Of a DNA stretch of 49,354 nt, positions 1-49,354 are shown piece after piece. Positions within the stretch are counted from its first letter, which is position 1; every line of letters begins with the position of its first letter. Position numbers and translations under genes: made by a program. This DNA is from a virus: positions 1 through 49,354 of the IMG/VR virus record IMGVR_UViG_3300021093_004399; one strand, 5' to 3'. Below the pieces are notes generated by a model. That model saw only the letters and a list, made by a program, of their open reading frames with translations, was not told the DNA's origin and made no database searches.

Positions 1-1130
1 TTTTTGCCTTCCGCCATGTCTTGTTTGTTTTTGATATGACTGTATACCCGGCGTAGTTGTTCTGCGTCAAGATCGTCAAGATGCTTGTGCCCAGTGAGTT
101 TTTCTGTCATACGCAAGAAACTGGGTTCATTGTCCCAGGCTATGCCACGACGGTTAGCAAGATCGTGTATCATCTTCTTGGTTATTTTGCCTTCCGTCAC
201 ACCCGGCTTCAATCGTGTCAGTTCATACACCACTTGATCGCCATGGTCTTCACTGTAGTCATCATAGCCCCATGCGGCCGCATATCTTTGAACCAACCTG
301 TCATATAATTTTGCTCTACTCTCACTGTTTTGTCCCGGATCAACATCTTTTTTGGCTGAAAAAATCAAACGCCATGGTTCGTGTTCTTTGACGAATTTTT
401 GTATGGCATTTAAAACCGTGGCAAATATTCTTTGTGCATCACCTTCACCAGTAATTTCTTGACTGTTGTTTCTATAAAACTCAACTTGCCATTCGTTGTT
501 CCCTTCGTGATTGAACATGATGCTTAGGTACTTACCATCCGGCAATCGTACTAATGTGTCGTAATCGCCAAACTCACTTTTCTGCTCGATTTCATGTGGG
601 TAGGGCTGATTAAACGCTTCGTCTAGATCATCCTGGTATTCAGGATTACGAGCAAGTTTAACCGCTCTCTTATTACCTAACACCCCAGGATTGAACCATA
701 CTGTACTTTCAACATCCCAAGCTCGCATTATGGTGTCTTGCCAATTATTCTCTGCAGTATAATGTACAGCATCATAGTCCTGGCCAATTGCTGCCCAAGG
801 CATTTTGGTCAGCAACTCTATAGGATTCTTAAATTGTGCCCCGTATTGTTGTGCAACAGCAACAGCATCACGGTCTGACCTGATAGTTAGTATCTTTGCC
901 GCGGGAGCGACATCAAACAAAAATCCTGTATCTCCAATCCATTCGGGCATTTCTGCATCACACCAACGCACCCATTCGCTGGTTATTCCTTCAGGAGTTT
1001 TGATAGCGGTGCTGGTCCATACTTTGACTTGTGGCTTTAATCCTAAGGACTCATTGACAGTGTTAGGATGCGGTGCATATAGCTGTGTGCCTAATCCTGC
1101 TGCCTCGGTTATAAACTCGTAAGCTCTCAT
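1..1130 (-). CDS. Putative capsid-targeted internal protein (partial, C-terminus off the left edge)
   Basis: The frame is open from the ATG at 1130 to the left edge, giving at least 376 residues with no stop. The start is fixed by an ATGA overlap with the stop of paaA. The N-terminus is [12 protein letters not shown], close to the T4 internal-protein capsid-targeting sequence (MKTYQEFIAE in IPIII), with a matching FITE/A site for the gp21 prohead protease. The rest is soluble and charged and I do not recognise a domain. Similar starts occur in the proteins at 10169-15252. Packaging in the capsid is inference; that this is a real gene is clear from the long open frame. Confidence 0.75.
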
Positions 1131-2047
1131 TTTTTATTTTTATGTTTTTCTGCATAAGCCAGTACACCCTCACGCACCCAAGCACCATCTATATGTGCCT
1201 GTGCCCTGGTGTGCAGTCTTTGTTTATTCAATGGACCATCACCATTCACATTCTGCCAAAACTCTGTCCAATCTATCTCACCAAAGTCATAGTGACCACG
1301 ATCATCATTCCACTTGAGATCAGGATCTGGTAACTGGACACCAAGGTATTCAGCCTGCGGCACAGTGGCATCCACGAACTTCTGACGCAGTTCATCATTG
1401 GTGTGACGCTTGATGCCCCAGGCCATGGTCTTTTCTGTGTTAACACTCTCAGCGTCAGGTGGGCCAAACATGGCTAGAGTTTTCCACCACCAGCGATCCA
1501 CAGCCGCCTGCACCATGTCTCGTTGCTCATCAGTACCCTTCATCATGACCATAAGCTGATCATAGCCCTGGCGCTGATGAAAACTTTCTTCTTTACAGAT
1601 GCGTATCATGGCACGGGCATATGGACCATAACTGCAACGACACAGGGGAATCTGATTCATGATGGCCGCACCATCTACCAACCAACCTATCACTGCTTGA
1701 TCAGCCCAGGTCACGGCAGGATAATTAAATATGCTGCTGTATTTGGCTTGTCCTGTGTGCAGTTCCGCTAACATTTCTTCACGACTGATTCCCAAAGTCT
1801 CTGCGGCGCTATACAAATATATACCATGCCCGCCTTCATCCTGTACTTTGGCCAGTAGAATGGCCTTGCGTTTCAGTGTTGGTGCTCGAGTGATCCAACC
1901 GCCTTCTGGCAGCATGCCTACGATTTCACTGTGAGCATGTTGACTAATTTGTCTTATAAGAGTCTTGCGATAGGCATCAGGCATCCAGTCCTGAGGTTCT
2001 ATTTTAATTTCATTGGCAATCTTATAATCAAATTTTTCTTGGCTCAT
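1127..2047 (-). CDS. paaA: 1,2-phenylacetyl-CoA epoxidase subunit PaaA
   Basis: Catalytic alpha subunit of the diiron monooxygenase that epoxidises the ring of phenylacetyl-CoA in aerobic phenylacetate degradation. The 306 residues align from end to end with my recollection of E. coli PaaA (about 309 aa), for example [18 protein letters not shown], then IVGMLPEG and FGEIDW. Diiron ligands are visible: E41 in HSEIVGM, the DEGGH motif at 70-74, and EESFH at 153-157. No paaB, paaC, paaD or paaE is in the window, although the known enzyme needs PaaC and PaaB and a reductase. The gene is coupled at both ends by ATGA overlaps, so it belongs to the phage operon. It may complement a host complex or have a changed substrate. 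Confidence 0.93.
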
Positions 2048-2205
2048 TTTACTATCTTAAATCGTGTACATTTTGACTGAAATGGATACTCATTGTAAAA
2101 TTCTGCCCAATTTCTACAATCTTCTAATGTATTATACTGTTTTTTTACAAATAACACAGGAGGGTCACTTGATAAAATATACACAGTTAAGATATACACA
2201 AACAT
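2044..2205 (-). CDS. Small hydrophobic-start C-x(15)-C family protein (53 aa)
   Basis: ATG at 2205 with AAGGAG about ten bases upstream; its TGA overlaps the paaA ATG. The product begins with a hydrophobic stretch ([13 protein letters not shown]) followed by YNTLEDC, fifteen residues, then a second Cys followed by Thr. This layout matches the neighbouring 2224-2415 gene and those at 3664, 8731, 23881 and 43836. An N-terminal anchor or signal segment with a small disulphide-bonded outer domain is plausible. Function unknown. Confidence 0.6.
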
Positions 2206-2223
2206 CTCAAATGTGCTCCTTGT

Positions 2224-2415
2224 TCAAGTGGTAGGTGGGGGTTCATAATTTTCTACCCATGTACACCTTAACGTGGCCACTTTAGGCTGTTCAAGCAAAT
2301 GGGTGGCTTCCGCCCAGCATTCCTGCATGGTAGGAAAACCACCCATTTCAACTGATTCGAGTCCAGGTGTGCCTGTGTTCAGCGTGATAAAAAAGTAGAC
2401 ATATAGTACATACAT
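2224..2415 (-). CDS. Small hydrophobic-start C-x(17)-C family protein (63 aa)
   Basis: Starts MYVLYVYFFIT, nearly the same as MYVLIVYMLIT in the 8731-8916 gene, and continues with GGFPTMQECWAEA and a second Cys in the context RCTW. The two are clear paralogues about 6 kb apart. The hydrophobic first 12 residues look like a short membrane or signal segment and the two cysteines could form a disulphide. It lies just upstream of another family member (2044-2205) in the same direction. No known function. Confidence 0.65.
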   Translation of the reverse strand: MYVLYVYFFITLNTGTPGLESVEMGGFPTMQECWAEATHLLEQPKVATLRCTWVENYEPPPTT

Positions 2416-2487
2416 GCCTATATTTATCAGAAATAGCGTTTGTAATTAGTTCAAACCAATCACTCCTTTACCCCAGTGCATCTGGTA

Positions 2488-2568
2488 CTAATTTTTGTGT
2501 AAAATATATGTAAAACATATGGCCATACCCAGCACTAAAAATATCATGGCTTTTTTTAATTCACTCAT
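2488..2568 (-). CDS. Single-pass membrane miniprotein (26 aa)
   Basis: ATG at 2568 is preceded by AAAGGAATAACA, a good Shine-Dalgarno, and lies two bases after the stop of the zf-CHCC gene. The peptide begins MSELKKAM and then has one hydrophobic helix (about residues 8-23), ending HKN. Position, spacing and composition favour a real gene, but 26 codons is short and no family is recognised. Confidence 0.4.
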   Translation of the reverse strand: MSELKKAMIFLVLGMAICFTYILHKN

Positions 2569-2570
2569 TG

Positions 2571-2753
2571 TTATTCCTTTGTTTCAAAACATATCATGTA
2601 TTGTGTGCCGCAGTATGGACAACTGGCCATACCGTTTTCGTTAAAATCTAAAAATACCTTGGGATGCGCGGACCAAAATTCCATAGCAGGGTTTGGACAA
2701 AACGCAGGAAGTTTTTTTTGGTTTATTTGGACAGGCTTGGCAGGCGGTTTCAT
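2571..2753 (-). CDS. zf-CHCC zinc-finger domain protein
   Basis: A 60-residue protein with the signature of the zf-CHCC family (NDUFS6-like): Cys-Pro, then HPKVFLDFNENG and CPYCGTQY. Cys and His residues are placed to bind one zinc. In proteobacteria this is a small host protein of unclear role, related to a mitochondrial complex I accessory subunit. Its ATG overlaps the stop of the psiE-like gene (TAATG). It is probably host-derived and sits among other respiration-linked genes. Confidence 0.75.
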   Translation of the reverse strand: MKPPAKPVQINQKKLPAFCPNPAMEFWSAHPKVFLDFNENGMASCPYCGTQYMICFETKE

Positions 2754-3169
2754 TAAGTATCATCTGTTTTGTCATGGCTGGGATAGTTATGGCTGGCGTA
2801 TCTTATCAAGACCACACTGAAAGTGATTACAAGTGTAGATCCCGCGACTGCAATCATTTGCCAAATGTCAATGGCAGCGTGACTCATGATATCTACCATG
2901 TGGCGAGTGAGTGCTGTAATTGCTATGTATAATAAAAATCTTACGGGCATATGATTGGTATTAAAATAAATTCCAACCATAGCTCCAATTTCCAAGTATA
3001 TAAACAATAAAAGCAAATCACTTACACCAGCATGATGTTTAGAAAACAGTTCAAAAAAAGTCCACGATGCTGCCCACACTGTGGCAGCACCAATTCCAAA
3101 CAGTGCCAGCTTATGGAAAGTTGCTACCAGTGTGTTGGCAACATGATTGATTTTTTCACTGTCAACCAT
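2753..3169 (-). CDS. psiE: PsiE-family phosphate-starvation-inducible membrane protein
   Basis: A 138-residue protein with four likely membrane helices (about 20-40, 50-68, 76-92 and 103-122). The block YLEIGAMVGIYF...MPVRFLLYIAITALTRH matches the PsiE family core (PF06146). E. coli PsiE is induced by phosphate starvation, and its biochemical role is unknown. Phosphate-stress genes are common in aquatic phages, but no pho-box was identified here. It is tightly spaced with the zf-CHCC and DoxX genes. Confidence 0.8.
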   Translation of the reverse strand: MVDSEKINHVANTLVATFHKLALFGIGAATVWAASWTFFELFSKHHAGVSDLLLLFIYLEIGAMVGIYFNTNHMPVRFLLYIAITALTRHMVDIMSHAAIDIWQMIAVAGSTLVITFSVVLIRYASHNYPSHDKTDDT

Positions 3170-3178
3170 ACGTGCTTA

Positions 3179-3652
3179 TCACCACATGTCACGAATTTGT
3201 TTTTTCTTGCGCTCGGCCACTACCCAGTTTCCACGCAGAGCAAAATACAAACCGCCAACCCAGAGAGAGAAATGTAAATAATCCGTCAGCATAAAAGTTA
3301 TCAAACTCTCGGGTTTCAACACAACCCAAATTACACCAGTGGCCACACAACACATCACAATGCCGCTGAATCTGGTCAGTGCATCACCGAACTCTGCAGC
3401 ATAGGGCCAGTCACGGATTTTGTACAATGTGGCTGCACCACCCACTAGCAGTCCCACTCCTGCCAGTACTTCACCATAAGCAACAAACCACCACACCAAG
3501 GGACCAAGTCCAAATGCTGCTCCGCCTGCGGGATCAAAGGGCAGTTTGCTCAAGCCCTGTGTGATAAAGATCAAGGCCAGAGGAATCCTTAACAACAGAT
3601 TGCTCCAAGCAAAGTCAGGAAGCATGTGCCAATAATTTTTTACCGATATCAT
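3179..3652 (-). CDS. DoxX-family membrane protein
   Basis: A 157-residue protein with four predicted membrane helices. The N-terminal helix carries LRIPLALIFITQGLSKL, typical of DoxX/DoxD proteins, and a second block reads GEVLAGVGLLVGG. Relatives include the small subunit of archaeal thiosulfate:quinone oxidoreductase and bacterial DoxX proteins linked to redox stress. GGAG lies six bases upstream of the ATG. It sits with cytochrome c and coq7, so a quinone-linked role is plausible but inferred. Confidence 0.75.
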   Translation of the reverse strand: MISVKNYWHMLPDFAWSNLLLRIPLALIFITQGLSKLPFDPAGGAAFGLGPLVWWFVAYGEVLAGVGLLVGGAATLYKIRDWPYAAEFGDALTRFSGIVMCCVATGVIWVVLKPESLITFMLTDYLHFSLWVGGLYFALRGNWVVAERKKKQIRDMW

Positions 3653-3663
3653 ATATTACTCCA

Positions 3664-3834
3664 TTAGTTTTGTGTAAAAGCTGAATTTGTTACTAGTGTG
3701 CAACGAACTGATTTTACTCTTGGATCCTTCAATGCCTCAACTTTAACTGCTTCACACTGTTCCTGTAGCGCATAGGCAGCTACCCTGTGATCATTGCCTG
3801 GATTGAACAGCCACGCAATGTACATTATCCACAT
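3664..3834 (-). CDS. Small hydrophobic-start C-x(17)-C family protein (56 aa)
   Basis: The ATG at 3834 directly follows the cytochrome c stop (TAAATG). The peptide begins MWIMYIAWLFNPG, then has LQEQCEAVK, a D-P-R-V step and a second Cys followed by Thr, the same spacing as in the genes at 2224 and 8731 (P-x-V-x(4)-C-T in all three). Internal Met4 is an alternative start. The motif match across distant loci is the main evidence. Function unknown. Confidence 0.6.
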   Translation of the reverse strand: MWIMYIAWLFNPGNDHRVAAYALQEQCEAVKVEALKDPRVKSVRCTLVTNSAFTQN

Positions 3835-4134
3835 TTATTTCACAGTCATTATGTATTGTGCCAGCAGTTTTGCATCTGCCTCTGACACATGGGGTTGCTT
3901 GGGCATGGCCATGGCGCCCCAGACTCCACCGCCACCATTTCGAATTTTTCCAGCGAGATACTCTACTGCATCTTTTCTATCTTTGTATTTGGCTGCTACT
4001 TCTTTCAAAGATGGACCTACTACCCTGTTCTGTGCCTGATGACAACCAATACAACCAGACTTTCTAAACAATGCGTCATCTGCCTGAACAGGCATTGATA
4101 ATATAAATAATACTGTAAACATTACATTTTTCAT
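3835..4134 (-). CDS. Class I c-type cytochrome (c5/c551-like), secreted
   Basis: A 99-residue protein with a Sec signal peptide (cleavage probably after VQA, residue 18). The haem-binding CIGCH sits at 28-32 and the distal Met ligand is in GAMAMPKQ near 75-77. Length and layout match small monohaem electron carriers of the periplasm. It is flanked by DoxX and coq7, so it could shuttle electrons to a terminal oxidase. Covalent haem attachment would rely on the host Ccm system. Phage-borne cytochromes c are unusual. Confidence 0.85.
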   Translation of the reverse strand: MKNVMFTVLFILSMPVQADDALFRKSGCIGCHQAQNRVVGPSLKEVAAKYKDRKDAVEYLAGKIRNGGGGVWGAMAMPKQPHVSEADAKLLAQYIMTVK

Positions 4135-4163
4135 GAACTTCCTTTCACATTAAAAATTTAAAC

Positions 4164-4346
4164 ATGCGTTTTTTATATCTAATTTTATCACTGTTACCTG
4201 CTCCATTATTTTTACTACTTGGTATCTTCAACCTCTTTCATTCACCCTCTCATTGTGGTTCATTTCAATATGAAATGACTACGATGTGGTTTGTCATGTT
4301 TTTTGCACATCTTTTACCTTGGTTAAAAAAAATCAAAACTTCATAG
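4164..4346 (+). CDS. Possible small two-helix membrane protein on the plus strand (60 aa)
   Basis: A plus-strand frame of 60 codons in the roughly 200-bp gap between cytochrome c and coq7. It encodes a hydrophobic helix (about 4-25, including LLPAPLFLLLGIF) and a second one near 41-54 with a basic end (LKKIKTS). The composition is that of a real membrane protein, and the minus strand holds nothing better here. Against it: no clear Shine-Dalgarno, the opposite strand to all neighbours, and a 14-bp overlap with coq7. Confidence 0.4.
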   Translation: MRFLYLILSLLPAPLFLLLGIFNLFHSPSHCGSFQYEMTTMWFVMFFAHLLPWLKKIKTS

Positions 4347-4866
4347 CAATTTTTACAGCCGCTTTTGATCCAGCGTGAACCAATTTACACCATAATTTTA
4401 ATGCACGACCTGGTACAACTATAACATCGCCCAAAGCATCTTGTCTATGACGGATTTCATCAAAACGCAGTTTTTTCAAAATATCAATCAACTGCTGCTG
4501 ATTGTTAACTGTGATACCAGCGAGGTCCGCATCATACACGGATAAAAATTCTATCTGCTCCAAATAATGCTGATCAACAAAAGTTTCTACTGTGGCAATG
4601 GTGTGTTTAATCCAGTTAGGTCCCATGACAGCAGGAATGAATCCAGTTATGAAACCAGCAACTGCCCACAGTGGCACAAGCAGGCTGTGCTTGGATCTAG
4701 GCAAAATGGCATTGACCTCAGCCAGATGCTGTGATTCTTGAGCTAAATGTTCTTGCATAAGATCGGCCGTTGCTGAATCATGGCGGAACAATTGCATGGC
4801 TCGATAGATCCAGACTGCACCTGTCTCTCCAGCCTGATCAGATCTAAGTGCTTGTACTAGATCCAT
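4333..4866 (-). CDS. coq7: COQ7-type demethoxyubiquinone hydroxylase
   Basis: Diiron enzyme that hydroxylates 2-polyprenyl-3-methyl-6-methoxy-benzoquinone, a late step of ubiquinone synthesis at the membrane. Visible ligands: E14 in QAGETGAV, the E-x-x-H at 44-47 (ESQH), VETFVDQHYLEQI, and the C-terminal FDEIRH. The 177-aa length fits the short form common in alphaproteobacteria and mitochondria. The start overlaps the end of nth by 23 bp. With lactate-type dehydrogenase and cytochrome c nearby it suggests maintenance of the quinone pool. Confidence 0.88.
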   Translation of the reverse strand: MDLVQALRSDQAGETGAVWIYRAMQLFRHDSATADLMQEHLAQESQHLAEVNAILPRSKHSLLVPLWAVAGFITGFIPAVMGPNWIKHTIATVETFVDQHYLEQIEFLSVYDADLAGITVNNQQQLIDILKKLRFDEIRHRQDALGDVIVVPGRALKLWCKLVHAGSKAAVKIAMKF

Positions 4867-5515
4867 TGCTTATTTTTTCTTTGTGATAGTCACAGAGGTC
4901 TGTAAACATGCATTCATTGCATCTAGGACCCCGTGCTCGACAAACATACTTACCATACTCTATAAGCCATTCATGTGCGCCCCAACGATATTGATCTGGA
5001 GTTCGTTGCTCAAGAACTTCTGCTGTTTTGTGTTCTGCCTTGGTCTTGGCAATGCCTAGCCTATTAACAATGCGATGCACATGGGTATCCACTGCAATCG
5101 CAGGTTCATTGAATACAAAACGCATCATAATGTCTGTGCTTTTGCGTCCTACCCCTGCCAACTGCATCAACTGTTTTCTATCGTTGGGCACAATGCCGGC
5201 GTGACGCTCTAACAATTGTTGGCTCATTAATTTGAGATTCTTGGCCTTGTTGTTGTACATGCCTGCAGGCCGAATCAATAGTTTTAGTTCATCTATGTCT
5301 AGAGCCAAAATCTCCTCAGCAGTTCTAGCTCGGGCAAACAGATTACGGCAGGCTTCTGCGGTTCTTTCGTCTTTGGTCTGAGCAGACAATGTCACACCAA
5401 CCAGGCTCTTGAATGCGTTATTGTATATCTTTTCTTTGGGCGGTCTATTAGGTTTAGGATTACGAGCATGAAACCTTTCATAAACAGTGATCAGTTTTGT
5501 TTTAACCATTGTCAA
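4844..5515 (-). CDS. nth: Endonuclease III (DNA glycosylase/AP lyase)
   Basis: Base-excision repair enzyme that removes oxidised pyrimidines and cleaves the AP site. Seen: a helix-hairpin-helix with the catalytic lysine (LAGVGRKS, K125), the catalytic aspartate in AVDTHVHR (D143), and a complete C-x6-C-x2-C-x5-C 4Fe-4S cluster (C192, C199, C202, C208). The 223-aa length is slightly longer than E. coli Nth (211). It is translationally coupled to the upstream hydroxyacid dehydrogenase through an ATGA overlap. Confidence 0.93.
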   Translation of the reverse strand: MTMVKTKLITVYERFHARNPKPNRPPKEKIYNNAFKSLVGVTLSAQTKDERTAEACRNLFARARTAEEILALDIDELKLLIRPAGMYNNKAKNLKLMSQQLLERHAGIVPNDRKQLMQLAGVGRKSTDIMMRFVFNEPAIAVDTHVHRIVNRLGIAKTKAEHKTAEVLEQRTPDQYRWGAHEWLIEYGKYVCRARGPRCNECMFTDLCDYHKEKISNGSSTST

Positions 5516-6675
5516 ACCACCACACTAGACGGTGTGGTGTATCCAATCAAGATATCGTTGCCCACATCGTTAATGTCTCTGTGTCCGGTCAATGCCATAG
5601 TAGTATCTAGTTCACTATGGATAATTTCCAAACATTTTGTAACTCCTTGTTCGCCCATAGCACCAAGGCCATGTAAAAATGCTCGGCCTATCATAGTGCC
5701 ACGAGCACCTAATGCCCATGCTTTCAAAACATCTTGCCCGGATCTAATACCACTGTCCAACCATACTTCACAATCTTTGCCCACCGCCGCTACAACACTT
5801 GGCAATGCCATGATAGTGGACACAGCACCATCCAACTGTCTGCCACCGTGATTGGACACTACTATAGCATCTGCTCCTGTATCTCTAGCCAATTTTGCAT
5901 CATCTCTGTGTAGTATGCCTTTCAGCACCAGTGGCCCGCCCCAGCGTTTTTTGATCCATTCTATGTCATGCCAGGTCATGGTGGTATCAAATTGTTCTGC
6001 GGTCCACGCAGCCAAGGATCCCATGTCTGTGACTGATTCTGTATGACCAATAATATTACCAAAGTTACGGCGTTTGGTACGCAGCATGTTCCAACACCAT
6101 TTGGGTTTGGTCATCATGTTAAAAACATTTTTGGCAGTGAGTTTGGGTGGAGCACTCAGTCCATTATGGATGTCTTTGTGACGCTGCCCCATGACTTGTA
6201 GGTCCAGTGTAAGCACAAGAGCACTGCATCCTGCCACTTTGGCTCTATCAATCAGTCTTCCAATAAAGGTTCGATCCTTCATCACATACAGTTGAAACCA
6301 AAAAGGTTTAGTGGTATGTGCAGCAACATCTTCTATAGAACAAATACTCATGGTAGACAGGCAGAAAGGCACTCCAAATTTTTCTGCTGCTCTGGCAGCT
6401 AATATTTCACCGTCAGCGTGTTGCATGCCTGCAAACCCTGTGGGTGAAAGTGCCACAGGCATTGTGACCTTGCGGCCCAGCATGGCAGTGATCAATTTTC
6501 TATCACTGACATTTTTGGCCACACGCTGATGCAGTTTTATCTTGTCAAAATCCGTTGTGTTGGCTCTATAGGTAGACTCTGTCCAAGACCCACTGTCGCA
6601 GTAGTCATAGAACATGCGAGGTGTGCGTGATTCATGCAAACGCCGTAGATCTTCAATGCAGGTTACCACTGTCAT
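5512..6675 (-). CDS. lldD: FMN-dependent alpha-hydroxyacid dehydrogenase (LldD-like)
   Basis: A TIM-barrel flavoenzyme of the L-lactate dehydrogenase/glycolate oxidase family, 387 aa, matching the usual 380-400. The active-site block SNHGGRQLDGA contains the catalytic His and the substrate-binding Arg; PVALSPTGFAGM and LDSGIRSGQDVLKA are FMN and phosphate-binding parts. Family members oxidise L-lactate (or similar 2-hydroxyacids), and LldD passes electrons to ubiquinone at the inner membrane. Substrate cannot be fixed from sequence. It lies in the same coupled run as nth and coq7. Confidence 0.88.
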   Translation of the reverse strand: MTVVTCIEDLRRLHESRTPRMFYDYCDSGSWTESTYRANTTDFDKIKLHQRVAKNVSDRKLITAMLGRKVTMPVALSPTGFAGMQHADGEILAARAAEKFGVPFCLSTMSICSIEDVAAHTTKPFWFQLYVMKDRTFIGRLIDRAKVAGCSALVLTLDLQVMGQRHKDIHNGLSAPPKLTAKNVFNMMTKPKWCWNMLRTKRRNFGNIIGHTESVTDMGSLAAWTAEQFDTTMTWHDIEWIKKRWGGPLVLKGILHRDDAKLARDTGADAIVVSNHGGRQLDGAVSTIMALPSVVAAVGKDCEVWLDSGIRSGQDVLKAWALGARGTMIGRAFLHGLGAMGEQGVTKCLEIIHSELDTTMALTGHRDINDVGNDILIGYTTPSSVVV

Positions 6676-6676
6676 G

Positions 6677-7042
6677 CTATTTTATTCCTTTTGGCCAGGG
6701 CCATTTTTCGTCGTCGCTGAGTTCTTGATCACGTGGACTGCGATCAGGTTGTCTAAACTGTTCGTCAGTGGGACGATCAGGATATTCTTTTTGCACTGTA
6801 CGCACCACTAACCATGTGACAAAAGCCATGCTGACAATAGCCAAATGACCAAACACATTATAGCCAAGGTACATTATTTCGCCAGTGTATAAACTAAATG
6901 CCAACGCCCAAAAACAGGCCAGCCACACACTGATAATATATTTCATCTGTGCAGGTGCGTTTTTTAGTCCGTTTTTATTAGGATCTAGAAGATGATAAAA
7001 ATTCCTAGCCAGGAAGAATAAAAATTTGAATAAGCTGTACAT
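6677..7042 (-). CDS. Membrane protein of unknown function
   Basis: Start chosen at the ATG 7042 (MYSLFKFLF) behind GAAAGG; an upstream TTG is less likely. The 121 residues contain two or three hydrophobic helices (about 3-14, 38-54 and 62-80) and a hydrophilic C-terminal tail rich in D, E, P and R. No family recognised. The gene directly precedes the LldD-like dehydrogenase with one base between them, so the two are probably co-expressed. Confidence 0.6.
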   Translation of the reverse strand: MYSLFKFLFFLARNFYHLLDPNKNGLKNAPAQMKYIISVWLACFWALAFSLYTGEIMYLGYNVFGHLAIVSMAFVTWLVVRTVQKEYPDRPTDEQFRQPDRSPRDQELSDDEKWPWPKGIK

Positions 7043-7110
7043 AGGGCCTTTCAAAAAAAAATTTTAAAATGATTTTTACAACACCAATAAATTGTACGAT
7101 AATAATTGAA

Positions 7111-7884
7111 TTAGGTCAAGCAATCTGGCTGTTCTTTGATTATTCTATCATATAATGGTTGGAAACTAAACCATCCTTGCCATTCTGATCCCATGATAGA
7201 ATATGATTGTTCGGCAACCTCTGAAGAAATTCGTTGTTTCATTCGATTGTGTGACGCCGATTCAATCATAAGTTGAACTTGACAGCTTCTTTCCATAGTT
7301 ATGAACCACCAAGCAGCAGCATCTACTGTGCTACCAACAGTAAGTAAACCATGATTTTGCAGTATCGCTGCTTTGTTATTGCCCAATGCTTTGGCTATCC
7401 TTTGTCCCTCTTCCAGTTCAACTGCAACTCCACCAAAATCATGATACACAGAATGGTCATTGAAAAAAGCACAAGCATCCTGTGTGACTATATCTAAACG
7501 TCGACCAAACACGCTCCAAGCGCGACCATAAATGCTGTGTGTATGTGCTGCTGCCATCACATCAGGTCTGGCATGGTGAACTGCATTGTGAATAGAAAAT
7601 CCTGCCAGATTAATCTGTCCATTGCCATTGATAACTGAACCAGTTTCGTCAACCTGTATGAGATTACTCACACACACTTGACTGAAGTGACAGCCAAAAG
7701 GATTCATCCAAAATGTATTTGGAAATTCAGGATCTCGAGCAGTTATATGACCAGCCACGCCTTCATCAAATCCAAACTTACTAAAAAGTCTAAATGCTGC
7801 GGCCAAACGCTGTTTTATATGCGATCGATGTTGATCAACATCAGAAAATACTGGTGGATTAGGCAAGTTCATAAGATTGCTCAT
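7111..7884 (-). CDS. Class II aldolase/adducin-domain protein
   Basis: A 257-residue protein with the class II aldolase fold signatures: GVAGHITARDP near the start, the zinc-ligand pair in AAAHTHSIYGR, and the C-terminal LQNHGLLTVG with the third metal His. Bacterial relatives cleave sugar phosphates or decarboxylate small acids; many have unknown substrates. It lies between the membrane gene at 6677 and a zinc-ribbon gene, inside the metabolic island. Substrate undetermined. Confidence 0.85.
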   Translation of the reverse strand: MSNLMNLPNPPVFSDVDQHRSHIKQRLAAAFRLFSKFGFDEGVAGHITARDPEFPNTFWMNPFGCHFSQVCVSNLIQVDETGSVINGNGQINLAGFSIHNAVHHARPDVMAAAHTHSIYGRAWSVFGRRLDIVTQDACAFFNDHSVYHDFGGVAVELEEGQRIAKALGNNKAAILQNHGLLTVGSTVDAAAWWFITMERSCQVQLMIESASHNRMKQRISSEVAEQSYSIMGSEWQGWFSFQPLYDRIIKEQPDCLT

Positions 7885-7920
7885 GGATTTAAACCTTTAC
7901 AATTTTTTTTTACATAAAAC

Positions 7921-8136
7921 TTAACTTTGACCAAATATTCGTCTTATTACATAATTTGTATGACGATTGTCTTGGTCAAGATAACAGATTTCACACAATG
8001 CTAATTTCGGCCCATTATGCCCATCAAGAAATTTATGACAGGCAGCACAGTGAATAAACTTTTCGACAATTTGCCAGGCTTCTGTGTGCTGTGGTACTAG
8101 TTGCCAATCTTTATTCTCATGCAGCCAATAGCTCAT
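7921..8136 (-). CDS. Small CxxC/CxxC zinc-ribbon protein
   Basis: Start set at the ATG 8136, which overlaps the stop of the upstream gene as ATGA; an in-frame ATG at 8148 is less likely. The 71-residue product has HCAACHKF, then G-P and LCEICYLD, a four-cysteine zinc-binding arrangement. The same layout (C-x2-C, GGP, C-x2-C-Y) occurs in the 22285-22473 product, so these are probable paralogues. Function unknown. Confidence 0.6.
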   Translation of the reverse strand: MSYWLHENKDWQLVPQHTEAWQIVEKFIHCAACHKFLDGHNGPKLALCEICYLDQDNRHTNYVIRRIFGQS

Positions 8137-8399
8137 GCACCGCCCCATTCATTTTTAGCCACCTCACTTGCTTTAGGTGTGTCTAATCTAGAATTTGAAT
8201 TTGGTCTAATTTTTTTAAGATTTTTTTGAAATTGTTTTTTACGCCTGCGTTTTTCTAATGTGTCTATTACAAATCCGGGTAACACATGCAACACTATGTA
8301 CACTCCAAACAGTATGCCCAGCACTGGTCCCCAAAATGCCATGAACGCCCATTTCAGTTTATCTATCAAAAAATATGTCTCCAACAAAAGGTATGACAA
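8133..8399 (-). CDS. Single-pass membrane protein with basic cytoplasmic tail
   Basis: Contains one strong membrane helix (AFWGPVLGILFGVYIVLHVL) followed by a basic stretch (KRRRKK) and a polar tail. The start is uncertain: the frame opens with TTG at 8399, a TTG at 8369 has GGAG nine bases upstream, and the first ATG is at 8342. I favour 8369 (78 aa). It is coupled by ATGA to the zinc-ribbon gene. No family recognised. Confidence 0.5.
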   Translation of the reverse strand: MSYLLLETYFLIDKLKWAFMAFWGPVLGILFGVYIVLHVLPGFVIDTLEKRRRKKQFQKNLKKIRPNSNSRLDTPKASEVAKNEWGGA

Positions 8400-8445
8400 T
8401 CATTAGGCCAATGACAGTGCCAAAAAAACCAAGTATTTCAATCAT
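8359..8445 (-). CDS. Hydrophobic miniprotein (28 aa)
   Basis: A short frame with ATG at 8445, encoding an almost wholly hydrophobic segment (MIEILGFFGTVIGLMIVI...) ending FFDR. Its stop overlaps the likely TTG start of the downstream membrane gene, a spacing typical of coupled phage genes. There is no strong Shine-Dalgarno, so this is tentative. Confidence 0.3.
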   Translation of the reverse strand: MIEILGFFGTVIGLMIVIPFVGDIFFDR

Positions 8446-8454
8446 AAGTTAATC

Positions 8455-8715
8455 TCAATATGTTTCAGCATTCGGATTATACCCACGCATGTTCCATTGA
8501 TACAGCTTTTGTTCGTGCCAATAAGTCTTAAAAGCTTCTTTTGTTTTAAACTTTTTCTGAAACTCCTCTGTCACAGATAAACAACTCCACAAGTCTTGAC
8601 CACCCATTTCACCTTTCATGAACAAAGTGTCACAGTCCCAATAGTATTTTTCAAGTTGTTTATATGGCAACTTAGCAGCATTCAAAGCAAGAGCAAGAGT
8701 TATTGATAGTAACAT
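8455..8715 (-). CDS. Small exported protein of unknown function
   Basis: An 86-residue product with an N-terminal signal-like segment (MLLSITLALALNAA) and a polar, aromatic-rich mature part containing two cysteines (WDCDTLF and WSCLSV) that could form a disulphide in the periplasm. It lies between a family member at 8731 and the miniprotein at 8359. No family recognised. Confidence 0.5.
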   Translation of the reverse strand: MLLSITLALALNAAKLPYKQLEKYYWDCDTLFMKGEMGGQDLWSCLSVTEEFQKKFKTKEAFKTYWHEQKLYQWNMRGYNPNAETY

Positions 8716-8730
8716 ATAACTTATTTTCTG

Positions 8731-8916
8731 TCAAGTTTTATTTTGATATCCGTCTTTCCAAGTGCATAGAATATCCGAAACATTAGGATTTTTCATTTGT
8801 ATTCGAGATTCTGCCAAGCATTCTGACGTGGTAGGATATCCTGCAATGGTCACAGGTTTCAACCCTACCAAACCAGAATTAGTGGTGATCAACATATACA
8901 CGATCAACACATACAT
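8731..8916 (-). CDS. Small hydrophobic-start C-x(17)-C family protein (61 aa)
   Basis: Start placed at the ATG 8916 because the frame upstream overlaps the formate dehydrogenase gene, and because MYVLIVYMLIT aligns with the start of the 2224-2415 protein; AAGAGATAAGG lies just before it. It then reads AGYPTTSECLAES, N-P-x-V and a second Cys followed by TW. It is clearly a paralogue of the 2224 gene. Function unknown. Confidence 0.65.
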   Translation of the reverse strand: MYVLIVYMLITTNSGLVGLKPVTIAGYPTTSECLAESRIQMKNPNVSDILCTWKDGYQNKT

Positions 8917-8920
8917 GACC

Positions 8921-10120
8921 TTATCTCTTGAACTTGGCCGCTTCTTCTGACCCGCCTGTGGCATTGCCCTTGCTGTAGCTATGAGCACCCACACCTGCCA
9001 GTTGACCATTCTGCACCACCAGATATTCATTGCGTATTGGGCGACCTTCAAAATGGCATTCTAACACTTCACGCACACCTGCGGCATAGCGTGTTTGTGC
9101 TGACAAACTGGTGCCAGAAATATGCGGTGTCATGCCATGCCAGGGCATTGAACGCCAGGGATGATCCTGTGGTGCGGGCTGCGGGAACCATACATCGCCA
9201 GCATAACCTGCTAGATGTCCACTTTCCAATGCACGGGCCACAGCATCACGATCGCATACCTTGCCACGTGCAGTGTTCACAATATAGCTGCCACGCTTCA
9301 TCTTGGCAATCATGGCATCATTAAACAAGTGTTCTGTTTCTGGATGAAGTGGGCAGTTGATGGTCACAACATCCACCACACGAACCATGCTTTCTACGCT
9401 GTCATGCCAGGTAAGGTTTAGTTCTTGTTCAACATGTGCAGGCAAACGATGACGATCAAAATAGTGTAGATGCACATCAAATGGTTTGAGTAATCTCAAT
9501 GCTCGTAATCCAATACGACCTGCTGCCACTGTGCCCACATGCATACCTTCGATATCATAACTGCGACTTACACAGTCAGCAATGTTCCAGCCACCATCTA
9601 CAACCTGTTTGTAACTGGGAATGTAATTGCGTACCAGACTCAACATCTGCATCACAATGTGTTCTGCCACACTATTACTATTACAGTATGTGATTTCTGC
9701 TACAGTAATGCCACGATCCATGGCTGCTTGTAAGTCCACATGATCTGAACCAATGCCTGCTGTGAGTGCCAGTTTAAGTTTTGGTGCTCGGGCAATTCTT
9801 TCTGCTGTAAGATAAGCTGGCCAGAACGGCTGACTGATAATCACTTCAGCATCATGTAGATTGTTCTCCAATCTACTGTTGGGTCCATCTTTGTCTGAAG
9901 TCACAACAAATTCATGACCTAAATTTTCTAAAAATTTTCTTAGACCTAAACCACCTGTAACACTGCCCAGTAGTTCACCTGGAGAGAAATCCACAGCATG
10001 TGGACTTGGAACGGTCTGTCCATCTGGGTAGTGCGTGATTGTGGGAATGCTGTCTCTTGCGTAACTTGTTGGATGACCATTTACCGGATCATCATATAAA
10101 ACACATAGAACTTTAGCCAT
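8921..10120 (-). CDS. fdh: NAD-dependent formate dehydrogenase
   Basis: Soluble metal-free enzyme oxidising formate to CO2 with NAD reduction. The 399 residues match the Pseudomonas sp. 101/methylotroph enzyme almost throughout, from MAKVLCVLYDDPV to the C-terminal HSYSKGNATGGSEEAAKF. Key residues are present: N147 (TYCNSN), the NAD fold GTVAAGRIG (196-204), D222 for NAD selectivity, R285 (NTARGK) and H333 (TPHISGT). AAGGAGG lies upstream of the ATG. It stands alone behind a 48-bp AT-rich gap. As a phage gene it would supply NADH from formate. Confidence 0.95.
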   Translation of the reverse strand: MAKVLCVLYDDPVNGHPTSYARDSIPTITHYPDGQTVPSPHAVDFSPGELLGSVTGGLGLRKFLENLGHEFVVTSDKDGPNSRLENNLHDAEVIISQPFWPAYLTAERIARAPKLKLALTAGIGSDHVDLQAAMDRGITVAEITYCNSNSVAEHIVMQMLSLVRNYIPSYKQVVDGGWNIADCVSRSYDIEGMHVGTVAAGRIGLRALRLLKPFDVHLHYFDRHRLPAHVEQELNLTWHDSVESMVRVVDVVTINCPLHPETEHLFNDAMIAKMKRGSYIVNTARGKVCDRDAVARALESGHLAGYAGDVWFPQPAPQDHPWRSMPWHGMTPHISGTSLSAQTRYAAGVREVLECHFEGRPIRNEYLVVQNGQLAGVGAHSYSKGNATGGSEEAAKFKR

Positions 10121-10168
10121 TGAGCCTCCTTGAATAGATTTATTATACTATTTAATCTATTATATGAT
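10121..10168 (-). promoter_or_regulatory. AT-rich intergenic region upstream of fdh
   Basis: The 48 bases between the kinase-like gene and fdh hold two TATAAT hexamers in minus orientation (10142-10147 and 10159-10164). Neither has a convincing -35 box at 17 bases, so a promoter is possible but unproven. AAGGAGG for fdh is at the left end. Confidence 0.3.
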
Positions 10169-10849
10169 CTACAAATTTCTTTCCCAGATCACAAAAGGAT
10201 CATTGACCACAATAGTGCCGTCGGGTCTGGCCATGTAATTGCCACTATGTAGATCCACTGAAAAATTGTGTTTGCGAGCAAATCTTGAAACTTCGTATAC
10301 TGTCTTTAGTAGGCCATCTGCTCGTTCGGGCCCACCCAATAGGTCAATGACTTCTTGTACATCTTCAAAATACTTGGGATTGTAACCTGGTGAGTAATAA
10401 TCTTCGGCACTGGCAAACTCAGCATAACTTTTTATTTTGTTATACGCTGCTTGTAAATTGCCTCGGCCTATCTGTTTGGTCACTTGATCAATCTGTGCTA
10501 CTAAATCTCTAACAGTGTTGGGTAATTCTTCTAGTGTTTCCATTCTGGCCTGAATATATCTTTTACCTTGAAATTCAAAACTTTCAAATCCTGAGAATCT
10601 GGGCAAGTGCGGATTGTTGCGATGCTTGTTGCAATAGTTAATCCAATCGACAAACATTCGTTGATCGGGACTGAAATCTTGTACACCTTTACGATAACCA
10701 AACACAATATACACTTGACCGTTGGGTTCTAAATATGCATGTTTGTCTATACCACCGCCTAAATAAGTATAACCTTTATCTGCTAATACATTTGAGATGC
10801 CTCTATGTATTGATCCGGCCATTTCTGTGGTGAAGTCCGCTGCTCTCAT
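10169..10849 (-). CDS. Kinase-like internal protein with capsid-targeting-like N-terminus
   Basis: Start set at the ATG 10849 (MRAADFTTEMAG), which overlaps the stop of the amidoligase-like gene as ATGA. The 226-aa protein has a GGGIDKHAYLE-like N-lobe strand and, near the end, DLHSGNYM (about 199) and NDPF (about 216), the catalytic-loop and DFG-like motifs of protein-kinase/aminoglycoside-phosphotransferase folds. The MRA..F..TE start resembles a T4 capsid-targeting sequence. A packaged kinase delivered with the DNA is an attractive but inferred role. Confidence 0.65.
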   Translation of the reverse strand: MRAADFTTEMAGSIHRGISNVLADKGYTYLGGGIDKHAYLEPNGQVYIVFGYRKGVQDFSPDQRMFVDWINYCNKHRNNPHLPRFSGFESFEFQGKRYIQARMETLEELPNTVRDLVAQIDQVTKQIGRGNLQAAYNKIKSYAEFASAEDYYSPGYNPKYFEDVQEVIDLLGGPERADGLLKTVYEVSRFARKHNFSVDLHSGNYMARPDGTIVVNDPFVIWERNL

Positions 10850-13368
10850 CTTGCCGGCACCACCATAAATTCTCCACTGCCTAATAGGCCGTTCTGTCTC
10901 AACCAATTGGCTGCATACTGATTGGCTTCGCCTTGATTGCTACGACCAACGAAACTGTAAACTTCACGGTCGTTACGATCTAATACCAACCAGCGTGTAT
11001 TACCTGGTGGTAGGCTTTCTGTGCCTTGTACCTGTTGTCTTGCCTGCATTCTTGGTCTGACATAGATAGGATCATCAAATCCAGTTTGCTGTTGCCATCT
11101 GGCTGCATGTCTTTCAGCATCTGCTACCGCATTACCAATACCACTAACCACACCGACAACCTCGCCGGTGTTTCTACTGACGAATTCCCAAACTCCGGTA
11201 AACTCTTGATCACGGCTGGGTGTGGATCCTATATCCACAGTCTCTGGTGGATCTGGCAGTCTTGACCTTGCTACAGGTTCGGCTTCAATTCTATAAACCG
11301 TATATCCGGCCCGTTGTAAATTAGTTCTCATTACATCCACGGCAGCATCTGCATTACGGGCTGGAACAGTAACAGCGTCATTTCTAACTTCGCCGTCGTA
11401 GGTCGCTGTGTAAGACACTCTAAAATTCTGTACTTGCGTCTGACCAGGTGGTTCTCTCCCTACAGGTTCAGGTTCGCCTAGTCTTGCTCTCACCGTAGAG
11501 GGCATTGTTTCTCTGCCGGTGTAGTCAGGATCAAGAGCCACGTTGATATCTTCGCTGGCCGCGTTGGCAAATATGTCAGGGTGTCTTCGCATGGCCACTT
11601 GTTTGGCTTGAAACTCACTCATGGCTTTTACATATACATATACACCTTGCGAATTTCCTTCAACATACACACGATAAAACTTATCACTTAACTCGTTCAT
11701 ATCTGCCGTAGTAGCAGCTCGTAAGGGCTGTGCCCGCCAACCATGTTCTTGTGCCCATTCTTCTATGCTATAACTACCAATGCTCAATTGCCATTTTTTA
11801 ATGGCTTCTACAAATGCATCCAACTGAGTCTTGCCTATCACTTCCGTGCCTTGACTTTGATATGGACTCGAAGCACTGCCGGTAACTTTCCAGACCAATA
11901 ATATATCTTTGGCACCTTTGGTAAGTTTTTCAACACCACGCTTGCCCTGTATCTGTCTAACAAATGCTTTTAATGCGCTTTGTGGCAATTCGCCTGCTGC
12001 ATATTTTGCAAAGTATTGAATAGTATCGTTGTCTTGGCCTTGTGATAGTGTTTTGTATAACTTTTTGTAGTATTCTTGTTTGAATTCCTCGGGCTTGGTG
12101 GCCACATCTAAGGCCACTACTGCACGCAACATAGTGTTCTTTACATCGTCAAGATTGTCTCGTCCCAACCAGTCGCCGCCGGGACTACGGAATTCAACCC
12201 AATCACCTCTGTTGTTGATACTCGAATATTTTTGTGTTTCGCCGGTGTGCAAGATCTTGCTGGCAATATCACTTAGTCCATTTTGAAACTGACGCATCAT
12301 TTCAGACACACGCTCAGGCTCATTACGGCCTTTTTGTATGATATTTTTCAATATGCTTTTGCAGTAGGTGTTGCCTTCACGGCCAAATTGTTCTAGAATG
12401 TAGTTGTCTCCTAAGAACATGGCCAATTTAACAAAGTCTAATTTGTCTTGGTTAGGCACACTCACATTCATATGCAGTCCGGTACTGCTGTTGGTATATG
12501 CACCTGTGCGTTCGGCCCATTGAGCCACAGAATCAATGTCATCTAACATTTCTGATATAGTTAATGGAGGGCTAACAAATTCTAATCCGCCATCACCGGG
12601 TTCGTCGCCGTGTAGGCTTGAATCAGGTTCCACTACATAATGTCCTGGTCGTCTAGTGGCACCGTGATAACTAGAGCTGGCATTCACAGGACGACCAATG
12701 GCATTGCTAAAATCGCCGGCAACATCGTCGATACTGACACTGCCCCTTCTACCACCGTAATCTGGTTCAGTCCAGTATGGCCATTCTAAATTATATTCAT
12801 TGCCAAAGTCAGACATTGAATTGATACCTTGCCGATCTAACCATTCTTCAAACTTTGAGTCAAGGTCTTCGTTGTATTCGTCAATTATTTGATCGCGTAT
12901 GCTATCTTGGTTTTCATCAAGATAATCTTCCAAAGCTTTTCTTAGTTCCTCAGGAGAATCGTAATCATCTTGATTGATATTATCAAGAGCTATTTCTCGT
13001 GCTCTTGCTACTCCGTCGGCCGAGTTTATAAAATTACCTTGATCTTCGTCGACCCAGGTGTAAAAATCATCATTCAAGTTATCAATGGCTCTTTGTATTT
13101 CTCTTGTGCTGCTGCCCATTTCGCCGCCACGGAAGAAATCCATGATATCTCTTGTCCAACCTTGCCCGGTAGGAAACCTTTCGTCGGCATCGTAGTCAGG
13201 TTCTGATTCAAATTCATCTTCGTCATCTGTATCTGCGTTGGGTACAATCAATTCAAATTCCATGCCCACTCTGGCATCAATATTCTTGGACATCTTGGCC
13301 AGATTGCCTGGGCTCATATTGAGCTCAAACAATTCATCTTCGGTCAGTTCAAATTCTCTGGCTCTCAT
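10846..13368 (-). CDS. Large amidoligase-like internal protein (840 aa)
   Basis: Begins MRAREFELTEDEL. A putative amidoligase (Amidoligase_2, COOH-NH2 ligase of the glutamine-synthetase fold) covers roughly 30-400: GMEFELIV at 35, DGGLEFVSPPL at 260-269 and STGLHMNVSVP at 295-305 are the metal and substrate signatures of that family. The second half is hydrophilic with repeated strand-like segments and a Q/R-rich C-terminus of unknown role. The start overlaps the peptidase stop (ATGA). It could ligate amines or peptides to carboxyl groups in the host; packaging in the capsid is inferred from the N-terminus. Confidence 0.7.
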   Translation of the reverse strand: MRAREFELTEDELFELNMSPGNLAKMSKNIDARVGMEFELIVPNADTDDEDEFESEPDYDADERFPTGQGWTRDIMDFFRGGEMGSSTREIQRAIDNLNDDFYTWVDEDQGNFINSADGVARAREIALDNINQDDYDSPEELRKALEDYLDENQDSIRDQIIDEYNEDLDSKFEEWLDRQGINSMSDFGNEYNLEWPYWTEPDYGGRRGSVSIDDVAGDFSNAIGRPVNASSSYHGATRRPGHYVVEPDSSLHGDEPGDGGLEFVSPPLTISEMLDDIDSVAQWAERTGAYTNSSTGLHMNVSVPNQDKLDFVKLAMFLGDNYILEQFGREGNTYCKSILKNIIQKGRNEPERVSEMMRQFQNGLSDIASKILHTGETQKYSSINNRGDWVEFRSPGGDWLGRDNLDDVKNTMLRAVVALDVATKPEEFKQEYYKKLYKTLSQGQDNDTIQYFAKYAAGELPQSALKAFVRQIQGKRGVEKLTKGAKDILLVWKVTGSASSPYQSQGTEVIGKTQLDAFVEAIKKWQLSIGSYSIEEWAQEHGWRAQPLRAATTADMNELSDKFYRVYVEGNSQGVYVYVKAMSEFQAKQVAMRRHPDIFANAASEDINVALDPDYTGRETMPSTVRARLGEPEPVGREPPGQTQVQNFRVSYTATYDGEVRNDAVTVPARNADAAVDVMRTNLQRAGYTVYRIEAEPVARSRLPDPPETVDIGSTPSRDQEFTGVWEFVSRNTGEVVGVVSGIGNAVADAERHAARWQQQTGFDDPIYVRPRMQARQQVQGTESLPPGNTRWLVLDRNDREVYSFVGRSNQGEANQYAANWLRQNGLLGSGEFMVVPAR

Positions 13369-14609
13369 TCAATGATCTCCGGATTGTCTTTGCCATACAA
13401 TTTCATAAGGTAGCCGGCCACTGCATCTGCTTCCTGTTCAATGGGAGATCCTGGATATGCTTGATCACCGTGTACTCTATTGTCTTCGTGTTGTTTTCTA
13501 TGCACCAATTCATGTGCCACAGTACGCATGATATCAATCAAATTCCTATTACCAGTGTATACCCACATGATGTCATCATTGTCGTCGTAGTATCCGGTTC
13601 TGTGTTGATCTGGACCTTCTTTGGCATCTTGGAATCTAATTCGTGGTAATTCTTGTTCAATGTTCAATTTACGCACACACCATTGGATAAAATCACGCAG
13701 TTGATCTTCGTGTTCTTGATAGGTGCTTTCATTTAATGACAATAAATTATAATCCTGTTCAATTTTAGTCAAGCAAAATATTGCATCATCCACAGTGGCA
13801 CCTACTCTATACATAAAATCTGGACCTGTATCAAAATAGGGACGACCATCTTCAATGCTGCCTTGTTTGACTAGAACATCGCTATTAGTAATTGGAACGA
13901 ACATAATCGCATCTAGTGTATTTTCATCTCTTTTTCTGGTGCATCCAAAACCGCCTTTTAGATTTGGAAGTGGTTTAGTCTTGAATCCTAACTTTGCTAG
14001 TTCAGTGGTTATGATTTTCCGAAACTTAAAAAAATCACCTGATGGTGTTGATTCTGACCCATCGTCATCACCAGCCGGGCCTACAAATTCTTTTAAAGAT
14101 TTATCGCCATCACCAGTTACTGATTTTTTTTGTATCAAGTGACTGCGGTGTAGATCATTGTTGGCTCCTAATTTTTGAGCAATGTGTTGCCAGGCTCCGC
14201 CGCTGGCATCATCTTGTACAGTCAATGTTCTTACCGTGGGTTGATCTCTAAATTGATCTTCGAGCCTTTTATAAATTTCATCGAGCATCTTGGTTACGAT
14301 GCCAGAAAATTTGCCTGCATGAGCATCCAATACATTGATTACTAGTTCGGGTAAATCATATCCAACACTGACTTGTAAGTAGAAGTGACCCTTGGGATCT
14401 GCTAGGCCATCATAATATTCTTGATTCTTGACATACTGACGCTTGGTGCTGGCAAACACAGGATTGTATCCATAACTGTCGCCGGTGTACAATCTTGCCT
14501 TTGGATAGGCCGAGGACCATACATTCTCAATTATCCGTTTAACTATACCTGTGCTGTATTCTCCAGCAGTTTGTTCGGTATTTTCAGTTATAAAATCTCT
14601 AGCTCGCAT
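13365..14609 (-). CDS. HExxH metallopeptidase-like internal protein
   Basis: Start chosen at ATG 14609 (MRARDFITENTEQ) rather than the upstream in-frame codon because it restores the MRA..FITE motif shared by neighbours. The 414-residue protein carries a C-terminal zinc-peptidase signature, VAHELVHRKQ at about 364-373, followed by GSPIEQEADAVAGYL, whose Glu may be the third metal ligand. The N-terminal two thirds are unrecognised. It overlaps the HAD gene by 11 bp. Possible processing or injected protease. Confidence 0.65.
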   Translation of the reverse strand: MRARDFITENTEQTAGEYSTGIVKRIIENVWSSAYPKARLYTGDSYGYNPVFASTKRQYVKNQEYYDGLADPKGHFYLQVSVGYDLPELVINVLDAHAGKFSGIVTKMLDEIYKRLEDQFRDQPTVRTLTVQDDASGGAWQHIAQKLGANNDLHRSHLIQKKSVTGDGDKSLKEFVGPAGDDDGSESTPSGDFFKFRKIITTELAKLGFKTKPLPNLKGGFGCTRKRDENTLDAIMFVPITNSDVLVKQGSIEDGRPYFDTGPDFMYRVGATVDDAIFCLTKIEQDYNLLSLNESTYQEHEDQLRDFIQWCVRKLNIEQELPRIRFQDAKEGPDQHRTGYYDDNDDIMWVYTGNRNLIDIMRTVAHELVHRKQHEDNRVHGDQAYPGSPIEQEADAVAGYLMKLYGKDNPEIIE

Positions 14610-15252
14610 CTTTGTTGTCCTGTGGTCCGGCAATCATTCGACCACGGTCCCGGCTCTGTATGTTTTGTGGCGTATGCTCACGCCGACCTTTGACAATTTC
14701 AAAAGCTCTACGCAATCCCTTCGCAACCACGTCTAAGCTATCTTCATCGGCTTGATACTTGATACCAATTCCGCCCGACTGTTCCCATTCTGTTAGCACA
14801 CTATTACGATCATCAACCAGGATATTGGGTGTACCATCTGCTTGTTTTGCATACTTGCCCTTGCGTCCAGTGATGCGGATCACTCTAGGCTGCGGATCCA
14901 AGTTTTCTGCGATCCAGGCTCGCTTCATGGCTTCTGAGTTTTGATTGTCGCCGCGTAGTGGGCTGGAGCAGATGTTGTAGTAGCCAAACACTTGAACTAC
15001 CATAGCTACCAATCTATCTGCACTAGGGAATTTGGGCAGTCTTTGAAAGAAATCAGTGCCGCGCATCTGTGCAATTACAGGTTCTCGCAGTTCTGGGGGA
15101 ATGTTTCTGTAGTCTGCTCGCCCGCTTTTGACATCAGCGGGAACGCCAGCAAGTTTGGCATATTCTGAAAAAAAGTCTGCTAGCACGCCGTCCATGTCCA
15201 GGAATATTTCTGGCCGGCCGTGAGGTTGTTGTTCTAGTTCATAAAGTCGCAT
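14599..15252 (-). CDS. HAD-superfamily 5'(3')-deoxyribonucleotidase-like protein
   Basis: A 217-residue product with the HAD motif I LDMDGVLADFF at 18-28 (nucleophile and acid-base Asp) and a later NILVDDRNSV motif IV, as in phage and bacterial 5' nucleotidases. ICSSPLRGDN fits motif II. These enzymes dephosphorylate nucleotides and help balance phage pools. The N-terminus MRLYELEQQ resembles the MRA..F..E starts downstream, though less exactly. The basic C-terminus is unusual. Confidence 0.75.
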   Translation of the reverse strand: MRLYELEQQPHGRPEIFLDMDGVLADFFSEYAKLAGVPADVKSGRADYRNIPPELREPVIAQMRGTDFFQRLPKFPSADRLVAMVVQVFGYYNICSSPLRGDNQNSEAMKRAWIAENLDPQPRVIRITGRKGKYAKQADGTPNILVDDRNSVLTEWEQSGGIGIKYQADEDSLDVVAKGLRRAFEIVKGRREHTPQNIQSRDRGRMIAGPQDNKDAS

Positions 15253-15259
15253 TTTGTAT

Positions 15260-16357
15260 TTATGGATTAATTGATTTTGCTAATTCTGGAAAAATCTGGG
15301 AGAAACTTTGATTTCTTAGACTATCAAGTTCTTGGACCCAGTCTGTAAAATTTTCTATAGGTTGATCTGCTGGTTGATTCATAAAATTTATCACGGGCTC
15401 AAATTGTTTTGGAGCTAGCAGCTTTTCTACAGTTTTTTTAGTCAAATTTGGCAAGTTTTTGATATTATATTGCGACGGACTTTCCACCATGCCCAAATAA
15501 GGCCTGGGCAATTTTTCTTTATAACACCATAATAAGAAATCGTTTAGGTATAACACATTAAAAATGCTAACAGTGTGACTAATACTCAACTTGAAATTGT
15601 CTGCTTGTTTTGATTGATATTTTTTGATATTATCATAAACTTCTGCCCATACCGCTGGAAATCTAATGTATTCGTATTTTTTGCCAAATTGATCAATGCT
15701 GAGGGAAATTTCAATGTGTTCAAAATGTTTCCATTTATCCCATAATTTATTTTCAGGAAAAGTTGTACAGTTGGTTATATAAGTCAACGAAATTTTATTG
15801 CTTCTTCCGGTTTCGATCAAATAGTCCAAATAAAATAAATGTTCATCAATTCCAGTTATAAATGGTTCGCCACCTGGAAAAGTAATATGACTAACATCTG
15901 TTGTTATTTTTTTAATGTGTTCAAGGAAATCGTGATCTTTATAAAACTTTTTATGATCATGCAATTTGATCAAGGGAAATTTTTTTACAAGTTTTTTTTC
16001 GTCAGCTAACCATTTACTAGAAGAGTAACTGCTGCATGTCCTACAAGCTAAGTTACACGTATTACCAAAAGGAAGACTTAGTACTTTGATTGTGTTTGGA
16101 GCAGAATCCTTAAAAATATACTGATTGTCTAAAATTCTTTTAGAAGGCAATCCGGCAGACTCATCGTCCCAACACCTTTTGCACCCTTCGGGGTTTTTGT
16201 TGTGCAAGATATCATCTTTTAATTTTTTTAAATGCTCACTGTTAGCATATTCTTTTAAATTCTTACCTACCGTAACAGCATATTTGCAACACGGTTTGAT
16301 ATCACCTTGGGGAGAAATATCAAGTCCAGCCCAGGGATGAGCACAAAAATTATTCAT
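15260..16357 (-). CDS. Twitch-domain radical SAM protein
   Basis: A 365-aa radical SAM enzyme. The 4Fe-4S binding C-x3-C-x2-C is at 101-108 (CNLACRTC), followed by FPGGEPF, the usual SAM-binding GGE motif. An N-terminal cysteine set (CAHPWAGLDISPQGDI, CC, and CKRCW) resembles SPASM/twitch auxiliary-cluster sites. Such proteins are frequent in marine phages, and their substrates are unknown. A second member lies at 25572-26861 beside the tail fibre. This one follows the lipoprotein terminator. Confidence 0.8.
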   Translation of the reverse strand: MNNFCAHPWAGLDISPQGDIKPCCKYAVTVGKNLKEYANSEHLKKLKDDILHNKNPEGCKRCWDDESAGLPSKRILDNQYIFKDSAPNTIKVLSLPFGNTCNLACRTCSSYSSSKWLADEKKLVKKFPLIKLHDHKKFYKDHDFLEHIKKITTDVSHITFPGGEPFITGIDEHLFYLDYLIETGRSNKISLTYITNCTTFPENKLWDKWKHFEHIEISLSIDQFGKKYEYIRFPAVWAEVYDNIKKYQSKQADNFKLSISHTVSIFNVLYLNDFLLWCYKEKLPRPYLGMVESPSQYNIKNLPNLTKKTVEKLLAPKQFEPVINFMNQPADQPIENFTDWVQELDSLRNQSFSQIFPELAKSINP

Positions 16358-16375
16358 TTAGTTTCTTAAAAAGTC

Positions 16376-16418
16376 AGCAAAAAGCCCTACTGCAAATATT
16401 TAACATCTGCAGTAGGGC
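16376..16418 (-). terminator. Rho-independent terminator after the lipoprotein gene
   Basis: A perfect 11-bp stem, GCCCTACTGCA (16384-16394) pairing with 16408-16418, with a 13-base loop, is followed on the minus strand by TTTTT. It ends transcription of the lipoprotein/entericidin operon before the radical SAM gene. Confidence 0.85.
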
Positions 16419-16438
16419 CGGCAATGATTAGTGTATGT

Positions 16439-16996
16439 CTATTGTTTATTTAGATCTTCAAAAGCTCGGTCCGAGCGTTCAACTGCATTTTTGTTAGCAC
16501 GTAGCTGGTCGTTGCGTCGTTGGATAGCATTGGCTTCTCCTGTGGGCAATGCCACTAGCACATAGCTGCGGAATCTACCGTTTTCTGCGATTCTCACAGT
16601 CTCTACAACTTCGGCACCACTGACATCAACTCGGCGACACATGCTACGTATCGCTACCTCTGAATTTTCAGCACCGGCCAATTCAGTATCATTCATATAA
16701 ATCTTGCTGGATTTGTCAACTTCGCCGCCGGCTGCCATACAAATTGAACTGAATGCAATGTTTTTGGCCTTCATATCAGCCATAGCAAAATCTCTGCTGA
16801 CTGCTGAACCATTTGCATATATGGCATTTTGACTTTCAGGCAATTTGCTCATCCATTTTGGTGCCTGGTCAATAGAACGTGCAACCGCTCGTTCCTGACG
16901 CTCACGCTCAAGATCAGCACGTTTGTCATACACATTGGTTGTACCGCAGGCAGAAACAAATACTACGGTACCAATAGCAATTATACTTTTTTTCAT
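16439..16996 (-). CDS. LPP20-like lipoprotein
   Basis: Start at ATG 16996 (MKKSIIAIG) behind GAGGTG. A lipoprotein signal peptide ends in the lipobox VSAC (Cys about 17). The 185-aa chain has a charged coiled stretch (RADLERERQERAVARSID), PKWMSKLP, and then an alternating strand region with EVVETVRI and SYVLVALP, as in LPP20/FlgP-type lipoproteins that face the outer membrane. Probable surface or periplasmic function in the infected cell. Shares the promoter at 17134-17162. Confidence 0.7.
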   Translation of the reverse strand: MKKSIIAIGTVVFVSACGTTNVYDKRADLERERQERAVARSIDQAPKWMSKLPESQNAIYANGSAVSRDFAMADMKAKNIAFSSICMAAGGEVDKSSKIYMNDTELAGAENSEVAIRSMCRRVDVSGAEVVETVRIAENGRFRSYVLVALPTGEANAIQRRNDQLRANKNAVERSDRAFEDLNKQ

Positions 16997-17004
16997 GTTA
17001 CACC

Positions 17005-17127
17005 TCATTTAGATTGAATCCATTCACCGGCACGACTTAGGTCCCGGCCTGCACCGGAAATCGTGCCACCAATTGTGCCACAAGCTGACATGCTCAAGAC
17101 GCATACAAAACAAACAAAAGTTTTCAT
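17005..17127 (-). CDS. Entericidin-like lipopeptide (40 aa)
   Basis: A 40-codon gene from ATG 17127. A short signal (MKTFVCFVCVLSMSAC) leads into CGTIGGTISGAGRDLSRAG, which has the G-x-G-x-D pattern of the EcnA/EcnB entericidin family. Entericidins are small lipoproteins; in E. coli EcnB is bacteriolytic and EcnA antagonises it. It is the first gene after a perfect sigma70 promoter and its stop lies in the leader of the next lipoprotein gene. A role in envelope stress or lysis is inference. Confidence 0.65.
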   Translation of the reverse strand: MKTFVCFVCVLSMSACGTIGGTISGAGRDLSRAGEWIQSK

Positions 17128-17133
17128 AATAGT

Positions 17134-17162
17134 ATTATATAATCTAAGTTAAAATTTGTCAA
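17134..17162 (-). promoter_or_regulatory. Consensus sigma70 promoter
   Basis: TTGACA (17162-17157) and TATAAT (17139-17134) are separated by exactly 17 bases, a perfect match on the minus strand. It drives the entericidin and lipoprotein genes. The -35 box lies inside the last codons of the upstream gene. Confidence 0.85.
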
Positions 17163-17748
17163 CCACTGTCCATTCGTTTCTGATCACACACCCAACTATT
17201 TCCCATTGTTTGAGTGCATTGGTTTTTGGATCAATATCAGATTCTAAAAAATATCTACACACAGTACCTTTGTGTTCAAACGGGCCAGGTGCGTTTGGAT
17301 GTGGCTTGAGTTCGCTCAGTTTAAATGTGTCGTTTTTGACTAATCCTTTCCGCAATTGTGGAATTTGAAAATCGTTACAATACAAGGTCTGACTTGATTG
17401 TATAGCAGCACCTTGTATGCGTTCTAGGATTTTGATCCTGCCAACCTGAATGGCCTGACTGCATATTTGATCCGTACTGTCAGTTAGTAGCCCGCGACTT
17501 TCGCCTCTCGCATCATGCCATTTGTTGCCAATTCGGGCACGAAACAATATAGAACATGTCTGCGTGTCACCAATGGTTTTGACAAATTTTTGAAAATCAG
17601 CAATTTCGCGAATTTCAGCAGTTGATTGATTAGCTGTCACTGACTCTTGGTAACATTCAGCCAATACCAGTCCAGGAAAAGCCAAAACAATCATTAGCGT
17701 TTTTAACGCTCTTCTGATTCTTGTTTGATTTGTTGTTCTCTGTCCCAT
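17149..17748 (-). CDS. Secreted protein of unknown function (199 aa)
   Basis: Start taken at ATG 17748 (MGQRTTNQTR). A basic N-region and hydrophobic core (LKTLMIVLAFPGLVLA) form a signal peptide, with cleavage before ECYQ. The mature part has several Cys residues (in TQTCSIL, DQICSQA, LYCNDF, TVCRYF and VGCVIR), consistent with periplasmic disulphides. It overlaps the preceding lipoprotein gene by 46 bp. No family recognised. Confidence 0.6.
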   Translation of the reverse strand: MGQRTTNQTRIRRALKTLMIVLAFPGLVLAECYQESVTANQSTAEIREIADFQKFVKTIGDTQTCSILFRARIGNKWHDARGESRGLLTDSTDQICSQAIQVGRIKILERIQGAAIQSSQTLYCNDFQIPQLRKGLVKNDTFKLSELKPHPNAPGPFEHKGTVCRYFLESDIDPKTNALKQWEIVGCVIRNEWTVVDKF

Positions 17749-18059
17749 ATTGCACAATTTTGTATCAATTGATTTTGTGAAAATCTTATTAAGGCCTCGT
17801 GTTTGCCTGCCATACCTTCGCCACTGTCCTGGTCAGTGCCATGATAGGCATTGGCTACCATGCCAGCAATACTAGTCATTTGAAATGCCAACTTCAATCT
17901 GTCTAAATGACTGTATTTCTGACTTTCCAAAAATTGATATTGTTGTTGTCTATTTTTACAATCAATTTTATAGTGATTGAGTTCTTGATAGCTCATTCTT
18001 TCGGGGGTAGCACAAGCCACTTGAAAAAGACAGGCAGCAATCACTAGAGTTTTTTTCAT
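17703..18059 (-). CDS. Small lipoprotein
   Basis: Start at ATG 18059, behind AAAGGA and overlapping the previous stop as ATGA. Signal MKKTLVIAACLFQVAC ends in a VAC lipobox. The 118-aa chain is polar with a Q-rich helix, one moderately hydrophobic segment (SIAGMVANAY) and further cysteines. Part of a run of three exported proteins (17149, 17703, 18056), none of known function. Confidence 0.6.
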   Translation of the reverse strand: MKKTLVIAACLFQVACATPERMSYQELNHYKIDCKNRQQQYQFLESQKYSHLDRLKLAFQMTSIAGMVANAYHGTDQDSGEGMAGKHEALIRFSQNQLIQNCAIWDREQQIKQESEER

Positions 18060-18268
18060 TTGCATTCCTTTTGTAACTGCCAGTACATTCTTCGTAAACT
18101 TTTACGAGCTTCGTAATCATCGTCGCTTAGCCGAGTCTCGGCACGAGCAATGAAAGCTTCTTGGCGCTGTTTATTGTAACAATCAGCAAACCATGTAGTG
18201 GTATCTGGCACGTGTCTGGTGGCACAGGATGTTAAAAACATCAAACCAAACAGGCAAAAATATTTCAT
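18056..18268 (-). CDS. Small lipoprotein (70 aa)
   Basis: Signal peptide MKYFCLFGLMFLTSC with a clear LTSC lipobox, then a charged helical chain with Cys near WFADCYN and at the C-terminus (QKECK). ATGA overlaps link it to genes on both sides. Likely anchored in the envelope of the infected cell. No family recognised. Confidence 0.6.
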   Translation of the reverse strand: MKYFCLFGLMFLTSCATRHVPDTTTWFADCYNKQRQEAFIARAETRLSDDDYEARKSLRRMYWQLQKECK

Positions 18269-18420
18269 CGTTGTTTGCGTGGAGTTACTGCAGATTTAAA
18301 CACCATTATTGCAGTGGTCTCATCACAACCAGCGTTTCGTTGAATATATTTGACTGCATCCCGAGTGTTAAGTTGTAGAACGTAAACAGCTTCGTCGGCA
18401 AATCGTTGTGCTTGAGTCAT
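18265..18420 (-). CDS. Small helical phage protein (51 aa)
   Basis: ATG at 18420 preceded by AAGGAG, and a TGA that overlaps the next ATG. The product starts MTQAQRFADEAVYVLQLN and continues as an amphipathic helix with AGCDETTAIMV and a basic end (PRKQR). The codon pattern and coupling support a real gene. The layout is helix-turn-helix-like but weak. Confidence 0.55.
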   Translation of the reverse strand: MTQAQRFADEAVYVLQLNTRDAVKYIQRNAGCDETTAIMVFKSAVTPRKQR

Positions 18421-18429
18421 TGTTTCTCC

Positions 18430-18798
18430 TTACCAAGATGAATTGTAAAAAACTTTAAGTCCAGTAAAAAGCTCTGCGCGAGCTTTGCGTATAAATTCTA
18501 AATCTTGTTCGCGATAATAATCATCGCTATCACTACCAAAGAAAAAACCAGAAGTAGATGGGAGCTTGACATTTTTAACATCCTCCTCTAAACGTTCTAG
18601 ATCTTCCCATGAGAGTTCTAATTCTATACCGTTGAACATAGGATCTGCGCTAGGTTCAGTATTTCTACTGCGCCATAACTGCTCCATCCAACCATGCAGA
18701 TTGGGATGTTTACGCCAGTAGGCAATTTCTCGTTGTGCTCCTGTACCCCACTCTTCGTTAGCTTTAGCAGCAGCGTAAGCGTACATATCTAAACCCAT
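18430..18798 (-). CDS. Conserved phage hypothetical protein (MGLDMYAYA family)
   Basis: The N-terminus MGLDMYAYA and the following YWRKHPNLHGWMEQLW are characteristic of a small protein family found in many phages and some bacteria; its function is unknown. The 122-aa chain is acidic and soluble. It is the first gene after the promoter at 18829-18857, with GGAGACG just upstream of the ATG. Confidence 0.7.
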   Translation of the reverse strand: MGLDMYAYAAAKANEEWGTGAQREIAYWRKHPNLHGWMEQLWRSRNTEPSADPMFNGIELELSWEDLERLEEDVKNVKLPSTSGFFFGSDSDDYYREQDLEFIRKARAELFTGLKVFYNSSW

Positions 18799-18828
18799 TT
18801 ACGTCTCCAAAAATTACAAAGTTAAGTT

Positions 18829-18857
18829 ATTATACCCAATAATGGTATTTTAGTCAA
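18829..18857 (-). promoter_or_regulatory. Near-consensus sigma70 promoter
   Basis: TTGACT (18857-18852), 17 bases, TATAAT (18834-18829) on the minus strand, about 30 bases before the 18430-18798 start. The -35 box overlaps the end of the 18850 gene. Confidence 0.75.
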
Positions 18858-19137
18858 CTCGTTCTCGTGATTTGAGTTTGACCACAGTTAATTTAGTATT
18901 TTTACCAACCGGCGGTGGATCGTTTAGTTTATCACCAAATTCGCGTCCAACATAGTATTCGCACAAACGATGACGGCACATGGTAGGCACATCTTCGAAT
19001 CCTGGATCTAGTAAAAATTGATAGGGACTACGACCCCAAGTTGAATTTTTGAGAAAGTTAAAATATGCTCTGCGATGATCCTTGTTAGACGGATCAAATA
19101 CTGTGGCGGGTCTACAATTTAACAATAATTTGTTCAC
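18850..19137 (-). CDS. Phage hypothetical protein (95 aa)
   Basis: Starts with GTG at 19137 (MNKLLLNCRPATVF) behind TAGGA. Contains the aromatic block FNFLKNSTWGRSPYQF and PTMCRHRLCEYYVG, with three cysteines that could bind a metal. A similar layout is common in T4-like aquatic phages, but no function is known. It follows the terminator at 19182. Confidence 0.55.
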   Translation of the reverse strand: MNKLLLNCRPATVFDPSNKDHRRAYFNFLKNSTWGRSPYQFLLDPGFEDVPTMCRHRLCEYYVGREFGDKLNDPPPVGKNTKLTVVKLKSRERVD

Positions 19138-19181
19138 TGTATATCCTAGAAAAAGTTAATAAGGTGTTTATAGTAACACAT

Positions 19182-19208
19182 AAAAAAAGCCCTGTCAACC
19201 AGGGCTTT
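19182..19208 (-). terminator. Rho-independent terminator
   Basis: A 9-bp stem, AAAGCCCTG (19186-19194) with CAGGGCTTT (19200-19208), five-base loop, followed by a T tract on the minus strand. It ends the phasin-like transcript. Confidence 0.9.
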
Positions 19209-19235
19209 GAATCTTGCTATTTGAGCAACTAGTGT

Positions 19236-19454
19236 TTACTTTTTAGCAACAGTTTGCTTGGGTATAAAGCTGGTTGCTGATTCAGCAACAGTTTTGGTAA
19301 TATCAGTTGTCACTGCTACTACAGTTTTGGTCCATGTGGCCTGAGCATCTACCAAAGTTTCAAACCCGGAACGAATTTCTTCGTTTGGAATATGAGAAAA
19401 AACAGCTTTGGTTTGTTTGGCCGCATTGTCTACTAGAGTTTCAACATTGTACAT
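19236..19454 (-). CDS. Phasin-like small helical protein
   Basis: A 72-residue protein, ATG at 19454 behind GGAG. The sequence is one long amphipathic helix pattern (MYNVETLVDNAAKQTKAVF, then GFETLVDAQATWTKTVV) similar to the helical core of phasins, which coat polyhydroxyalkanoate granules. It is shorter than host phasins. It is monocistronic, with its own terminator at 19182-19208. The phasin assignment rests on pattern only. Confidence 0.5.
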   Translation of the reverse strand: MYNVETLVDNAAKQTKAVFSHIPNEEIRSGFETLVDAQATWTKTVVAVTTDITKTVAESATSFIPKQTVAKK

Positions 19455-19587
19455 TACTATCTCCTATAATTAATGTATGGTTACTATACTATAATTTATG
19501 CGGTGGTGCAACATAAAATATGCTCATTTAATGATTTTGTTTCACCTTTTTGTAAACTAAATATTTTTAATTTTCAAGGAGATCCAA
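19455..19587. promoter_or_regulatory. Divergent intergenic region with control signals
   Basis: This 133-bp gap separates the minus-strand phasin-like gene from the only plus-strand pair. It has ATAGGAG for the minus gene and AAGGAGATCC for the plus gene, plus several TATAAT-like hexamers near 19463-19496. No -35 box stands out, so the promoters cannot be placed firmly. Confidence 0.4.
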
Positions 19588-19971
19588 ATGGAATTAATTA
19601 TTCTATCAGTAGTAGTAATTGGTGTTTTAGGTTTGTTTTTATGGCGGGATCGTAAATTTGAAGAAAATGGCTCACATCCATTGGACGGTGCCACAAAATC
19701 AAACGAACCGTGGCCGTTTCCAACAGCTCGTCCGACCGAGCTAACAACAAAACCAGATGGAATCGGACACGAAAGCGATCCTACATCAACCAACATTCTT
19801 GATGTAAACAAGGATGGAAAAGTTGATATCAAGGATGCAGTAGCAGCAGCTGAGATTGTGGTTGAAAAAACCAAAAAAACAGCAGCTAAAACCAAAGCGG
19901 TGGCAAAAGCCACTGCGACCAAAGTAAAGACTGCTGCTAAAAAAACAGCCGCAAAAAAACCTAAAAAGTAA
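19588..19971 (+). CDS. Membrane-anchored EF-hand protein with histone H1-like tail
   Basis: A 127-aa plus-strand protein in three parts. Residues 3-19 form a membrane helix. Residues 72-83 are a textbook EF-hand/dockerin loop (D-V-N-K-D-G-K-V-D-I-K-D, with ligands at 1, 3, 5, 7, 9 and 12). Residues 93-127 are Lys/Ala-rich (KKTKKTAAKTKAV and similar), like bacterial histone H1 tails that bind DNA. Strong AAGGAG upstream. The combination suggests a calcium-responsive link between membrane and DNA or polyanion; this is inference. Confidence 0.7.
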   Translation: MELIILSVVVIGVLGLFLWRDRKFEENGSHPLDGATKSNEPWPFPTARPTELTTKPDGIGHESDPTSTNILDVNKDGKVDIKDAVAAAEIVVEKTKKTAAKTKAVAKATATKVKTAAKKTAAKKPKK

Positions 19972-19973
19972 TA

Positions 19974-21059
19974 ATGCTTTACTCAAGCGTCGGAGTCTAT
20001 TACGACTCCGACTCTGTTCGATACCATTTTTCTCAATTTAAACAATTGAAACCATTGCAGGATTGTGTAAGTTATAACAATCTCGACGAATTTCTATGTT
20101 CTCAGTGTACAATCAAAATAGCCGGTTTGCATGTTCCTTATCCTTTTCATAAAAATTTCGAGACTCAAGTTGAAAAATTAAGTGCTGAATCCGATCACGT
20201 CTTTATAATTGCAACTGAGTTGCACCCTGAAATTGCTGCATTTATTCAAACAACTGACCACAAAAATATAACCTATTATATCTGCGGATTTTTAAATTTT
20301 GAGTTGCATCATGCACAAGTTAAACAGTTTATGGATTGGTTCGAGACCAGCACATACTTTTATAAGCACTGGTTACCAGAGATTTTATCAAGACTGCACC
20401 CATACCAGTTCAAATATAGAGCCTTTGATATTTTACTAGGACGTAAAAAACTACATAGAGACGAACTGTTTAGGCATTACCAACTACGACCCAGCATTGG
20501 AATAGTTACTTACTTTAATGATCACAATACTCAATTGGGGGACAATCCAGATCAATGGATTTGGGAACATACTGGAGTAAAAATTGATCAAAAACCTGAA
20601 TGGACAGTTGATCCTGTAAACTATTACGGTCATCAAATGGGTTTAAGTCAAATTATTCCTATAAATGTTTATAATCAAACTGCATATAGTGTAGTAGCAG
20701 AAACATGCTTTCATGACAACTTTGCTTTTTTTACAGAAAAAACCAGCAAACCTATAATAGGTCGAAGATTATTTGTTATGTTTGCAGGAAGAAATTATAT
20801 GGCTAACCTACGCCGCTTAGGGTTTAAAACATTTGATAGTGTCATTGACGAAAGCTACGATCAAGAATATGATGCCTTGGTTAGATGGAGAATGGCTTGG
20901 GAACAAATGGTATGGCTTGCTGATCAACCACAAGATCAAATACTAGAACAAATACGCCCAATTGTGGAACATAATTTTCAACATTTAATGACTACAAATT
21001 GGGCAGACAATTTTAGACAGGAGTTAGAGCAAGACTTTGCTCGTGTAACTGCTGGCTAG
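19974..21059 (+). CDS. Glycosyltransferase-like phage protein (361 aa)
   Basis: Starts two bases after the H1-tail gene on the plus strand, so the two are probably co-transcribed. The C-terminal region has FFTEKTSKPIIGRRLFVMF followed by LGFKTFDSVIDESYD, a pattern seen in phage proteins and similar to the donor-binding EKT-x-KP motif of fucosyltransferase-like enzymes. The N-terminal half is unrecognised. Its end overlaps the minus-strand uvdE gene by 47 bp. The substrate may be a surface glycan; this is uncertain. Confidence 0.6.
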   Translation: MLYSSVGVYYDSDSVRYHFSQFKQLKPLQDCVSYNNLDEFLCSQCTIKIAGLHVPYPFHKNFETQVEKLSAESDHVFIIATELHPEIAAFIQTTDHKNITYYICGFLNFELHHAQVKQFMDWFETSTYFYKHWLPEILSRLHPYQFKYRAFDILLGRKKLHRDELFRHYQLRPSIGIVTYFNDHNTQLGDNPDQWIWEHTGVKIDQKPEWTVDPVNYYGHQMGLSQIIPINVYNQTAYSVVAETCFHDNFAFFTEKTSKPIIGRRLFVMFAGRNYMANLRRLGFKTFDSVIDESYDQEYDALVRWRMAWEQMVWLADQPQDQILEQIRPIVEHNFQHLMTTNWADNFRQELEQDFARVTAG

Positions 21060-22038
21060 CCAGATTTTTACCTTTGGCCTCAACCATGATATCAGCCCAA
21101 TCGCTGTGCTCTAATGCCCACTTGTTGCATGCTTGGTTCCAAGCAAAATCACTGTGCGCTCGCAGTTTTTGTTTCTTGTACCCTGCTGCTAAGAGAGCGG
21201 CAAGATCAGGGCGTACATGTGGGTCATGATCCACCAACACATCTTCCCGGCTAATACTGTAATGAACAACAGGGCGAATACCACGCCAGCTGTCGCAAAT
21301 CCTCTTGATACGATCGTCTCTATGGTCAATGTATTCTCCGGTGGCAATCCAATGATGGTGTAGGTCTAACACCAAAGCGACGTCTGCAGCCAATTCGAGG
21401 CTGGCTTCAAGCCCCCAGGACATTTCATCGTTTTCGATTGTGATGCAGTTTCTTGCTTCGGGACTGAGTCTGCTGAGCGCCGCACGGATTCCGGCTGGAC
21501 CGCGTTTACCCGAGATGTGGACATTGATCTTAAAGTCCTGGAACGAAGCGCCATAGCCCATCCATCTTGCCATATCTGCATGATATTCAAACTCCTCTAT
21601 ACTTCTCGTTACAATGTTGTCGTTTTCGCTGGCCAACACACAGAATTGTCCAGGATGGAAACTGAGCCTTACATCTAATCGGCGTGCAGTTTTGCCAATT
21701 GGCGCGAATATCTTTTCTAAATGTAGTTGTACATCTGCCTGTTGCCACCAAGCTTTCCAATCTTTTTCTGTATAACCTTGCAACATTTCACTACCTAATC
21801 GAACCATTCTACGCTCGGCAGGTAGAGTGGCCACACGTTCAATCATTTTAACCGCAGCAGCAGCATTGTGATTCATAATGTCCCATTGGCGCTGCTCGGC
21901 CTCGCCAGGATGTTCACGCAACCAACGCATGGTAGTGCTACGCCCGTTGAGATCTCGGTCCTTGGCATTTACCTTCATGCCGCCACACTCGCTGGGGTCA
22001 TTCAACCATTTGCAGGCAAAGCCAATACGTTTGATCAT
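21013..22038 (-). CDS. uvdE: UV damage endonuclease UvdE
   Basis: TIM-barrel metal-dependent endonuclease that nicks 5' of UV photoproducts. Family motifs are present: RLSFHPGQFCVLAS, NVHISGKRG, ITIENDE and VLDLHHHW, which supply metal-binding His, Glu and Asp residues. The 341-aa length fits UVDE/UvsE proteins. Photoproduct repair suits a phage of sunlit water. The 3' end converges on and overlaps the plus-strand glycosyltransferase-like gene. Confidence 0.92.
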   Translation of the reverse strand: MIKRIGFACKWLNDPSECGGMKVNAKDRDLNGRSTTMRWLREHPGEAEQRQWDIMNHNAAAAVKMIERVATLPAERRMVRLGSEMLQGYTEKDWKAWWQQADVQLHLEKIFAPIGKTARRLDVRLSFHPGQFCVLASENDNIVTRSIEEFEYHADMARWMGYGASFQDFKINVHISGKRGPAGIRAALSRLSPEARNCITIENDEMSWGLEASLELAADVALVLDLHHHWIATGEYIDHRDDRIKRICDSWRGIRPVVHYSISREDVLVDHDPHVRPDLAALLAAGYKKQKLRAHSDFAWNQACNKWALEHSDWADIMVEAKGKNLASQQLHEQSLALTPV

Positions 22039-22283
22039 GAATTCCTTATTACATACATGGTTAGTCCTGCGTCTCTATCTACTATAACACAATCGTTAGG
22101 ATATTTACGATATATTTCTTTTAATTCACTGGTGTATTTGTTTTTTGCTTTTTTGATCACTGATTCAATCACTACCATTTTGTTTGCCAATTTGGTCACG
22201 CGACCCAGCATAAGTTTGTTTGACTGTGGATAAGCAACATAATCATTGATAGTTATTTCTTTCCCAAGAGCGTCATTATGCAT
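22035..22283 (-). CDS. Phage hypothetical protein (82 aa)
   Basis: Start at ATG 22283 (MHNDALGKEITIND), one base after the upstream stop. Contains DYVAYPQSNKLMLGRVTKL, a beta-rich start like a small SH3/KOW-type fold, then a basic helix and IVDRDAG. The pattern is common in T4-like aquatic phages. Function unknown. It overlaps the uvdE start by four bases. Confidence 0.6.
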   Translation of the reverse strand: MHNDALGKEITINDYVAYPQSNKLMLGRVTKLANKMVVIESVIKKAKNKYTSELKEIYRKYPNDCVIVDRDAGLTMYVIRNS

Positions 22284-22284
22284 A

Positions 22285-22473
22285 TCAATTTCCAATTTTA
22301 TTATAACATTCTAAACAAACAGCATTTTGCGGTCCGCCCATTCCGCGAATCATTCGTCTACACTCTTGACAACAAATTACAGCCGCAGAATAGATGTATC
22401 CCTTTTTGCATTCATATAAGGGTTCCCATGCGCCATCGGGTGTTTGATTGTATCCCAAGATTTCTTCATTCAT
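22285..22473 (-). CDS. Small CxxC/CxxC zinc-ribbon protein (62 aa)
   Basis: Contains ICCQECRRMI, then GMGGPQNAVCLECYN, a four-cysteine zinc ribbon with the same GP spacing as the 7921-8136 product. First gene behind the promoter-like element at 22480-22507. Probably binds zinc and may contact nucleic acid or protein; no defined function. Confidence 0.6.
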   Translation of the reverse strand: MNEEILGYNQTPDGAWEPLYECKKGYIYSAAVICCQECRRMIRGMGGPQNAVCLECYNKIGN

Positions 22474-22479
22474 GGTATA

Positions 22480-22507
22480 ATAATAGCAGTTATTGAATTA
22501 AAGTCAA
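22480..22507 (-). promoter_or_regulatory. Possible sigma70 promoter
   Basis: TTGACT (22507-22502), 16 bases, TATTAT (22485-22480) on the minus strand, just before the zinc-ribbon gene at 22285-22473. The -10 is one base off consensus and the spacer is short. Confidence 0.45.
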
Positions 22508-22821
22508 TTACACATCATGGCAATATGTGTTGCAAACACCGCATGTTTCTCTCGAATCCGAATGGTCAATCGATTGTCTCTGACATCGGTGTTACCCATA
22601 TACCATGCCCAATCCCAACCTTGACGTCCAATCCATTCTTCCATAAACGGACGATAATGATCATTTGGATCAGCACTCTCTATTTGGATCCATGTGGCTC
22701 CAACGTCGTACCACCTAGCATCACTGTATCCAACTGCCACATTGCCCTTGGGCCACTTGACACTTATTTCCACGTAAGGTATAAAATGCCACCAAATTTT
22801 TTCAATTAAAGGAACAATCAT
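22504..22821 (-). CDS. Phage hypothetical protein (105 aa)
   Basis: A soluble, tryptophan-rich protein (MIVPLIEKIWWHFIPYVEI, later GWDWAWYMGN) ending in LTIRIREKHAVFATHIAM. That last segment resembles the F-x-F-x(4)-DA-x-x-F-x-LRW ending of several neighbours. ATGA overlap with the upstream gene. No function known. Confidence 0.55.
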   Translation of the reverse strand: MIVPLIEKIWWHFIPYVEISVKWPKGNVAVGYSDARWYDVGATWIQIESADPNDHYRPFMEEWIGRQGWDWAWYMGNTDVRDNRLTIRIREKHAVFATHIAMMCN

Positions 22822-23081
22822 GCGAACCTTAAGGCAAATTCAGTAGCAATCTTTTCGTCTTTGAAAATAAACAGAGTATCCTGGTCCTCTAGCTGGTCAC
22901 TGTCCCCCAAACTGTAACAGTTGTAATATAACCAGTCGTCGCCGTTAAGCCAATGATTGATCTCTCCGTCCTTGCCTCCATATCGTACAGATCCTGTACC
23001 GGCATTAGCTTTAAGCCAAGTTTCTATTTCATCATGCTGCTTGCTCATTTTTTTGTATGGTACTTTTACTTTACTTGGCAT
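22818..23081 (-). CDS. Small LRW-tail family protein (87 aa)
   Basis: Start at ATG 23081, which overlaps the upstream stop as TAATG (MPSKVKVPYKKMSK). The C-terminus LFIFKDEKIATEFALRF matches the family ending described for 23081-23290 and others. The N-terminal part is polar with WLNGDDWLYYN. Function unknown; part of a coupled cluster of small genes. Confidence 0.55.
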   Translation of the reverse strand: MPSKVKVPYKKMSKQHDEIETWLKANAGTGSVRYGGKDGEINHWLNGDDWLYYNCYSLGDSDQLEDQDTLFIFKDEKIATEFALRFA

Positions 23082-23290
23082 TATCCGCCCCACCTTAACA
23101 AAAACAGCGTTGCATCTTGTTCTCGTTTAAAAACAAAATATAGTCCATTGTTCCTCCAAGAACCTCGTTCAAAGTTGTCAATACAATAGGCTTCAAGACG
23201 ACAGGCTTGTTCCCAGGCATCCGGTTCAGGCAACATTCTGAATTGATGCGGCCAATGGCGTTTGTTATAGGTTGCATGATAATTCATCAT
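23081..23290 (-). CDS. Small LRW-tail family protein (69 aa)
   Basis: Start at ATG 23290 behind AAGGATACT (MMNYHATYNKRHWPHQF). It ends YFVFKREQDATLFLLRWGG, the clearest example of the shared ending (beta strand, then DA-x-x-F-LLRW). A compact alpha/beta fold is likely. Tightly packed with neighbours of similar design; role unknown. Confidence 0.6.
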   Translation of the reverse strand: MMNYHATYNKRHWPHQFRMLPEPDAWEQACRLEAYCIDNFERGSWRNNGLYFVFKREQDATLFLLRWGG

Positions 23291-23645
23291 AGTATCCTTC
23301 AACTACCACCCATCCTAGCTTTTTAAAATCTTCATGAATTTCATCAGTTATGTAACTTTCGTTTACGAATCCATTAAATTTACTTTCCTCATCAGGAAGC
23401 CCTCTGATACCCGAACAGTACCAATCCATGTAATTACCTTCACAACGAAGGTCCGCTACTAATCCGCCGGCACTACGCCAGGAGCAGGACCATGTTTCAT
23501 CTTTGAGGACAGGCATGAGTTCCAGTTTTTTAAATGCATTGTTACATAGTGCAGCATAGACATTTTGTGCATAAGATTCCGACGCTCTTACTTTGTCAAC
23601 GAACCATCTCGCATCTTTCATGTCGCGTTCTAAATTGTGCTCCAT
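23265..23645 (-). CDS. Phage hypothetical protein (126 aa)
   Basis: Start at ATG 23645 through a TAATG overlap (MEHNLERDMKDARWFVDKV). It has ETWSCSWRSAGGLVADLR and YMDWYCSGI, a tryptophan- and cysteine-containing core seen in other phage genomes, with a polar C-terminal helix (DEIHEDFKKLGWVVVEG). No function known. The TAATG coupling and length make the gene secure. Confidence 0.6.
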   Translation of the reverse strand: MEHNLERDMKDARWFVDKVRASESYAQNVYAALCNNAFKKLELMPVLKDETWSCSWRSAGGLVADLRCEGNYMDWYCSGIRGLPDEESKFNGFVNESYITDEIHEDFKKLGWVVVEGYYDELSCNL

Positions 23646-23884
23646 TAGGCGTCCCATCTCAACAAGAAATTACTAGCGTCTGCTACGTCGTCAATGACTA
23701 CCACCATGCCTTGCTGATGCGTTCTGCCCTTGGGTAAACATTCGTCCATCCAGGCATAAATTTCTTTTTGGTTATCAGTCCACCAACGGTAATCTGCAAT
23801 AATGATATAATGATGCGGCATGTCATCATCAAACGGCCCTGTTGCAATAAATCTACCTTTGTCAGAAGGAAAAACTACGCTCAC
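23645..23884 (-). CDS. Small LRW-tail family protein (79 aa)
   Basis: Begins MSVVFPSDKGRF and ends VVVIDDVADASNFLLRWDA, the shared family tail. The middle is aromatic (PHHYIIIADYRWWTDNQ). Overlaps the upstream C-x-C family gene by four bases (ATGA). Function unknown. Confidence 0.6.
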   Translation of the reverse strand: MSVVFPSDKGRFIATGPFDDDMPHHYIIIADYRWWTDNQKEIYAWMDECLPKGRTHQQGMVVVIDDVADASNFLLRWDA

Positions 23885-24057
23885 GGTTTTTTAATTTTTA
23901 ACAAACAAAATGATTTGAATTTTTTCTCTGCCCAAATTTCACGGTTTTTCATACATTCTTCATAAGTGGCATATTCTTTGGTGTATACAAATTTTATCTT
24001 TTCTTCAGGCTCAAGCCATAACTGAACGCTTAGTAGCCAAACCGTAATAATTTCCAT
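23881..24057 (-). CDS. Small hydrophobic-start C-x(15)-C family protein (58 aa)
   Basis: Start at ATG 24057 behind AAGGAG. MEIITVWLLSVQLW gives the hydrophobic start, followed by EYATYEECMKN, fifteen residues between the two cysteines, and a basic end. It matches the layout of the genes at 2044, 2224, 3664, 8731 and 43836, though without the C-T pair. Function unknown. Confidence 0.55.
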   Translation of the reverse strand: MEIITVWLLSVQLWLEPEEKIKFVYTKEYATYEECMKNREIWAEKKFKSFCLLKIKKP

Positions 24058-24058
24058 T

Positions 24059-24316
24059 TTAGTCACTCCTTAATATTTCAAAAGTCCATTCAGGACCGGT
24101 AAAATCAACATCAAACCATAAATGATTGTCTTGATCTAGCCAAACTGTAAAACCTTTCATGGAAAAAAAGTCAACTGCCAGTTGTTTAAATTTAATTTCA
24201 TTAAAGTCAGGGATAAGTGTTTTTTGCTTTTTCTGTATTTTGTGAAGTTCGTTAATATAATTTTCCATTACATGATCACTGAACCATACGGGTCCATCTC
24301 TAAAACGAAATTTCAT
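24059..24316 (-). CDS. Phage hypothetical protein (85 aa)
   Basis: Soluble, with MKFRFRDGPVWFSDHVMEN at the start, a basic helix (LHKIQKKQKT) and WLDQDNHLWFDVDF near the end. Good codon pattern and a one-base gap to the upstream LRW-tail gene. No family recognised. Confidence 0.55.
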   Translation of the reverse strand: MKFRFRDGPVWFSDHVMENYINELHKIQKKQKTLIPDFNEIKFKQLAVDFFSMKGFTVWLDQDNHLWFDVDFTGPEWTFEILRSD

Positions 24317-24317
24317 A

Positions 24318-24539
24318 TTAACCCCACCGCAACAAAAACATTGTTAATTCTGCTTCATTTCTAAATCTAAACTGATCGAAACTTCTACGAGCACCGCATC
24401 TGTTATTCATACACCATTCTTGTATGGGGTCAAGATCCGACTCTCTGAGACCTGTTTGAGTGATTGGTCCGTGATCGTACGATAGCCTAGCATATATTAT
24501 CAACGAGTGTTTGGTATCTCTTTCCCATACTATTTTCAT
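24318..24539 (-). CDS. Small LRW-tail family protein (73 aa)
   Basis: MKIVWERDTKHSLIIYARL at the start and FRFRNEAELTMFLLRWG at the end, the shared tail. A middle segment (IQEWCMNNRCGARR) has two cysteines. One of at least four LRW-ending proteins in 22.8-24.5 kb. Function unknown. Confidence 0.6.
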   Translation of the reverse strand: MKIVWERDTKHSLIIYARLSYDHGPITQTGLRESDLDPIQEWCMNNRCGARRSFDQFRFRNEAELTMFLLRWG

Positions 24540-24546
24540 GTGATCA

Positions 24547-24885
24547 CTACACGATTTTTTTTGCTCTATCGCTGTACAATGTTACACCACGACCTCTAAC
24601 CAGTTCTGCTGCTTTCTGCGGACAACTTTTAAACAACAATTCTAGAGCTTCTTTTGTAATATCTGCTTCGCAATCAACTGCATACAGTTCATAATGTCGT
24701 TGCTGATTGAATCTGGCTCTCAGCAACATATTCTGTATGATTTGATTTACAGGATTGCGAGCAGGTTCTTGGTTGTTTAGAATCCTGAAGGTGTTCTCAA
24801 CATCCCACTGTTCGTATTCGGTAATAGGGACCACGCTCTCGAGTCCTTCTTCACACCAATAAACTAGATATGCATTAGTAGTCAT
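24547..24885 (-). CDS. Phage hypothetical protein (112 aa)
   Basis: First gene downstream of the consensus promoter at 25113-25142 and its long leader. A soluble, largely helical protein (MTTNAYLVYWCEEGLE, VVPITEYEQWD, then FNQQRHYELYAVD and a basic end SDRAKKIV). No family recognised. It probably heads the operon of small genes down to 22504. Confidence 0.6.
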   Translation of the reverse strand: MTTNAYLVYWCEEGLESVVPITEYEQWDVENTFRILNNQEPARNPVNQIIQNMLLRARFNQQRHYELYAVDCEADITKEALELLFKSCPQKAAELVRGRGVTLYSDRAKKIV

Positions 24886-25112
24886 AGAAATTTCATTCTG
24901 AAAAATGTTTGCCTATGCTTCGGTATCAAAATCTAGCCTAGTGTCATTGACCTATTTATTAATCCTGGTGTCAAATCCAGAATACTTACGAGCACGAAAT
25001 CCGTAATTTTCTCTTAACCGCCAATGCATACCAGCCGACAGTCTGTGTTCTACACGAATTTAAGTAAGTATTTTGTTCTATTCAGAATTGGATAGTACTA
25101 GAGTCATACTGC
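24886..25112 (-). other. Long structured leader without a clear gene
   Basis: About 220 bases lie between a perfect promoter and the first gene. A 9-bp inverted repeat, AATACTTAC (24981-24989) and its complement at 25064-25072, would close a domain of about 74 nt. A 25-codon frame from ATG 25029 to a stop at 24952 has no Shine-Dalgarno and may be chance or a remnant. A T-arm-like hairpin at 24965-24980 is not part of any tRNA. A regulatory leader or small RNA is possible. Confidence 0.4.
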
Positions 25113-25142
25113 ATTATAACAGCATATTTAGATTTGTGTCAA
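25113..25142 (-). promoter_or_regulatory. Consensus sigma70 promoter
   Basis: TTGACA (25142-25137) and TATAAT (25118-25113) with an 18-base spacer on the minus strand. The -35 box contains the stop codon of the 25139 gene. It drives the leader and the small-gene operon. Confidence 0.8.
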
Positions 25143-25594
25143 GGTTCGTATAACCAACCCAAATTCTCCAAACGGTGTATCCAGGTGAATATGGGCGTAG
25201 TAAACGGCAACTCCCAACGTCCGTTCCAACCCAGATATGTTGCTGATTCTATAACAGGCTTTTTGTCTGGGTAATCTCTGGGATATTTTGGACGGTAATT
25301 TCCGGTCCATTTGAATCTATCCAAACTTAAATTTTCAAATTTTACTTCATGAATTTCTATAGCCATATCTAGATTTTTTTCTAGAACGCAATCATTATAA
25401 TCTTTATTATCAAATTCTATCCAAAAAACATGTGAACCGTTTTTTAAATTTTGATTAACTTTTATAACTAAGATATCCGTCAGTTCTACTGTGTCAATTG
25501 TTTGTGAATCTACTCCGTAGGTGATAACAGGTTTAGTTCGCCACCAACGCGGAACTACAGTTATTTCTACGTCAAGATTGAATTGTGTATCCAT
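25139..25594 (-). CDS. Phage hypothetical protein next to the tail-fibre cassette (151 aa)
   Basis: A beta-rich soluble protein beginning MDTQFNLDVEITVVPRWW, with VFWIEFDNKDYNDCV and TATYLGWNGRW-like aromatic strands near the end. Its start overlaps the radical SAM gene by 23 bp, tying it to the tail-fibre operon. It could be a virion accessory or a partner of the modification enzymes; no family recognised. Confidence 0.55.
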   Translation of the reverse strand: MDTQFNLDVEITVVPRWWRTKPVITYGVDSQTIDTVELTDILVIKVNQNLKNGSHVFWIEFDNKDYNDCVLEKNLDMAIEIHEVKFENLSLDRFKWTGNYRPKYPRDYPDKKPVIESATYLGWNGRWELPFTTPIFTWIHRLENLGWLYEP

Positions 25595-26861
25595 GTTGTA
25601 AAAAAAGTTCTTGATACTCAGGATAAATTTCTAAGGCGTTTAAATTATGTACTGTATCCCACCGCGTCATCCATGCTACTAATTCTCTTAATTTATTTGT
25701 ATCAGTTTGAGCTTGATTGTCAATGAAATTAATCATGGTATCGCATTCCCTAATTAATTGTAAGCTTAGTCTTGAAGTATCTCTACCAACACTCAACGTG
25801 TTAAAATCTACAGAACTGTTTTGTTGAATAAATTCTTTTAATGTTACAAAATTTTGTCTGAATTTCTGACGCACTTCATATGGAAGCACGTCAATCGCTA
25901 GATACGATGGTTGCCGTAACGGATTGCTTTGAATACTGATGTTGAAATCAAACGCACGTTTTATAAGTTTATGATAGGTGTTTATACTTAACAATTGCGG
26001 GACACTTCTTAAAACTAGTGAAAAGTTTTCATTTTGTAAACTGTTAAGATATTCTATATTCTTCCAGACCTGTTCTGTGTCACTACCTTGTCTGATATAG
26101 TGATTGTTAGATTCTGTCGACTCCACGCTGACTTCTATGTCAACTCTTTTAAATTTTTGTAAGTTATCTAACAAATCGTGATTTATAACTGTGGCATTGG
26201 TTACAAAACTGAGGCTTAAATGAGTCAGTTTGTTTTTAACCAACCAATCAATAAATTCTATAAATCTTTTATTAATAGTCGGTTCGCCGCCCATTACATG
26301 TATTCTATGCAATTTAGAGACTGATTGCACGTTTTCAAGGAATTGTTGATAACACTGGTTGTCGTTAGTCCAATTTGCTTTGTGCTGAAACGGAATTTTC
26401 CATTTGGTATAATGCGAAGCAATTTTGCTACTTGCATCGGGACCGCACATTTTGCATGCTAGATTACATTCATTACCAAAATCAATATGCCAATCAATTG
26501 GTAACTTATCACTGTCAGATTTGAAATTTTTTTTCCATGGACTCTGGTCAAAACTTTTTTCAAATGCATGTTCTGTGAATATAGCTACTTTATAATTTTC
26601 TTTTATTCTACGACTTTGATGTCCGTATAATTCTTCATGATAACATCCAATACACTCAGGTAATGGTTCGTTACCTAGAATTCGTTCTCTAAAGTTTTGC
26701 ATGGTATTGCTGTTATACCATGTGATAAGATTAGTATTTTGAATATTGTATTTTGTGCCTTGTGCTTTTTGGGATTCTGAACAACAAACACCGTAAGTGC
26801 CGTCCCAATACAAATGAGTGTTATGCCATGGCACTGCACAAAAAATTTTTTGATTGGCCAT
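25572..26861 (-). CDS. Twitch-domain radical SAM protein coupled to the tail fibre
   Basis: Start at ATG 26861, overlapping the tail-fibre stop as TGATG. The 429-aa enzyme has an N-terminal FCAVPWHNTHLYWDGTYG and CC auxiliary site, C-IGC at 70-73, the radical SAM C-x3-C-x2-C at 132-139 (CNLACKMC), and HVMGGEPTINKRF with the GGE motif. Coupled translation with the fibre gene suggests it acts on the fibre or a surface product. The target is unknown. Confidence 0.8.
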   Translation of the reverse strand: MANQKIFCAVPWHNTHLYWDGTYGVCCSESQKAQGTKYNIQNTNLITWYNSNTMQNFRERILGNEPLPECIGCYHEELYGHQSRRIKENYKVAIFTEHAFEKSFDQSPWKKNFKSDSDKLPIDWHIDFGNECNLACKMCGPDASSKIASHYTKWKIPFQHKANWTNDNQCYQQFLENVQSVSKLHRIHVMGGEPTINKRFIEFIDWLVKNKLTHLSLSFVTNATVINHDLLDNLQKFKRVDIEVSVESTESNNHYIRQGSDTEQVWKNIEYLNSLQNENFSLVLRSVPQLLSINTYHKLIKRAFDFNISIQSNPLRQPSYLAIDVLPYEVRQKFRQNFVTLKEFIQQNSSVDFNTLSVGRDTSRLSLQLIRECDTMINFIDNQAQTDTNKLRELVAWMTRWDTVHNLNALEIYPEYQELFLQHGYTIQS

Positions 26862-28120
26862 CAATCAATTATGCCAAAATTAGCCCAGTTGGCTCCGCCA
26901 AGACAAATCCAGCCTAGTGGTCCACCTGGATTGGGATTGGTGTTCCAGACCACATGACAGCGTTCACTGACAAAATTTGGCGGAGTATTTGAAGTGGTGA
27001 ATTGCATTTGACCTATTTTGAGATTGTCAATTTGCACCGATCCATCTTCACATAAAACTATATTATCTTTGCTATTGGCAGTCAGTACAAGTTTTTGCTG
27101 TCTTGTTGTACCAAGAATCCCTGTGTCTCGAGATTTTTTCTTGGCAACTATTTCAATTTCGTCATCCCAAATGCTAAGTGCTGCCGAAGGTTCAATAGTG
27201 TTTATTCCAACACGCTTGGGTGTAACATAAAATGTTTGTGCAAGTAGGCTTTCTCCACTTACTTTGAGTTCTAGTAATTCACCTAATGTTTGTAAATTTG
27301 AATTAACGATACTGGATCCCAACATATTATTTTTGGCTATTTCTGTACCATTTAAAGTTATTTTTTCTAAATCAAGGCCATCCTGCTTGATTTTATCAAA
27401 AATTAAATTACTGTATCCATTAAACAATGTATAATCTAGATTGGTCAAAGTGTTAGAACTTACACTGGACACTAGACGTTTAAAAAACTCAGTGTTTTCA
27501 GGCACGTCGCCATTTACAATAAATGAACCATTTATTGTCATTGATCCTTGAACTGTGAGATCCTTGGTCAACAAATTGTTTTCTATTACGGTACTGTCAT
27601 CTAGTATTGTTAATGCAACTTGGCTGGCTCGATCATCGATACCAGTGCTACTAAAATTTTCAATAATGCCACCGTTGATATTATCGCCGGTAATTTTTAA
27701 ATTTGATAGTTTGATAGCTTTAGGATCTATACTAGATTCTGGAAAAACAAATTCGGTCATCCTGTCAGCTACTAAAGTGCTCACATTATCAGTTATTGCA
27801 CGTTGAAAGTCAATAGTGGTCAATCTTTGTTGCACTTGTGTTTCTACAAGTTCTCTAGTTTGATTTTGTGCAGCATCAATAGTTTCATTTATTTTACTGA
27901 CTATTCTATTTTCTAATCGCTTTGGATCTACTGTGTATTCACTTATTCTTCTCTCAAATGCGCTATTTGCTGCTTCTTGAATATGTGAAGAGTAGTCGTA
28001 TGCTGCCAATCTGTTGTTTATGGCCGCGCCAATAGCAGAATCAACCTTAACCAATACATTGGCGGTTATATCTGCTACAAGTCCTTCAACAATTTTTGCT
28101 AAATGTGTGTTAAGATCCAT
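26861..28120 (-). CDS. Tail-fibre/receptor-binding-like structural protein
   Basis: Start at ATG 28120 (MDLNTHLAKIVEGL). The 419-aa chain opens with long coiled-coil segments (about 1-120, e.g. RIVSKINETIDAAQNQ), followed by repeated short beta strands (TKDLTVQGSMTINGSFIVNG) and GVNTIEPSAALSIWD, a motif common in trimeric phage fibres, and ends in a Gly/Trp-rich tip (GPLGWICLGGANW). No chaperone domain is seen. It overlaps the methyltransferase-like gene by 11 bp. Confidence 0.75.
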   Translation of the reverse strand: MDLNTHLAKIVEGLVADITANVLVKVDSAIGAAINNRLAAYDYSSHIQEAANSAFERRISEYTVDPKRLENRIVSKINETIDAAQNQTRELVETQVQQRLTTIDFQRAITDNVSTLVADRMTEFVFPESSIDPKAIKLSNLKITGDNINGGIIENFSSTGIDDRASQVALTILDDSTVIENNLLTKDLTVQGSMTINGSFIVNGDVPENTEFFKRLVSSVSSNTLTNLDYTLFNGYSNLIFDKIKQDGLDLEKITLNGTEIAKNNMLGSSIVNSNLQTLGELLELKVSGESLLAQTFYVTPKRVGINTIEPSAALSIWDDEIEIVAKKKSRDTGILGTTRQQKLVLTANSKDNIVLCEDGSVQIDNLKIGQMQFTTSNTPPNFVSERCHVVWNTNPNPGGPLGWICLGGANWANFGIID

Positions 28121-28847
28121 TATCAAATTGAATACTAATTACGTGTTCGTAATTTTTCTTGATTAAACTTTTGTACATTAAATTTTTATGTACATTAAAA
28201 CCTACTGCGCCGGCATCATGACTAAATTTTGCCAACTGTTTAAAAAACATTGCTCGTCTAGCAAATGGCATAGATGCTATTAACGATTGATTACTAATCT
28301 GATACACATGAGTTTTCCAGCTATTTCTATCGGTACTGTCATGGTCATGGAACTCTAAAAAAATATCTGTTGATTGAGCATTTCTTATCAACGCCGGAAT
28401 ACTGAATTCTCTGTCTTTAAATTCTTGATTTTTGTAATCCTTACATGTAGTTATCACATATTCTCGAGCAAGATTACAAATTTCTTGTACTCGTGCTCGT
28501 TGTTCATTATCGTCTTTGGCAAAGGTGAAATATTCATCCAAAACCATAACACAATCAAAGTGCTTGTGATATGATCCCAATTTGTCAGCTGGTATATAAT
28601 CAAACGAAACATTATTTTGCTTAAAGAACTCACAAGCATCGTTAGATGCCTGCGTTAAAAAAATATTTTTAGCTGATTCAACTAGCATAGCAGGATTAAA
28701 ACCCACATACAAAACTCTTGTGGAATTGAAGTTGTGAAATTCAGCAATTACCTCAAGTATTTCTTTTTTGCGTTTTAATATTTCAGTTGGTTTGGTATGT
28801 GCTTTGTACGCTCGTAAAAGACAATCAGTGTAACTTCCAAAACTCAT
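28110..28847 (-). CDS. SAM-methyltransferase-like phage protein
   Basis: A 245-aa protein whose middle fits a Rossmann methyltransferase: a strand and Gly motif (RVLYVGFNPAM), an acidic strand (FDCVMVLDEYFTF) and a region with REYVITTCKDY. Similar proteins appear in marine T4-like phages. RBS AAAGGG upstream. Placed directly before the tail-fibre gene, so it may methylate a virion or cell-surface component. The catalytic class is not certain. Confidence 0.55.
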   Translation of the reverse strand: MSFGSYTDCLLRAYKAHTKPTEILKRKKEILEVIAEFHNFNSTRVLYVGFNPAMLVESAKNIFLTQASNDACEFFKQNNVSFDYIPADKLGSYHKHFDCVMVLDEYFTFAKDDNEQRARVQEICNLAREYVITTCKDYKNQEFKDREFSIPALIRNAQSTDIFLEFHDHDSTDRNSWKTHVYQISNQSLIASMPFARRAMFFKQLAKFSHDAGAVGFNVHKNLMYKSLIKKNYEHVISIQFDNGS

Positions 28848-28872
28848 GATACCCTTTGTTATTATTAGTTTA

Positions 28873-29793
28873 TTATTTATTGGGTTGGCGAATTAAATCA
28901 AGTGTTACACAATGAAAACCACCGCCTAGTGTTCTCGAATGCCTTAGTTCCAATGGGATTACCGTAAAATTTTGTATTTCTAATATCTTTATTAATTTAT
29001 TCTGCTGTTTATCAACAATAACTGTGTTGGGATCCAAAACCAGCATATTTAAAGCTATCCATTTACTAGCATACGGATACTGATAAAATGCCTGTTCTAC
29101 TACATCATCTATCCAAATAACTTCCCAATTGTCAAAAACATTGGGTAAGTTATCCATATTGACCCTGCTGGCATTTACCATCACCAATCCTTCTCTCAAA
29201 GGAACTATGGTGCTGTCAATATGTGCTCCTGAGTAAAACTTACATATTTCAATTTTGACATAAGGAAATTTTCCCATCAACCAATGTGCTGCTTGATAAT
29301 TACCACTTACGCTTTCAAGAAACAGCATCTGGTCATTTAATCGTAAAACGTTTGCAGCATCCATAACATATTGGCCGTTGCGTGGCATACGATGTACAGT
29401 ATCGGAACGATACACAACGTCGTCTAGTGCTTCTATTTCCATGTCTCTACAAGGATACATCATGGCAGGATCAACAATTGTGCTTCCATGGATCAATAAT
29501 CGATCTCTTGGACAATAATTGTACATACCGCCGCGCTCTTGAAAATTGATGGCTTTGGGTCGGTGTACGGCAGCACCGTATTGCTCTAGGGTTTGTACTA
29601 GAACATCAAGATCTTCATTGGTTTCATCAATGATCCAATCCGGAACAGGCCCGCTAGGTACTGGTGTTTCTCGCCAAGTGGTTTTTTCACTTTCTTGCGC
29701 GAATACAGGATCATCACTAGGCCAATTAGAAAAATCAGCACGGCCCACAACAACTTCTCGTAATGGATCCCATTCATTGAATGAGTGTATCAT
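28873..29793 (-). CDS. Glycine/inosamine amidinotransferase-like enzyme
   Basis: A 306-aa member of the amidinotransferase (GATM) fold. The start MIHSFNEWDPLREVVVGRAD is the family hallmark. Catalytic residues are visible: D145 (VMDAAN), the H-x-D pair at 191-193 (GAHIDSTIVPLREG) and the nucleophilic Cys near 295 (GGGFHCVTLDL). It transfers an amidino group from arginine to an amine. Coupled by ATGA to the oxygenase gene. A small-molecule or protein amine acceptor is possible. Confidence 0.88.
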   Translation of the reverse strand: MIHSFNEWDPLREVVVGRADFSNWPSDDPVFAQESEKTTWRETPVPSGPVPDWIIDETNEDLDVLVQTLEQYGAAVHRPKAINFQERGGMYNYCPRDRLLIHGSTIVDPAMMYPCRDMEIEALDDVVYRSDTVHRMPRNGQYVMDAANVLRLNDQMLFLESVSGNYQAAHWLMGKFPYVKIEICKFYSGAHIDSTIVPLREGLVMVNASRVNMDNLPNVFDNWEVIWIDDVVEQAFYQYPYASKWIALNMLVLDPNTVIVDKQQNKLIKILEIQNFTVIPLELRHSRTLGGGFHCVTLDLIRQPNK

Positions 29794-30305
29794 ATGTGTC
29801 CGGTTATTTGTAATGTATATCTAGGTTGGAATCCCATGTTAAATGCACTGTGTGGTGCATCCCATGGCCATATCAAAGTAAATCCTGCAATCCAATCAGC
29901 ATACCCAGTGCTTTCACATTCTGCAAAATGTCCGGGTTTACGATCTTGTAAAAATACCACTGCTCGACGTATCCGGTATTCCTGACCTTGTAAATTGAAT
30001 AATTCAATGTAGCGACGATAGGTATCAATGTGATTGGGTAAACTGCTACCTGGATCCATTCTGTAATAACATGTGCCTATGTTCTTCCATTTGCCATAAG
30101 TTTCAAAGAAGTCAATAAATTTTTGATTCCAACTGGGCTGAGCACTACGCATGTCGCACATCCAACCACCAAATGGACCGCGGAATCCCGCATCTTCCCA
30201 CTCTATTTGTGTAGCAGGATCATTGAATTTTTCTTTTATGTAATCTAATTTTGTATATTCATCATCCCAAAATTTTGCAATGTTAAACTGTTCGTGTGTT
30301 ACCAT
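29790..30305 (-). CDS. 2OG-Fe(II) oxygenase-like protein
   Basis: A 171-aa protein with the jelly-roll dioxygenase signature: LPNHIDTYRRY (H-x-D), RAVVFLQDRKPGHFAE, and WDAPHSAFNMG with the distal His, plus RYTLQITG. Common in aquatic phages as a prolyl or aspartyl hydroxylase-like enzyme. Its start overlaps the dehydrogenase gene by 23 bp, placing it in the same operon. Substrate unknown. Confidence 0.75.
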   Translation of the reverse strand: MVTHEQFNIAKFWDDEYTKLDYIKEKFNDPATQIEWEDAGFRGPFGGWMCDMRSAQPSWNQKFIDFFETYGKWKNIGTCYYRMDPGSSLPNHIDTYRRYIELFNLQGQEYRIRRAVVFLQDRKPGHFAECESTGYADWIAGFTLIWPWDAPHSAFNMGFQPRYTLQITGHI

Positions 30306-31509
30306 AATAAATTACCTTGTAATCTTTACTGGTTTTATATTTGCGCCAAGGATCAACAATTACACTGCCAGGTTCTAAGTCAACATATAGTTCTTGTTCT
30401 CGTTGTTCTCCTGTATATCCGTATGTGACATTTCTGTTGTGAGCTAAAAATGCTATTACCGGCATACCATTGAATGGAGGATCGTCGCCGGTTAAAGGAT
30501 CTACATAATAAAATTTGGCTTGAATAGATTGCAAATAATGACCTATCAATAAGCTATAACTGCCATCAACGAAATCAACGTCTGGTTTATATGCTTTGCC
30601 CATAATGAATATAGGCAAGTTGTATTGCCTTTGTATTTTGGCAAGATATCTTGCAATGTTGCGTGCCTGTTTTTCTCTTGCATGCATTATGGTATTAAAA
30701 ATATCATAACCAAGATTTAAATTTTCTGCCAACCAACGTAGTGCAATATTGTCTCTTGGGTGGCATGGACCTGCATCGCCCATTCCTGCTCGCATGTATT
30801 TTGGACTCATTATACGTATGGTGCTATTGGCCAATGCCTCAGTAACAACATCAACATTTATATTACCATTTGCCATAGCAACATCTTGAATCATGTTTAC
30901 TAATCCAATTTTGGTACTAATAAATGTGTTATAAAATATTTTGATTGATTCTGCTTCATCCCAGGTACCGACTATGTATCTAGGATTGTTTTGCATGATA
31001 GACTTATAAAATTCAATCAATGTCTTGGCGTCTCCTGTTTCACTTCCATCCTTGGTTCCAATAATAACCATTTCAGGATTTATCATGTCCCACTCAACAC
31101 TGCCCATGGCAATCAAGTAAGGATTATAAACAAAGCGAGCATTGGTAATACATGAGCGTAGTTCTTTTCTAACTGTACCAGGTAATACTGTGCTAATTAA
31201 CACAACTAACTGATCTGGGCTGGCCCATGCATTGATATTGTTAAGCACTTGTTTAACTGTAGTATAATCAAAATCTTTATTAGGCAAATGTGTAATTGGT
31301 TGGCTGCCATCATAGGCAGGATCATGCGGAGTTTGTACTGCCACAAATACCAAATCTTTTCCTACCACTGCACCTCGTATAGAGTCAGATATTTTAATTT
31401 TGTTGCTGGTTTTTGGACACACATCATAACCAACTACATCGTGAACTTGTGCCATTGTTTCAGCACAAGGCATGCCCAACTTACCAAGACCGATAAAGCC
31501 TATGTGCAT
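30283..31509 (-). CDS. UDP-glucose/GDP-mannose 6-dehydrogenase family protein
   Basis: A 408-aa NAD enzyme that would oxidise a nucleotide sugar C6 to a uronate. The Rossmann motif GFIGLGKLG is at 4-12 and the catalytic Cys is C249 in GDAGPCHPRDN. PGTVRKELR and MGKAYKPDVDFVDGS are further family motifs. Good lengths for both domains. It likely feeds capsule or fibre glycan synthesis. First gene of the cassette, behind AAAGGAAAACTA. Confidence 0.85.
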   Translation of the reverse strand: MHIGFIGLGKLGMPCAETMAQVHDVVGYDVCPKTSNKIKISDSIRGAVVGKDLVFVAVQTPHDPAYDGSQPITHLPNKDFDYTTVKQVLNNINAWASPDQLVVLISTVLPGTVRKELRSCITNARFVYNPYLIAMGSVEWDMINPEMVIIGTKDGSETGDAKTLIEFYKSIMQNNPRYIVGTWDEAESIKIFYNTFISTKIGLVNMIQDVAMANGNINVDVVTEALANSTIRIMSPKYMRAGMGDAGPCHPRDNIALRWLAENLNLGYDIFNTIMHAREKQARNIARYLAKIQRQYNLPIFIMGKAYKPDVDFVDGSYSLLIGHYLQSIQAKFYYVDPLTGDDPPFNGMPVIAFLAHNRNVTYGYTGEQREQELYVDLEPGSVIVDPWRKYKTSKDYKVIYYGNTRTV

Positions 31510-31567
31510 TAGTTTTCCTTTTGAAATTTTAACGTGTAGAAAATCAAATTTACGAGTATTGTTTTAT
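31510..31567. other. AT-rich intergenic spacer
   Basis: The gap between the S11 peptidase end and the dehydrogenase start holds AAAAGGAAAAC for the dehydrogenase and runs of A/T. No convincing promoter or terminator hairpin was seen. Confidence 0.4.
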
Positions 31568-32332
31568 TTATTGTACGCTGGTTGCATTGATAGTATTCAA
31601 AATTAATTGTTCCATGTCATGTATACGTGTTCTGGTTGTGTTACTATTTAATACCACAAACAAGCGTTTTTGGTTGCGAATGTACACACTCATTACTAAA
31701 CATCCGCCGCTGGCTCTTACATATCCAGTCTTACTTACAATTACGTTATACTTGTTAACCAAAGGATTTGTGTTATTATATTTAAATTTAATGAATTTTT
31801 TCTTTTTCTTCTTTACAAGTTCGCCTACTGCTTGATTGCTTGCATACACAATTTCTTTATATCGTTCAGCTGCCATCAACAACTTAATCAAATCTCGAGG
31901 TGTACTTACATTTCTGTTATCTAGGCCACTGCTGTCCGCGAATCTTGTATCGGTCATTCCTAGTATTTGAGCTTTATGATTCATATCAGATATACAATTA
32001 TTGTATCCTCTACGATAAACTTCGCATAGCATTTTAGCCGCATAGTTATCTGAACGTATAACCGCCAAATTAATTAATTGTTCTCTATTAACAATTAGGC
32101 CGCGAAATCTCCTGTCAAGAGGTTGTTGTAAATTATCGTTAGAATCAAGAACTACCATGGCTGTCATTAACTTGGTTATACTTGCAATAGGCTGCTGTAT
32201 TTCAATATTTTCCGATTCTAATACGGTACCATTACCGTCGGCTATAAGCCAAGACTTAGCCGATATATTAGTAGAAAAAACAGGGTAGCTCACAATCATA
32301 AAGATCGCGTAAGCAAGAAAAAATCTAAACAT
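31568..32332 (-). CDS. S11 family D-Ala-D-Ala carboxypeptidase/endopeptidase
   Basis: Penicillin-binding-protein fold enzyme that trims peptidoglycan peptides in the periplasm. A signal peptide (MFRFFLAYAIFMIVSYPVFS) leads. All three active-site motifs are present: S-x-x-K at 51-54 (SITK), S-x-N at 94-96 (SDN) and K-T-G at 201-203. The 254-aa length fits PbpG/DacD-like enzymes lacking a long C-terminal domain. A Lys-rich stretch (KKKKKKF) at 174-180 is unusual. TAATG coupling to a small membrane gene. Confidence 0.88.
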   Translation of the reverse strand: MFRFFLAYAIFMIVSYPVFSTNISAKSWLIADGNGTVLESENIEIQQPIASITKLMTAMVVLDSNDNLQQPLDRRFRGLIVNREQLINLAVIRSDNYAAKMLCEVYRRGYNNCISDMNHKAQILGMTDTRFADSSGLDNRNVSTPRDLIKLLMAAERYKEIVYASNQAVGELVKKKKKKFIKFKYNNTNPLVNKYNVIVSKTGYVRASGGCLVMSVYIRNQKRLFVVLNSNTTRTRIHDMEQLILNTINATSVQ

Positions 32333-32493
32333 TATGTAGGGTACTTTTCTAGATCTTCAATGAAATATTCCATGATTAGGAATATTGTAGCACACATTGC
32401 CATAGCAAACAAGCTGCCTTGTCTGATAGCCATGGTCATTGCTGCCCAAAAGAACAATCTCAGTCCCCACTTTACTAAGTCAATGGTATACAT
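32332..32493 (-). CDS. Small two-helix membrane protein (53 aa)
   Basis: ATG at 32493. The product (MYTIDLVKWGLRLFFWAAM, then SLFAMAMCATIFLIMEYF) has two membrane helices. Its stop overlaps the S11 peptidase ATG by one base (TAATG). It also overlaps the mini-HTH gene upstream. Coupling to a cell-wall enzyme makes a holin or regulatory role possible. Confidence 0.55.
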   Translation of the reverse strand: MYTIDLVKWGLRLFFWAAMTMAIRQGSLFAMAMCATIFLIMEYFIEDLEKYPT

Positions 32494-32611
32494 TAATTAT
32501 ATTTACTACTTCTTCTATGTGCAAGTTTAAAGTTTTTGCAATTGCCACATGACTGTATCCTTGCCGATGCAGGTCCAATACAGCTTTAATAACGCCAGGA
32601 TTTTGTGCCAT
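32480..32611 (-). CDS. Mini helix-turn-helix protein (43 aa)
   Basis: ATG at 32611. The product GVIKAVLDLHRQGYSHVAIA and a second helix (HIEEVVNIINVY) form a compact helix-turn-helix: a first helix, a GYS turn and a recognition-like helix. It overlaps both neighbours. Could be a small DNA-binding regulator. Confidence 0.5.
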   Translation of the reverse strand: MAQNPGVIKAVLDLHRQGYSHVAIAKTLNLHIEEVVNIINVYH

Positions 32612-32762
32612 GTTGTAGTTGGTGTCTTTCAATAATCAGTTTTACCGCTTGTTCTGGGTATCTTAGCCGCATACATATTTCTTCCACCGTGTAACCATGA
32701 TCCTGATACATGCGTTCAATCAAATCAATTCTGGGTTTGACGATAAATTGATATTTATTCAT
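32586..32762 (-). CDS. Mini helix-turn-helix protein (58 aa)
   Basis: ATG at 32762, overlapping the stop of the 32759 gene as ATGA. The chain MNKYQFIVKPRIDLIERMY, then GYTVEEICMRL and EQAVKLIIERH, shows the same helix-turn-helix layout as its 43-aa neighbour, with which it overlaps by 26 bp. The two may be a duplicated pair. Confidence 0.5.
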   Translation of the reverse strand: MNKYQFIVKPRIDLIERMYQDHGYTVEEICMRLRYPEQAVKLIIERHQLQHGTKSWRY

Positions 32763-33532
32763 TGCTTTATTTCACAATCTATCCACTTTAAATTGTTGTA
32801 CCAATCATATACCACACTGCCTTTGGGAATCAGGCATCTACCCAGTTCGGGGTCAACTTCTATTCGAATCTGTACCACGGCCCAGATCAACCATATCAAA
32901 TATAACGATGTGACAGCGCCTATGCCATACTTCCAGGCATTGCATTTGATATGTTCAATTCTTTTACGTTTTGTGTCTGCGGCTCGACGATCATCCACAC
33001 GTTTCTTGGCCCAGGCGATTGCCTGTTGCCGCTTCATCTTTTCCATCATGGCCTGCACTCTGGTGTACAAGTCACCCAGCTCGGTTGGACAATTGTATAC
33101 CATGAGTTCTCTCAGTTCGGCCTCCATGGCAACCAATCTACTTTGCATGAGCACTCGCTGAAGTGCTCGCTTGCCTAAACTGGTTTCGCCTGTGTACACT
33201 TCATTGTCATGTCTTTCTTCTTCTTCGAAGATGGCCGAACACTTGGCATAGTTTTCAAAATACACACCCAGTTCTTCGCCAATTTGAGTATACACATCGT
33301 TGGGCTGTTTTTTGCTTAATTCAATTATCCGATTTTTTTCTTGGATAAATTGATTCTTTTCTGCAACCGTAGGTGCTCGATGTTTGAATTTCTCACCAAA
33401 CTGTGCATCTAAATCCGACAGTATTCCCTTGACATCACCGGCTGCACTGGCTATTTCTTTGTATAATTCGCAGCCTTTTTTTACAGCCTGTACGGCACCA
33501 TTTGCAAGGGCAAAGAGGGTTAGCGGATCCAT
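32759..33532 (-). CDS. Phage protein with coiled coil and C-terminal membrane helix
   Basis: A 257-aa protein. The start MDPLTLFALANGAVQAVKK is typical of proteins in T4-like aquatic phages. A long charged helical region follows (RVLMQSRLVAMEAELRELM), and a membrane helix lies near 206-224 (GIGAVTSLYLIWLIW). The C-terminal tail has cysteines that could face the periplasm. GGAGG is upstream of the ATG. Function unknown; a tape-measure or holin role is not supported. Confidence 0.6.
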   Translation of the reverse strand: MDPLTLFALANGAVQAVKKGCELYKEIASAAGDVKGILSDLDAQFGEKFKHRAPTVAEKNQFIQEKNRIIELSKKQPNDVYTQIGEELGVYFENYAKCSAIFEEEERHDNEVYTGETSLGKRALQRVLMQSRLVAMEAELRELMVYNCPTELGDLYTRVQAMMEKMKRQQAIAWAKKRVDDRRAADTKRKRIEHIKCNAWKYGIGAVTSLYLIWLIWAVVQIRIEVDPELGRCLIPKGSVVYDWYNNLKWIDCEIKQ

Positions 33533-33585
33533 TTCCTCCGCTCCTGAATTGAACTTAAAATAACCCTATAAATTGGGTCACACAT
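33520..33585 (-). CDS. Possible leader peptide (21 aa)
   Basis: ATG at 33585 behind AAAGGATCAACT. The peptide MCDPIYRVILSSIQERRKW ends ten bases inside the 32759-33532 gene. Its Shine-Dalgarno is better placed than chance would suggest and it may couple translation of the downstream gene. Too short to be sure. Confidence 0.3.
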   Translation of the reverse strand: MCDPIYRVILSSIQERRKWIR

Positions 33586-33699
33586 AGTTGATCCTTTATA
33601 ATTAATTTTTGACGGACCAATAGTTATCGAACTTAGTTATACTTATTTGGTCAAAACAAAAAAGCCCCTTGCGGGGCTTTTTGTCAACTTAAAGTACGC
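33586..33699. other. Intergenic region with terminator and leader
   Basis: The 114 bases hold the terminator after the autotransporter gene (33661-33680) and the leader of the 32759 operon. No consensus promoter was found. Confidence 0.4.
33658..33682 (-). terminator. Rho-independent terminator after the autotransporter gene
   Basis: Eight-bp stem AAAGCCCC (33661-33668) with GGGGCTTT (33673-33680) and a TTGC loop, flanked by A and T runs on both sides, so it could also work on the other strand. Confidence 0.9.
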
Positions 33700-35709
33700 T
33701 TAAAACCCTATTCTTAACACAAAGTTGCCGGCTACACTTTGTATGTCACGGTGTTGTAGTTGAACTGCCCCCACTGCCAATGAAAGTCTATTTGTAAGGT
33801 CTTTTCTAATACCCAACCTTGCAATTTTGACTGCGTCGTCAGTTTGTGAATATTCACCAAACACCGCAACTGATCCAAATGATCTATCAAAACGCACACC
33901 AAGTTCGCTGCGTTTTGCAGTTGAGTCTACCGCTGCATATGACATGGCAGTCAAAGCACTACCCAGTTCGGTCACAGCATCTCGCGTATTTTGTTCCACT
34001 CGGTATCCAACAAATGGACGTAGCCCTTTTAAATCCGGAGTATAAAGTCTCAGTCCCAACCATCTATCACTACCGACAGTTCTTGAACTGTTGCTGTAAC
34101 CCAATTCAGGCAAACTGTGTGTTGTGGTCATTTCGTTATTGGCATATCCCAACTCGGAGGCAAACAACCAATTTCTCAAATTTGAGATAGAATACAAGTT
34201 TACAATATCTTTGTTCAATCCACCTGTGGCATTGTTGCCGGACATGGCAGATTCTGAACGACTGACACTGAAACCAATAACGGTTCTTGGAGATAATAAC
34301 TTATCAATACCAAAACCAAATTTCTTGCTGCTAATGGTATATCCGTCTACGGTGTACTCACCGGTTCGTTCTCCCATAGAGTAAAAACTTACAGTGCCTT
34401 CTTTGCCTACATTGCCACGGAACGCGATTTCGCCATCAACTATGCTTTGTCTGGCCAATACATCATTTCGTGATAGCAAATTAACATAAGAGTTAGTGTC
34501 AGCTAGCACTGTGTATTGATCAATTCTTGTTGCATAATCTTGACTAGTGCCAGTTGTGACCACTTGATCAAATGTGGTTGTAGTTGTTACTGTTTGATTG
34601 ACGGTACTAGTTGTAGTAACCGGGGTACCATTTGTTGTGACAGTGGATCCATCGCTGTATGTGGTTACAGTGGTAGGAGTTGTCACAGTGGTTGTAGTCA
34701 CTGGAGTTGTATCTGTTGTCACCCGTGTAACTGGTGTGGTAGCCACAATGGTGATATTTCTTGTCACAGTCAAAGATTTTGCTGTACCGGCTCCTCTAGT
34801 GTCAGTAACAGTTTCTACTACAGTAGTGGCACCTGGTGTATCAACAACTGTAGTTGTAGTGGCGCCTGTGGATGAACTAGTATACACTATAGGTGTACCA
34901 GGTGCTGTTGATACCACAGTGGGCGAGCCACCTCCGCTACTACCACTAAAGTTGGCTGTGGTAAGTGTACCGCTATAACCTCCTGGAGTGGCTGCTGTGG
35001 TGCCACCATTGGCATCATAGCCTCCGCCGCTCATGTTGGCAGTTACACCTGTGGCTGTGGTTGTACACATTACACTTCCGCTGGTCGTACCGCAAGCACC
35101 CCAGCTGGTAGAACTGGTCCAACCTTGTGCAAAGACGCCGCCGGGATCTAGACCAAATTCTGGATTGTAAAGTATATTATTGCCTGCTGTACCACCTGTG
35201 GGTGTAAATGTAACAGTCGGTACACGCCATTGTGGACCATAGTTACCTGCCCACCAACTAGTGTCAGTACCAATCATGACTACTTTTACATAAGCAACAC
35301 TACTACAACTGCCTGCTGATCCACAGTTGGTAGATGTTAAACTTAGTGTGGTCCATGGTTCACTGTTATCGCCCGGTACCGAACTCCATGCATTCATTTG
35401 TAACAAGTTACCTGTGGCATAACTTGTTTGACTTGATCCTAATAGTGTATTACTAGAATTGTAAAACTCTAATTTAAGTTGACCAGTATCGTGTTGTAAT
35501 GGTCTTCCTCCGCCAGCATGCGCCTCAACGGTAAATGTTAAAGTTCCTCCATTTTGCATTGTTGAATCGAAAACTACTATTTGACTGATAGTGCTGTTTG
35601 CCATATACGACATGTTTGCACTATTGTAATCTGTGCCTGACTCGAAAGCATTTACTGAATTGAAACACATGGCGGCCATGATCGCAATGATCTTGCCCCA
35701 ATATTTCAT
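33700..35709 (-). CDS. Autotransporter-like outer-membrane protein
   Basis: A 669-aa protein in four parts: a signal peptide (MKYWGKIIAIMAAMCFNSVNA); a beta-rich N-terminal domain of about 210 residues containing CGSAGSC-like cysteines; a Gly/Ser then Thr/Val-rich linker (about 230-385); and a C-terminal barrel of about 270 residues ending in RIGF, the aromatic-terminated signature of autotransporter beta domains inserted by BAM. ATG has AAAGGAG upstream. A phage-encoded surface protein could change adhesion or block superinfection. The passenger function is unknown. Confidence 0.75.
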   Translation of the reverse strand: MKYWGKIIAIMAAMCFNSVNAFESGTDYNSANMSYMANSTISQIVVFDSTMQNGGTLTFTVEAHAGGGRPLQHDTGQLKLEFYNSSNTLLGSSQTSYATGNLLQMNAWSSVPGDNSEPWTTLSLTSTNCGSAGSCSSVAYVKVVMIGTDTSWWAGNYGPQWRVPTVTFTPTGGTAGNNILYNPEFGLDPGGVFAQGWTSSTSWGACGTTSGSVMCTTTATGVTANMSGGGYDANGGTTAATPGGYSGTLTTANFSGSSGGGSPTVVSTAPGTPIVYTSSSTGATTTTVVDTPGATTVVETVTDTRGAGTAKSLTVTRNITIVATTPVTRVTTDTTPVTTTTVTTPTTVTTYSDGSTVTTNGTPVTTTSTVNQTVTTTTTFDQVVTTGTSQDYATRIDQYTVLADTNSYVNLLSRNDVLARQSIVDGEIAFRGNVGKEGTVSFYSMGERTGEYTVDGYTISSKKFGFGIDKLLSPRTVIGFSVSRSESAMSGNNATGGLNKDIVNLYSISNLRNWLFASELGYANNEMTTTHSLPELGYSNSSRTVGSDRWLGLRLYTPDLKGLRPFVGYRVEQNTRDAVTELGSALTAMSYAAVDSTAKRSELGVRFDRSFGSVAVFGEYSQTDDAVKIARLGIRKDLTNRLSLAVGAVQLQHRDIQSVAGNFVLRIGF
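34540..34920 (-). repeat. Low-complexity Thr/Val-rich coding repeat
   Basis: On the plus strand the DNA is full of GTTGTAGT, GTTGTCAC and GTTACTG words, encoding T-T-T-V and V-T-T-x strings in the linker of the autotransporter-like protein. Such runs may vary in length by slippage. Confidence 0.65.
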
Positions 35710-35793
35710 TTTTTTTAGCTCCTTTAGTAGACTTGTTGTTTTTGTTTGTGTCTACCAAGTATTTACAACAAAAAACCTAATGATTATGTGGCA

Positions 35794-35868
35794 CTACATT
35801 CTATGCGGTGGAGTGACAGGTGCAGGTTGTGGAGGATTTTTGACAGGACGATGTGCAAACCAACTCAT
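35794..35868 (-). CDS. Small proline-rich phage peptide (24 aa)
   Basis: ATG at 35868 has an ideal Shine-Dalgarno (AAAGGAGACAACT). The product MSWFAHRPVKNPPQPAPV is proline-rich and lies in an otherwise empty 200-bp gap. Similar short proline-rich peptides occur in T4-like aquatic phages. Short but well supported by its start region. Confidence 0.5.
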   Translation of the reverse strand: MSWFAHRPVKNPPQPAPVTPPHRM

Positions 35869-35890
35869 AGTTGTCTCCTTTTTATGACAC

Positions 35891-35916
35891 AAAAAAACCT
35901 GGAAATTTTCCAGGTT
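35891..35916 (-). terminator. Rho-independent terminator
   Basis: Stem AACCTGGAA (35896-35904) with TTCCAGGTT (35908-35916), short loop, then a T tract on the minus strand. It overlaps the stop codon of the 35915 gene. Confidence 0.85.
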
Positions 35917-36274
35917 ATTTGTAATTAATTTTGGTTCCTAATCCAGTTCCTTGTTTAAGTGGACTAGTATCTGGTATATGTATTCGTTTACCAACTCCCA
36001 TCATGCAATATTCATTGGTATTCAAATCATGAATAAACCAGCTGGTGGTTTCCGTTTCAAAATTAGCGTATACCAAATTTACTGTCTGTTCATTGGGTGC
36101 TTGAGTAGCCATGATTAGTTTTTCACCATATCGTTCCATGGTAATTTCAACATCTTCAAAGCTGCCACACATCAATTGAATTTTTCTAAACCTAGGTTCT
36201 GCTGTAGCTGCTGTGGCTGCTGTGGCTGCTGTGGCTAGAGTGACCAGTAAGATGACTGCTAAAATTTTGTTCAT
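35915..36274 (-). CDS. Secreted protein with repeated Ala-Thr signal region
   Basis: Start taken at ATG 36274 (MNKILAVILLVTLATAA) to give a normal signal peptide; an upstream ATG at 36301 is less likely and neither has a clear Shine-Dalgarno. After the signal the protein has an A-T-A repeat and a 90-residue mature domain with LMCGSFEDVEITMERYGEK and CMMGVGKR. No family recognised. Monocistronic or last in operon, followed by a terminator. Confidence 0.6.
   Translation of the reverse strand: MNKILAVILLVTLATAATAATAATAEPRFRKIQLMCGSFEDVEITMERYGEKLIMATQAPNEQTVNLVYANFETETTSWFIHDLNTNEYCMMGVGKRIHIPDTSPLKQGTGLGTKINYK
36201..36236 (-). repeat. Four tandem 9-bp repeats in a signal-peptide coding region
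   Basis: Units GCTGTAGCT, GCTGTGGCT, GCTGTGGCT and GCTGTGGCT follow one another without a gap. In frame they encode the A-T-A string at the end of the signal peptide of the 35915 gene, so copy changes keep the frame. Confidence 0.8.
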
Positions 36275-36316
36275 ACAGTATATATCATAACACCGTGGCA
36301 TGATAAAATACCAATA

Positions 36317-36631
36317 TTATGTTTCTTGATGATCAAATCTGCCGCAAACTATGTCATAAAATTCGTCTAGTTCGCCGCCCCACTTGCCTTTGAGATATGG
36401 ACGTAAGTCGTAGCACAGTTTTGCGTTTTTGTCTTTGTTGGCCTGTACAAATGTATTGTGTAGCTTTTTCCAGTGATCCAGTTTAACAACTTCTTCTAAC
36501 GGAATTTGATCTCCGGGCACTACACAAAATGTTTCTAATATTTGTCCTTCTACATCGTGTGGTTCTAGTTCAAGAACAGTGTATCTTTCACTTAATTCTT
36601 CTGCTATTTGTCTATTAAAAATAATATCCAT
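36317..36631 (-). CDS. Phage hypothetical protein (104 aa)
   Basis: Begins MDIIFNRQIAEELSERYTV with LETFCVVPGDQIPLEEV and a conserved-looking LRPYLKGKWGGELDEFYD. A soluble helical protein. Its ATG overlaps the stop of the exonuclease gene (TAATG). Common layout in T4-like phages, function unknown. Confidence 0.6.
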   Translation of the reverse strand: MDIIFNRQIAEELSERYTVLELEPHDVEGQILETFCVVPGDQIPLEEVVKLDHWKKLHNTFVQANKDKNAKLCYDLRPYLKGKWGGELDEFYDIVCGRFDHQET

Positions 36632-37167
36632 TATCGTTTTTTTACTCCTACTATTTTGTATATATGCTGTACAGCTCTAGCCTGATAATAACAATCAATC
36701 AATGCATTGTGAGCACCGTGTCTGTTTTTTTCTCTTGGATCACCATGAACACTAAACAATGTACGGCTGTCTCTTATCTGCCAAAATTGCCACGGAGTCG
36801 GACGACCAACTTGTCTATATAGATCTTCTAGTATAACAATGTCAAAAGCAGGTCCTTGACACCAAATATTATCTGCACCAACCAAAAAGCGATTGAGCTG
36901 ATCCAACATATCATTTACACTTATGCGACCATCCATGCCCATAGCTTCTTCTCTTACTTCTTCAGTTTGTGTTCCCCACCAGGCAACTGTTTCGTCTTGA
37001 ACGTGTCGGTCCATAGATAGTTGTTCGTCAACATCTGGTTTTAAGTATAGGCCTTGACCTTGATCAACATCCGACTCCCAGGGGCTAAACTTGACTGCGC
37101 CGAAAGTTAAAATAACTGACCATGGTCTTGTGCTCAGCGTTTCAAGATCCAGCATTACATCCATCAT
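36631..37167 (-). CDS. DEDDh 3'-5' exonuclease (DexA/RNase T-like)
   Basis: A 178-aa exonuclease-fold protein. The acidic residues are visible: D7 and E9 (DLETL), D109 (QGPAFDIVIL), and H153/D158 (HNALID), with RDSRTL between them. Size and layout match T4 DexA and bacterial 3'-5' exoribonucleases (Rv2179c-like). Likely involved in nucleic-acid turnover during infection. ATGA overlap with the nucleotidyltransferase gene. Confidence 0.8.
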   Translation of the reverse strand: MMDVMLDLETLSTRPWSVILTFGAVKFSPWESDVDQGQGLYLKPDVDEQLSMDRHVQDETVAWWGTQTEEVREEAMGMDGRISVNDMLDQLNRFLVGADNIWCQGPAFDIVILEDLYRQVGRPTPWQFWQIRDSRTLFSVHGDPREKNRHGAHNALIDCYYQARAVQHIYKIVGVKKR

Positions 37168-37640
37168 TGACTCCTGAGGGCTCTATCAGCTTCGGCTGCT
37201 GCTACACGTCTACGCAGACTACTGGAACTGAACGAATGATCGCGTTGGTTAAACACCAATTCAATTCGACGATTGTAACATTCTTGTGCACCAGTAAAAT
37301 CTTTTTCTGCGTATTCTATACCCAGTATACGCACATCAATAGGCAGGGTCAAAAGAATGTCAACTAAATCTTGCTCAGTCTGATATACAACCACTTCATC
37401 CACATAGCGACATGCCGCCAATTGAATCTGTCGCTCCACGACACTCTGTACGGGTGGATTTTTTATATCCGGACGGTCAATTGTGGGGTCGGTTTGCAGC
37501 CCGGCGATAAGATAATCGCAGTGATTCTTAGCCTCTGCCAACATTGCAATATGACCGGCGTGGCATAAATCAAAAGTCGAAAAAGTAATCCCAATCTTAA
37601 GTCCCTTATCCTTAAGTTCTCGTATTTTATTGAATATCAT
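37164..37640 (-). CDS. Cytidylyltransferase-like nucleotidyltransferase
   Basis: A 158-aa protein of the HxGH nucleotidyltransferase family: GITFSTFDLCHAGHIAML carries the H-A-G-H motif at 27-30, and FSSSSLRRRV near the end resembles the family K/R-S-x-x motif. Relatives include glycerol-3-phosphate and ethanolamine-phosphate cytidylyltransferases (TagD-like). It may supply CDP-linked groups for envelope or teichoic-like polymers. Substrate unknown. Confidence 0.75.
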   Translation of the reverse strand: MIFNKIRELKDKGLKIGITFSTFDLCHAGHIAMLAEAKNHCDYLIAGLQTDPTIDRPDIKNPPVQSVVERQIQLAACRYVDEVVVYQTEQDLVDILLTLPIDVRILGIEYAEKDFTGAQECYNRRIELVFNQRDHSFSSSSLRRRVAAAEADRALRSQ

Positions 37641-37952
37641 TCAATTAGCTGGTTCTAATTTTACGTTGAGAGGAAAGCCGTTGTTACGAGCAAGAAGAGT
37701 TGCTTCTACACCTTTTTGTTCAGCTATTTCATAAGGTAAAGTACTAACCACGCTAGATCCTTCTTGATGAATTTTCAAAGTTATTTCATGTGCAGTTTGC
37801 TCTGAATGATGGAAAATTGTTTTGAGAGATTCTACAACAAATTCCATAGTTGTTACATTATCGTTTAGATATATTACATTAAACAAACTGGGTGGCTGGA
37901 TGTTTGTTTTGATTTGAATCCTAGGTTTGACTACAATATCTGTTTTGCTCAT
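37641..37952 (-). CDS. clpS: ClpS adaptor protein
   Basis: Small adaptor that delivers N-degron substrates to the ClpAP protease. The 103-aa chain has the ClpS core: FNVIYLNDNVTTMEFVVE, HSEQTAHEITLKIHQEG and SSVVSTLPYEIAEQKG. The N-terminal tail is disordered as usual. Preceded by a promoter (37995-38023) with a strong 5' hairpin. It sits with hsp20 and dnaK in a proteostasis block, and would redirect the host Clp system. Confidence 0.9.
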   Translation of the reverse strand: MSKTDIVVKPRIQIKTNIQPPSLFNVIYLNDNVTTMEFVVESLKTIFHHSEQTAHEITLKIHQEGSSVVSTLPYEIAEQKGVEATLLARNNGFPLNVKLEPAN

Positions 37953-37967
37953 GGTCTTGTAGGTTTA

Positions 37968-37991
37968 AGTAGGGGGATGTATCCCCCTACT
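37968..37991 (-). promoter_or_regulatory. 5'-terminal stem-loop in the clpS leader
   Basis: A 10-bp stem, AGTAGGGGGA (37968-37977) and its complement (37982-37991), with a TGTA loop. It starts at most a few bases from the expected transcript start of the clpS promoter, with no T tract after it, so it is a leader hairpin rather than a terminator. Such 5' hairpins can stabilise mRNA; part of the stem may lie before the start point. Confidence 0.6.
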
Positions 37992-37994
37992 GTT

Positions 37995-38023
37995 ATTATA
38001 CTACTTAGCGAATGTAATTGCAA
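37995..38023 (-). promoter_or_regulatory. Promoter upstream of clpS
   Basis: TTGCAA (38023-38018), 17 bases, TATAAT (38000-37995). It overlaps the last codons of hsp20. Confidence 0.65.
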
Positions 38024-38438
38024 TCTTCTTGGGCTTTTGTTCTTCGGGAACAATATGCTCCAAACTAACTGCCAAAATACCATTAATTACTGTAGCGCCT
38101 TTAACTTCCACATTGTCAGCTAAAGTAAAATGACGAGTGAAAGTTCTTGCACTGATGCCACGGTGCAAGTATTCGTATTCATCTTTTTGCTTTTGTTCGC
38201 CTCGAATCGTTAGAACATTTTCTTTGTATTCAATATCAAGTTCATCTTCACTGAAGCCAGCAACCGCTAGTTGGATGGCATAGTGATTTTCGTCAATTCG
38301 AACAATGTTGTGAGGCGGATAGTTGTCGGCTTTACTATTGGCAAAAGTGCGTCCTAGTTCGTTGAACAATCTATCAAAGCCTACAGCATGGCGATGAAGT
38401 GTTGGTAAATCAAAAGTGCTAATTGTATAAGTTGTCAT
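38001..38438 (-). CDS. hsp20: Small heat-shock protein (Hsp20/IbpA-like)
   Basis: ATP-independent holdase that binds unfolding proteins. The 145-aa chain has an N-terminal arm (FDLPTLHRHAVGFDRLFNEL) and a complete alpha-crystallin domain: NYPPHNIVRIDENHYAIQLA, VLTIRGEQ, YLHRGISARTFTRHFTLAD, and a C-terminal I-x-I-like KKIAITF. Similar length to IbpA. The start codon and Shine-Dalgarno lie inside a hairpin with ROSE-like features (38434-38471). No terminator separates it from dnaK. Confidence 0.92.
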   Translation of the reverse strand: MTTYTISTFDLPTLHRHAVGFDRLFNELGRTFANSKADNYPPHNIVRIDENHYAIQLAVAGFSEDELDIEYKENVLTIRGEQKQKDEYEYLHRGISARTFTRHFTLADNVEVKGATVINGILAVSLEHIVPEEQKPKKIAITFAK

Positions 38439-38471
38439 AATACGTTCTCCTTTCTATAAGCAAGTTATGAC
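38434..38471 (-). promoter_or_regulatory. Candidate ROSE-like RNA thermometer of hsp20
   Basis: In the transcript the order is GTCATAA, C, TTGCT, seven-base loop, AGGAG, AACGTA, TTATGAC. The outer 7-bp repeat pairs perfectly and buries the AUG. TTGCT opposite AGGAG is the anti-Shine-Dalgarno pairing known from ROSE elements, including the G-G mismatch. A further hairpin, TGTAGA paired with TCTACA, lies upstream (around 38480-38504). Heat-controlled translation is inferred, not shown. Confidence 0.65.
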
Positions 38472-38514
38472 ATATGAGTGTAGACCCCACCCGGGCATCT
38501 ACACCGCATATTCT

Positions 38515-40401
38515 TTACGGCTTTTCTGTAAACTCAGCATCTACTACATTGTCATCTGCAGTGGGCTTTACAGATTGCTCTGTAGTTGACGGCTGTTTTG
38601 CTTCGTTGATTGCATTTGAGGCAACAAACAATTCAGTCAATTTTGTTGTAATTGCTTCTCGGTCTGTGCCTGCAATGGCTTGTTCTAGTTCACTTATTTT
38701 ATCGTTTATTGTCTTCGTCTGATCTTCTGCGAGTTTGCCCCCAACTTCTTTCAGATCAGTTCTTACTTGGTGGATCACTGAATCCGCTTGGTTACGAGTT
38801 TCAATGAGCTCTAGTTGCTTTCGATCCGCAGCGGCATTTGTTTCAGCATCGCGAATCATCGCCTCAATCTGTTCTTGACTTAGACCACTATCAGATTTAA
38901 TGGTAATCCGATTTTCTTTGCCAGTTTTTTTGTCTCGAGCACTTACTTTAAGAATGCCATTTGCATCTACATCTAGAACAACTTCAATTTGGGGCATACC
39001 TCTAGGTGCAGGATCGATACCTTCTAAATTAAATTCGCCTAGCAGTTTGTTGTGCTGTACTAGTTCACGTTCACCTTGATAGACTTTGATAGTAACTGCA
39101 GGCTGATTGTCTTCAGCTGTGCTGAACACTTGACTATGCTTGGTAGGAATAGTTGTATTCTTTGGTATTAGTTTGGTCATCACTCCGCCCATGGTTTCAA
39201 TACCTAGGCTCAGTGGGGTAACATCAAGTAATAGCACATCTTTACGATCACCACCTAGTACAGCACCTTGTACTGCTGCTCCGGCTGCTACTGCTTCATC
39301 TGGATTAACATCACGACGTGGTGCTCGTCCGAATAACTGTTCAACCGCTTCTTGCACTTTGGGCATACGTGTTTGGCCACCAACTAAAATAATCTCATCT
39401 ATATCGCCGGCAGTTACTCCAGCATCTTGCATTGCTGTACGGCATGGTTCGATGGTACGCTGAATTAGATCATCAACTAGACTTTCTAATTTGGCTCGAG
39501 TAATTTTAATGTTAAGATGTTTTGGACCAGTGGCATCAGCAGTGATGTAAGGTAAGTTTACATCTGTTTGTGTGTTGTTGGACAACTCAATCTTGGTACG
39601 CTCGGCAGCTTCTTTTAGTCGCTGTAGCGCCATTACGTCTCGGCCGAGATTAACTCCAGATTCCTTCTTAAATTCAGTAATAAGGTAATCCATAATGCGT
39701 TGATCAAAATCTTCGCCTCCTAGGAATGTATCCCCATTGGTGCTAAGTACTTCGAATTGTTTATCACCATCCACATCAGCGATGTCGATAATAGATATAT
39801 CAAAGGTACCGCCACCAAGATCATACACAGCAATTTTACGGTCTTTTTTGTCACTCTTGTCTGCTCCATATGCCAGGGCTGCTGCCGTTGGCTCGTTGAT
39901 TATACGTAATACCTCAAGTCCAGCAATAGCACCCGCATCTTTGGTGGCCTGACGCTGGCTATCATTGAAATATGCAGGGACTGTAATTACTGCTCGTGTT
40001 ACTTCGTGCCCAAGATAGTCTTCAGCGGTCTTTTTCATCTTGCGTAGCACTTCAGCTGAGATTTGCGGAGGCGCCAGTTCTTGGCCGTTGGCCTGTACCC
40101 AAGCATCACCGTTCTTGCTCTCCATGATTTCATAGGGCATGAGATTGATGTCTTTTTGTACAGCCTGCTCCATGAACTTGCGTCCGATCAGTCGCTTGGC
40201 AGCATAGATAGTGTTCTTGGGATTGGTTACAGCCTGACGTTTGGCGCCAGCGCCTACCAGAACTTCGTCTGAGGTATAGGCCACAATGCTGGGCGTAGTA
40301 CGTGCGCCTTCTGAATTTTCAATTATTTTAGGGATTCCGTTTTCGACAACTGCTACGCAGCTATTGGTGGTACCAAGATCAATACCAATGATAGTACTCA
40401 T
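38515..40401 (-). CDS. dnaK: Molecular chaperone DnaK (Hsp70)
   Basis: A complete 628-aa Hsp70: the ATPase domain opens [17 protein letters not shown], with [25 protein letters not shown] and VGGQTRMP in order. The substrate domain includes [16 protein letters not shown], and the C-terminus ends [13 protein letters not shown] as in bacterial DnaK. No dnaJ or grpE is in the window. AAGGAG upstream is flanked by a TTGCTT motif like that of hsp20. Complete rather than a fragment; a phage copy of dnaK is unusual. Confidence 0.97.
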
Positions 40402-40409
40402 TTATTTTT

Positions 40410-40425
40410 CTCCTTAATTAAGCAA
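40410..40425 (-). promoter_or_regulatory. Anti-Shine-Dalgarno hairpin of dnaK
   Basis: TTGCTT, AATT loop, AAGGAG: six pairs including one G-G mismatch, covering the Shine-Dalgarno of dnaK. The same TTGCTT...AAGGAG motif occurs in front of hsp20. A second small hairpin (GGGT with GCCC) lies upstream near 40440. Confidence 0.55.
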
Positions 40426-40470
40426 GTATTTTGTGGGCCCGAAGCACCCTACACAATTATTTATACATCA

Positions 40471-40499
40471 ATTATACTAAATTTCACAGTGTGCTACAA
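40471..40499 (-). promoter_or_regulatory. Possible dnaK promoter
   Basis: TATAAT (40476-40471) with TTGTAG (40499-40494) 17 bases upstream. Between this and the gene is TATAAATA (40465-40458), which matches the T4 late promoter consensus. Either could be used. Confidence 0.5.
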
Positions 40500-40745
40500 T
40501 TATTTTGGGTTGATTAGAACAAAATTATTACTGACTGTATATCTAGGATTCCATGTAAGTGCAAATTGTGTGTAATCTTTGTTGTTGTCAAAACTTAACC
40601 GATATGTATACTTGTGTATTTTGGTTCTATAAGCAGCAATCTGGTACCTGGTTGCCCATGTATCTAGGTCTTTTCTAATTTGAGCAAGTGCCGCGCCTGC
40701 TGCTGCTCCGCCGGCACCCATTGGCAAGCGAAACTCTATGTACAT
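40500..40745 (-). CDS. Small phage protein with LTW-type tail (81 aa)
   Basis: Start at ATG 40745, overlapping the rpsU stop (TGATG). MYIEFRLPMGAGGAAAG is followed by a helical middle, and the end YRLSFDNNKDYTQFALTWNP resembles the F-x-F-x(4)-x-A-x-x-F-LRW tail of the proteins in 22.8-24.5 kb. Function unknown. Confidence 0.55.
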   Translation of the reverse strand: MYIEFRLPMGAGGAAAGAALAQIRKDLDTWATRYQIAAYRTKIHKYTYRLSFDNNKDYTQFALTWNPRYTVSNNFVLINPK

Positions 40746-40981
40746 CAGTACAGTTTTTTGGGTAATTGCTCGTCGGCCAATCTCTTTTGCCAACGTCGGC
40801 GTGCTGCTGCTTTTGCTTTCTTGCGACGAGTAGTTGGTTTTTCATAGGTTTCGCGTTCACGTAAATTCTGCAAAAGGCCACTTTCGGCCACTTTTTTCTT
40901 GAATTTGCGTAAAGCCTTTTCTACATTGTCGTGTGTAACTACCACCAAATTACCTATTACTTTGTTTGATTTTTCATACAT
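40745..40981 (-). CDS. rpsU: Ribosomal protein bS21
   Basis: A 78-aa bS21 homologue beginning MYEKSNKVIGNLVVVTHDN; the core VEKALRKFKKKVAESGLL and RERETYEKPTTRRKKAKAAA matches E. coli S21 in order. bS21 sits at the mRNA exit of the small subunit and helps select initiation sites. Phage-encoded bS21 is known from aquatic phages and may bias translation toward phage mRNAs. Start at ATG 40981, not the upstream in-frame codon. Confidence 0.93.
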   Translation of the reverse strand: MYEKSNKVIGNLVVVTHDNVEKALRKFKKKVAESGLLQNLRERETYEKPTTRRKKAKAAARRRWQKRLADEQLPKKLY

Positions 40982-40985
40982 AAGA

Positions 40986-41336
40986 TTATTTATTTTCGTG
41001 GGCTTGTGCTGCAAAAAAGTGTACAGGATCAGTTATGCGTCGAGGATTTTCTATGTAAAACTTATCGCCATAATAGTATGTTTTATCAAGTAGACACAAT
41101 GATTTGAACTGGTCCAGTCTAGAATTCACAATAATAGTATCGCATGCTTCCACTGCTTGTTGTAACCAATGATTGTTATTCATGTTAGGAGTATACGCAT
41201 ACACGTTATAAGCATCTGCAGAATATTGGCAAAATCTTATAACTGCATCCAAATCAATTTGGTCTAGGTCAACTAATAACACTGAATACAACCCGTTGTG
41301 TATAATGTCGGGCGGGGTAACTAAATTACTATCCAC
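40986..41336 (-). CDS. Phage hypothetical protein (116 aa)
   Basis: MDSNLVTPPDIIHNGLYSV with DLDQIDLDAVIRFCQYSA, ACDTIIVNSRLDQ and TYYYGDKFYIENPRRI. A small alpha/beta fold of a kind common in T4-like aquatic phages. It overlaps the next gene by eight bases. Function unknown. Confidence 0.6.
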   Translation of the reverse strand: MDSNLVTPPDIIHNGLYSVLLVDLDQIDLDAVIRFCQYSADAYNVYAYTPNMNNNHWLQQAVEACDTIIVNSRLDQFKSLCLLDKTYYYGDKFYIENPRRITDPVHFFAAQAHENK

Positions 41337-42960
41337 GCTTGCCTTTCAATATTTCTTCGATCTGTTGTTCAACTTGAGCTTGTTCGGCGTCGCTGAGGTC
41401 TTCAATTTCATATTCGCCGGCTTCAAGCTTTTCAATCAGATGCTGAATGTAAGCCTGATTGTAAGTGTAACTGTCAGTGGAGTTTTTATCTACTTCGATC
41501 CATTTTTGACCATTCCATTTAAACAGTCGGTCAGGAAGATAATCTGTTCTAATAAACATATCACCCTTCATGGGCGTATCTGGGAATCGTTCTCCAAAAC
41601 CGCACTGACTGGCTGCTTGCAATTTGTCATTGTCGGCCTGTATGGACATGCCCGGATACAGTTTGTTAAATGCATCTAGGTTGTACACTTTGCCTTTGTA
41701 ACGCACAGCATAGTCTGCACCGCGTCTGACGGGCGTATTAAATTCATCTACAGGTGGTGGCAACTCTTCCGTGGGTTCCTCTGTTGCGGTAGCTGCTGGA
41801 ACCGTTTGTTCTTCCTCTATAAATGATCGAATCTGAGCAATTTGATTGTCAGTCAAAGCACCATCGTCGGCTGGATATTTTGGCTGTTCGTCGATCACTC
41901 GTTGTGCCCACATTTCTTCATTTTCGAGAACGGGTATATTTAAATCTTCGTCCTGTTTAATTTGGTCTGCCTCGGTATTTGCTTGTTCAGCACGATGTTG
42001 CTCATCTAACATATCTGCTGCTTGTGCTGCTAGGTGCGCTCGTTCAAAAAATTCATCTGCCTCCCGATCGGGATTTATTTTTTCATCCAACCGATTCAAC
42101 GCAGCAATCTCTGCCTCAGTCCAAGGTCGTTGTTCTACGCCTGGCGGATTGGGATTGGTAGCCATAGCGGCGGCATCGTCGTCATGAATCCAACCACCAC
42201 GACCCTGTCTTGCCCATTCAAATTGTTTGTTGGCAGCGAGGATAAGTGTTAGTGCTAGCGGATCAAATACAATAACAATAAGTATAATAACCCAACGTAC
42301 AGCCCGCTCAAGAATATTTTGATCGGGATTGTCGCCGTATATAAGAGCAGCAATATATTTGATAGGTCCAACTTCTGCCTCTACCTTTCTAGCCTCTGCG
42401 GCCAATGGGGCTCGCTCGGCTTGTAATTGTTGAATTGTTTTTTGACTTCGTGTGATTTCTGATTGTAATGCGGCTCGTTCTTTGGCCTGTTGCTTACGAA
42501 TAATAACTGCTTTATCGGTGCCTCGTTCTGAATCTGTTCTTCCTAGCATTTGATCTACTTGGGCATTCATTTGCTCAATGGCCTTTTTGGCCTGTGCTAT
42601 GTTTTCTCTTTCTGTGTTAATTTTTTCATCATATATAGCAACCTTACTGGTAGCATCGCCGGAAACCAAACTTTGATCACTGTGTGCTTTGCTTAAGAAA
42701 CCAAAGATACCCATACTGGTTAGTAGCATTAGGAATACGATAGCAGGAACAAGATAGGCCTTGAATACCCATCCGGCTCGTTGCCAGTTGTTGTGTAACC
42801 AAACTGTGGCAACCAATTTGCCGGCTTCAAGTGCGCCGCCCATAATGATAACAGGTATGACTGCGGCACTGAATATAGCAGTGAGACCTTCGACCGAATA
42901 CCATGCAGCGATTGCCGAAATGGTCACAGCCACTAACATGATTAGTGATCCAAATAACAT
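41329..42960 (-). CDS. Large phage membrane protein with coiled coil (543 aa)
   Basis: N-terminal membrane helices (about 2-20, 28-48, 67-90), then a long coiled-coil region (about 105-195, QSEITRSQKTIQQLQAERAP), another membrane helix (about 225-243, VIILIVIVFDPLALTLILAA) and an acidic C-terminal tail. The opening MLFGSLIMLVAVTISAIAAW is typical of an unassigned family in marine T4-like phages. No Shine-Dalgarno is visible at the start. Possibly a membrane scaffold; function unknown. Confidence 0.7.
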   Translation of the reverse strand: MLFGSLIMLVAVTISAIAAWYSVEGLTAIFSAAVIPVIIMGGALEAGKLVATVWLHNNWQRAGWVFKAYLVPAIVFLMLLTSMGIFGFLSKAHSDQSLVSGDATSKVAIYDEKINTERENIAQAKKAIEQMNAQVDQMLGRTDSERGTDKAVIIRKQQAKERAALQSEITRSQKTIQQLQAERAPLAAEARKVEAEVGPIKYIAALIYGDNPDQNILERAVRWVIILIVIVFDPLALTLILAANKQFEWARQGRGGWIHDDDAAAMATNPNPPGVEQRPWTEAEIAALNRLDEKINPDREADEFFERAHLAAQAADMLDEQHRAEQANTEADQIKQDEDLNIPVLENEEMWAQRVIDEQPKYPADDGALTDNQIAQIRSFIEEEQTVPAATATEEPTEELPPPVDEFNTPVRRGADYAVRYKGKVYNLDAFNKLYPGMSIQADNDKLQAASQCGFGERFPDTPMKGDMFIRTDYLPDRLFKWNGQKWIEVDKNSTDSYTYNQAYIQHLIEKLEAGEYEIEDLSDAEQAQVEQQIEEILKGKRG

Positions 42961-42987
42961 AGCGTGTATTTATAGAATTGTATGGCT

Positions 42988-43016
42988 AGTATATTATACT
43001 AACGGAATGACGTCAA
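42988..43016 (-). promoter_or_regulatory. Promoter of the 41329-42960 gene
   Basis: TTGACG (43016-43011), 17 bases, TATACT (42993-42988). Closer to the gene, TATAAATA (42974-42967) resembles a T4 late promoter; it would start transcription almost at the ATG. Confidence 0.6.
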
Positions 43017-43032
43017 CTAATTAATATGTCAT

Positions 43033-43269
43033 TTATGACGCCCAGGGCCTGCCTTTTTTAAGGCCACCGGTGTTCGGATTATCCACCAATGAACCGGTGT
43101 TACTTGACGCATTGTAGCGTGTAGGCAATTGTGTAGCATCGGCTGAAGTATCTGCGTATCTACCGGGTTGAACTAAATTACGGTCAGCCCTGTCTGTTCC
43201 TGCAAGGGTTAATTTCTGATCTTGCCTGTCTCTTTTTAGAGCTAATTGTGCTATTCCATTGGCTGACAT
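43033..43269 (-). CDS. Phage hypothetical protein (78 aa)
   Basis: Start at ATG 43269 (MSANGIAQLALKRDRQDQKL). The end SLVDNPNTGGLKKGRPWAS and middle QLPTRYN match a short family common in T4-like aquatic phages. Basic and hydrophilic, perhaps disordered. Function unknown. Confidence 0.65.
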   Translation of the reverse strand: MSANGIAQLALKRDRQDQKLTLAGTDRADRNLVQPGRYADTSADATQLPTRYNASSNTGSLVDNPNTGGLKKGRPWAS

Positions 43270-43290
43270 ATAATTATTTATCAACCCAAA

Positions 43291-43311
43291 AAGAAACCCG
43301 CCGAAGCGGGT
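43291..43311 (-). terminator. Rho-independent terminator with UUCG loop
   Basis: Stem ACCCGC/GCGGGT (43296-43301 with 43306-43311) around a TTCG tetraloop on the minus strand, then TTTCTTTTT. Ends the 43348 gene. Confidence 0.9.
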
Positions 43312-43347
43312 CTAAATTACTGCCTTTTTTATGGATATATTACATCG

Positions 43348-43632
43348 CTACTGCACTACCGGATTTTCCAATTCAAAATAAGTGTTGCCACGAGCAATAC
43401 TAGCCTCAATGGTATCATCCCAATCACCTGCTGCCTCATTGCCAAATCTGTTCTCAGCTGCTATTTCAATTGCGTTTACTAGTACTAGTAAGGCCTCACG
43501 ACACTCATCGTTGTCTATTGTGCTGATACTTTCACGCATGTAGTCTACCAGTGCTTCCATTTGTTGCATGTCCAGTTCTTTAATTGCCACACGATCAGCG
43601 AGAATATCATCTACTAAATTTTCTACATTCAT
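43348..43632 (-). CDS. Acidic phage protein (94 aa)
   Basis: Helical acidic protein starting MNVENLVDDILADRVAIKEL, with DECREALLVLVNAIEIAAE. It ends at the UUCG terminator and starts in an ATGA overlap. No family recognised. It may be a small structural or regulatory protein. Confidence 0.6.
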   Translation of the reverse strand: MNVENLVDDILADRVAIKELDMQQMEALVDYMRESISTIDNDECREALLVLVNAIEIAAENRFGNEAAGDWDDTIEASIARGNTYFELENPVVQ

Positions 43633-43826
43633 GCCAGACCTCGAACATGGTTGATAACCTGGGCAGCTTCAGGAAAGCCTTCATGCTCTTTTATTTGTAC
43701 AGCCGCTTCTATCATGCTCATGTGCATGGCATGCAGTTCTTCGAGATGTGCGTTGATGATTTGCCGCTTGCGGTTAAGGCTGTACTTGATCGGGCCATAT
43801 GAACTGTTGCTGTAATTGGGATTCAT
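43629..43826 (-). CDS. Phage hypothetical protein (65 aa)
   Basis: MNPNYSNSSYGPIKYSLNRK followed by a His/Met-rich helix (HLEELHAMHMSMIEAAV). The histidines might bind metal. Overlaps the 43348 gene by four bases. Function unknown. Confidence 0.55.
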   Translation of the reverse strand: MNPNYSNSSYGPIKYSLNRKRQIINAHLEELHAMHMSMIEAAVQIKEHEGFPEAAQVINHVRGLA

Positions 43827-43835
43827 GTGTTTTCC

Positions 43836-44039
43836 TTAGTCGGGTGCTACACCTGGGTCAACAGTTCGACCTTCATAGTGTGCTCGTGTTACACAAACTG
43901 TTTCCAGTCGAAAACGCTTGAGTCCATCAAACCTAGCTGCTTGGCACTGCTGTTTACTAGCATATGGTCCCACTGCAACTTTTTCTACAAACTGTCCACT
44001 GGTGGTGTAAATCATTACTACAAGAATCCAGCTGGTCAT
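43836..44039 (-). CDS. Small hydrophobic-start C-x(16)-C family protein (67 aa)
   Basis: MTSWILVVMIYTTSG gives a hydrophobic start, then YASKQQCQAARFDG, a second Cys (ETVCVT) and a polar tail. Similar in layout to the genes at 2044-2415, 3664 and 8731, although the C-T pair is C-V-T here. ATGA overlap with the upstream gene. Confidence 0.55.
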   Translation of the reverse strand: MTSWILVVMIYTTSGQFVEKVAVGPYASKQQCQAARFDGLKRFRLETVCVTRAHYEGRTVDPGVAPD

Positions 44040-44182
44040 AGATCCTCCTGTTTACGATGTTTAAGCTGTCGCTTGAACTGCCGTTTGTTTTCCACTGTAC
44101 GAGTTCGGAATGGCGAGCCAGCCTCAAACAACACACAATGTGCTCGGGTTTGTTGGTACGGTACTTTCACTATCTTTTTCAT
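44036..44182 (-). CDS. Small basic phage protein (48 aa)
   Basis: ATG at 44182. MKKIVKVPYQQTRAHCVLFE, then PFRTRTVENKRQFKRQLK, is a short basic family seen in many T4-like phages. The stop overlaps the next ATG (ATGA). Function unknown. Confidence 0.6.
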   Translation of the reverse strand: MKKIVKVPYQQTRAHCVLFEAGSPFRTRTVENKRQFKRQLKHRKQEDL

Positions 44183-44184
44183 GA

Positions 44185-44577
44185 TTATATATTTACTGCT
44201 TCTCTATGTACAATAAAACGGTACAGGGCATTGCACTCCATGATAAACTGTGGACCCACATCCATGCTCACATAGTTATCGCCCTGCATGCCTTGTTCAC
44301 TGTAGCTGACATCGAGAACGGCGTCCGGACTTAAACCAAAATGATTTTCCATACAAGTCAGAAACGAATGTTTCCACAGCATGTCGGTATAGATCAAGCC
44401 ATCGTCGTCAACATCCCATTCTGAACGATCAAAGTAAGCTCTAAGCTCTCCAAAATCACCGGTGTCTTGATCTATGTAAGCCAGGCACACACGATTGATC
44501 CGTACAGTTTTGACCTCAGTACTCCAATGGCCTCGACCGTCGGTACGTGTAACAAAATTTACAGAATGATCGAACAT
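44185..44577 (-). CDS. Phage hypothetical protein (130 aa)
   Basis: MFDHSVNFVTRTDGRGHW with a strand-rich core (VCLAYIDQDTGDFGELRAYF) and DVGPQFIMECNALYRF at the end. Soluble, acidic, with its stop next to the 44036 gene. Shares its last base with the next start. No family recognised. Confidence 0.55.
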   Translation of the reverse strand: MFDHSVNFVTRTDGRGHWSTEVKTVRINRVCLAYIDQDTGDFGELRAYFDRSEWDVDDDGLIYTDMLWKHSFLTCMENHFGLSPDAVLDVSYSEQGMQGDNYVSMDVGPQFIMECNALYRFIVHREAVNI

Positions 44578-44771
44578 TATTCTACTCCAAAATGTTTTAA
44601 TATTTTTTTATACTCGTCCATACCGTTGATCCAAGCAGCATAGGCACATTCCCGCACAATCAATTCGGCGAACTTTTCAACAAAGTATTCATGCTCTTCG
44701 CTGGCGTAAGGCCTCTGTTGGTCTACCCAGTCTTGGGCTTGTTCAGCAAGTTCTTGGATTCTATCGTTCAT
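44577..44771 (-). CDS. Phage hypothetical protein (64 aa)
   Basis: Start at ATG 44771 through an ATGA overlap (MNDRIQELAEQAQDWVD). The core EYFVEKFAELIVRECAY matches a short helical family common in T4-like phages. Function unknown. Confidence 0.65.
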   Translation of the reverse strand: MNDRIQELAEQAQDWVDQQRPYASEEHEYFVEKFAELIVRECAYAAWINGMDEYKKILKHFGVE

Positions 44772-44917
44772 TCTGCCTCCAATTCTTGGATTTGTTTGTA
44801 AAGTGCCCAACGCTGTTTATCAATGGCAGCATTAGTGTCCTCGTCAAAGCAACCTGCCTGCTCATCCAAGTGTACCAATTCTTCGTATAACACATCTATA
44901 AGTTTCTGGTCACCCAT
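44768..44917 (-). CDS. Small acidic phage protein (49 aa)
   Basis: ATG at 44917 behind AAAGGG. MGDQKLIDVLYEELVHLDE, then CFDEDTNAAIDKQRW and a helical end. The stop overlaps the next ATG. Well supported by coupling; function unknown. Confidence 0.55.
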   Translation of the reverse strand: MGDQKLIDVLYEELVHLDEQAGCFDEDTNAAIDKQRWALYKQIQELEAE

Positions 44918-44941
44918 GATATTACCCTTTCATAGCAGCGA

Positions 44942-45223
44942 CTAACTATCGTCGCGATCCATAATGTAAGTAAACAAAACCCACTTGGCACGGTTCAACT
45001 GCTGGCGTGCGTCTTCGGCTCGCATAAAGTCAACTTCGCCGTATTCAGTATTGACCATTTCTTGTGCATCCGACATCATGCTGGCAACAATCATGGCCGG
45101 GCCGCTAAACTTCATTGTAATGCTCGATTCGACTGCTTCACGCATCTGGGCTTCGGTGCAGCCATACATACGGACTTCACGCTTTTGTTGTTCTGTAAGT
45201 GCTTGGTAAGTTGCTGTAGTCAT
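44942..45223 (-). CDS. Phage hypothetical protein (93 aa)
   Basis: Start at ATG 45223 with AAGGAG nine bases upstream (MTTATYQALTEQQKREVRM). A helical protein with ESSITMKFSGPAMIVASMM in the middle. First gene after the promoter at 45254-45282. Function unknown. Confidence 0.65.
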   Translation of the reverse strand: MTTATYQALTEQQKREVRMYGCTEAQMREAVESSITMKFSGPAMIVASMMSDAQEMVNTEYGEVDFMRAEDARQQLNRAKWVLFTYIMDRDDS

Positions 45224-45253
45224 TTTGGGCTCCTTGTTAATTACTATACAGTG

Positions 45254-45282
45254 ATTATAGCAAAATGGGCCATTATGGTCTA
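45254..45282 (-). promoter_or_regulatory. Promoter with extended -10 (TGCTATAAT)
   Basis: TAGACC (45282-45277), 17 bases, TATAAT (45259-45254) preceded by TTTTGC. The stretch CATAATG-x2-CC-x-TTTTGCTATAAT is shared with the promoter at 45610-45638. Confidence 0.65.
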
Positions 45283-45301
45283 CCAAAATTGTGTTGCTAT
45301 T

Positions 45302-45379
45302 TTAGCAATGATCGTTGTCGTTGTTATGGGCCAAATAAGCCCATACAGCAATTAACAAAACAATAACAAACCATATCAT
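45302..45379 (-). CDS. Single-pass membrane miniprotein (25 aa)
   Basis: ATG at 45379 overlaps the stop of the 45376 gene (ATGA). The peptide MIWFVIVLLIAVWAYLAH is one helix with a polar end (DNDHC). Supported by overlap; function unknown. Confidence 0.45.
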   Translation of the reverse strand: MIWFVIVLLIAVWAYLAHNNDNDHC

Positions 45380-45603
45380 AGCAATTTAATAACAAGTCCC
45401 GCTGTATAGATCAGCAACAGTGTTGCATTTATAACAATAAGACTCCACTCGCGCCACTTTACGGCTACAATCAGCCACAAAAATGCCCCTACATTTAGTA
45501 GGCCTGGTCCAAGTGGATAAATGTTAATAGAAGTGCAAATAGCCCCAACGATTGTTACAAAAGTTGCAAGCCACTTGAAATAAAATGTCGTGTCCTTTTT
45601 CAT
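45376..45603 (-). CDS. Small membrane protein (75 aa)
   Basis: Three likely helices: WLATFVTIVGAICTSI, PGLLNVGAFLWLIVAV and INATLLLIYTAGLV. The layout (helix, GP turn, helix, WRE, helix) is like small unassigned proteobacterial membrane proteins. First gene after the 45610 promoter. Confidence 0.65.
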   Translation of the reverse strand: MKKDTTFYFKWLATFVTIVGAICTSINIYPLGPGLLNVGAFLWLIVAVKWREWSLIVINATLLLIYTAGLVIKLL

Positions 45604-45609
45604 ACTGGT

Positions 45610-45638
45610 ATTATAGCAAAAAGGATCATTATGCTGAA
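45610..45638 (-). promoter_or_regulatory. Promoter with extended -10 (TGCTATAAT)
   Basis: TATAAT (45615-45610) preceded by TTTTGC; the -35 at 17 bases is TTCAGC, weak. Strong similarity to the 45254 promoter in the spacer suggests a shared element. Confidence 0.55.
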
Positions 45639-45650
45639 GTTAACAAAATA

Positions 45651-45875
45651 TTAATGAATTGTTAAGTCTTCGTTGAACTGGGAAAGATCAATAACGCCCA
45701 ACAGCTTCATAATTTTTTGTATATTTTTGGGTGGTTTATCAGGCGGAAATTCTGGTATAAATGCGTACTTTAAATTTCCCTCTGCGTCAAAGATAAAACC
45801 ATAATCTTCAGCCCCAATTTCATCGTCGTATTCTTGAACAGCATCTTCGACTGTTAATTCCAGGCGTTTGCTCAC
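45651..45875 (-). CDS. Acidic phage protein (74 aa)
   Basis: GTG start at 45875 (MSKRLELTVEDAVQEYDDE) behind AGGAGG. FIFDAEGNLKYAFIPEFPPD and a helical end. TATAAATA (45902-45895) lies about 20 bases upstream, matching a T4 late promoter. Function unknown. Confidence 0.6.
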   Translation of the reverse strand: MSKRLELTVEDAVQEYDDEIGAEDYGFIFDAEGNLKYAFIPEFPPDKPPKNIQKIMKLLGVIDLSQFNEDLTIH

Positions 45876-45904
45876 GGCTGCCTCCTATTTTTAGTATTTA
45901 TAGC

Positions 45905-46282
45905 TTACTTGAATAGGATAAGTGCCATGAGAACAGCTTGAATCACAAAGCCCAAGCCTATTGTTACAATATTAAGCAAGTCCTTTAAGATAACAGCACG
46001 ACCAAACAACAGCACGAGTCCCAACCACATAAACAGCACAACATCCACGCTGGGTGTTGAATCTGTCAATCCAGTCAAGAGAGCCAGTAAAGTGGGAACG
46101 GTGGCAGCATGAAGTGCAATAGCTGCCAACCATCCCATGGTCTCTGCCGATATTTTGCTAAAGTGCGAAGAAAAAAAATCAATCACACTTGACTTGATGC
46201 GGTCAAAATCAATTTTTCTTGAATCAGTTTTGTTTGAAGTGTCCATTAGTTTAGATTTTGGTGTTGAATACAAAATTGGCAT
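45905..46282 (-). CDS. Phage membrane protein next to the lysin (possible holin)
   Basis: A hydrophilic N-terminus, then three helices: GWLAAIALHAATVPTLLALL, DVVLFMWLGLVLLFGRAVIL and VTIGLGFVIQAVLMALIL. The protein is common in marine T4-like phages beside a cell-wall hydrolase. Start at ATG 46282 or at Met13 (46246). Its position directly after the SleB gene fits a holin-like role, but this is inference. Confidence 0.65.
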   Translation of the reverse strand: MPILYSTPKSKLMDTSNKTDSRKIDFDRIKSSVIDFFSSHFSKISAETMGWLAAIALHAATVPTLLALLTGLTDSTPSVDVVLFMWLGLVLLFGRAVILKDLLNIVTIGLGFVIQAVLMALILFK

Positions 46283-46297
46283 TATTAATTATCACGC

Positions 46298-46852
46298 TCA
46301 ACTATTATAGAAAATATGGCGGCCAATCTTGGCAATGGGCTTTTTACCCCATCCTGGTCGAACATAGTCTGCATGATAATACATGGCATTTTTGAGACTG
46401 GGTAATCTAAAGTTTTCTAGCAATACTTTTTTAGCAACTTCTGCACTTTCATTGTACAAGGGTTGATAAACAGGACGTACTCTATGAGTTCCTTCACAGT
46501 ACCACGAAAACTGGCAAACCACTCGAGAATAGATTACATTTTTTTGATACACGACTGCACAGATGTCATTGGGAAACTGGCTACTATTAGTGCGATTGAT
46601 TGTTACTTGAGCCACAGCTACTTTACCTTCAAATGGTTCGCTGGCGGCTTCCCAATAAATGTTCTGCGTCAGGCATCGTAGCTGGCGAGATCTTTCTTCT
46701 CCAGTAACAGGATGCACAGCAGCCATTTCGGCCTTCTCGGCCTTGAGTAATTCAAATTTGTTTTTGGTGACCTCTACCAAGGTGTATGTGGCTAGCCACA
46801 TACCAAAAACGATTGATACAAATTTTGCTACGTTGGGCAAATATTGTCTCAT
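46298..46852 (-). CDS. SleB-type cell-wall hydrolase (endolysin-like)
   Basis: A 184-aa protein with an N-terminal membrane helix (VSIVFGMWLATYTLVEV) and a hydrolase_2/SleB domain: CLTQNIYWEAASEPFEGKVA (catalytic Glu in YWEA), AQVTINRTNSSQFPNDICAV, FSWYCEGT and YHADYVRPGW. The family cleaves peptidoglycan glycan bonds. The N-terminal anchor suggests a signal-arrest-release or membrane-bound lysin. ATG behind AAGGAGG. Promoter at 46939. Confidence 0.88.
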   Translation of the reverse strand: MRQYLPNVAKFVSIVFGMWLATYTLVEVTKNKFELLKAEKAEMAAVHPVTGEERSRQLRCLTQNIYWEAASEPFEGKVAVAQVTINRTNSSQFPNDICAVVYQKNVIYSRVVCQFSWYCEGTHRVRPVYQPLYNESAEVAKKVLLENFRLPSLKNAMYYHADYVRPGWGKKPIAKIGRHIFYNS

Positions 46853-47003
46853 CTTTTTTCCTCCTTCTTAAGGTTGTAGTTTTATATAACTTCATATTTT
46901 TTGAGAAAACAACTGCTTTAACCCCATAATACGGGTACATTATAGCATTTTTTCTGATTTTTTACAAGTAATATGGGCAGTTAATGTGTATTTTTATTTT
47001 ACA
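46853..47003 (-). promoter_or_regulatory. Leader region of the lysin gene
   Basis: About 80 bases between the 46939 promoter and the lysin ATG, ending in AAGGAGG. A frame starting MYPYYGVKAV at 46940 overlaps the lysin in another frame and is rejected. No hairpin stands out. Confidence 0.4.
46939..46967 (-). promoter_or_regulatory. Promoter of the lysin with extended -10 (TGCTATAAT)
   Basis: TTGTAA (46967-46962), 17 bases, TATAAT (46944-46939) preceded by TGC. Confidence 0.7.
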
Positions 47004-47264
47004 TTAATTAATAAAAACATCAGGACTGCCAGATGTTGTGTGACCGCAAGTGGCTGGATCACCTAGTCTACAGGCCGGAATCCCATTAACAATTACATCA
47101 GATGAACCTTGAGCCATCACTGGTCCAGCATGTACTCCGGGTCCATGCCCTTGGACCGCGTCGCCAATTCTAGCCTGGGGAGTGCCATTTACTATCACAT
47201 CAGGACTACCTGCAATGATTAGACCGCCTGCTACATCTTGACCTTTACGAGCTGCACCACGCAT
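47004..47264 (-). CDS. PAAR-motif spike tip protein
   Basis: An 86-aa PAAR protein that would cap the tail spike or baseplate tip. Two PAAR-like repeats: AGSPDVIVNGTPQARIGDAVQGHG and, after AQGSSDVIVNGIPACRLGD, a CGHTTSGSPDVF end with Cys/His residues suited to metal binding. Start MRGAARKGQD fits T4 gp5.4-like proteins. One of the clearest virion genes in the window. Confidence 0.88.
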   Translation of the reverse strand: MRGAARKGQDVAGGLIIAGSPDVIVNGTPQARIGDAVQGHGPGVHAGPVMAQGSSDVIVNGIPACRLGDPATCGHTTSGSPDVFIN

Positions 47265-47273
47265 GATATTTTC

Positions 47274-47585
47274 CTAGGTAATAATACTTCCTATGGTAAC
47301 AGGTTCAATACCTGTGGTTGTTTTGATATAATGTTTTTTCATTTGGTCAATACTGGGTGCATGCATAACTATATGTTGTTTTTGCAGTCGAACATTCACA
47401 TCAGCATCGGCTGTGAACAGGCTTTGAATAAGTCCCATGCCTTGAGGGCTGGGCATCACAGTGCATGGTTTAGAGATTTCTAAGTAATCGTCCGATATCA
47501 ATTCAACTCGAGCAACAATTTCGTCCCCGGTTACCAATTTGAAACTCACAATATCCCCTGTGGAATAAATCTTTGAAACTAACAT
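47274..47585 (-). CDS. LSm-like phage protein
   Basis: A 103-aa protein with an Sm-like beta fold: SFKLVTGDEIVARVELISD and YLEISKPCTVM, the pattern of a family common in T4-like phages. A C-terminal extension is helical. It overlaps the glutaredoxin stop (TAATG). RNA binding is suggested by the fold, not shown. Confidence 0.65.
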   Translation of the reverse strand: MLVSKIYSTGDIVSFKLVTGDEIVARVELISDDYLEISKPCTVMPSPQGMGLIQSLFTADADVNVRLQKQHIVMHAPSIDQMKKHYIKTTTGIEPVTIGSIIT

Positions 47586-47827
47586 TAATTTTTTACCTTT
47601 TCAAAAAATTCATTTGGTTGTTTTTGAAGTCCATCGAAGCCGCCTGGAATAAGTTCATATCCATGAAATATCTGTGGCACACTTCGTAGACCTTTATCTA
47701 CTAGCATCTGCCGCGATTCTGGGTCATACTCTATGTTAATTTCATTGTATTTGACGCCTTTGCTTTCTAACAATTGTTTTGCTCTATCACAAAATGGGCA
47801 ATTATTTTTTGAATAGATAGTAATCAT
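47585..47827 (-). CDS. grx: Glutaredoxin
   Basis: An 80-aa glutaredoxin with the active-site CPFC at 10-13, RSVPQIFHGYELIPGGFDG (cis-Pro and GG-D) and the usual length. It reduces ribonucleotide reductase, whose beta subunit lies just upstream (48651). RBS AGGAAAAG. Confidence 0.92.
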   Translation of the reverse strand: MITIYSKNNCPFCDRAKQLLESKGVKYNEINIEYDPESRQMLVDKGLRSVPQIFHGYELIPGGFDGLQKQPNEFFEKVKN

Positions 47828-47835
47828 GTCTTTTC

Positions 47836-47919
47836 CTAAATTATTTTATCTTCTTTACATCTTGCTAGTAATGGCCCTAATTCCAAACAAAAACTGCATC
47901 CTGCTACTAGTATATTCAT
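47836..47919 (-). CDS. Short frame resembling the N-terminus of the SGNH gene (27 aa)
   Basis: MNILVAGCSFCLELGPLL is similar to MIFLTSGCSFTG of the neighbouring hydrolase. It may be a truncated copy or chance. No strong Shine-Dalgarno; low confidence. Confidence 0.25.
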   Translation of the reverse strand: MNILVAGCSFCLELGPLLARCKEDKII

Positions 47920-47925
47920 AATATT

Positions 47926-48624
47926 TTACGAGTTAAATTTTATTATTTTATCTTTAATTAATCTTGGATAAACATAACTCCTCATCCAATTATCATATCC
48001 AACAGTCGAAGGATGAAAGTCATCTGATTCTAAACCATTGCAATTTAGCGATGTTTCATATATACAATCATTATTTTCTGCAAAAATAAAGTTTTCAAAA
48101 TCAATTTCCTTGCATATATTTTTTAATTCTTGATATTTATAAACTCCAAAATTTCTATTTTTTACATAATCTTTGTGGTTCCAATAATTTACGTAAGTCA
48201 TGAAATAATATTTTATGCCTTTACTTTTTAAAAAATTTTGCAATTTAATCATTTCAAATAAACTTCTAATGCCTCTAGTTAACTCGTTTCCTTTTTTAAT
48301 AAGTTCTTGGTAAATTGAATTTTGGCTTAGTACATCACCACTGAACTCAAAAAATATGTTATCTAAAGCTTGTCTTTTGTTGTCAACAACTAGTTCATCA
48401 ACTATTAAATCTATTCTTTGTAGTCCGGACCACATAACTATTACACAATCATAATCAAAATTTGAATAAATTAGTTCTAAAATTATACTGTCACTTATAT
48501 ATTGGTTACCTGCGCCAGGCATACCAAGATTACGAACAGCACCAAAGTCTTTTAACCACACAGGCCATCCGTTTTTTAGATTTTGTTGTCCGGTGAAACT
48601 ACAACCTGAAGTTAAAAAAATCAT
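47926..48624 (-). CDS. SGNH/GDSL-like hydrolase
   Basis: A 232-aa protein with block I TSGCSFTG (nucleophile Ser), NLGMPGAGNQYI, CVIVMWSG and SDDFHPSTVGYDNW, whose D and H complete the triad. The family deacylates or deacetylates lipids and glycans. It is common in marine phages, where it may act on surface sugars. Less conserved in the middle. Confidence 0.75.
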   Translation of the reverse strand: MIFLTSGCSFTGQQNLKNGWPVWLKDFGAVRNLGMPGAGNQYISDSIILELIYSNFDYDCVIVMWSGLQRIDLIVDELVVDNKRQALDNIFFEFSGDVLSQNSIYQELIKKGNELTRGIRSLFEMIKLQNFLKSKGIKYYFMTYVNYWNHKDYVKNRNFGVYKYQELKNICKEIDFENFIFAENNDCIYETSLNCNGLESDDFHPSTVGYDNWMRSYVYPRLIKDKIIKFNS

Positions 48625-48650
48625 TGTATTACTTGTGCAATTTCCGACAT

Positions 48651-49354
48651 TTATAAACTAAATCCTCGAAATGTATTATTATCAACATCTTGTTTCGTGC
48701 CACCAATTACATAACTTGAAATTTCTGTTTCTTGTGGAGCAACTTGCACTTCGGCGCCGGCAATCCATTTGGCTGTCCATGGTAAGGGATTTGATCCTGG
48801 TTTCATTCCACAGTCTAGTCCTACTGCTGTCATGCGCTTGCAGGTCAACCAATCTACATAGTGACACAATAATTGTTGATTAAGCCCAATCATGGATCCG
48901 TTTTGAAACAAATAATGTGCCCAGGCTTTTTCTTGTGCTGCGGCGGCTAAAAACATTTGATTGCATTCTGCACGAGTTTCTTCTTTTATAGAAGCATAAG
49001 AAGGATCATCCTGTGGCAACAATTTGAGAAGGGTCTGCGTTGACCCTAAATGAACATTTTCGTCTCGCGCAATTAATTTGATAATCTTGGCATTGCCTTC
49101 CATTTTCTTCAGTTCAGCAAAGGCCCATGAGCAAGCAAAGCTGACATAAAATCTAATACCTTCAAGTGCATTGACACTATTCAAACACAACCACAATTTC
49201 TTTTTGAGTTCATACATATCAACCGTGACGGCTTCTCCGTTAACGGTATGTTCTCCTACCCCTAATAGATTGTAGTATTGCACCGATTTGATTAAATCAT
49301 CATAATATTTGCTAATGTCTCGGGCACAGTCTACAATTTCTTTTATGTCCGTGA
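48651..49354 (-). CDS. nrdB: Ribonucleotide reductase class I beta subunit NrdB (partial)
   Basis: The frame is open to the right edge, so the N-terminus is missing. Seen: ARDENVHLGSTQ with diiron ligands E and H, then AAAQEKAWAHYLF, NGSMIGLNQQLLCHYV, SNPLPW and NVQVAPQETEISSY-like motifs, ending FRGFSL as in class Ia beta subunits that dock to NrdA. It makes the tyrosyl-type radical for dNTP synthesis. Followed by SGNH and glutaredoxin genes. Confidence 0.95.
   Translation of the reverse strand, partial: TDIKEIVDCARDISKYYDDLIKSVQYYNLLGVGEHTVNGEAVTVDMYELKKKLWLCLNSVNALEGIRFYVSFACSWAFAELKKMEGNAKIIKLIARDENVHLGSTQTLLKLLPQDDPSYASIKEETRAECNQMFLAAAAQEKAWAHYLFQNGSMIGLNQQLLCHYVDWLTCKRMTAVGLDCGMKPGSNPLPWTAKWIAGAEVQVAPQETEISSYVIGGTKQDVDNNTFRGFSL

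What the first reader, a model, noticed from the sequence alone, without database searches (positions are those of the whole stretch)
10169..14609. Kinase-like, amidoligase-like and metallopeptidase genes as a coupled trio
The three genes overlap start-to-stop by ATGA. The first has DLHSGNYM and NDPF kinase motifs, the second GMEFELIV, GLEFVSPPL and STGLHMNVSVP of the putative amidoligase family, the third HELVH. An amidoligase with a peptidase and a kinase could form a novel protein-tagging or peptide-ligation system aimed at host targets.
Basis: partly seen in the sequence, partly recalled or inferred. Interest (0 to 1): 0.65.

Follow-up and report, generated by a model that had tools for sequence, protein, structure and literature searches.

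The report
Capsid-address-tagged effector operon in jumbo phage
Three neighbouring enzyme genes of an uncultured giant phage all begin with the same nine- or ten-residue peptide, which looks like the 'pack me into the head' signal of phage T4, so they are probably loaded into the virus particle and injected with its DNA; dozens of unrelated proteins in related giant phages carry the same tag.

Summary
On the minus strand a HExxH peptidase, a protein with an Amidoligase_2 domain and a kinase-like protein follow one another with ATGA overlaps. The domain calls hold: Amidoligase_2 above its Pfam cut-off, T7-type kinase by profile and predicted fold, zincin motif invariant in relatives.

All three proteins start with one short peptide, MRAxxF..E (MRAADFTTE, MRAREFELTE, MRARDFITE). 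Relatives in IMG/VR carry it on at least 59 groups of unrelated bodies, nearly always at the true start codon, and kinase or peptidase genes keep it while swapping what follows. It resembles T4's capsid-targeting sequence (MKTYQEFIAE, cut by the gp21 protease after [L/I]xE). All seven tag-bearing contigs of 147 kb or more that were searched encode a gp21-type protease, and in one of them the scaffold is rich in [LIV]xE sites. I conclude this is a variable operon of head-packaged, injected enzymes. Packaging, cleavage and injection are inferred, not shown.

The trio is not a fixed module (relatives lack the amidoligase or the kinase, or fuse the domains differently), so a dedicated tagging system is not supported. 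New variant of a known kind: T4 internal proteins.

The parts
10169..10849 (-). Kinase-like protein, 226 aa, N-terminal tag MRAADFTTE
   Evidence: phrog_15752 (T7-type protein kinase) E 5e-8; AF2 model pLDDT 76, all eleven Foldseek hits with E<=0.001 are protein kinases, prob 1.0; D199, N204, D217 invariant
10823..10849 (-). Tag codons of the kinase-like protein (MRAADFTTE)
   Evidence: residues 1-9 have pLDDT below 50
10199..10255 (-). Kinase catalytic loop to DFG-like stretch (DLHSGNYM ... NDPF, residues 199-217)
   Evidence: invariant D, N and D in nine homologues
10846..13368 (-). 840-aa amidoligase-domain protein, tag MRAREFELTE
   Evidence: PF12224 Amidoligase_2 E 9e-10, 39.2 bits against cut-off 22; phrog_2443
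12289..12732 (-). Amidoligase_2 domain (residues 213-360)
   Evidence: GLEFVSP and STGLHMN invariant in relatives
13339..13368 (-). Tag codons of the amidoligase protein (MRAREFELTE)
   Evidence: residues 1-17 have pLDDT below 50
13365..14609 (-). Metallopeptidase-like protein, 414 aa, tag MRARDFITE
   Evidence: HExxH plus downstream Glu invariant; weak DUF3920 (E 3.5e-4) and phrog_87 metallo-protease (E 0.0027) matches
13500..13514 (-). HELVH zinc-binding motif (residues 366-370)
   Evidence: invariant H, E and H
14583..14609 (-). Tag codons of the peptidase (MRARDFITE)
10846..10849 (-). ATGA stop/start overlap, amidoligase/kinase
13365..13368 (-). ATGA stop/start overlap, peptidase/amidoligase
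14599..15252 (-). HAD-type 5'-nucleotidase, first gene of the run, with a degenerate tag-like start (MRLYELEQQ)
   Evidence: phrog_2643 E 1e-18; a NT5C homologue in L166 carries a full tag, MRIQELLEE; fused to the peptidase in G003
3..1130 (-). Further tagged ORF (MRAYEFITE), cut by the window end, function unknown
   Evidence: homologues W3 in the operons of G001, G004, G012; fused to the kinase in L013 and to the peptidase in G015

Best explanation
The trio is part of a variable cargo operon of a T4-related jumbo myovirus. Each protein begins with a 9-10 residue capsid-targeting sequence (M[R/K]Ax[D/E]F[I/L/V]xE). It would bind the scaffold core during head assembly and carry the enzyme into the prohead. 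The phage's gp21-type protease would then cut after the Glu, the mature enzyme would stay with the packaged DNA, and it would enter the next host cell with that DNA. There the kinase, amidoligase and peptidase would act early on host proteins or small molecules, as T4 Alt and the internal proteins do. Shown here: the tag, its spread over unrelated proteins, its position, the co-occurring protease and the site bias. Inferred: packaging, cleavage, injection and targets.
For: (1) Same N-terminal peptide on all three proteins and on the ORF at 3-1130. (3) 298 tagged ORFs fall into 59 body groups; information is 4.0 bits at E9 and 0.44 at position 10, a position that was not selected on. (4) In four large records, 27 of 3508 near-start ATGs carry the tag against 2 of 5426 internal ones (p 1.6e-9). 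In regions found by homology to the trio, 31 of 57 genes are tagged against 8 of 610 elsewhere (p 2.6e-30). (5) 58 pattern matches against 1 for the reversed pattern in 11 tag contigs. (6) The kinase keeps the tag at the chain start although the N-terminal domain behind it differs. (7) Synonymous codons vary, so the peptide is conserved rather than a DNA element. (8) T4 IPII and IPIII begin MKTYQEFIAE. In T4 the first 10 residues suffice for packaging, residues 4 and 7 matter for targeting and 8 and 10 for cleavage, and gp21 cuts after [L/I]xE (PMC9026906). (9) A Peptidase_S77 prohead protease is found in all seven tag records of 147 kb or more that were searched. In G008 the scaffold-like protein has 7.1 [LIV]xE per 100 residues against 1.24 in the proteome, and capsid-like N-termini have four such sites. 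In G016 a tagged gene lies in the head cluster. (10) Other tagged cargo matches injected-effector types: Kinase-PolyVal, ART-PolyVal (PMC5512222).
Against: No experiment on any of these phages. The window is a 49-kb fragment and no head or protease gene was identified in it. The kinase tag ends TTE, not [L/I]xE, and the nucleotidase tag is degenerate. Some tagged cargo (GH19 endolysin-like, LysM plus lysozyme) is not a usual internal protein. Among 15 cultured-phage records, chosen by hand and mostly from other lineages, the pattern is near background (7 matches against 1 control), and cyanophage homologues of two cargo families lack the tag. The regex and DNA pattern pre-selected most tag positions, and the sequences are related, so the p-values overstate independence.
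Confidence: 0.78

Rival explanations
1. A dedicated ligase-peptidase-kinase system: the amidoligase joins a peptide or amino acid to a target, the peptidase matures or removes it, the kinase regulates it.
For: Adjacent ATGA-coupled genes; peptidase-amidoligase-kinase co-occur in the window, G001, G007 and G003.
Against: In G008, G012 and L013 peptidase and kinase lie close together with no amidoligase in the region held; G014 has amidoligase and peptidase with no kinase homologue found; domains are fused differently in relatives and other unrelated tagged genes sit among them.
Confidence: 0.1
2. The shared peptide is an address of another kind: to the tail or baseplate, to a phage compartment in the cell, or a stability or degradation signal.
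For: No protein of this clade has been localised; some tagged cargo are cell-wall enzymes.
Against: Match to the T4 capsid-targeting sequence including the protease site, presence of a gp21-type protease in every large tag record searched, and the site bias of one such phage's own scaffold.
Confidence: 0.13
3. The shared start is a nucleotide element (ribosome site or recombination hotspot) and the peptide is a by-product.
For: ATGAGAGC is very common at these starts and sits in ATGA stop/start overlaps.
Against: Codons vary synonymously (R: AGA, CGA, CGT; A: all GCN; F: TTT, TTC; E: GAA, GAG) while the residues hold.
Confidence: 0.03

Closest known systems
T4 internal proteins IPI-IPIII and Alt with capsid-targeting sequence
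   Same: Short N-terminal peptide (IPII and IPIII: MKTYQEFIAE) on otherwise unrelated proteins, ending at a gp21-type cleavage site; variable, host-directed cargo
   Different: Tag starts MRA with one residue fewer, is far more uniform, and stands on at least 59 body groups including enzymes (amidoligase, kinase, zincin, nucleotidase, endolysin-like); often in one overlapping operon; packaging not yet shown
Polyvalent proteins (Iyer et al. 2017, PMC5512222)
   Same: Injected-effector domain types: PolyVal-type kinase, ART and ParB-like domains occur in tagged cargo; domains are shuffled and fused
   Different: Here mostly separate proteins each with its own tag, rather than one giant multidomain chain
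Phage T7 gp0.7 protein kinase
   Same: phrog_15752 match; kinase core without the usual C-terminal lobe
   Different: T7 gp0.7 is made after infection (own knowledge); this one is predicted to arrive in the virion
Amidoligase_2 proteins (PF12224), including Atu_ph07 gp196
   Same: Domain above curated cut-off; Atu_ph07 homologue at 30% identity, two genes from the portal, inside the CDS 170-215 cluster rich in virion proteins
   Different: The Atu_ph07 protein lacks the MRA tag; whether it was itself detected by mass spectrometry could not be checked

Membership tests
T4-type capsid-targeting sequence / internal protein | Short N-terminal peptide shared by proteins with unrelated mature parts | tested here: met
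   59 body groups among 298 tagged ORFs; information collapses after Glu9
T4-type capsid-targeting sequence / internal protein | Ends in the gp21 cleavage consensus [L/I]xE | tested here: met
   ITE (peptidase), LTE (amidoligase), ITE (ORF at 1130); exception: the kinase ends TTE
T4-type capsid-targeting sequence / internal protein | Gp21-type (S77) protease in the same genome | tested here: met
   PF03420 in 7 of 7 searched tag records of 147 kb or more; not seen in the 49-kb window fragment
T4-type capsid-targeting sequence / internal protein | Protein packaged, cleaved and injected | not testable with these tools
   needs virion proteomics
Amidoligase_2 (PF12224) | Profile match above curated cut-off | tested here: met
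   39.2 bits against 22
Amidoligase_2 (PF12224) | Glutamine-synthetase-like COOH-NH2 ligase fold | tested here: inconclusive
   Model pLDDT 65; first nine Foldseek hits are glutamine synthetases, but best E 0.08 and low TM-scores
T7-type / polyvalent protein kinase | Kinase fold with catalytic Asp, Asn and metal-binding Asp | tested here: met
T7-type / polyvalent protein kinase | Kinase-PolyVal (PF18762) match above curated cut-off | tested here: not met
   No match for the window protein; its 26%-identical tagged relative L166 matches at E 3.5e-4, 21.1 bits against a cut-off of 27
Zincin metallopeptidase | HExxH with a downstream third ligand | tested here: met
   H366, E367, H370 and E391 invariant in five sequences; that E391 is the third ligand is inferred
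Zincin metallopeptidase | Named Pfam peptidase family above cut-off | tested here: not met
   DUF3920 at 21.2 bits (cut-off 27.3) and Peptidase_M78 at 12.6 (cut-off 22)
Polyvalent protein (Iyer 2017) | Two or more conflict domains in one long chain | tested here: not met
   The three enzymes are separate chains in the window; fusions occur only in some relatives
Dedicated ligase-peptidase-kinase tagging system | The three genes always occur together | tested here: not met
   No amidoligase beside peptidase and kinase in G008, G012, L013; no kinase homologue found in G014

The most novel reading that the evidence does not exclude
Many uncultured T4-related jumbo phages share one exchangeable nine-residue capsid address tag that loads an arsenal of unrelated enzymes, including an amidoligase that may ligate peptides or amino acids to host molecules as soon as it is injected. 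The tag would let anyone read the injected proteins of a giant phage straight from its genome.
Probability: 0.6. Interest if true: 0.75.

Novelty: new variant of a known kind. Interest (0 to 1): 0.62.

Why it matters
Which proteins giant phages carry in their heads and inject is mostly unknown outside T4 and phiKZ-like phages. If the tag is a capsid-targeting signal, a short sequence search predicts injected effectors in hundreds of uncultured genomes, gives a start to test for anti-defence and host-takeover functions, and offers a compact packaging signal for loading proteins into very large heads. It also changes how these three enzymes should be tested: as separate injected effectors, not as one pathway.

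Tried and rejected
Reading the trio as one ligation system: rejected on patchy co-occurrence and variable fusions. Reading the shared start as a DNA element: rejected on synonymous variation. Looking for a close isolate: only Atu_ph07 matches the amidoligase at 30% identity, none matches the kinase, and a common tagged 129-aa protein has no isolate match. Checking whether Atu_ph07 gp196 is in the virion: the proteomics table is in a supplement that could not be opened, so only the cluster position is used. Solved-structure sequence searches gave nothing useful. Literature: no paper found describing this tag in jumbo phages, in open-access text only.

Full report
What is there. The window is an IMG/VR virus record of 49,354 bases. 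A HAD-type nucleotidase, 14599-15252, precedes them. The right part of the window is identical, at protein level, to a second contig of the same phage (G005).

Domains. The 840-aa protein carries Amidoligase_2 at residues 213-360, E 9e-10, above cut-off. Its AlphaFold model is weak (pLDDT 65), but the first nine Foldseek hits are all glutamine synthetases, the fold expected of this ligase superfamily, at E 0.08 or worse. The kinase-like protein matches the T7 kinase PHROG family (E 5e-8); its model (pLDDT 76) finds protein kinases, prob 1.0, best E 2.8e-4, and the catalytic D199, N204 and D217 are invariant. The third has an invariant HExxH and a later invariant Glu but no confident named family.

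The shared start. Read from their ATGs, the three proteins begin MRAADFTTE, MRAREFELTE and MRARDFITE; an ORF cut by the window's left end begins MRAYEFITE. Homologues fetched by protein search, not by motif, have the same start, and so do their unrelated neighbours in the same operon: six consecutive tagged genes in G007 and six in G001. Body regions without the first 12 residues form many unrelated groups.

Is it more than chance? In four large records the tag sits at 27 of 3508 near-start ATGs and 2 of 5426 internal ones. In regions defined by homology to the trio, 31 of 57 genes are tagged against 8 of 610 elsewhere. In 11 tag contigs the pattern matches 58 times and its reversed control once. 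These counts are not phylogenetically independent, and most tag positions were part of the search pattern. Free of that bias are the sharp loss of conservation at position 10 and the homology-found genes.

A signal, not a domain. In five relatives the kinase domain follows different N-terminal segments, and the chain still starts with the tag or a near form (L018: MRAYEFLKDD); G008 uses a GTG start, MRFFEFNNE. The peptidase domain also occurs alone behind a tag. Cyanophage homologues of DUF6267 and DUF6321 cargo lack the tag, so it is an add-on. In L119 a TAT signal follows the tag directly. Codons vary synonymously. Residues 1-9 of the kinase model and 1-17 of the amidoligase model have pLDDT below 50.

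What signal? In T4, IPII and IPIII begin MKTYQEFIAE. A review states that the first 10 residues of IPIII suffice for packaging, that residues 4 and 7 matter for targeting and 8 and 10 for processing, and that gp21 cuts after [L/I]xE (PMC9026906). The new tag aligns on the EFIxE part of that sequence with one residue fewer in front. All seven searched tag records of 147 kb or more have a Peptidase_S77 protease. Around the G008 protease the genes follow the T4 head order (by reading and position, the protease alone by profile). Its scaffold-like protein has 7.1 [LIV]xE sites per 100 residues against 1.24 for the proteome; the first 45 residues of three capsid-like proteins have four each, against a G008 mean of 0.75. 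In G016 a protein starting MKSTEFITE is encoded just before the scaffold and protease genes.

Other cargo. Tagged proteins include Kinase-PolyVal and ART-PolyVal matches (below curated cut-offs), NT5C nucleotidase, GH19 endolysin-like, LysM plus lysozyme, ParB-like and DUF6267. Several are types predicted to be injected in polyvalent proteins (PMC5512222). Atu_ph07's amidoligase, gp196 by counting from the portal (gp198) and topoisomerase (gp200), lies in the CDS 170-215 cluster rich in virion proteins by mass spectrometry; whether it was itself detected is unknown.

Conclusion. The trio is best read as three members of a variable, head-packaged and injected cargo set. T4's own internal proteins are described as diverse anti-restriction factors sharing only the targeting sequence (PMC3012670; PMC12373910), so the principle is known. 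The MRA-type tag, its breadth over enzymes, and the operon form in jumbo phages were not found in the open literature searched. Packaging, cleavage and injection remain to be shown.

Noticed in passing
1127-10120, minus strand: Run of metabolic genes: phenylacetyl-CoA epoxidase-like (PaaA), DoxX-like, cytochrome c-like, COQ7-like, endonuclease III-like, FMN-dependent lactate-dehydrogenase-like, class II aldolase-like, D-2-hydroxyacid/formate dehydrogenase. Most have no match in the related phage contigs, so either a phage-specific metabolic island or an assembly join. Names other than the dehydrogenase (Pfam) rest on reading the sequence.
   Followed up: partly
38001-40401, minus strand: Hsp20-like and DnaK-like chaperone genes side by side, conserved at 85-96% identity in G001, G003 and G007.
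   Followed up: no
21013-22038, minus strand: UvdE-like UV-damage endonuclease (by reading), 88-91% identical in related contigs.
   Followed up: no
33700-35709, minus strand: 669-aa protein with signal peptide, Thr/Val repeats and a beta-barrel-like C-terminus resembling an outer-membrane protein; matched only in G005, the same phage.
   Followed up: no
L118:5583-6349, L145:6901-7658 and many other loci: Pair of small tagged proteins (about 125-130 aa) encoded in overlap, with a conserved C-terminus such as SPVKAFKGYPR, the second commonest tagged group (85 of 298); no known family and no isolate match for one member. Possibly a main internal head protein of this clade.
   Followed up: partly
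L119:3858-4493, minus strand: GH19 endolysin-like protein with a TAT export signal directly behind the tag, which would be exposed if the tag is cut after Glu9.
   Followed up: no
L260 (Cyanophage P-TIM40) and L258 (Xanthomonas phage XacN1): Isolates with tag-like starts: MRFLDFIKE on a nucleotidyltransferase-like protein and MKLHDIITE on a 185-aa protein; possible laboratory test cases.
   Followed up: partly
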